Shown piece by piece: positions 1 to 28,488 of a stretch of DNA of 28,488 bases. Origin of the DNA: a virus; IMG/VR virus record IMGVR_UViG_3300025646_000238, positions 1 through 28,488 of that record; one strand, 5' to 3'. Under the pieces are notes generated by a model that worked only from the letters and a program-made list of their open reading frames with translations, was not told where the DNA came from and searched no databases. The translations under genes were made by a program, and so were the position numbers. Each line of letters begins with the position of its first letter. Position 1 is the stretch's first letter.

Positions 1-5
1 AAGCC

Positions 6-209
6 GTGCGCGCCGCATGGTCAGACCGTACCCGCAACATACACAACCTAAAGCGCCACACAATCCTTGAACGCTTGCGGATCAGGGGTTGGACGCTGGA
101 GCAAGCGTTGAACACGCCAGTGATGACGCGGAGTCAGGCGGGCAAGATCGCCGCAAAAAATCCCTACTGGCGTAACTTTACGATTAAGGAGTCAAGCGAT
201 GAGCGATAA
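6..209 (+). CDS. Small NUMOD/AP2-like DNA-binding protein, possibly 5'-truncated by the window edge
   Basis: A 67-aa basic protein is readable from a GTG at position 6. The frame is still open to the window edge, so the real start may lie outside. Residues 20-40 contain ILERLRIRGWTLEQALNTP, which resembles the short helix-turn-helix segment (xGWxLExALxTP) found in phage HNH and AP2-type endonucleases, where it binds DNA beside the catalytic domain. No HNH, GIY-YIG or other catalytic residues are visible. It is therefore either a lone DNA-binding remnant, a small regulator, or the C-terminal end of a larger homing-type endonuclease. Its stop overlaps the next ATG by 11 nt (199-209), indicating translational coupling. 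The similarity is recognised from memory of the motif; function is inferred. Confidence 0.6.
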   Translation: MRAAWSDRTRNIHNLKRHTILERLRIRGWTLEQALNTPVMTRSQAGKIAAKNPYWRNFTIKESSDER

Positions 210-363
210 ATGGCATGGCGGTAAGGGCAGTAAGCCTCGCCCTGTGAGCGACCGCAAGAAGTTCGAGGATAACTGGGACAAGATTTTTGGGAAGAAAGAC
301 AAGGACAAGAAAGACAGCGATACCCTCGACGGCACGCTCTACGATAGAGGAGAGCGCTGGTGA
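199..363 (+). CDS. Conserved small phage protein (KWHGGKGSKPRP type)
   Basis: A 54-aa, very hydrophilic protein beginning MSDKWHGGKGSKPRP, followed by DRKKFEDNWDKIFGKK and a Lys/Asp-rich tail. This N-terminal pattern (W-x-GGKGSKxR, then an aromatic/Asp patch and DxIF) recurs in small proteins of many tailed phages, usually in early or replication regions, with no assigned function that I know of. The ATG at 199 has a good Shine-Dalgarno sequence (AAGGAG, 187-192). It lies inside the end of the preceding ORF, and its TGA overlaps the next GTG start. It is probably a cytosolic, nucleic-acid- or protein-binding accessory factor; nothing in it suggests an enzyme. Confidence 0.72.
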   Translation: MSDKWHGGKGSKPRPVSDRKKFEDNWDKIFGKKDKDKKDSDTLDGTLYDRGERW

Positions 364-557
364 GCCAAGGACTGAAGAGGTACAGACGGAGCTTGATCTC
401 GAAACTGACCGGAGCGCAACGCCGGATTGACGAGAACAAACGACTCGGCAAGAACTACAAAGCAGAATTTGAAAAGCTCGTGCTGATGCACGCGCTGCAA
501 GCAGTAGATGACTACATGAACCCCGAAGGAGCTACCAATGAGAGCAAGACCCCCTGA
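360..557 (+). CDS. Small basic helical protein, function unknown
   Basis: A 65-aa protein with a GTG start that overlaps the preceding stop (GTGA) and an AGGAG ribosome-binding site about 8 nt upstream. It is rich in Lys/Arg in its first half (RYRRSLISKLTGAQRRIDENKR), followed by an amphipathic stretch through about residue 52, so it is probably mostly alpha-helical. I do not recognise a family. Its last 20 nt overlap the next gene in another frame. It belongs to a run of four very short coupled ORFs at the left end, a position where phages often keep accessory or host-takeover proteins; that role is inference only. Confidence 0.65.
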   Translation: MSQGLKRYRRSLISKLTGAQRRIDENKRLGKNYKAEFEKLVLMHALQAVDDYMNPEGATNESKTP

Positions 558-759
558 GTTTTTACATTCCCTTTCCCTCCGCAAGCTGCGCAAAGACTTG
601 CAGGAGGTGTGCCAAGAAGCCATGCGCTTGTCACGCACCAAAGGTCAGAACGAAGTGAAGCTGAACTTTACCGGCAAGGATTATGTTGCGTTGCAGAAGC
701 GTCGTGACACGATCATCGACAAGATCAAAACCGTGTGGAACATGGAGGAGATCAAGTAA
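538..759 (+). CDS. Small helical hypothetical protein
   Basis: A 73-aa protein with an ATG preceded by AAGGAGC (about 527-533). It is predicted to be mainly helical and basic (LRKLRKDLQEVCQEAMRL, then KRRDTIIDKIKTVW). The middle carries a short VKLNFTGKDYVALQKRRD stretch, as in several small phage proteins of unknown function. Its start lies inside the previous gene and its stop (TAA, 757-759) overlaps the ATG of the VRR-NUC gene by one base, so the genes are likely co-translated. No catalytic motif is visible and no function is assigned. Confidence 0.68.
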   Translation: MRARPPEFLHSLSLRKLRKDLQEVCQEAMRLSRTKGQNEVKLNFTGKDYVALQKRRDTIIDKIKTVWNMEEIK

Positions 760-1061
760 TGGCTGACACCCCCGAGAAAAAAGTAAAGCGCAAGATTGTC
801 GACATGCTGAAGCAGTACGGCATGTACTACTTCTATCCGGTGACTGGCGGTTACGGAGCCTCGGGAGTGCCAGACATTGTTGCGTGCTACAAGGGAAAGT
901 TCATCGGCATCGAGGTTAAAGCCGACATGAAGAAGAACAAACCGACAGCGCTGCAACAGAAGAACCTGCGTGAAATCGACGAGAACGGCGGTGTTGCCCT
1001 CGTGATCGACGCGTTCAATCTAGACCACCTAAAACAAACTATTGAGTCCCTTGACATGTAG
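759..1061 (+). CDS. VRR-NUC domain nuclease
   Basis: A 100-aa stand-alone VRR-NUC protein, a small PD-(D/E)XK-fold nuclease found in phages and, fused to other domains, in FAN1-type DNA repair enzymes. Visible catalytic elements are GVPDIVACYKG (Asp39), then IEVKA (Glu52, Lys54), and the helix PTALQQKNLREIDENGG, whose Gln66/67 completes the family signature. The family cleaves branched or single-strand/double-strand junction DNA using divalent metal, so this protein probably resolves or trims replication and recombination intermediates. The start is placed at the ATG at 759 (TAATG overlap, GGAGGAG about 8 nt upstream) rather than an in-frame GTG at 735, which has no better signal. It is the first clear replication/recombination gene of the arm. 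Confidence 0.9.
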   Translation: MADTPEKKVKRKIVDMLKQYGMYYFYPVTGGYGASGVPDIVACYKGKFIGIEVKADMKKNKPTALQQKNLREIDENGGVALVIDAFNLDHLKQTIESLDM

Positions 1062-1139
1062 ATTTCGATCAGCTAGAAAGCCCCCCTGCCTTGGGCAGAC
1101 ATACCTCGATAAACACGCTGACTAAATGAGGAGCAGCAC
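1062..1139 (+). promoter_or_regulatory. Leader gap before the DNA polymerase gene, with a small hairpin
   Basis: A 78-nt gap. A C-rich run leads into CTGCC-TTG-GGCAG (1086-1098), a perfect 5-bp stem with a 3-nt loop; an alternative GCCC/GGGC pairing overlaps it. No T-run follows, so it is not a standard terminator. GAGGAG (about 1127-1132) is the ribosome-binding site of the polymerase gene. I see no convincing -35/-10 pair. Confidence 0.35.
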
Positions 1140-3077
1140 ATGACACCGATAGTCCTAGACTTCGAGACCTTTTGGTCTCAGACACACTCGCTGACGAAGA
1201 TTCACCCAGTTGAATATGTCATGCACCCCGAGACCGAGATTCAGTCGGTCGCAATAAAAGTAGCCAACGATGAGCCGTTCGTTCTGTTCGGCGAGAAAGC
1301 GATCCAGAACTGGGTCGATGCTACTGACTTCTCTGACGCCATGCTGATAGCCCATAACATGTCTGGCTTTGACGCCATGATTTGTGCGTGGCGTTTTGGC
1401 ATCAAGCCAAAGGCGTGGGGCTGTACGCTCGCTATGTCGCGCGCACTTGGCTTCGCCAAAACTGTAGGCGGATCGCTGAAGAAGGTAGCGGAGGATCTTG
1501 GAGTGGGCAAAAAGCTCGACCTCGAAGCCACCAACACCAAGGGCAAAAAGCTCGCTGACTTCACGGACGACGAGTTGAGTGCCATGACCACATACAACAT
1601 CGTTGACACTGAACTCTGCTACAAAATATTCAACCGTTTAGCCCCCCAACTAGGGCAGCGAGAGTTGAAGCTGATCGACATGACGATCCGAATGCTGGTT
1701 GAGCCGCAGTTTGATCTGGACTTCGGGCTACTTGGGCACACACTGATCGACATTCAAGAGAAGCAGAGAAAGATGCTGCTCGATGTGGCGGAGCAGGTTT
1801 CTGATGAACCTGTCGAGCTGCTGAGTGACGACGAGAAGGTTGAGATCGCCAAGAAGATTCTGGCCTCGGCCCCGAAGTTCGCTAAGTATCTAACGGCGAA
1901 GGGCGTTGAAGTTCCGATGAAGCAGTCGCCGTCGAACCCAGAGAAGATGATTCCCGCTCTTGCGAAGTCCGACGAAGAGTTCCTTGCCCTGCAAGAACAT
2001 GAGGACTTTGAGGTGGCTGCCGCCGCAAGCGCCCGCCTGAATGTTAAGAGCACGATCCTTGAGTCACGCATTCAGCAGTTTATGGCCTGCGGTAAAGCGG
2101 CTAACGGTAAGATGCCAGTTGCTCTGAATTACTACGGCGCTGACACCACTGGGCGATGGTCTGGCACGATGAAGATGAACCAGCAGAATCTTCCGCGCAT
2201 CAACCCCTACAAGCCCGCACCAAGCGATGCGCTACGCAAAAGTCTCCTCGCGCCGGATGGTTACAGGGTGGTGGTCGCTGACTTGTCAGGCATCGAGCTG
2301 CGTGTGAATCACTTCCTGTGGCAAGAGCCGAGCAGTATGTCCTTGTTTAAAGACGATCCTGAGAACGCCGATCTCTATAAAGACTTTGCCAGCAAGCTGT
2401 ACAACAAGCCCGTTGACGAAGTTACGAAGCAAGAGCGTCAGGTGGGTAAGGTCGCGCACCTCGGTCTAGGCTTCGGTGCTGGTGGGCCGACATTCCAGAA
2501 AGTTGCAAAGACGATGGGTGGTGTTGAGCTGACTGAACCAGAGGCGTACGACATCGTGAACCGTTGGCGTTTCGCGTACCCGCTGATTACGCAGGGGTGG
2601 AAAACCTGCCATGCGGCGCTGGAGCACATCTACCACGGGCATGAAGGCATACCGATTGACCCCGCTGGGCTATGCAAGACAACGAAAGGTGGGATCAAAA
2701 CGCCGCTAGGCATGATCCGCTACCCGCATTTAAGAATGGAGACCGACAAGGAGTCCGGCAAGCGTGAGTGGGTGTACGGCGAAGGCCGACGCAAGGCTCG
2801 CATTTACGCTGGAAAAGTTACGGAGAACATCGTGCAGCACCTTGCTCGCGAAGTGATCTCCGACCACATGTTGAAGGTGGCTAAGACTGAACTGGGCAAA
2901 ACGTATTTGCCTGCGTTAACGGTTCACGATGAGCTGGTGTATGTGGTGCGTGAAGAGCATGCGCAAGAAATGCTCGATCTGGTGCAGTCCATTATGAGGG
3001 ATGGCTGCGATTGGTGGCCCGAGCTAATCACATGGAGCGAGGGTGATATTGCTACTACTTACGGAGACGCAAAATGA
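1140..3077 (+). CDS. polA: DNA polymerase I (family A), 3'-5' exonuclease plus polymerase
   Basis: A 645-aa replicative family A polymerase without the 5'-3' exonuclease domain, as usual for phage enzymes. The N-terminal DEDD exonuclease shows Exo I at DFET (Asp7, Glu9), an Exo II-like AHNMSGFD segment and an Exo III-like YNIVDTELCY. Polymerase signatures follow: TGRWSG-x(n)-NLPR (thumb/palm), motif A ADLSGIELR with catalytic Asp381, motif B RQVGKVAHLGLGFG (Arg433, Lys437), and motif C LTVHDELV with Asp597. In motif B the residue equivalent to E. coli Phe762 is Leu441, and Tyr766 is replaced by Phe445. The ATG at 1140 has a GAGGAG site. The TGA overlaps the ATG of the helicase gene (ATGA). 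No DnaJ-like insertion, as reported for some SAR116 phage polymerases, is present. Confidence 0.96.
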   Translation: MTPIVLDFETFWSQTHSLTKIHPVEYVMHPETEIQSVAIKVANDEPFVLFGEKAIQNWVDATDFSDAMLIAHNMSGFDAMICAWRFGIKPKAWGCTLAMSRALGFAKTVGGSLKKVAEDLGVGKKLDLEATNTKGKKLADFTDDELSAMTTYNIVDTELCYKIFNRLAPQLGQRELKLIDMTIRMLVEPQFDLDFGLLGHTLIDIQEKQRKMLLDVAEQVSDEPVELLSDDEKVEIAKKILASAPKFAKYLTAKGVEVPMKQSPSNPEKMIPALAKSDEEFLALQEHEDFEVAAAASARLNVKSTILESRIQQFMACGKAANGKMPVALNYYGADTTGRWSGTMKMNQQNLPRINPYKPAPSDALRKSLLAPDGYRVVVADLSGIELRVNHFLWQEPSSMSLFKDDPENADLYKDFASKLYNKPVDEVTKQERQVGKVAHLGLGFGAGGPTFQKVAKTMGGVELTEPEAYDIVNRWRFAYPLITQGWKTCHAALEHIYHGHEGIPIDPAGLCKTTKGGIKTPLGMIRYPHLRMETDKESGKREWVYGEGRRKARIYAGKVTENIVQHLAREVISDHMLKVAKTELGKTYLPALTVHDELVYVVREEHAQEMLDLVQSIMRDGCDWWPELITWSEGDIATTYGDAK

Positions 3078-4477
3078 TGATGTCGAAAGACCAGTTGGAA
3101 GCGGTCTCTGGAATTGTCGGTCGCATAGTTGAAGGCAAAAACCGTGTAGCAGTTCTCACTGGCGCCGCTGGCACTGGAAAAACATTTACGCTGCAACACT
3201 TGATTGAGCAGTTGGGAACCGTCGGTAAGCTGAATGGAGTGCAGTGGACCGTGCAGCTTACAGCTACAACCAACAAAGCTGCCAAGGTTCTAGCAGACTC
3301 CACAAATATGGAAGCGACCACAGTATATAAGGCGCTAGGAATAACTGTAGTAAACAAAGACGACAACTCTGGGGAAAAAACCATACGCCAGAAAAGTGAG
3401 CCGTACTTCCCGCCGCACACGCTACTGGTCATAGATGAAGCCTCTATGGTTGGAAACGAGCTGCTGAAGTACATATTCAAAGTCGAACAAGACAACCCAA
3501 AGCTTTTTATTCTGTTCGTGGGGGATAAATACCAGCTGCTGCCAGTAAACGATAAATGTTTAATTTTTAATGGGAAGATACCCACCTACGATTTAACGAC
3601 AATCCACAGGCAGAAGGGTGGAAGCCCTATAGTGGACACGGCAACAGAGTGGCGACAGTTTGTGTCTGGCGTGCGAACAGAACTGCCAACACTACGCACC
3701 ATGCTAGATAAACACGGTTCCGGCATACACGTCCTGTCTCCTAAAGAGTTCTACAGCAAGCTGCAAGAAGTTTATGAAATGGCTGACTTGCTTTACGGGT
3801 ACGAGGGGTTAAAGATCTTGTCGTACACAAATAAGAAGGTCCAGAAATACAATAATTTTATTCGCAAGCTGCTGTTGGGTGAGGACGCGCTGAACACTCC
3901 GTTCTCTGTCGGCGAGACCGTGGTTGCAAAAGAGCCCATACATCAAAGGATCGAGGGCAGTTGGGAGTACGAAATGATTTTTCACACAGAAGATTCGTTC
4001 CCCATACTAGAAATGCGTGGCCCGACTAAGGATAGAAACGGGGTTGAAGTTTTTGACGTGCTCACAGAACGGTACAAGTTCAACTCCGAAGGCGAACGCG
4101 AGATGGTATCGGTGAAGCTGAAAGCCCCAGTTACCGCTGAAGCATACGCACGCCACAGAGCAATCATGCGGGTAGACGCGCTGCAAGCGCTGGCCGTGAG
4201 AGACCAGCTTGAAAATAGCGGCGCGGCGTCACAAGACGTTGCTAAGGCAGAACATCGGCGCAAAGTTGGCTGGGCTAAGTTTTTTGGGGCTGAGCAAGAG
4301 TATGCTCAAATCAACCCAATCTATTCGTCCACGGTTCACAAAGCTCAGGGGAGCACTTACGAAGATGTTTTCGTGGACTACATGGATATGAAGCAAAACA
4401 GGAACTTGGAAGAACGTGCTAGACTTGTTTATACCGCGCTCACCCGAGCGAAACATAACGTGTATATATTAGCCTAA
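3074..4477 (+). CDS. SF1B helicase, Dda/RecD-like
   Basis: A 467-aa ATP-dependent DNA helicase expected to translocate 5'-3' on ssDNA. Motifs appear in order: Walker A GAAGTGKT (residues 30-37), motif II VIDEAS (Asp121, Glu122), motif III VGDKYQLLPV (149-158), motif IV-like TIHRQ, motif V STVHKAQGSTYEDV and motif VI YTALTRAKHN close to the C-terminus. Length and motif set match T4 Dda and other stand-alone RecD2-type phage helicases; no RecB/RecC partners are expected. Three tandem ATG codons (3074, 3077, 3080) follow the GGAGA site, so the exact first residue is uncertain by up to two. Coupled to the polymerase by a 4-nt overlap. Base composition is visibly more AT-rich, with frequent ATA isoleucine codons, than in the polymerase gene, suggesting separate acquisition. 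Confidence 0.93.
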   Translation: MMMSKDQLEAVSGIVGRIVEGKNRVAVLTGAAGTGKTFTLQHLIEQLGTVGKLNGVQWTVQLTATTNKAAKVLADSTNMEATTVYKALGITVVNKDDNSGEKTIRQKSEPYFPPHTLLVIDEASMVGNELLKYIFKVEQDNPKLFILFVGDKYQLLPVNDKCLIFNGKIPTYDLTTIHRQKGGSPIVDTATEWRQFVSGVRTELPTLRTMLDKHGSGIHVLSPKEFYSKLQEVYEMADLLYGYEGLKILSYTNKKVQKYNNFIRKLLLGEDALNTPFSVGETVVAKEPIHQRIEGSWEYEMIFHTEDSFPILEMRGPTKDRNGVEVFDVLTERYKFNSEGEREMVSVKLKAPVTAEAYARHRAIMRVDALQALAVRDQLENSGAASQDVAKAEHRRKVGWAKFFGAEQEYAQINPIYSSTVHKAQGSTYEDVFVDYMDMKQNRNLEERARLVYTALTRAKHNVYILA

Positions 4478-4486
4478 AGGAACCGC

Positions 4487-5143
4487 ATGCCAGCAGCTTG
4501 GAGCTTCAGCTCGATAAAGACGTTTGAGACTTGCCCTCGGAAATATCACGCCGAGAAGGTAGAGAAGTTGTACCCCTTCGTTGAGACGGAGCACACGATC
4601 TACGGCAAAGAAGTTCATAAAGTTGCTGAGGAATACATCCGCGACGGTAAGGAGATCCCGAAGGGCCACCTCAAGTTCAAACCAGCGCTCGATTCCCTGA
4701 ACAAGATCGAAGGGGAGAAGCTGTGCGAGCTTGAGATGGCTCTGACGGTCGACAAAAAACCAACCAAGTTCCGCTCCAAAGAGGCATGGGTGCGAGGAAT
4801 CGCTGACCTTGTAATTCTCAACGGGGAGCGGGCGTGGATCGTGGACTACAAGACTGGCTCCGCCAAGTACCCTGACAAGGGGCAGCTGGAACTCATGGCG
4901 CTCATGGTGTTCGAGCATTACCCAGAGGTGAAGGAAGTCAAGGCGGCATTGGTTTTCCTGCTGCACGATGTCGTCATCAAGGCGTCGTACGACAAGCAAG
5001 ACCAGCCATTTCTGTGGGGTAAGTGGGATAAGAAAGCAGGGCTTTTACAGGCGGCGTTTGACAACGATAATTGGCCTGCAAACCCGAACGGCCTGTGCCG
5101 TAAGTGGTGTCCCGTGAAACACTGTGAGTTCTGTGGAGGCTGA
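4487..5143 (+). CDS. PD-(D/E)XK nuclease, Cas4/RecB-like with putative Fe-S cysteines
   Basis: A 218-aa nuclease of the Cas4/AddB/RecB-type PD-(D/E)XK family. The N-terminal SFSSIKTFETCPRKYHAEKV is the typical first element with Cys16, followed by KEVHKVAEEY (His44), GIADLV (Asp107), the catalytic core VDYKTG (Asp120, Lys122) and the GQLELMAL helix (Gln133). The C-terminus holds Cys204, Cys208, Cys213 and Cys216. One N-terminal plus several C-terminal cysteines is the arrangement that binds a [4Fe-4S] cluster in Cas4 and AddB; cluster binding here is inferred. Likely a 5'-3' or end-processing exonuclease acting with the helicase just upstream. The start at 4487 has AAAGGA about 6 nt upstream, 9 nt after the helicase stop. 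There is no cas1, cas2 or repeat array nearby, so a CRISPR role is not supported. Confidence 0.9.
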   Translation: MPAAWSFSSIKTFETCPRKYHAEKVEKLYPFVETEHTIYGKEVHKVAEEYIRDGKEIPKGHLKFKPALDSLNKIEGEKLCELEMALTVDKKPTKFRSKEAWVRGIADLVILNGERAWIVDYKTGSAKYPDKGQLELMALMVFEHYPEVKEVKAALVFLLHDVVIKASYDKQDQPFLWGKWDKKAGLLQAAFDNDNWPANPNGLCRKWCPVKHCEFCGG

Positions 5144-5144
5144 T

Positions 5145-5402
5145 ATGCCGCGTAATCCGAGAGACTATAAAGCTGAGCGTAAGTACGATGGCAAGCCCGC
5201 CGTCAAGAAGAAGCGTGCCGCACGCAATCGTGCCCGCTACCAGCTGATGAAAGAGGGCAAGGTTCGTAAGGGCGACGGCATGGATGTTGACCACAAAACC
5301 CCGATGGCGAAGGGCGGTGGCAACGGGCGCAGCAACCTGCGTGCAGTGCCTGCCAGCAAGAATCGTAGCTTCAAAAGAACTAAGTCCGCCAAGATGAAAT
5401 AG
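5145..5402 (+). CDS. Small HNH-type endonuclease
   Basis: An 85-aa, strongly basic protein. Its C-terminal half carries a compact HNH-like motif: GMDVDHKTPMAKGG (Asp49-His50), then GRSNLRAVP (Asn64) and ASKNRS with Asn73 where the family often has the last His. There are no zinc-ribbon cysteines. The N-terminal 40 residues are Lys/Arg-rich and probably bind DNA. The ATG at 5145 has a GGAGGC site inside the end of the upstream nuclease gene and starts 1 nt after its TGA; an in-frame GTG at 5124 is less likely. HNH proteins of this size in phages nick DNA during recombination or packaging, or are homing endonucleases. The location inside the replication block favours a recombination or DNA-degradation role, but this is inference. 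Confidence 0.85.
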   Translation: MPRNPRDYKAERKYDGKPAVKKKRAARNRARYQLMKEGKVRKGDGMDVDHKTPMAKGGGNGRSNLRAVPASKNRSFKRTKSAKMK

Positions 5403-5506
5403 GGCTTGGCAAGGCACGACCGCAGCGTTAGACTGTGGAGTGCCGCCTCGTGAAAGCGGGGGACATACAACATGACGGATAACCGTCAGACTACTTCAGG
5501 AAGATC
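5403..5506 (+). promoter_or_regulatory. Structured leader before the SNF2 helicase gene
   Basis: A 104-nt gap with at least two stable hairpins. H1 (5413-5444) pairs GGCAC with GTGCC and CGCAG with CTGTG (one G-U) around a 7-nt loop. H3 (5473-5488) is a perfect 6-bp stem TGACGG/CCGTCA with an ATAA loop. Between them a weaker CCTC/GGGG pairing is possible. The ribosome-binding site AGGAAG (about 5497-5503) lies after H3 and is not included in it. No T-run follows a stem, so termination is unlikely. Possible roles are an RNase processing site, an mRNA-stabilising leader or a protein-binding operator. Confidence 0.4.
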
Positions 5507-7063
5507 ATGGAAGTCATTGATAATAGAGGGCTTTTAGTCCGCGTTTCCGACCACGAAAAGTTCACCACGGCGATTCAGCAGAGCCGCTACCTGCGCGAAG
5601 TAGGTGAAGGCGCTCACGAAGTGCTGGTCAAGTGGAGCCTAGAAAATACCCGCCGCCTAGCTAACTTAGGCATCCGCAAGGCCCCCAGTCCGATCCTGCG
5701 GGACTACGACTGGCCGGGCACTTTTGCCCCCTACGACCACCAGAAACAGACGGCCAGCTTCCTGACCGCCAACAACCGTGCGTTCTGTTTCTCGGAACAG
5801 GGCACAGGTAAGACTGGTGCGGTGATCTGGGCGGCGGATTACCTCATGCGGATCGGCGACATCAAGCGCGTGCTGATTGTTGCCCCCCTGTCGATCATGC
5901 ACTCGGCGTGGATGCAGGACATTTTCAAGATCGCCATGCACCGCACCGCTGCCGTTGCTCACGGCAGTAAAGAGACCCGCAAGAAAGTAATCCTCGGAGA
6001 CTACGAGTTCGTCATCATCAACTATGACGGCGTGCCCACGGTGGTTGAGGAGCTTCAGCAGGGGCAGTTTGATCTGGTGGTGGCTGACGAGGCGAACTTC
6101 GTCAAGACGGCCAGCACGCGCCGCTGGAAGGCCCTGAACAAGGTGATTACTCCCAGCACAAAACTGTGGATGCTGACAGGCACACCAGCCGCTCAGAGTC
6201 CTGTGGACGCCTTCGGGCTGGCAAAGATGGCAGTGCCTCAGCGAGTGCCGCAGTACTTCGGGACTTGGCGCGATAAAGTTATGGTGAAGGTGACGCAGTT
6301 CAAATGGGTCCCCAACCCGAACGCCACCAAGCTGGTCAACGCTGTACTCCAGCCAGCCATCCGCTTTACTAAAGCCGAGTGCCTTGATCTGCCGCCGATG
6401 ACATACCAGACGCGTGAGATCGAGCTGACTCCTCAGCAAAAGAAGTTTTACAAAGAGCTGAAGAAGCAAATGATGGTGGAGGCCGCAGGTGAGCAGATCA
6501 CCGCTGTCCACGCAGCGGCTGGCCTGAACAAGCTGCTCCAGCTGAGCTGCGGGGCGGTGTACTCCGATGACGGAGAGACCGTGCAGTTCGATGCCAAGAA
6601 TCGTCTGGATGAAATCGTGGAGGTGGTGCGGGAGGCCGCGCACAAGGTGATCGTGTTTGTGCCGTTCCGCCACGCCATCGAGATCGTGATTGACCGACTC
6701 CGCAGGGAGAAAATCACCGCTGAGATCATTAGCGGAGCCGTGCCGATGAAGCAGCGCACGGCGATCTTCAAGGCATTTCAGGAGGAGGACGACCCACGAG
6801 TGCTGGTGATCCAGCCCCAATCTGCTGCGCACGGCGTGACGCTGACCGCTGCGGATACGATCGTTTGGTTTGGGCCAGTGGCGTCAGTTGAGACGTGGTT
6901 GCAGGCCAACGAGCGTATAAATAGGCCGTCACAACAAAATAAAATGACTGTGATAAAAATTTACGGCTCAGAGGTTGAAAAAAGGGTTTATGATGCGTTA
7001 GAATCAAAGGAAGCTAACCAGAAAGATCTGGTAGCACTATACGAACAAGAACTTCGCAGCTAA
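5507..7063 (+). CDS. SNF2-family DNA helicase/translocase
   Basis: A 518-aa superfamily 2 protein. After a roughly 70-residue N-terminal region come PYDHQKQTASFL (Q-like motif), Walker A SEQGTGKT (residues 96-103), motif Ia VLIVAPLSI, motif II VVADEANF (Asp194, Glu195), motif III LTGTPAAQSP (223 onward), motif V AHGVTLTAADTIVW and motif VI QANERINRPSQQ with Arg470 and Arg473. The Gln-rich, Ser-containing motif VI region and overall length fit stand-alone phage SNF2 proteins, which use ATP to move along duplex DNA and remodel protein-DNA complexes or assist recombination. Catalytic motif II is DEAN rather than the common DEGH/DEAH. The ATG at 5507 follows AGGAAG. A GCAGC-TAAA-GCTGC hairpin (7056-7069) spans its stop codon without a T-run. 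Confidence 0.93.
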   Translation: MEVIDNRGLLVRVSDHEKFTTAIQQSRYLREVGEGAHEVLVKWSLENTRRLANLGIRKAPSPILRDYDWPGTFAPYDHQKQTASFLTANNRAFCFSEQGTGKTGAVIWAADYLMRIGDIKRVLIVAPLSIMHSAWMQDIFKIAMHRTAAVAHGSKETRKKVILGDYEFVIINYDGVPTVVEELQQGQFDLVVADEANFVKTASTRRWKALNKVITPSTKLWMLTGTPAAQSPVDAFGLAKMAVPQRVPQYFGTWRDKVMVKVTQFKWVPNPNATKLVNAVLQPAIRFTKAECLDLPPMTYQTREIELTPQQKKFYKELKKQMMVEAAGEQITAVHAAAGLNKLLQLSCGAVYSDDGETVQFDAKNRLDEIVEVVREAAHKVIVFVPFRHAIEIVIDRLRREKITAEIISGAVPMKQRTAIFKAFQEEDDPRVLVIQPQSAAHGVTLTAADTIVWFGPVASVETWLQANERINRPSQQNKMTVIKIYGSEVEKRVYDALESKEANQKDLVALYEQELRS

Positions 7064-7088
7064 AGCTGCACACTTCAGAGGTAACAAC

Positions 7089-7484
7089 ATGGACACAGCA
7101 AAGCTGGTTTCAGCGTATATCCGCCTTCGCGACGCTCGCGCCGATCTCAAGCACAAGTTTGATGAGGAAGATGGCGCGCTCAAAGAGAAGATGGACACCA
7201 TCGAAAACGCCCTGCTCGATCTTGCCAAAGAGCATGGGCTGGAAAGCATGAAAACCCCGTACGGCACTGCCTCTCGTGTGGTGCGTACTCGGTATTGGGC
7301 CCCTGACTGGGACTCATTCAAAGACTTCTTGCGGGAGCAGGGGGAGGACGGCTTCGACCTAGTTGAGCGCCGGATTCACCAAGGCAACTTCAAGGAATTT
7401 CTGGAGAACCATCCAGATGTGGCGCCGCCTGTCAATTCCGACAGTCGGTATTCAATCGTCGTGCGAAGAGGTAACAAATCGTGA
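7089..7484 (+). CDS. Conserved phage protein with N-terminal coiled coil, function unknown
   Basis: A 131-aa acidic protein. Residues 1-55 form a charged, probably coiled-coil helix (LRDARADLKHKFDEEDGALKEK..., written here only in part), followed by a small conserved region containing YWAPDWDSFKDFLRE, VERRIHQGNFKEFLENHPD and a C-terminal strand SRYSIVVRRG. I recognise this layout from replication-region proteins of other tailed phages, but know no assigned activity. The helix-plus-small-domain form recalls host-nuclease-inhibitor (Gam-like) or gp5.5-type binding proteins only superficially. The ATG at 7089 has an AGAGGT site. The stop overlaps the next GTG start (GTGA), so it is coupled to the HTH gene. 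Confidence 0.75.
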   Translation: MDTAKLVSAYIRLRDARADLKHKFDEEDGALKEKMDTIENALLDLAKEHGLESMKTPYGTASRVVRTRYWAPDWDSFKDFLREQGEDGFDLVERRIHQGNFKEFLENHPDVAPPVNSDSRYSIVVRRGNKS

Positions 7485-7678
7485 GCGACCTTGGACTGTT
7501 AACCACCAAAGAGGCAGCTGAAATGCTTCGGCTTTCAGAATCGGCTCTGAACAAGTTGCGCTACGAGGGTCAGATTCCCTTTGTTCGACTTGGGAAAAAG
7601 GTGTTTTTTACTAGAGAGCAGCTGGAGAAGTACGTTGATTCCCAGCAATTTGTTTACACACAGAAGGAGACTAAGTGA
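7481..7678 (+). CDS. Excisionase/MerR-like helix-turn-helix protein
   Basis: A 65-aa protein with the winged HTH pattern of the excisionase family: LLTTKEAAEMLRLSESAL forms the HTH, NKLRYEGQIPFVRLGKKVFFT forms the wing, and REQLEKYV is the closing helix. These small proteins bind DNA as transcription regulators, as Xis-type architectural factors, or as subunits of other complexes. The GTG start overlaps the previous stop and has an AGAGGT site; the stop overlaps the ATG of the ssDNA-binding candidate. No integrase is in the window, so a local regulator is at least as likely as a real excisionase. Assignment to the fold is good; the biological role is open. Confidence 0.82.
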   Translation: MSDLGLLTTKEAAEMLRLSESALNKLRYEGQIPFVRLGKKVFFTREQLEKYVDSQQFVYTQKETK

Positions 7679-8559
7679 TGTCTGATATGACTTTGTTTGA
7701 AAACGGGGCGGCAACGCTTCCGGCCCACCTGCAAGGTGGCGAACTTTCCGATACCGCAAAGGCACTTGCTGGCGGTGGTGTAGGCCAGTCCCTGAAGCGC
7801 ATTAGCTTTAAGGGCTCTGTGTTCCGCATGATGGCGGGCTCACAGGAAGTAGCGCAGAACGAAGATCGTGCGATGAACATGATCGTCGTGAAATCTGCTC
7901 CGGCTATCGCACGCACCTACTACGAAGGCAGCTACAAGGAAGGCGTGGTCAGCAGCCCAGCTTGCTGGTCTGACGACGGCAACGCGCCAAGCCCGAATGT
8001 AGAAGATCCGCAGGCCAGCCTGTGTGCCAACTGCCCACAAAATGTTAAGGGTTCAGGTCAGGGCGACTCTCGTGCCTGCCGTTACTCTGCGCGTTTGGCA
8101 GTGGTACTGGAAGGCGACCAGAAGGGTGATGTGTATGGCATCACGCTGCCTGCTACCTCGGTGTTCGGTAAGGCTGAAGATGGCAGCAAGTATGCACCGC
8201 TTCAGGCGTATGTCCGCAAGCTGGCTGAGTTTGGCTTCGACATCGTGAAGGTTGTGACTGAGGTGAAGTTTGACACCAAGTCACCAGTGCCGAAGCTGAT
8301 GTTCCGCGCAGTTCGTCCGCTGGATGAGGCTGAGTGGGCTGTGGCTCAGGAGAAGGCTAAGTCCAGCGAGGCTAAGGCGCACACTGGCGACCGCCAGTTC
8401 GCTAAGCGTGAGGACGAGGAAACCCTGAAGGCGAACGACGGGTTTGAAAAGCCAAAGGCTGAGGCCCAAGAGCCGAAGGTTGTTTCCAAGAAAAAGGAAG
8501 CGGCTCCGGCAGAGAAGGCTGATGTTGCGTCCATTCTTGACGAGTGGGGCGACGAATAA
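7678..8559 (+). CDS. Putative ssDNA-binding protein with zinc motif and acidic tail
   Basis: A 293-aa protein. Residues 40-75 and 135-215 look like beta-rich domain segments. Between them is a cysteine cluster: Cys96, Cys116, Cys119 (CANCP) and Cys134, a likely zinc site in the sequence SPACWSDDG...SRACRYSARL. The C-terminal 80 residues are charged and disordered (Lys/Glu/Ala-rich) and end in SILDEWGDE, an acidic tail with a bulky aromatic residue like those of phage SSBs, where the tail recruits polymerase and helicase. Position between HTH, clamp-motif protein and primase supports a replication role. The ssDNA-binding call is inference from layout, not a recognised OB-fold. The ATG at 7678 (GTGATG, AAGGAGA upstream) is preferred to the GTG at 7675. 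Confidence 0.68.
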   Translation: MSDMTLFENGAATLPAHLQGGELSDTAKALAGGGVGQSLKRISFKGSVFRMMAGSQEVAQNEDRAMNMIVVKSAPAIARTYYEGSYKEGVVSSPACWSDDGNAPSPNVEDPQASLCANCPQNVKGSGQGDSRACRYSARLAVVLEGDQKGDVYGITLPATSVFGKAEDGSKYAPLQAYVRKLAEFGFDIVKVVTEVKFDTKSPVPKLMFRAVRPLDEAEWAVAQEKAKSSEAKAHTGDRQFAKREDEETLKANDGFEKPKAEAQEPKVVSKKKEAAPAEKADVASILDEWGDE

Positions 8560-8753
8560 TGCAGTACTCCAGCCTCAGCGACACTGAAGTCTTGAGGCTG
8601 GTTAAGTCGGTAATTGAGCTGGATGGTAGGACATCTGTTGGAGTAAATAAGCAACTTCTTAACGAGCTTGCTGAACGCTTCGAGCTGATGCTATCTTCAG
8701 TTCCCCCCGCTCGACAGGCGGAAGCCGACCCAAACCAGCTGAAATTATTCTGA
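8559..8753 (+). CDS. 64-aa protein ending in a beta-clamp-binding motif (QLKLF)
   Basis: A short helical protein (MQYSSLSDTEVLRLVKSVIELD..., then NKQLLNELAERFELML) followed by a flexible Pro/Ala/Glu segment and a C-terminus NQLKLF. The last five residues, 60-64, match the bacterial sliding-clamp-binding consensus QLxLF and sit at an exposed C-terminal end, where such motifs are functional in polymerases and clamp partners. No clamp gene is seen in the window. The protein could tether phage replication factors to host DnaN or block host use of the clamp. The ATG at 8559 overlaps the stop of the upstream gene (TAATG); its Shine-Dalgarno sequence is weak, so translation is probably coupled. No family is recognised for the N-terminal part. 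Confidence 0.72.
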   Translation: MQYSSLSDTEVLRLVKSVIELDGRTSVGVNKQLLNELAERFELMLSSVPPARQAEADPNQLKLF

Positions 8754-8761
8754 GCCACTAA

Positions 8762-8812
8762 GGGCGGCTAGGGCTTCGTGCCCGAAAACGGTAGGCGTAA
8801 CCGCTGCCGCCC
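8762..8812 (+). ncRNA. Compact three-way-junction RNA element (candidate leader)
   Basis: In the 83-nt gap before the primase gene, 51 nt fold by perfect Watson-Crick pairing. P1 is GGGCGGC (8762-8768) with GCCGCCC (8806-8812), 7 bp. P2 is GGGC/GCCC (8771-8774, 8780-8783) with loop TTCGT. P3 is CGGT/ACCG (8789-8792, 8800-8803) with loop AGGCGTA. Junction strands are TA, GAAAA and CT. No T-run follows and it ends about 24 nt before the primase ATG. It matches no riboswitch or ribozyme I recognise. It could be a cis-regulatory leader, a processing or stabilising element, or a DNA structure such as an origin feature. Confidence 0.5.
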
Positions 8813-8836
8813 ATTACTACTCGCCGGAACCACTTA

Positions 8837-11698
8837 ATGAGCCCGACAACCGATTTCCTACACGAAGTGCTGCCAGAGGAAGGCCGCTATTGTGTAGTTG
8901 GCATAAGTGACGGAAAAGTCCTTCAAGAATTTGTAGATGACATCGACACCTTGGCCGAGCGTGCTGAGAGTTTTGTCGATCGTAAAATTGATGCGTACTT
9001 CGCTGTTGCTTCGTACAAGGAAGGCAGCGAGAAGCGCACCCAAGAAAATGCCCAGTGGATGAAGTCATTCTGGCTTGATCTGGATTGTGGCACGAACAAG
9101 CCATACCCGAGTCAGGCTGAAGCCCTCGAAGCCCTTGAGAAGTTCAGGGTAGAGGTCAAGCTGCCGCAGCCAACCATCGTCAATTCTGGCAACGGGATTC
9201 ACGTTTACTGGCTGCTAACTCAGTACATCCCCAGTTCTGCGTGGTCGCCCATAGCCGAAAAGCTGAAGCACGCGTGTGACCACCTCGGCTTGAAGGCTGA
9301 CCCAGCAGTTACCGCTGATGAAGCGCGCATTCTGCGCATACCGCAGACGCTGAACTTCAAGAACCCCGACGACCCGAAGCAAGTTATTCAGTGCGAACAC
9401 GGTGAGCCGATTGACGTTGATCTGTTTGCTGACTGCTTAGCTGCACTCGACCTGCCGGAGCCGAAGAAACCCCGCGTAAAGGTTGATATGGAGGGGTTGA
9501 GTGAAACGGCCAAGGCTCTGCTCGGCAACAAGCAGTCCCGCTTCAGCACCATCGCTCAGAAAAGTCTCAAGGACAAAGGCTGTAACTTCATAAAAGAAGT
9601 TCTGGTGAACCAAGCCAACCTTGAAGAGCCGCTCTGGCGTGCTGGGCTGTCGATTGCGTGGGCTTGCGTTGACCGCGACACGGCCATACACAGGATGTCG
9701 AACAAGCACCCTGACTACAACCCAGACAACACGCTGGAGAAAGCCAGCCTGACCAAAGGCCCATACACATGCGCCGTGATTAAAGGGTTGGACTCCAGTA
9801 TCTGCCAAGGTTGCCCGCAGCAAGTTACCAGTCCTATCCAACTGGGTGCGGAAATCAAGCGGGATGTTAGTGCGCTGTTTGAAGCACCGGACGAGGAAGA
9901 GGAAAGCGACGGAAGCATCAGCACTCAGGCAGTAAAACAGGCGTTGTTCAAGCCGCCGTTCCCATACTTCCGAGGTGCAAATGGCGGCGTTTACCGTGAA
10001 GAGCGCGATTCGGAAGGCGACAAGATCGAAATAATGATCTACGAAAACGACCTCTACGCCTCTACTCGTTTAGTTGATCCGAATGACGGTGAGTGCGTGG
10101 TTTTTCACCTGCACCTGCCTATGGACGGAGAGAGGGAGTTCATGGTTCCACTGAAGGACATGCACACTCCAGACCAGTTTAAGAAGATCCTTGGGGGCAA
10201 GGGGGTTGCCGCCAGTAAAAACCAGATGAAAGAGATTATGGACTACGCAATTCGCTACACAAAAGAACTTCAAATGCGGGAGCGGGCTAAAGAGGCTAGG
10301 CTTCAGTTTGGCTGGCACGCAGGCAACACCGAGTGGGTTGTCGGCCATAAAGTCTATGGGAAGGGGGGCAGCTCTCATAACTTTCCAAGCAGTACCACGG
10401 CAAACATCATCGACTCGTTTGGCGTAAAAGGTTCGCTGGCTGCATGGAAAGACATTTACAACGCCATCAGCGGGCCGGGCATGGAAGCATTGCAGCTTGT
10501 TGCCCTGTCAGGTTTTGGCTCTCCCCTGATGAAGTTTACCGGCGTGGCTGGCGGGGTTATCAACCTAATCAGTAACGCCTCGGGTACAGGTAAATCAACT
10601 GCTGGCCGCCTAGCATTGAGTGTGTTCGGGCATCCAGAAAAAACCATGCTGACTCAGCGCGACACACTGGCCTCCCGTCAGCACCGTCTCGGCGTGCATA
10701 ACAATCTTGTGGCAATGTCGGACGAGATGACTAACGCACAAGCTGAGTTCCTGTCGGACGAAATCTACGGAACGTCACAGGGCCGTGGCCGCAACCGCAT
10801 GAACGCCACCAGTAACACTGAGCGTCACAACGAGGCCACTTGGAATCTTATCCACCTGATGAACTCGAACTCGTCAATGGTCAGCAAGCTAGTGAAGCTG
10901 AAGGCCCGCCCTGACGGGGAAATGATGCGTTTGATCGAAATCCACGTTAAGCGCCAAGTTATCGAAGGGGCCGATGTTCTGTTCGCCAAGCTGGATGAAA
11001 ACTATGGCGTAGCGGGCGAAGTGTATGCCCCGTGGCTGGTCGCAAACGCTGAGAAGATCCCTGAGCTTATAGACAAGCAGCGTGAGCGCCTGTGGAAAAA
11101 GATCGGCAAACGGATCGAAGAGCGATTCCACATTTCTACATACGCATCAAACCTAGTCGGCGGGCGGATCTCACACAAACTGGGTCTGCATGATTTCGAC
11201 ATGGACAACCTTGAAGAGTGGTGCTGCAACCAGATCGTGTCCACCCGCACCAGTATGCAGGCGGAAATTGCGGACGCGTACGAACTCGTGGGTGAGTTTA
11301 TTTACGAGAACCTGCGCCAGACCGCCGTTATTGCCAGAGAGCAGCTCATGTCTACTGGGGTGGCGAACGACTACGGCAAGATCACTCCGAACGGTGGCAG
11401 CTGTACGGTGCGTTTTGAAGAAGATAGCAATCTTCTGTATATCTCATATAAGGATTTACGCGATTACTGCACCGACCGCCAGTTCACGATTGACGATGTG
11501 CTGGACGAGTGTGCCGTACCGGGCGGTCCGTACACTTACCGTAAAAAAGTTAAGAAAAGAATGCTCGCCAAGACCAGATTCACCATGTCCCCACCAGTGG
11601 CAGCAGCAGAGTTCCTCGTAGCGCCAGAAGAAGCCGAAGCATTTAAGGCTCAGATTGAAGCTATGCCGGAGGAAAATGATGCTGAAATGGAATATTAA
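8837..11698 (+). CDS. Primase-helicase (AEP-like primase plus P-loop helicase domain)
   Basis: A 953-aa protein likely to make primers and unwind DNA at the fork. The N-terminal archaeo-eukaryotic-type primase shows motif I FWLDLDCG (Asp81, Asp83), motif II SGNGIHVYW (Ser117-His122) and motif III DEARILRIPQTLNFK (Asp161, Arg167). Cys312, Cys323 and Cys326 (with Cys249 nearby) form a probable zinc or Fe-S element between the domains. The C-terminal ATPase, resembling DUF927/SF3-like helicases, has Walker A SNASGTGKST (about 579-588) and Walker B-like VAMSDE (Asp629, Glu630), then a conserved NSNSSMVSKL sensor-like stretch. The ATG at 8837 has only a weak site (CCGGAA), after the structured leader. 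The end overlaps the next small gene by 20 nt. Confidence 0.9.
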   Translation: MSPTTDFLHEVLPEEGRYCVVGISDGKVLQEFVDDIDTLAERAESFVDRKIDAYFAVASYKEGSEKRTQENAQWMKSFWLDLDCGTNKPYPSQAEALEALEKFRVEVKLPQPTIVNSGNGIHVYWLLTQYIPSSAWSPIAEKLKHACDHLGLKADPAVTADEARILRIPQTLNFKNPDDPKQVIQCEHGEPIDVDLFADCLAALDLPEPKKPRVKVDMEGLSETAKALLGNKQSRFSTIAQKSLKDKGCNFIKEVLVNQANLEEPLWRAGLSIAWACVDRDTAIHRMSNKHPDYNPDNTLEKASLTKGPYTCAVIKGLDSSICQGCPQQVTSPIQLGAEIKRDVSALFEAPDEEEESDGSISTQAVKQALFKPPFPYFRGANGGVYREERDSEGDKIEIMIYENDLYASTRLVDPNDGECVVFHLHLPMDGEREFMVPLKDMHTPDQFKKILGGKGVAASKNQMKEIMDYAIRYTKELQMRERAKEARLQFGWHAGNTEWVVGHKVYGKGGSSHNFPSSTTANIIDSFGVKGSLAAWKDIYNAISGPGMEALQLVALSGFGSPLMKFTGVAGGVINLISNASGTGKSTAGRLALSVFGHPEKTMLTQRDTLASRQHRLGVHNNLVAMSDEMTNAQAEFLSDEIYGTSQGRGRNRMNATSNTERHNEATWNLIHLMNSNSSMVSKLVKLKARPDGEMMRLIEIHVKRQVIEGADVLFAKLDENYGVAGEVYAPWLVANAEKIPELIDKQRERLWKKIGKRIEERFHISTYASNLVGGRISHKLGLHDFDMDNLEEWCCNQIVSTRTSMQAEIADAYELVGEFIYENLRQTAVIAREQLMSTGVANDYGKITPNGGSCTVRFEEDSNLLYISYKDLRDYCTDRQFTIDDVLDECAVPGGPYTYRKKVKKRMLAKTRFTMSPPVAAAEFLVAPEEAEAFKAQIEAMPEENDAEMEY

Positions 11699-11870
11699 AG
11701 CGGCAGTCAGCGGGATGCGGGTGGGGGACAGTTTTTTTGTCCCCTGCCTAGATTGTAAGCACCTAGAAGGCAAAATCCGCAGGGTAGCCAAGGAATTTGG
11801 CTATACATTCCAGATAAAAAATGTAACGGAAGAGTTCGTAAAAGGTTTACGGGCGTGGAGAGTGCGGTAG
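11679..11870 (+). CDS. Small basic phage protein (VGDSFFVP type)
   Basis: A 63-aa protein, the last gene of the left arm. The core MRVGDSFFVPCLDCKHLEG is followed by IRRVAKEFGYTFQIKNVTEE and a C-terminal VKGLRAWRVR. The same layout (MxVGDSFxVP, basic helix, strand, VKGxRxWR) occurs in short proteins of many phages and is likely a small alpha/beta nucleic-acid-binding fold; no activity is established to my knowledge. GGAGGA (11668-11673) favours the ATG at 11679 (5-nt spacing); the adjacent ATG at 11676 or an in-frame TTG at 11655 are alternatives. It begins inside the primase gene and reads toward the terminator at 11953. Confidence 0.75.
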   Translation: MLKWNIKAAVSGMRVGDSFFVPCLDCKHLEGKIRRVAKEFGYTFQIKNVTEEFVKGLRAWRVR

Positions 11871-11881
11871 AATCCGAGCCA

Positions 11882-11937
11882 CAGTGATTCTTCATCGCTC
11901 GATTCCTCGGGCTTCCCTCCTCCAGCAGGAGTCACTG
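11882..11937. other. Imperfect inverted repeat between the converging arms
   Basis: CAGTGATTC (11882-11890) pairs with GAGTCACTG (11929-11937) over 9 bp with one G-U (T-G) pair, enclosing 38 nt; a competing CTCCT/AGGAG hairpin (11917-11931) overlaps the right half. No T-run follows directly. It lies just before the main terminator and may fold the transcript end or act as a protein-binding site. Apart from this and the terminator, the 107-nt gap holds nothing recognisable. Confidence 0.4.
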
Positions 11938-11952
11938 GTCTCTGAAGTGGTT

Positions 11953-11979
11953 GCCCCCTCCTTGCGAGGGGGCTTTTTT
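11953..11979 (+). terminator. Rho-independent terminator of the left (replication) arm
   Basis: GCCCCCTC (11953-11960), a CTTGC loop and GAGGGGGC (11966-11973) make a perfect 8-bp GC-rich stem followed by six Ts (11974-11979). This is a textbook intrinsic terminator for + strand transcription. The last Ts overlap the stop codon of the converging giant gene. On the - strand the same stem is not followed by Us, so it would stop that transcript poorly, though it could protect its 3' end. Confidence 0.9.
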
Positions 11980-14900
11980 ACATGTTGATGAACTTCCGCA
12001 TGCCCTTCAGATCAAGGCTCTTCAACAGCTGACGCTCATATTCCTGCAAGTCCTCGATAATCTGGCGCTTCTCGGCTGGATCTACATCACGCATATTCGT
12101 AACGCGCTCCTGCTGCTTACGTATCTCACCAAGTTTCTTGCTCAGGTCACGCATGGTTTTAGCCATCGCCACCTTCTCAAGGTTGCTGTCCCTAGCGAGG
12201 AACGGATCGAGAGAATCTGGGTCGTTCGCCTGAATGTTCAGGTAGGACTTGTAGGCGGTGTTCACTTCGCGCGCCATGTCGTAGTACATCGCGCGCATGC
12301 CTGAGCCGTATTCTTTGTTGATGAAGCGGCTGAGGCCGGGGAAAGTAGCCATCGTGTCTTGGAAGCTCTTGCTCGGGCGTACGCCTTGCAGCGAGCCAAA
12401 CATATTAGAACTCCACAATACTGCACCAGCCGCCGACCCGAAGGTGCCACGCAACCAGTTATCCAGTTTGATCGGGGAAATATCTAGCCCTTCACCGATT
12501 AGCTTGGACAGTTCTGACGTGTACGGGCTGTACTGCAAATACGGCTCAAGGTCAGCGTAACGCTGGCTGACAAGCTGACGGCCAGTGTAGAAGTTGTAGT
12601 CCAGCAGCCACTCAACAGTTGGCTTAAAGATTTGCGGGACGGTAGTCGGGCTGAATAATGCGTGCTGGAGCGCCGTGCTAACGGAACGCTTAAATGTTTC
12701 AGCATCTTCAGTCGCGGAGTCCATGCTCAACCGCACCATGTGCTCAGTCAGAATCTTCGGCAGCAGGAACAAGTCAGTACGGAGCGGAATGCCAAAGCCG
12801 CCAGTGCCCGGAATCATCAACATACGGTCACGCATTGGGCCGTCCAACTCTTCGTAATCGTCGTCACCGGACATCAGCATGGAGTACATATAGGTCATGG
12901 CAACAACCATGCCCACATTCTTCATCAACACACCCCACTGCGCTTTATTGCGTGGAGAGATGCCTTCACCAGCCAGCACGTTCATTTGAACATTCAACGC
13001 CTGTAAGTAGGCGTTAAAGAACGGCACCGTGCGAGCCATAAACTGAACGAATGACGAAGAACCCTTGCGGCGGAAGTTAATCACCTCAAACGCTCTTTCG
13101 ATCGCTTCGGCCTTGCTCACGCCATCCGCCAGAGATAGGTCATAAATTGCCTGACGCACGGCGTTATCCGAGGCCATTGAGAAGTGTTCAGCGGAACGGA
13201 GCGCCTTGGTCATAAACCCAGCGCGGTTCGGACGCATATTGGTGGCAAAGCGCTCCATCTCCTCACGCACCACAGCCGCACTGTAGTCTTTTACCCCAAC
13301 AGTGCCGTAGCGGGTCAGTTCTTCGTGCGCTTTACTGGTGCCGTTCAGGGTCTTAACGAACTCTTTAATCACCTTGAACGGCAGCTGAATCGCCTTCATC
13401 GGCGGCAGGCCGGATGAGAGCATCGCACCGAAGGAGTCCTGCGTGAGCTGGCCGAGGGAGAAGATCGGGTTGAGTACAACGGATTTACGGAGCAAATTGG
13501 TGAACTTGGCCGCCATACCGAGCATCGGGATGCCCGCAGTCTCCATACCAGAGAAGGCTTCTAGCCAGACCGGATCATCAGCAACGAACTCAGTCTTTTT
13601 GCCATCCACCCAGATGAACGCACGACGGGCCTTTTCATCAGGGGACACAGCCACTTTCTGCTCAGCCATGCCCAGACCAACCATCTCGCGCATCATCTGG
13701 CGGGCGGAGTTGTTACGCACCGCAGCCTCGATGTAGTACTCAGTCCAGCGAGCCATGTTGTCGAACACGTTGTTGACCGGGCGGTCGGTGCCCTTCAGAC
13801 GCTTACGATCTGGTGCAGAAACTAAGCCGCTGATGTACTCGCGTGGGCCCTCACCAGCTTCGATCTGGGTCTGGCGGTAGAACGGAACATAGTCAACATT
13901 GTCCAGCCAGATTTCTGCTTGTTCCGCAGAAACCATTCCAGATTGCTCTACGATCTTCATCGCGTTCTGGCGAATCTGATTCCAAGTTTCAGCAATCTGC
14001 TCGACTTCTGGATACTGCTCAGCAATCTTCAGGCCAGCGTTAATCTGCTCCAGCGACTTATGCACGCGGGTGCGTTCGCCGGTCTTTTTGTTTTTCGGAA
14101 GATAAATCTCTTGTAGGCGCTTGGCTTCCTTGATGTCGCCCGGACGACCACGCTTGCGTAAGGACTCAACCCGACGCTGGATAAGGATTTCTTCCTTACG
14201 GATGCTGTTAAGGCGGGCAGCTTCCAGATACGTGTGCGCCAGAGACTCACCCATCATCATGTCTAGGCCGTTCTTCTCGGCCATGATCTGAATCTGTTTA
14301 ATCAGCTCAGGGAAGTTGGCAGCGCTTTCTTCTGCGCGCCACTTGTATGCCTGCTGGTCGTATTTCAGGTCGCCCAACTCAAGGAACTTACTAGCCAGTG
14401 CCTCGGCGTGGTAAGCCTGCGAGGTTGACATGTTTAGGGCACGACCGATGATTTCAGCTTCATTGTCAGTCATGGCACGAACACGACGGCGGGCTTCGCG
14501 TTGAGCGGCTGCATCAGCCGACAACATCCTAGTTACTGCCTTGTCGATCAGGCTGCGGCCATCGTTCGCAAAGTCCTTCTTGGTCTTCGGAACTTTGTTG
14601 CCTTGAGCATCTTCCTTGTGGGAATACTGCTTGACTATTTCTTTGGCGCGCTCGGTGCGGGTAGTGGCTGAATCGTCGACAAACACCTCGTTGCCAGCAC
14701 CGTTGACTAGGCGTTGGGCCATCTCCATAGCCTTCTTGTTGATGCTAAATACAAGAGTTGGCTCTTCAGGATTCAGAATATCCTGATATTCACGGATGAT
14801 GCTGACTGCTTCAGTGAGGTCTTCCTTGCTCTTCGATTTGCGAAGGATCTTCAGAGCGTCAGAAATAGCTTGATAGTCTTCACCCTCGTCTTTAGCGAGC

Positions 14901-17900
14901 TTGATGAGCTTGGCCGCCTTTCTACGCAGAGCCTGCACCTGCAACTCAAAATCAGCGTATTCAGCAACAACACTGTCAGTATCGTCTAGCGTGAAACCTT
15001 CCACATCGCTCATGTCGATGTCGTTGATGTAAGTAACGCGAGGGTCCCACTCTTTCTCACGCTGGCGAAGGGATTTGATGAACCCAGTAGCATCGACATA
15101 CGGGAACGCACGTTTTTGTGTTCTGGTGCGCACGCGCTCAACCGCCGCTTTAACACGAGCAATGCCCGGTTCCTCACCTTCAACTCGTTGCGGTCTAGGA
15201 AGTACTTCTTCGATGGCTTCCGCCGTGCGGACTTTCTGCTCACGCTTCTTAGCCGCTTCCGGCGCACGTTCCACTTTGTAGGCGCTAGGAAGTTCGTCTC
15301 TTTGACGGCGCTGGTCCGCCTCAGCCTGCGACTTCTGCACCTCTTCAGCGACCATAGCCTTGATGCGGGCTTCGGCCTCAGCTTCAGCTCGGGCGGCTTC
15401 TTCCACCGCTTTTTGCTGCCTTTCAGTTACCGCTTTAACCGCAGCAGGTGAGGCTTCTTCTCGGAATATAGCGTAAGCCCTGCGGCCAACTTCTCGGTTA
15501 GCCTCGATGATGTCTTCCCTAGTAACAGGGTTGAGGTCCGAGTAAACCTGATCTATTAAGTCACGCATTTCGCTGGCGGTAGTTCCAGCGATAGGCTTTT
15601 TGAATACTCGCTGGTGCATGGCTGTGATGCCACGCATGGCGTTGTCTTTGCCTGCTTCTATTTTAGACTTAGTAACTTCGCTAACGCCCACTTCTGGAGT
15701 CGCTTCGGAAACGGCTTCCTCGGGTCCTGCACGAACGCCAGCAGGCTCTTCGCCCACTCTAGTAGTAGGCTGGACAGCAGGCTCACCAGTAGGCTCCACG
15801 ACAGCTTCCGCAGCAGCTTTTGGCTTAACTCTTTTAGCTTGTGGAGCAATGACGTTATACGCATTGAGCAACTCCGTAAATGCTGTGTTGGCCTCTAGGC
15901 CGAGGATGTCAGCGATCGCTTGAACAAATCTAGTCCAAAGTGAGCGGCCCTTATACTGAATGGAGTTTAAGTAGTCCTGAAACTTCGTATCCGACATACC
16001 ATCAGATATAAACTCGTGGATGGTTGTGAACCCATACATATCGGCTCTACCATCTTTTTTAGCGATACCACGAGTGTACCGATACAGATTGTCTAAACGT
16101 TTAACCGCCTCTCTCTGGGCTTTAGTGCGTGGATTTTCTATAACAGAATGCGTAGCGTGGTGCGTTAACTCATGCGCAGCAGTGCGGAACCACCCTTCTT
16201 TCATGGCAGTAAATTCTTCGCGGGTTACGTTCTGCTGATAAACTCCGTTAGGACCTTGGCGGATTGCCTCTAGTAGAATGTTAGCGAAACTAACATTCAA
16301 CCTGACTTCTTTCTTTTTGTAGTCGTACTGCCCTATGGCATTTCCCGTATCACGCAGGGTTATAGAGGTCGGGGGGTCGATCATTGCACGACGAGCAACT
16401 TCAGCAATTAACGGATCGTATGAACGGCTAATAAGTTCTAAAGCGCCGTTTACGTCCCCAGCCTTAAACAGGTTGAGGAGGCTTACAACATTCTCGTCGC
16501 TTGTGTGGTCGATAGTCTGATCTAGTGTAGAGGGCTCTCTTCCAACTCCTCCAAAGTCTCGTACAGTAGCGCCGCCACCGCGTGCCACTCCTCCCGCTTG
16601 AGGTGCCGTAACCCCCTCGGCGGCACCGGGCTGGGGCTCAACTCCAGCCACCGCCACGCCCTCGCCAGCTGGCTGCTGGACATCGGTAACTTCCGGTTCG
16701 ACACTCGGAACACCACGTACGGGTACTGGTTCTTGGGCAGCTTCACTCGGTACTCCTTCAAACGCCTGAGCCACTTGCTCTGGACTGTACTCAGATTCAG
16801 CCAGCGAACGAATCGCAGCTCGCCCTGCTTCATCAGTTGAGCTGTTGTAGAGGTCAACATATTCCTGAAGCCCAATCGGTAAAGGTTCAGACGGCTGCAA
16901 ACCGGTGGGTTCTTCCACTTCCTCAGCAACTACAGGAGCAGCTTCTGGGGCGGCGGCAACTTCTGGGGCGGCGGCAGCTTCTGGGGCGGGTTGGGCGATA
17001 GCAGCTACATCGGCGTCGTAAGTAGAGTCAAGGCTCAGCTTCAGTTTGCTCCGCATGATGCGGTCTACCATAGCCCCACTCGTGGTCTTGTCTAAAATAT
17101 TTTCTAGGAAGTCACGGGCGCCAACACGACCTTCAGGCGTGCTCAAATCAAACTGGGCAAGTTGATCTTTTGCTTTACCTTTTAGCTTTAAGTCCTCGAT
17201 TTCTGGAGTGATCTGAGGGGCCGCAGCAGCCTGCGCCTGCTGCGCCTGCTGCATTTTGGAAACAGTTTCGCCGAGCAACGCTGTTTTTAGTGCAGGGTCT
17301 CTAACGCCGTTAATGCGAGCACGAGCGTTTTCACGCAGCTTGCCTGCTTTGCGAAGAACTTGATTAGCGTTCTTGGTCGCACCTTTGGCTCTAAGTTGAG
17401 CGGCACGGTGCTCATACGCATCTGCTTGTGCGTTCAGATTACGCACAATGGCTGACTCTACCGCGTCTGCCCCAGCCTGCTCGTCGGCCTCGTTAGTGGC
17501 CTTCTTGAAGTTAGTACGGGCAATAGTTACTGCCGCACTGGAGTCTTGTACGCGCTGCTGAATTTCAGCAGTGGTGTCGTCCTGCTCCGCAAACGCAATA
17601 TTAGACGCAACCCCAGTTTTACGATCTGTGCGGCCAAGGCCGGTAGTCGAAGTCTTAACGCCGTAATCAGCGTCCGTAGCATCAAGTTCTTCTTCAGCGC
17701 CTTCTGGCTCTATAAATTCTTGGCGGATCGCCTTCTGGGCGGCCTGCTGGGCAGCGCGCTCTTCGCGTTCTACCTGACCACGGGCTGATGCGCGTTGCGC
17801 AACACCACCCACACCACCAAGCGGAGCAACACCAGCGATAGTAGCTGCAATGACTTCTTCGTATTCGCGATTGGCTTCTGGGCCAGTAAGCGGAAGATTT

Positions 17901-18733
17901 GCCGCTTGGCGTTCAAGGACAGTCTGAGTAAGTTCAACTGGAACTTCCGTCGCGATACCGACTGCGGCACCTTTACCGGTAGTTTTAAGTATCCCTTGCT
18001 GAGCGATGCGTTTGGCAGTTTCTTCTGCCACTTCACGGCCTTCAGCCCCCAACAACTTGTTGATGCCCGGAACATAACGACCGATTACACCCAAACCGAG
18101 ACGCTCAGCACCAGACTGGAGCCCTGCATAACCTAAAGTCTCAAGCGTACCCGGCATTTCTGGTGGAGTTTCACCACGGGCGATGGCGGCTTCGCGCTCA
18201 GCTTGCTGGCGCTGTACATCTTCACCGTAGAAATAACTAAGGGCTGGAGCTGCAATGGCACCAGCTAGACCGGCTATTGGCTTAAGTTGCGGGAGTGGCA
18301 TCAGGGCCGCGCCAGTTTTAGCGCCAGCCCATGTAGTAGCGGCGTACGGAGCAAGACCACCCAGTACCTGTCCAGATTGCTCGCGGAGGAATCGTCCAGT
18401 AGCAGAAAGACCTTCGCCAAGCCCTTCGTCGTATGCGGCTTTAGTCTCTTCCCAGCTTATTGGCTGATAGCCCTCAGTCTGCCCGAACTCTTCACCGGCC
18501 TTCGCAAGCCCTTCTAAACCGGTAAGTTCACCAACGCCAAACAAACCTGTCCCGACCGCTTGGCGGAAACCTTGTTCAACACCGGGAAAGAAGCCTGTTT
18601 CTTGTGGAGGGGCAGAAGGGGTGGACGCAAGCTGCTGTTGGAGAATAGCCCATGCTTCGTCTTCCGTTGCACCTTCAGGCCCATCGACGACATATTCTTG
18701 GCCCTCTGGAGAGCGAAAAACAAACTGGGGCAT
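11978..18733 (-). CDS. Giant polyvalent/ejection protein with HExxH zinc metallopeptidase and LPD38-like region
   Basis: A 2251-aa protein, the last and largest of the virion arm. Residues 1-37 (FVFRSPEGQEYVVDGPEGATEDEAWAIL, quoted only in part elsewhere) form a small domain found at the start of many phage internal virion proteins. Residues about 123-168 are hydrophobic and Gly/Ala-rich, possibly membrane-active. Residues 340-800 are low-complexity and helical. A zincin motif HELTH (His854, Glu855, His858) with a likely third ligand Glu907 in HEFISD marks a metallopeptidase. Long helical segments follow. The region about 1750-2000 (LNPIFSLGQLTQDS, ARTVPFFNAYLQALNV) matches the large polyvalent-protein LPD38 pattern. 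Such proteins are packaged and injected with the DNA. I see no transglycosylase motif of the T7 gp16 type. The ATG follows AAGGGAAAAAC. Confidence 0.88.
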   Translation of the reverse strand: MPQFVFRSPEGQEYVVDGPEGATEDEAWAILQQQLASTPSAPPQETGFFPGVEQGFRQAVGTGLFGVGELTGLEGLAKAGEEFGQTEGYQPISWEETKAAYDEGLGEGLSATGRFLREQSGQVLGGLAPYAATTWAGAKTGAALMPLPQLKPIAGLAGAIAAPALSYFYGEDVQRQQAEREAAIARGETPPEMPGTLETLGYAGLQSGAERLGLGVIGRYVPGINKLLGAEGREVAEETAKRIAQQGILKTTGKGAAVGIATEVPVELTQTVLERQAANLPLTGPEANREYEEVIAATIAGVAPLGGVGGVAQRASARGQVEREERAAQQAAQKAIRQEFIEPEGAEEELDATDADYGVKTSTTGLGRTDRKTGVASNIAFAEQDDTTAEIQQRVQDSSAAVTIARTNFKKATNEADEQAGADAVESAIVRNLNAQADAYEHRAAQLRAKGATKNANQVLRKAGKLRENARARINGVRDPALKTALLGETVSKMQQAQQAQAAAAPQITPEIEDLKLKGKAKDQLAQFDLSTPEGRVGARDFLENILDKTTSGAMVDRIMRSKLKLSLDSTYDADVAAIAQPAPEAAAAPEVAAAPEAAPVVAEEVEEPTGLQPSEPLPIGLQEYVDLYNSSTDEAGRAAIRSLAESEYSPEQVAQAFEGVPSEAAQEPVPVRGVPSVEPEVTDVQQPAGEGVAVAGVEPQPGAAEGVTAPQAGGVARGGGATVRDFGGVGREPSTLDQTIDHTSDENVVSLLNLFKAGDVNGALELISRSYDPLIAEVARRAMIDPPTSITLRDTGNAIGQYDYKKKEVRLNVSFANILLEAIRQGPNGVYQQNVTREEFTAMKEGWFRTAAHELTHHATHSVIENPRTKAQREAVKRLDNLYRYTRGIAKKDGRADMYGFTTIHEFISDGMSDTKFQDYLNSIQYKGRSLWTRFVQAIADILGLEANTAFTELLNAYNVIAPQAKRVKPKAAAEAVVEPTGEPAVQPTTRVGEEPAGVRAGPEEAVSEATPEVGVSEVTKSKIEAGKDNAMRGITAMHQRVFKKPIAGTTASEMRDLIDQVYSDLNPVTREDIIEANREVGRRAYAIFREEASPAAVKAVTERQQKAVEEAARAEAEAEARIKAMVAEEVQKSQAEADQRRQRDELPSAYKVERAPEAAKKREQKVRTAEAIEEVLPRPQRVEGEEPGIARVKAAVERVRTRTQKRAFPYVDATGFIKSLRQREKEWDPRVTYINDIDMSDVEGFTLDDTDSVVAEYADFELQVQALRRKAAKLIKLAKDEGEDYQAISDALKILRKSKSKEDLTEAVSIIREYQDILNPEEPTLVFSINKKAMEMAQRLVNGAGNEVFVDDSATTRTERAKEIVKQYSHKEDAQGNKVPKTKKDFANDGRSLIDKAVTRMLSADAAAQREARRRVRAMTDNEAEIIGRALNMSTSQAYHAEALASKFLELGDLKYDQQAYKWRAEESAANFPELIKQIQIMAEKNGLDMMMGESLAHTYLEAARLNSIRKEEILIQRRVESLRKRGRPGDIKEAKRLQEIYLPKNKKTGERTRVHKSLEQINAGLKIAEQYPEVEQIAETWNQIRQNAMKIVEQSGMVSAEQAEIWLDNVDYVPFYRQTQIEAGEGPREYISGLVSAPDRKRLKGTDRPVNNVFDNMARWTEYYIEAAVRNNSARQMMREMVGLGMAEQKVAVSPDEKARRAFIWVDGKKTEFVADDPVWLEAFSGMETAGIPMLGMAAKFTNLLRKSVVLNPIFSLGQLTQDSFGAMLSSGLPPMKAIQLPFKVIKEFVKTLNGTSKAHEELTRYGTVGVKDYSAAVVREEMERFATNMRPNRAGFMTKALRSAEHFSMASDNAVRQAIYDLSLADGVSKAEAIERAFEVINFRRKGSSSFVQFMARTVPFFNAYLQALNVQMNVLAGEGISPRNKAQWGVLMKNVGMVVAMTYMYSMLMSGDDDYEELDGPMRDRMLMIPGTGGFGIPLRTDLFLLPKILTEHMVRLSMDSATEDAETFKRSVSTALQHALFSPTTVPQIFKPTVEWLLDYNFYTGRQLVSQRYADLEPYLQYSPYTSELSKLIGEGLDISPIKLDNWLRGTFGSAAGAVLWSSNMFGSLQGVRPSKSFQDTMATFPGLSRFINKEYGSGMRAMYYDMAREVNTAYKSYLNIQANDPDSLDPFLARDSNLEKVAMAKTMRDLSKKLGEIRKQQERVTNMRDVDPAEKRQIIEDLQEYERQLLKSLDLKGMRKFINM
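16942..16995 (-). repeat. Three tandem 18-bp units coding an Ala/Pro/Glu linker
   Basis: The unit CTTCTGGGGCGGCGGCAA occurs at 16942-16959, nearly identically at 16960-16977, and partly at 16978-16995. On the - strand it encodes repeated APEVAA/APEAAA units in the giant protein, a flexible linker around residues 580-598, upstream of the metallopeptidase. The unit keeps the reading frame, so copy number can vary without breaking the gene. Confidence 0.85.
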
Positions 18734-18742
18734 GTTTTTCCC

Positions 18743-20650
18743 TTATCGTGTAGTTACAGACCATCCGGGCGGCATGCCGCCTCCCACTCCTATTTGAGGC
18801 ATCATGCCATACATGCCCATACTACCCAAGCTGTTCATAATGCTGTCGAGACGTTGTCTGCGCTGAGCTATTTCTAGCTGAATACGTTTTTGAGCGTCTG
18901 GCAGCGATTCGCCGTCTCTACGGTTCTGCATCGCATAATCCAGAGTGCTCATAGTCTTGATCTGGTCGTCCAGTTCCTTAGCCATTTTCAGCTGGAACTC
19001 TTGAGCGCGATACGGGCTGGTAGCTTCAGCAGCCACCTGAGCACGGCGGTATGCACCTTCCTCTTCCAGAAGCTTCTGGCGAGCTGCTTCGTCAGACTTA
19101 GCCGCTTCTGTGTAGGCTTTCAGGCCAGCGATTCCACCTTCACCGACAGAACCTAAGAAGTCTGGGTTCTTGCTTGCCATCATGCTGAGGCCAGCAGCCA
19201 TCAACGCGTTATTTAGGCTGCGGTCCTTTTTGCCTTCACCTTCATAACGGCGACGGAGGTAGTCTAAGTAATCGTCTTTAGCCTTACCACCTTCAGATGC
19301 AGAGGTAAATTTCTCTAGGGCTTGGTAGTAGGCCTCATCAGCGGCGGTCTTAGCACCTTCAGCTGCGGCGGCTTCTGCTTTTGCTTTTTCTTCAGCGGCA
19401 GCTGCTGCTGCGGCCTTAGCTTCTGGGGTGTTTGCTTTGCGCTCGTCTTCTCTACGCATGCGGTCTTCTTCGCGTTGTTCATACGCGTCTAACCGCTCCC
19501 TGCGAGCACCTGCCCGGTTGCCTTCAGGGCCTACATTTTCTTCAGCGCCCGGAGCACCAATAAGCCAGTTAATGCCGCGAGCCGTACTGAGACTGGAATC
19601 TGAGTCTTCAATCTCTCTGCGGTTAATACGAGCTTGTTCTTCCTGCTCCTGCCAGCGAGTGCGCATACCGCCCGACAACAAGTTCATAGCGTCGCCAATC
19701 ACCTGAATATCCGAGCGTCCGCCTACGTCATACCAAGACGGAGCATTTTCGGCCATTATCTGACGTGCTTCTTCTGCGCTCAGCCCAGCTTGTGTAGCTG
19801 ACGGGGGCGGCTCAGCAGCCTGTGCTGACGGCACAACAGCCTCCATCACCTGACCGAGGAACGGAACAGCACGCTCAGGGGCTGGGCCTTCTGGAGCCAT
19901 CAAGCCCGGAAGCCCTTCTTGGGTCGGAGCCACAGGCGAGAAGCCCGGAGCGTACTCACCGCCGCCCATCGGCATCTGCGGGGCAGTATCAAGCTGAGTC
20001 TCAGGCATAACTTCGCCACGACCGCCGCTACCATAATCACGGTACAGCGCAGGCCAGCTAGGACGGGCTGCTGGGGCAGCCTCTGCCGGAACATTAACGC
20101 CTGCACCTTTAACTTCGTTCTCATCCAGTGCACGCACGCGATTCGCGTACTCGACAATGCCTGCTTCAGACATATCGGTTGGAATTTCAGCACCACGGCT
20201 CTGCAAATAAGAGTACGCATCGGCTACTGGGTCTTCAGGCAGGAGGCGGAGTACGCCACCCTCTTGCAGCTTTTTAGTGTTTCGGCGGTCTTCGCCAACC
20301 ATCTTAGTCTTACTCGGAGGGCAAGACTTTTCGCCCGTTTCTGGGTTTGTCCAGCAGGCTTCAGCTTCACCTTTTTGGTAGCCAGTCATGCCGCCTTGAG
20401 CAAAACTCACCAGACCGCCGGAGGCCATTTGTGGGGCTTGCATAGGCAGTTGAGTGATACCACTCATAATCTCGTCAGCCACTGTACCTTCACCCTGCGG
20501 GGCTTGAGTTGACGCCTCATCACGCATCTTCTTGCGGCGCTGCATCTCAGACAAAACCAGATACTGCGGAGCGGAACCAGTCTGCATCGAGTCGAGCAGC
20601 TGGCGGTCAGATAAGTCTTTGAGGTCGTTTTGTAGCTTGACGATGTTCAT
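18743..20650 (-). CDS. Putative virion/ejection protein, helical with Gly-rich motif
   Basis: A 635-aa protein of the virion arm. The first 45 residues (LKDLSDRQLLDSMQTGSAPQ, then YLVLSEMQRRKKMR) are a small helical domain that I associate with marine phage virion proteins. A glycine motif ASGGLVSFAQGGMTGY follows near residue 76. Residues about 95-340 are Pro/Gly-rich and disordered, residues 385-440 are an Ala/Glu/Lys coiled coil, and the C-terminal 190 residues are helical, ending in a Gly/Met-rich tail. No catalytic motif is seen. Its place between another helical virion protein and the giant ejection candidate mirrors the middle ejection gene of P22-like phages, so an internal/ejected role is likely but inferred. 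The ATG follows AAGGGTAGAAC; the downstream giant gene starts 9 nt after its stop. Confidence 0.75.
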   Translation of the reverse strand: MNIVKLQNDLKDLSDRQLLDSMQTGSAPQYLVLSEMQRRKKMRDEASTQAPQGEGTVADEIMSGITQLPMQAPQMASGGLVSFAQGGMTGYQKGEAEACWTNPETGEKSCPPSKTKMVGEDRRNTKKLQEGGVLRLLPEDPVADAYSYLQSRGAEIPTDMSEAGIVEYANRVRALDENEVKGAGVNVPAEAAPAARPSWPALYRDYGSGGRGEVMPETQLDTAPQMPMGGGEYAPGFSPVAPTQEGLPGLMAPEGPAPERAVPFLGQVMEAVVPSAQAAEPPPSATQAGLSAEEARQIMAENAPSWYDVGGRSDIQVIGDAMNLLSGGMRTRWQEQEEQARINRREIEDSDSSLSTARGINWLIGAPGAEENVGPEGNRAGARRERLDAYEQREEDRMRREDERKANTPEAKAAAAAAAEEKAKAEAAAAEGAKTAADEAYYQALEKFTSASEGGKAKDDYLDYLRRRYEGEGKKDRSLNNALMAAGLSMMASKNPDFLGSVGEGGIAGLKAYTEAAKSDEAARQKLLEEEGAYRRAQVAAEATSPYRAQEFQLKMAKELDDQIKTMSTLDYAMQNRRDGESLPDAQKRIQLEIAQRRQRLDSIMNSLGSMGMYGMMPQIGVGGGMPPGWSVTTR

Positions 20651-20659
20651 GTTCTACCC

Positions 20660-21670
20660 TTAGCCCATATTGCCGAATGCGCCGAGGGCGGTGAGACCAG
20701 CGCCCGCAAGCTGCGTGCCGAGGCCAGCCGTCGGAGATGACTGAATAACTTCCTGTTGAACAGGTACTGGAATACCACGCATAACCGCGTTGTAGAACGC
20801 GATCTGCTGACGTTCGTAATCGCGAGCGTTGACGAAGTCTTGATACGCCTGATCCAACTGCGTCTGCGCCTGAGCTTTTTGCTCTGCACCAACAGCGTTC
20901 TGGAGGTTGATACGTGCGGTGTCCAACGTCTGCTGGGTGCTTGCCAGATTTTCCTGAGCTTGAGCCACTTGAAGCTGAGCTTGCTGTTTCTGCTGCTCGA
21001 ACTGAGCGCCGAATTGTTTTGAGGCTTCTGTAGCCTGCTCAGTAGCCAGACGTTGCTGAGCTTCAGTCTGTTGGAGTGCTTGTTCGGCACCAAATTGCTG
21101 CGCTGCCTGCTGGTATGCAGTCTGCATGCCGGTAGCCTGAATGTCAGCTAGGCGGTCAAGGTACTCACTCGCCATCGCACCGCGTTCAGCCCCTTCACGA
21201 CCACCACCAAAAGCGCCCGCTTTAACTGCTCGCGCAGCCTGCGCCGCGCGTTCACCGGCGTACTCTTTACCGGCTTCACGCTTTTGAACGTCCAGTACAT
21301 TTTGCATGTACGGAGACATGTACTTAGCTGCGGTAGCCGCATCAAAGGTGCCCGCTTGATACCCCGGAGTATAGGTAGTCGGTGCATAACTGGAGCCAGC
21401 TAAAGCAGTACTTACATCTGCCAGCCCCTTCTGAGCGGCAGCAATACCGCTCGGCGTACCCATACCAGCTACTTCAGTCTGAACCTGCTTCTGAAGCGGT
21501 TCAAAACCCGCTACACGATTGCCGCTGTAGGCTTGGTACGGAGTAATGGACTCTCTCTGAGTCCGTGCCATAATTTCCTTAAAGTACGGTTCTGCGTACT
21601 CAGGAAGGTTAGACTGATAAGTTGTAGCAGTTGTCTGCTGGGTGCCGCCACCGCCGCCGCCTTTACCCAT
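20660..21670 (-). CDS. Putative internal virion (ejection) protein, long coiled coil
   Basis: A 336-aa protein starting with a poly-Gly segment (GKGGGGGGTQQTT), followed by NLPEYAEPYFKEIMARTQRE, a YMSPYMQNVLDVQKREA helix and AVKAGAFGGGREGAE, all recognisable from helical virion proteins in marine podovirus-like genomes. Residues about 180-290 are a Gln/Ala-rich heptad coiled coil, and the last 35 residues are Gly/Ala-rich and hydrophobic (LGTQLAGAGLTALGAF), suitable for membrane insertion. No enzyme motif is visible. The probable role is one of the small ejected proteins that help form the DNA passage through the cell envelope; this rests on gene order and composition. A strong GAGGAG site for its ATG lies in the last codons of the upstream gene. 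Confidence 0.75.
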   Translation of the reverse strand: MGKGGGGGGTQQTTATTYQSNLPEYAEPYFKEIMARTQRESITPYQAYSGNRVAGFEPLQKQVQTEVAGMGTPSGIAAAQKGLADVSTALAGSSYAPTTYTPGYQAGTFDAATAAKYMSPYMQNVLDVQKREAGKEYAGERAAQAARAVKAGAFGGGREGAERGAMASEYLDRLADIQATGMQTAYQQAAQQFGAEQALQQTEAQQRLATEQATEASKQFGAQFEQQKQQAQLQVAQAQENLASTQQTLDTARINLQNAVGAEQKAQAQTQLDQAYQDFVNARDYERQQIAFYNAVMRGIPVPVQQEVIQSSPTAGLGTQLAGAGLTALGAFGNMG

Positions 21671-21673
21671 TTC

Positions 21674-22102
21674 TCACTCCTCATCCAGCGGTATAGCTGG
21701 CATCTGGAAAGTTTGCCAAATTGCCTTGTACCCGTGATCTTTCAGGGCTTTCTCCCAGCCAATTCTAGCCGAGGATTCAAGGCCATCACAGTGATTATCG
21801 CGCGCCCACCGTTTGAGCGTGTTTAACATCGGAGCTTTCCAAGTATCCAGCTCCTTGCCTGCCACAAACGGACAGGCTAAATATAAGGCTCTGGGATAAC
21901 GGATAAAGTGAGTAACCACCGTGCCCTTCACCCCTTCGTCGTCAAATGCAATCCACAGCAGCCAGTCGTAGCCGAGGAGATTGTCTTTAATATCCTCTAC
22001 TTCGTAGCGCCCGTAAGTGTATTTGGCAGCGCCTGCAAGATAGTCTTTAACTTGCGGCCAAATTGCGTCCACATGGTCGGGCGGAACGACTGAGATTTGC
22101 AT
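21674..22102 (-). CDS. GNAT-like acetyltransferase-fold protein
   Basis: A 142-aa protein whose order of elements fits the GNAT fold: an N-terminal strand QISVVPPDHVDAIWPQV, a middle sheet WLLWIAFDDEGVKGTVVTHF, a long helix (TWKAPMLNTLKRWARDN) and a C-terminal SSARIGWEKALKDHGYK segment, which resembles the end of GNAT domains. The usual acetyl-CoA loop R/Q-x-x-G-x-G/A is not clear, so it may be divergent or inactive. Similar proteins occur beside tail genes in aquatic phages. The ATG has an excellent GAGGA site at 5-nt spacing, yet lies 106 nt inside the upstream hydroxylase gene. It may modify a virion or host protein; no substrate can be named. Confidence 0.62.
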   Translation of the reverse strand: MQISVVPPDHVDAIWPQVKDYLAGAAKYTYGRYEVEDIKDNLLGYDWLLWIAFDDEGVKGTVVTHFIRYPRALYLACPFVAGKELDTWKAPMLNTLKRWARDNHCDGLESSARIGWEKALKDHGYKAIWQTFQMPAIPLDEE

Positions 22103-22815
22103 TTATCCTCCGAATAAAACTCTTTTTCCCATTTCTTGTGGCGGAAATACGGAATCCACACGTATGGGAACATACGGGACAGCTTGAGAACTGTCCAGTT
22201 TATCGCAGCCCACGGCTGCTTCATCGGGCGCATGATGTCTAAAAACAGCACCGCCCGGATTTCATCTGTCATATTCGCCGCAATGTGCTCGTAGGTGTCG
22301 TCAAATAGGACGGTTTTACCTTCTTCCCAGTGGTAGGTTTCACCCCCCACGACGAGCGCACACTGGTTTTTACCCGGAATCTTGACTCCGAGGTGCATGC
22401 GGAAAATCCCAGACCACGGGCCTTCATGCGGCATCAGCATCTTGTTCGGTCCCAGCACAGAAATGTAAGCCGAGATCACATACTTGTGGCGGTTCAGGAT
22501 CTCCATCGTCATCGGAGCAAAAGTCTGATTCCGCTTGAAGCTGATGCCTGCACCCTTGAAAAAGAACATCCGCCACTTGTCGTCGTTTGAGATGTACGTC
22601 TGATCCGGGGAAATGGTCTGGAATGGAGCGAAATCATCATACCGCTCCAGAATGCCTAGCAGCTCTTTCTGCACATACTCGAAGTTGTCTTCCAACTCCT
22701 TAGCTACTGCAAAGTAGTGCGGATCGTAGTACTTCTTGTCTCCGAGCAAACAATTCTCATGGAACGGCTTTTTGAGCAGACGCTCAACCCACAGAGTATT
22801 GATCTCGAAATCCAT
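21997..22815 (-). CDS. Aspartyl/asparaginyl beta-hydroxylase family oxygenase
   Basis: A 272-aa member of the Asp/Asn beta-hydroxylase group of 2-oxoglutarate/Fe(II) oxygenases. The double-stranded beta-helix core is clear: ISVLGPNKMLMPHEGPW carries the first iron ligand His130, then SGIFRMHLGVKIP, and FDDTYEHIAANMTDE carries the second ligand His177, followed by IRAVLFLDIMRP with Arg187 in the usual 2-oxoglutarate-binding place. As in the family, Gly occupies the position of the usual acidic ligand (PHEG). It would hydroxylate an Asp/Asn side chain or a related substrate using O2. It is coupled to the gene before it (TAATG). The last 35 codons overlap the GNAT-like gene in another frame. The position among virion genes suggests a virion or host-surface substrate, not proven. 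Confidence 0.9.
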   Translation of the reverse strand: MDFEINTLWVERLLKKPFHENCLLGDKKYYDPHYFAVAKELEDNFEYVQKELLGILERYDDFAPFQTISPDQTYISNDDKWRMFFFKGAGISFKRNQTFAPMTMEILNRHKYVISAYISVLGPNKMLMPHEGPWSGIFRMHLGVKIPGKNQCALVVGGETYHWEEGKTVLFDDTYEHIAANMTDEIRAVLFLDIMRPMKQPWAAINWTVLKLSRMFPYVWIPYFRHKKWEKEFYSEDKCKSQSFRPTMWTQFGRKLKTILQALPNTLTGATK

Positions 22816-24497
22816 TATGCTGGCATCATTTTCTTAGGATTAATTTCTTTACCTTGCTCGGTTGTGCCGGTGCGAGCCTGACGGATTCTGTCCATCATGC
22901 TGTACAACTGCTGAGCACCTGCGTCAGACGAGCCATTGCCGAGGTGGCTGACCACATCCGCCGGAACCACAAACTCACCATCGGACAGAGCAGCGGGCTG
23001 AGTACCGTCGATCGTCGCAGGGATGTCGTCGCTCATACCGTCACCGACACGGCCTCCGGTCTGGAGATAGCCGCCGTTGTAGTAGCCCTCTTTTTCAAGC
23101 TCTTTCAACGCTTGCTGGTTGCCCATACCGGTTTGCAGTTTGTCCACCAAAACATTATGGCGTTGACCGGCAGGGTCTACTTGCTCTGGCAGCTCAGCTT
23201 TTATTTGGGAGTTCAGCCCATTAAACATACCTTGTAGCAGCCCAGCCATCATGCCACCTTTACCACCAACTGACTTGTTACTGGATATGGTGTTGTCGTA
23301 TGGAATACGCTGCCCGTAGATGTTAGTGGTATAGCCAGAACCCGCCGCCGGATACGCAACACCCCCGCTCGCGTACTTTTGAACGGGGGCTGAATCAAAA
23401 GGGCGGCCACCCCCCATCAAGCCAACGATACCGCCAGCTTGGAAAATTGGAGCGCCGGTGTAAGGGTTGGTAGGCAGTGCCCGCCCAGCCCGCGCGTAAT
23501 TCGCTCGAATCAAATCTTGGTGCTCTTTAAGCGTCGCGGCTTTCTTAGCGTCACGAGCTTCTTGGCTGCGTTCAGAGTCCTCACGCATTTTTTGCTGTTC
23601 AGTCAGCGCCATCTGGCCTCCCACACCTACGGCACCCAGTGCCAGTGGGGTCTTCTGCTGTCCAATAAAATTGCCAAAATTCTCAGTTGAGGACATGACG
23701 TTTTTAGCCCCTTCCCACATTTTCGGGGCTTGAGCGTACTGACCAAATGCAGACGGTTCCGGCGGCACTCGATACCCTTGAAGCACGTCGTCTCCCGCCT
23801 GTAGCATGTTTTCTTGCGCCAGCATTTGAGCGTTAACATCTACCGGAGATGTTGGCCCCGGAGTAAGCCCTAGCGGGGAGCTGGACTGTGGCCCAATGGA
23901 CCCCGGAGCGTTATACGTTGGAGCTGGGCTATACATACCAGTCCCTCCCGGAGGAAGCCCCGGAGGAGTTGAGGTTGGCATATTAAGCATCGGGCTAGAC
24001 ATTGCACCGGGGGCAGTCGTAGCGGCTGGCGTAACTATGTTTCCAGACTGCTCCAATATGGCCAATTCCTGCGGGCCAAGCGCTTTAGCCGCGTCCCCCA
24101 AGCCACTAGCTGCTTGAGTAGCCGGATCTGCCGCAGCAGAAAGCCCTTCACCAAGAGCGGAGCCAGCACCAGCTGTAAGGCCCGCCATCAGACCTTGCTG
24201 GAGCGGATCGTCCATACCGCGAGCCGCAGCTTCAGCAGTACCTAGAGCGCCAGCAGTTAGGCCAGTGGCTAGGGCGGTTGAGCCAATCGTGCCAGCCAAA
24301 GCTGGAGCCAGCATCGGAGCCAGCAACGGAGCGAATAAAAACGCTTCTGGAAGGCCAGTATCCGGGTTGGTGGTCAACCCACGTCCGAACTTTTCATGGG
24401 CCAAAGCGTTCAAGCCTTGCAGCTCAGCGTCCGACACGTGCAGCAGGTGATTATCGCCGTAGCGGCCTTTTGCTGCGATATTCTGAATACCTTCCAT
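22815..24497 (-). CDS. Gly/Ala-rich virion protein with conserved C-terminal domain
   Basis: A 560-aa protein. After a short GRYGDNHLLHVSDAELQGL region and GLTTNPDTGLPEAF, residues about 51-115 are hydrophobic and Gly/Ala-rich (glycine-zipper-like), suggesting membrane interaction. Pro/Ser-rich linkers follow, then Gly motifs FQAGGIVGLMGGG and KYASGGVAYPAAG near residues 365-385. The C-terminal 80 residues contain GGRVGDGMSDDIPATIDG, ALSDGEFVVPADVVSHLGNG and AGAQQLYSMMDRIRQAR, a domain I know from tail or ejection-region proteins of many aquatic phages with no assigned activity. The ATG at 24497 with AAGGA 7 nt upstream is chosen over an in-frame TTG at 24521, which would overlap the previous gene and lacks such a site. 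Probably a structural or ejected protein. Confidence 0.78.
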   Translation of the reverse strand: MEGIQNIAAKGRYGDNHLLHVSDAELQGLNALAHEKFGRGLTTNPDTGLPEAFLFAPLLAPMLAPALAGTIGSTALATGLTAGALGTAEAAARGMDDPLQQGLMAGLTAGAGSALGEGLSAAADPATQAASGLGDAAKALGPQELAILEQSGNIVTPAATTAPGAMSSPMLNMPTSTPPGLPPGGTGMYSPAPTYNAPGSIGPQSSSPLGLTPGPTSPVDVNAQMLAQENMLQAGDDVLQGYRVPPEPSAFGQYAQAPKMWEGAKNVMSSTENFGNFIGQQKTPLALGAVGVGGQMALTEQQKMREDSERSQEARDAKKAATLKEHQDLIRANYARAGRALPTNPYTGAPIFQAGGIVGLMGGGRPFDSAPVQKYASGGVAYPAAGSGYTTNIYGQRIPYDNTISSNKSVGGKGGMMAGLLQGMFNGLNSQIKAELPEQVDPAGQRHNVLVDKLQTGMGNQQALKELEKEGYYNGGYLQTGGRVGDGMSDDIPATIDGTQPAALSDGEFVVPADVVSHLGNGSSDAGAQQLYSMMDRIRQARTGTTEQGKEINPKKMMPA

Positions 24498-24507
24498 AAG
24501 AAAATCC

Positions 24508-24834
24508 TTAATTGCGGTCAAGCTCTAGGTAAGACAAATAGAAATGTACCGTAGATTGGCTTGATTCTACAGTAATTTTGTCCGCCGCTTCCATGATGCA
24601 GGGGACGCCGTTGAACACGTCAACCGTGCCATCGGGGGAAATGGGGTAATCCTTGAGTAGATAAGTCTGCGTGGCGCCCTCGTATTGGGACACCGTGACT
24701 TCTGCGGCACTGGCGTTGGCATTGGTCACGCGCAAAGAACGCATGATCGCTGTATTTGCCGCCGGGACGGTATACAAGTCAGTCTCGGTTGACGCATCAG
24801 GGATCAGGTGTTCGCGGAAGTACTTATTAGCCAT
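24508..24834 (-). CDS. Small beta-sandwich virion protein
   Basis: A 108-aa protein rich in beta strands and small polar residues: TDLYTVPAANTAIMRSLRVT, then NASAAEVTVSQYEG, TYLLKDYPISPDGTVDVFNG and a last strand pair STVHFYLSYLEL. This pattern (YTVPA, IxxSLxVTN, TVxV) is common in small phage decoration or tail-associated beta-sandwich proteins. No signal peptide or catalytic motif is present. The start overlaps the upstream fibre-like gene by 8 nt, so the two are co-translated and may act on the same part of the particle. Exact location on the virion cannot be read from the sequence. Confidence 0.72.
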   Translation of the reverse strand: MANKYFREHLIPDASTETDLYTVPAANTAIMRSLRVTNANASAAEVTVSQYEGATQTYLLKDYPISPDGTVDVFNGVPCIMEAADKITVESSQSTVHFYLSYLELDRN

Positions 24835-25498
24835 GTTCGATCCCTTGGATCATCAGAGTTACAGACGGTGTACCGGGACAGAAGGACTCAGCAGCATAGG
24901 CTTCAAGTGAAGTATTCAAACTATCCGCCGCCCACATCGCTTCTAAATAATCGCCCTTGTCAACCTCAAAAATTGCGGCACGAGCGACAGTCTTGGCTTC
25001 GTCATTGTCGTGCAGGGTGATCCGCATCGTTGACCCCGCGATGTCTGTGCCATTGATTCGCGGCCAGAACCAGAATGTCTTTGCGTTGGCTGATTGCGAG
25101 TTAAGCTGTGCGGTGAAGTGAATGTAGTACTTCCCAGCCTTGGCAAACACAATCCGGCTGGTCGGCGAGCCGATGGAAATATGTTTTGAGTAAGCCGTTG
25201 TACCCCATGTAATCGCTTTAGCAGTGTCGACTACCGTTTGTGCCTGCGTATTGAAATCCAGAAACGCGCCGTAGGCAAAATCACCGTAGTCCTCCAGCAC
25301 GCCACGGTTCGCCATGCCCATCGCACCGGTAAACCAGTCGAGACTGGACTGATTATTTTCCGTAGCCTGCGGGGTGTACGTGGTATTTAGCTGATTTACG
25401 AGCAGGCGGATTGATTCCACCACTTGGTTAAACTTACGATTATCATAAGTTGGTGCCAACGTTGTTGGCGGTATCGGAAGATTGACGATTTTACTCAT
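24827..25498 (-). CDS. Putative fibre/decoration protein with C1q-like beta-sandwich
   Basis: A 223-aa protein. Residues 1-60 form an N-terminal helical attachment region (KFNQVVESIRLLVNQLNTTY). Residues about 75-215 resemble the jelly-roll beta-sandwich used in phage fibres and C1q/TNF-type modules: FLDFNTQAQTVVDTAKAITW, ISIGSPTSRIVFAKAGKYYI, HFTAQLNSQ, FWFWPRINGTDIAGSTMRI, and AAIFEVDKGDYLEAMWA. Such modules trimerise and often bind receptors or decorate capsids. The ATG overlaps the stop of the tail-completion gene (ATGA). Its position right after that gene supports a tail or head-tail fibre role; whether it is the host-receptor binder is unknown. Confidence 0.7.
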   Translation of the reverse strand: MSKIVNLPIPPTTLAPTYDNRKFNQVVESIRLLVNQLNTTYTPQATENNQSSLDWFTGAMGMANRGVLEDYGDFAYGAFLDFNTQAQTVVDTAKAITWGTTAYSKHISIGSPTSRIVFAKAGKYYIHFTAQLNSQSANAKTFWFWPRINGTDIAGSTMRITLHDNDEAKTVARAAIFEVDKGDYLEAMWAADSLNTSLEAYAAESFCPGTPSVTLMIQGIEHG

Positions 25499-27504
25499 CT
25501 GCGTCCATCCGGGCGTTGATCAATACGTGTGGCACCGTAGCGCCAGTCATCGCCAATACCATCGCTTTCAATACGCAGAGCCATTTGACGGCCACGGATA
25601 CGAGTATTAATTTTAGTGGTACCACTGCTAACGGTCCCAATTGTTTCTCTGGTCTGAGCGCCCAACGGGTAATCTCTGGTACGCATTTTTAATTTTAAAT
25701 CACCATTTAAGAAGAAATCGGGAATCACGCGACTAACTAGCATTTGGCTATCGCCTTCGCCTATATCAAATTCAGAAGACTGGATAAAAGAGGCCATTGG
25801 TAGGCCATCCGCATCCACGCCATACTCATGTAAATAAATGTAACCATCGCGACTGGTTGCAATCGGATAACGTAAAGATCCGCGGTTTTCCCATGCTGTT
25901 CGTTCTAAACGGCCAGTCCACCATGAATTTTCAGCTAAACTATACGACACATACCTGCACGATTCGAGAGCGTCAAGACCATTCGGTTCTGAAACAACAG
26001 CATCATCATCATGAGCCACTGCTGTTGATCCACGAATACCGCGCACACACCCGGTAAACGTGCTATCGGTTTTGCCAGTATAACTGATATACTCATTATC
26101 AATTAAAATTTCTCCGGAGAACCTATAGCCTGCCGTGGTATTGACCCTGATGGTCGTGTCAGATGCTGTTATAGCTCCATTAAGTTCGGTATCTTCAATA
26201 GTAACAGTCGGGTAGAACCAAGTAATCTCGTTGTATTCTTTATTTAGAGCCACAAAGATATTTCTTTGCTGCTGCATATTAATATTATCAAACACAAACT
26301 TTTGCACAGTGCTCTTCATCGGCAAAACGCCGCCACTATAAGCGTAAAACGACTTTTTGCCCATCCAATAAACTTCGGCGCCATGAGCAACCCATGCATT
26401 AGGCCCACCAATACCAGAGGCTACGCCCACTTTTTGGAATCCGAAGGTATAGGGCGGACCAATAAATTGCATTGAATGCACATCTTCATCGGTCCAGATA
26501 ATACACTGGCTTTCAAGAACTGCTGAAGAAAGAATTTCTGTTCCATTATCGATAAGATAATCACCGGCGGTATTGGTTACGGTAGGAGTCCAGTCCGTAT
26601 AATCTTCTTGTGAAGACCAACGGATTTGTAAGTTGTCCAGATCTGAAGCCGGTGCCCCCGGCTGGTTACATCCAAGACAAACTAAATGTCTATCATTAGT
26701 AACCATGACACGATTATTCTTTTGAGGCGCTTGGGAAATGATCGTCATTCTGGCTGTCGGGTTTGAAGCATCCCACAAATAGACGGGACCTTCACGAGGG
26801 CAAGTAACAAGATCTTCACCCCAATTGTCAATTGACCACACACGTGGATACAAACTGGTGTAGGCGGCCGTTCGAGGAGTGCCCCACGTACTAGCACCCC
26901 AAGCCCCCGAGCCAAAACCATAGCTGAAGATACCATTAACCGCGCCCGGGTTAATCTGATACTCAGCTGTTACGGTACCGCCTGCCGTTACACCCCCAAC
27001 ACTGGCAGGAGTGGTTACGGTTATTTCATATACGTTAGCGTTAACAATACGGGTAATTTCGTGTTCCGTATTAAATTCCGCGGCGGGAATACCATCAATA
27101 GCAGCGGCTACACCACTATACGTTACAAACGCCCCTAGCTGCGCACCGTGCGCCGAATGGGCTACTGTAATAGTCGTAGAGGCTAACGTTGTGGTAAATG
27201 GGTTCGTTAGACTTGCAGTTGTGCGAAGTGGAGTAACATCAGTGAGAACACCGCCGGTGTCTATGTAAAACTTGCTGCTGGTACTGTAAGCGGTGTATTG
27301 ATTCCCGTCAAGAACGCGCCATGTGTGAGTGGCACGGGGCACACCCTTCATGGGCGTGCTATACATTTTTATCCAACCGGCTAATTTTTCGGGTTTACCA
27401 GAGCGGAAACGAATTTTATCCGCGTCTTCCCAACTGCCTTCAGTAGAATACGGCGTATTTTCTTTATTAATACCGGGTTGAAAGTCCAGTTTCACTAAGG
27501 CCAT
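25495..27504 (-). CDS. Tail-completion / DNA-stabilisation-like tail protein
   Basis: A 669-aa beta-rich protein. The N-terminus (KLDFQPGINKENTPYSTEG, then WEDADKIRFRSGKPEKLAGW) is the signature of a widespread phage tail family annotated as tail or packaged-DNA-stabilisation protein, analogous to P22 gp10 or T7 gp12. Many WD-like short strands follow, as expected for a propeller-type hub. Two inserted small beta modules are visible: residues about 105-168 (STTITVAHSAHGAQ, EHEITRIVNANVYEITV) and about 441-506 (SGEILIDNEYISYTG, RGIRGSTAVAHDDDAV). It would close the portal channel or form the tail hub. This gene and the next one upstream are more AT-rich than the rest of the arm. The start lies 3 nt after the previous stop, with a G-rich site. 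Confidence 0.82.
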   Translation of the reverse strand: MALVKLDFQPGINKENTPYSTEGSWEDADKIRFRSGKPEKLAGWIKMYSTPMKGVPRATHTWRVLDGNQYTAYSTSSKFYIDTGGVLTDVTPLRTTASLTNPFTTTLASTTITVAHSAHGAQLGAFVTYSGVAAAIDGIPAAEFNTEHEITRIVNANVYEITVTTPASVGGVTAGGTVTAEYQINPGAVNGIFSYGFGSGAWGASTWGTPRTAAYTSLYPRVWSIDNWGEDLVTCPREGPVYLWDASNPTARMTIISQAPQKNNRVMVTNDRHLVCLGCNQPGAPASDLDNLQIRWSSQEDYTDWTPTVTNTAGDYLIDNGTEILSSAVLESQCIIWTDEDVHSMQFIGPPYTFGFQKVGVASGIGGPNAWVAHGAEVYWMGKKSFYAYSGGVLPMKSTVQKFVFDNINMQQQRNIFVALNKEYNEITWFYPTVTIEDTELNGAITASDTTIRVNTTAGYRFSGEILIDNEYISYTGKTDSTFTGCVRGIRGSTAVAHDDDAVVSEPNGLDALESCRYVSYSLAENSWWTGRLERTAWENRGSLRYPIATSRDGYIYLHEYGVDADGLPMASFIQSSEFDIGEGDSQMLVSRVIPDFFLNGDLKLKMRTRDYPLGAQTRETIGTVSSGTTKINTRIRGRQMALRIESDGIGDDWRYGATRIDQRPDGRR

Positions 27505-27507
27505 CTT

Positions 27508-27783
27508 TTAGCCCCCACGACGTTCGATTAGACGATCCAATTTTTCATCAATACGGCGCATGGAATCCTTAACTTCGATCAGCATTAAACGGGTATCTTC
27601 TCGTTGTAATTGAATCTGCTGCTGTAAATTTTCGATTTTAACTTCTTGCGTATCGACTTTTTTGTCGATGTTATTGATATAAGTGATACTGATGACAAGC
27701 GCAACCACCACCGATATAACATCACCGATGTTAATCGCTTTAGTTAATTGCCAGGGTTTTACAGCTTTCGGTTGTACTACCAT
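27508..27783 (-). CDS. Single-pass membrane protein with coiled coil (holin- or spanin-like candidate)
   Basis: A 91-aa protein. Residues about 16-36 (INIGDVISVVVALVISITYI) form one membrane segment; residues 40-88 are a charged heptad coiled coil (VKIENLQQQIQLQRED, then RRIDEKLDRLIERR). The positive N-terminus ahead of the segment predicts N-in, C-out orientation. The layout resembles phage inner-membrane spanin components or some short holins, but there is no second membrane segment or lipobox partner nearby, and no endolysin is seen in the window. A virion-associated membrane protein is also possible. The ATG overlaps the stop of the preceding gene by 2-3 nt, so expression is coupled to small virion-region genes. 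Confidence 0.7.
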   Translation of the reverse strand: MVVQPKAVKPWQLTKAINIGDVISVVVALVISITYINNIDKKVDTQEVKIENLQQQIQLQREDTRLMLIEVKDSMRRIDEKLDRLIERRGG

Positions 27784-28055
27784 TTTACTTTATCCGCCCA
27801 GTATGCCGCAGACATCTTGCCCTTGGCGATGTTTTTCGCGTGTCGCGCTTTAAACGAAGAACGACGAGCTTTCTCAGCTGCCGTTTTCGGGTTTTTACCC
27901 GCTCCTTTAACACCCTGCTGACCAAAACGGATGGTCTTAGTTTTGTCGCCTTCCTTAGCAACGACTACATGGGACTTCGTTGGGTGGCTTGGGGTTCTCT
28001 TAGGTTTGTTATAGCCACTAACGCCAGCGCGAGTAAGTTTAGAATCTTTAGCCAT
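27777..28055 (-). CDS. Conserved small basic phage protein
   Basis: A 92-aa, very basic protein. The sequence contains SKLTRAGVSGYNKPKRTP, SHVVVAKEGDKTKTIRFG, then QGVKGAGKNPKTAAEKARRS and a C-terminal MSAAYWADKVKW. I recognise this as a highly conserved family in tailed phages and some mobile elements (a DUF, possibly DUF6321, which I cannot verify here). High Lys/Arg content and the small strand-helix layout suggest nucleic-acid binding, perhaps during packaging or in the particle. The start (TAGATG after a G-rich site) is directly downstream of a possible 18-codon ORF. No catalytic claim is made. Confidence 0.8.
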   Translation of the reverse strand: MAKDSKLTRAGVSGYNKPKRTPSHPTKSHVVVAKEGDKTKTIRFGQQGVKGAGKNPKTAAEKARRSSFKARHAKNIAKGKMSAAYWADKVKW

Positions 28056-28112
28056 CTAATCATCCCCCACACGCTTGTCGATTTCTCGTTCGGTGGTGCT
28101 GGAGGTGTTCAT
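28056..28112 (-). CDS. Possible tiny ORF (18 aa)
   Basis: ATG at 28112-28110 follows AAGGAA at about 5-nt spacing and encodes 18 residues (MNTSSTTEREIDKRVGDD) before a TAG that directly abuts the next ATG. It fills the only gap between two coupled genes. It could be a real micro-protein, a translational relay for the next gene, or chance; the ribosome-binding region of the next gene lies inside it. Confidence 0.3.
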   Translation of the reverse strand: MNTSSTTEREIDKRVGDD

Positions 28113-28121
28113 TGCATTTCC

Positions 28122-28418
28122 TTACGCAGCCCAAGGCAAGCCAGCAACGGTAGCCGGGGCTTTTGCTGCTTCGATCTGTGAAGCAAGATTGGCTTCGATT
28201 TCATCCTTGTCCAATGAGTTCTTCACCCAACCGATCACGGTTTCTTCGGTGAGTTCATCAAAAGGCGTGAAGGATTCTTCGCTCTGGGTGTAGCCCACAG
28301 TGCCATAGGTAGAGGCAGAGTAGTCGCCATCTACTGCGTTAATTCTGTAGTGAACCGTTACCACAAAGCCATCTGAAGTATTACGCTCTAACTGGGCGAC
28401 TGACCATACGGTTTCCAT
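28122..28418 (-). CDS. Small conserved phage protein of the virion region
   Basis: A 98-aa acidic protein starting METVWSVAQLERNTSDG, followed by FVVTVHYRINAVDGDYSAS and YGTVGYTQ strands, then FTPFDELTEETVIGWVKNSL and a helical tail ending in GLPWAA. The order (W-x-V-x-QL-x-R, HY strand, LTEExVxGWV) is familiar from small proteins near head/tail genes of marine and freshwater phages; it may correspond to DUF7936, which I cannot verify. Function is unknown; a beta-strand half followed by a helical half suggests a small globular virion or assembly factor. The ATG has a very good site (AAGGAGTAACAA). The stop is followed at once by the tiny ORF leader. Confidence 0.78.
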   Translation of the reverse strand: METVWSVAQLERNTSDGFVVTVHYRINAVDGDYSASTYGTVGYTQSEESFTPFDELTEETVIGWVKNSLDKDEIEANLASQIEAAKAPATVAGLPWAA

Positions 28419-28428
28419 TTGTTACTCC

Positions 28429-28488
28429 TTAGTTGGATTCAAGTGCCGCAATGCGGGTTTCAAGTGCTTCGATCTTAGCTTGCTGTTC
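28429..28488 (-). CDS. C-terminal end of a coiled-coil protein (cut by the window edge)
   Basis: Only the last 19 codons are visible: EQQAKIEALETRIAALESN followed by TAA. The heptad spacing of Ile/Leu marks a coiled-coil end. Such a terminal coiled coil is common in phage tail fibre or tailspike proteins and in intramolecular-chaperone ends, but also in other virion proteins. The next gene starts 10 nt downstream, with its ribosome-binding site overlapping this stop region, so both are in one operon. Confidence 0.6.
   Translation of the reverse strand, partial: EQQAKIEALETRIAALESN

Follow-up and report, generated by a model that had tools for sequence, protein, structure and literature searches.

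The region analyzed here comes from an uncultured virus of the tailed-phage type (IMG/VR record IMGVR_UViG_3300025646_000238), and we refer to the whole stretch of 28,488 bases as the window. The plus strand up to position 11698 carries early replication genes (endonuclease, DNA polymerase, helicases, exonuclease and primase). The late genes are on the minus strand, from approximately 28418 to 11978, and the virion module takes up more than half of the window. Between the two converging blocks, at 11953-11973, there is a strong hairpin with a run of T residues (GCCCCCTCCTTGCGAGGGGGC TTTTTT), which is likely a terminator shared by both. The early plus-strand block, away from the virion operon, also holds a small gene (7089-7484) with a match to phrog_13900, a "minor head protein" family (E 5e-21).

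Within the late block, a gene for a putative hydroxylase (HYD) adjoins a gene for a protein with a predicted GNAT fold (Table 1). The first-pass annotation had placed both open reading frames here, and both are real, as indicated by a match to Pfam family PF05118 for one and by a structure model for the other. It had also described the pair as embedded in a virion operon, which agrees with the flanking genes for a stabilization/nozzle-like protein and a DNA-ejection-like protein. A relative of the former in Phage DSL-LC04 is annotated as a stabilization protein. The start codon of HYD overlaps the stop codon of the large upstream gene by one base. The product of this upstream gene had no family match in Pfam or PHROGs; in relatives without HYD, synteny places its counterpart directly against the GNAT-fold gene. 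Promoter-like sites near the HYD/GNAT pair were no more numerous than in shuffled sequence. The giant protein at the end of the operon has, in its last third, a distant relationship to large proteins from phages of Vibrio, Escherichia and cyanobacteria, the annotations of which vary (portal, methylase, polyvalent protein).

Table 1. Features of the late region of the window, in order of transcription
Feature	Position	Strand	Evidence and remarks
Stabilization/nozzle-like virion structural protein	25495-27504	-	phrog_3287, E 8.1e-71
Large virion-operon protein, upstream of HYD	22815-24521	-	Synteny
Hydroxylase (HYD), Fe(II)/2-oxoglutarate, PF05118, OlsC/LpxO/AspH superfamily	21997-22815	-	272 aa, intact ORF
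HYD C-terminal two-helix region, approximately residues 196-237, RPMKQPWAAINWTVLKLSRMFPYVWIPYFRHKKWEKEFY...	22105-22230	-	OlsC model match, sequence comparison, structure model
HYD/GNAT overlap: 35-residue HYD tail, in the other frame, over the start of the GNAT gene	21997-22102	-	Codon-position differences
GNAT-fold protein	21674-22102	-	142 aa, intact ORF; virion-slot gene, T7 gene 13 position
DNA-ejection-like protein, next gene after the GNAT-fold gene	20660-21670	-	phrog_4287, E 2.5e-17; synteny
635-aa internal-virion-type protein	18743-20650	-	Downstream gene
Giant 2251-aa internal-virion-type protein	11978-18733	-	Downstream gene; distant relatives among large phage proteins

Judged by its sequence, HYD is a member of the PF05118 (Asp_Arg_Hydrox) superfamily, matching the Pfam model over residues 42-197 (E 3.9e-39; 134.5 bits compared to a cut-off of 22.6). 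Five of its residues, H130, G132, R139, H177 and R187, were invariant in 26 of 26 phage proteins. From the alignment with AspH, in which HYD residues correspond to H679, R688, H725 and R735 (positions named in the titles of AspH PDB entries), H130 and H177 are the predicted Fe ligands and R139 and R187 the predicted arginines for binding 2-oxoglutarate (2OG). The structure model of HYD (pLDDT 87.7) had AspH (5jqy) as its best solved match (Z 22.6), with helices at residues 202-213 and 217-233 of a core that comprises residues 1-237. In a comparison of nine clade members over the last part of HYD before the overlap with the GNAT gene, 1078 of 1582 pairwise differences fell on third codon positions. 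Because the differences are concentrated there, the reading frame is not a chance one, and the HYD core is under purifying selection. The GNAT reading frame shows a similar pattern and is not a chance one either. HYD had initially been called an aspartyl/asparaginyl beta-hydroxylase. The family assignment stands, but the sense of a protein hydroxylase came from the name, which belongs to the superfamily and assigns no substrate, and the best curated models are those of lipid hydroxylases.

The HYD and GNAT genes overlap by 106 bp in the window and by 106 to 190 bp across the clade. The canonical HYD sequence ends at residue 237, right where the GNAT gene has its start codon, and the HYD frame continues past this point for 35 residues (approximately 63 in some relatives). 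Differences within the overlap numbered 277, 147 and 551 at codon positions 1, 2 and 3 of the GNAT frame, and 147, 551 and 277 at those of the HYD frame. Because the differences peak at its third positions, the GNAT frame is under ordinary purifying selection in the overlap. We rejected the 35-residue tail as a functional extension of HYD since the HYD frame varies most at second positions; the tail is an overprinted passenger, not conserved as HYD protein.

The 142-residue product of the GNAT gene had no match in Pfam or NCBIfam, the ornithine acyltransferase model included. Its AlphaFold model (21 relatives) had a pLDDT of 87.9 and aligned with Gcn5 (1m1d) over 135 residues (VIA Z 14.4, rmsd 3.0), and as modeled the protein has a GNAT fold. 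The acetyl-CoA motif R/Q-x-x-G-x-G/A was absent from its expected place in 21 of 21 sequences, with one match elsewhere in a single sequence, and acetyltransferase activity is doubtful because this motif is missing. The gene belongs to a constant order (stabilization protein, small gene, large gene, GNAT, DNA-ejection protein) that was kept in 15 related loci without a hydroxylase. Over their whole records, which are mostly fragments, 14 of these 15 loci had no PF05118 match, and neither had the cultured phages HTVC023P, CRP-810 and CRP-902. The gp80 protein of HTVC023P, encoded next to late genes gp81-83, is homologous to the GNAT protein (hhalign probability 97%). Two annotated GNATs, CRP-810 gp40 and CRP-902 gp35, were rejected as homologues, as no sequence homology was detected.

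A GNAT protein of cobaviruses (pc40 of SIO1), the fold of which has been reported, occupies a virion slot and has been compared with T7 gp13 (PMC6775973). The likeness to T7 is one of gene order: in the series 12-13-14-15-16, the gp13 slot lies between the tail/nozzle gene and the first internal (ejection) gene, as does the GNAT gene, and the cobavirus and T7 genes have in common with it a virion-operon slot beside internal or ejection proteins. Homology to T7 gp13 by sequence was rejected (hhalign 0.1%), and PF11090 (T7 gp13) matched neither the GNAT protein of the window nor its relatives. In this phage group, the GNAT-fold gene belongs to the core of the virion operon, where its position is that of T7 gene 13; its product probably has a part in assembling the virion and little if any acetyltransferase activity. 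This part of the locus is therefore ordinary: a supposed auxiliary acetyltransferase is removed and an assembly protein is indicated.

The first-pass annotation had regarded the two genes as coupled and as a candidate two-gene system for virion modification. In seven of eight records that carry a hydroxylase in other arrangements, the GNAT gene was in its usual slot, kilobases away from the hydroxylase gene. Because the GNAT slot is fixed without HYD, and HYD lies elsewhere in these seven phages, the two genes are independent, and we are confident that they do not constitute a coupled system. An insertion at the junction between two genes, rather than a shared function, accounts for their tight linkage in the window. 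The proposed two-gene system is contradicted by this synteny and by the missing acetyl-CoA motif. It had been suggested to check whether the pair keeps its position in related phages; we found the GNAT gene to be fixed and the hydroxylase gene to occur in at least four slots. The accompanying premise, that phage oxygenases usually occur with metabolic or early genes, fails for the Pelagibacter phage HTVC023P, with three 2OG-Fe(II) oxygenases in its virion operon, and for Phage DSL-LC04, with a 2OG-Fe(II) oxygenase among its tail genes.

We found at least 80 relatives of HYD in viral contigs, many of them near copies. Among the matches listed, HYD and its relatives were encoded within a packaging or virion module, in the orientation of the virion genes, in all 81 loci. 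The positions within these 81 listed loci varied: approximately 53 were between or next to the genes for TerL and portal, often followed by a PurM-like gene; approximately 11 followed a giant virion protein and preceded a lysozyme-like gene; 12, including the window, had the arrangement described above, before the GNAT gene and the ejection protein; and approximately five preceded an SU10-like adaptor. HYD is a mobile cargo gene of late modules that has no constant partner. The late position itself is not strong evidence of function, because the virion module is so large a part of the window and there were only about four to six independent insertions. Late expression is consistent with a role in the virion and with a role in the envelope alike. 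The phage collection yielded distant matches to HYD only, namely LpxO-like genes in records for Salmonella, Escherichia and Acinetobacter, as well as a gene from Pseudomonas phage Itty13.

Two further observations concern these loci. Within the clade of the window, HYD is approximately 72% identical, compared to approximately 55% for the flanking GNAT protein, 35% for the ejection protein and 33% for the stabilization protein, a difference that may reflect lateral spread or stronger constraint. In approximately 20 loci (for example, L062, 8528-9217), a gene labeled "ferredoxin" in PHROGs adjoins the hydroxylase gene between those for TerL and portal; cyanophage and pelagiphage records name this gene PurM or ferredoxin. 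We dropped a ferredoxin as redox partner of HYD because the PHROGs label covers phage proteins annotated as PurM.

The best NCBIfam model for HYD was OlsC (NF052565; 179.4 bits, E 6.9e-53, model positions 37-253 of 259), followed by LpxO (NF033391; 108.6 bits, E 2.9e-31). Both scores are below the equivalog cut-offs, which are 450 bits for OlsC (a genuine member scores 499.6) and 500 bits for LpxO, and the 179 bits are suggestive only, because generic PF05118 proteins reach approximately 80-140 bits with the OlsC model. The C-terminal region of the phage proteins has the pattern INWxxLKxARxxPYFxxPxxRHKxWEKKFY, which corresponds to proteins on the OlsC side (e.g., LLNWLVLWAIAYSPFISDAKRRHNDWEKRF). 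HYD and OlsC have in common the HxGP motif, the second His, an Arg and a C-terminal region ending in WEKxF. They differ in that OlsC has HRGPY where the phage proteins have HEGPW, and in that the latter form a phage-only clade encoded in late modules. LpxO belongs to the same superfamily, but it has HxD (HRDPYAG; HRD in the annotated LpxO of L201 and L202) in place of the HxG (HEG) of HYD, and its C-terminus continues differently and is hydrophobic. The catalytic core of human AspH is 24% identical to that of HYD over 189 residues, with the HxG, the second His and both arginines aligned; OlsC and AspH both have the HxG motif. However, the AspH chain ends before the OlsC-type C-terminal region that HYD has, and a Pfam search of the 272-residue HYD found no match to the TPR substrate-binding domain of AspH.

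There was no OlsC or LpxO structure among the matches listed in the fold search, in which AspH was the closest solved structure. In the trees, the phage proteins formed a single clade (support 100/99); the deep branches were weak and did not place its sister, and AU tests rejected none of the groupings with AspH (p 0.20), OlsC (p 0.275) or LpxO (p 0.35). The ranking of the OlsC and LpxO models and the C-terminal region are suggestive of the lipid-hydroxylase side for HYD. OlsC has been established by experiment as an ornithine-lipid acyl hydroxylase in Brucella microti and Ochrobactrum (PMC5767591). The gene for the closest plasmid-borne relative of HYD (38%) adjoins that for a CDP-alcohol phosphatidyltransferase, with an acylglycerol kinase gene and lptG nearby; other bacterial relatives had mixed neighbors that gave little support for a lipid function.

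The reading that we prefer, though we hold it to be slightly short of an even bet, is that HYD is an enzyme of the OlsC/LpxO type that hydroxylates a lipid of the host envelope late in infection, with the GNAT gene independent of it. HYD would be a late-expressed cargo gene that inserted just upstream of the GNAT gene in one clade, and its product would most likely be a cytoplasmic, membrane-facing Fe(II)/2OG dioxygenase; from knowledge of the family, we infer both the Fe(II)/2OG/O2 chemistry and the association with the membrane face. Transcribed together with the virion genes, it would hydroxylate the acyl chain of a lipid in the host envelope, perhaps lipid A or an aminolipid (ornithine lipid, for instance). 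The envelope would be changed before lysis, and we speculate that this could act against superinfection or premature leakage. A late change of the host surface, which the first-pass annotation had mentioned, is in this respect a live option for HYD, but not as part of a joint system with the GNAT protein. A wider proposal, which we put forward more tentatively, is that a phage-specific OlsC-like clade, carried in several late slots by uncultured aquatic phages, comprises lipid acyl hydroxylases that remodel the host envelope before lysis and that have been filed as protein hydroxylases.

AspH hydroxylates Asp and Asn residues in EGF-like domains. HYD might likewise modify a virion protein (a tail, ejected or capsid protein) post-translationally, with its operon position reflecting its target. 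The confinement of all 81 listed loci to virion or packaging modules would fit such a role, as would the closeness of AspH in structure, the HxG motif and the AU test. Nonetheless, we consider it unlikely. A lone virion target is less likely because HYD has no constant partner, the neighbors being TerL and portal, a giant protein and lysozyme, an adaptor, or the GNAT and ejection proteins; the TPR domain is missing; and the curated models and C-terminal region point to lipids. We favor lipid hydroxylation over modification of a virion protein, the substrate being one that we infer.

It is also improbable that HYD is an auxiliary metabolic enzyme that acts on a small molecule (a free amino acid, nucleotide or peptide metabolite) or simply consumes 2OG. 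The wider fold takes in proline and nucleoside hydroxylases (4p7w, 1e5r and 7v4f), and in two reports phage 2OG oxygenases are listed among the genes for metabolism or DNA repair (PMC3037559, PMC11288001). However, these structures were far weaker matches (Z 12-14) than AspH (Z 22), and the curated models rank lipid hydroxylases first. Finally, a two-step modification of virion or surface by HYD and the GNAT protein, or a miniature pathway resembling OlsB plus OlsC, could draw on the overlapping adjacency of the genes in 12 loci including the window and on the presence of a GNAT-fold gene somewhere in 13 of 14 hydroxylase phage records, but is highly improbable given the GNAT genes that occur without or far from a hydroxylase, and a GNAT protein with neither the acetyl-CoA motif nor a Pfam match.

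Aspartyl/asparaginyl hydroxylase genes have been reported in pelagimyophages (PMC7029224), CRP-810-type roseophages (PMC11288001), Limnohabitans phage DC33 (PMC12195039) and cyanophages (PMC3037559). In the accessible portions of these reports, they are taken for protein hydroxylases or for auxiliary genes of a general kind, with no lipid reading or late-module pattern. The complete CRP-810 sequence had no PF05118 match. A literature search for phage OlsC or LpxO, with a coverage that leaves out most subscription journals, returned nothing relevant. Phage "aspartyl hydroxylases" are already known as auxiliary genes, and the reading of the HYD subfamily as phage-only, late-module and OlsC-like may be new. 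If the lipid reading is true, the genes of this subfamily that are listed as aspartyl hydroxylases would encode enzymes tailoring membrane lipids, made together with the virion. Phages would then have a way, open to testing, of changing the host envelope late in infection, and the case would warn against inferring a substrate from the name of PF05118.

One locus bears on the nature of the host. A 61-kb contig binned as marine Euryarchaeota (L099; PBMQ01000020.1) carries phage-type genes for TerL (96% identical), hydroxylase, a PurM-like protein and portal (89% identical). It may be a mis-binned phage contig or a hint of an archaeal host, and an archaeal host, if real, would count against an acyl-lipid substrate.
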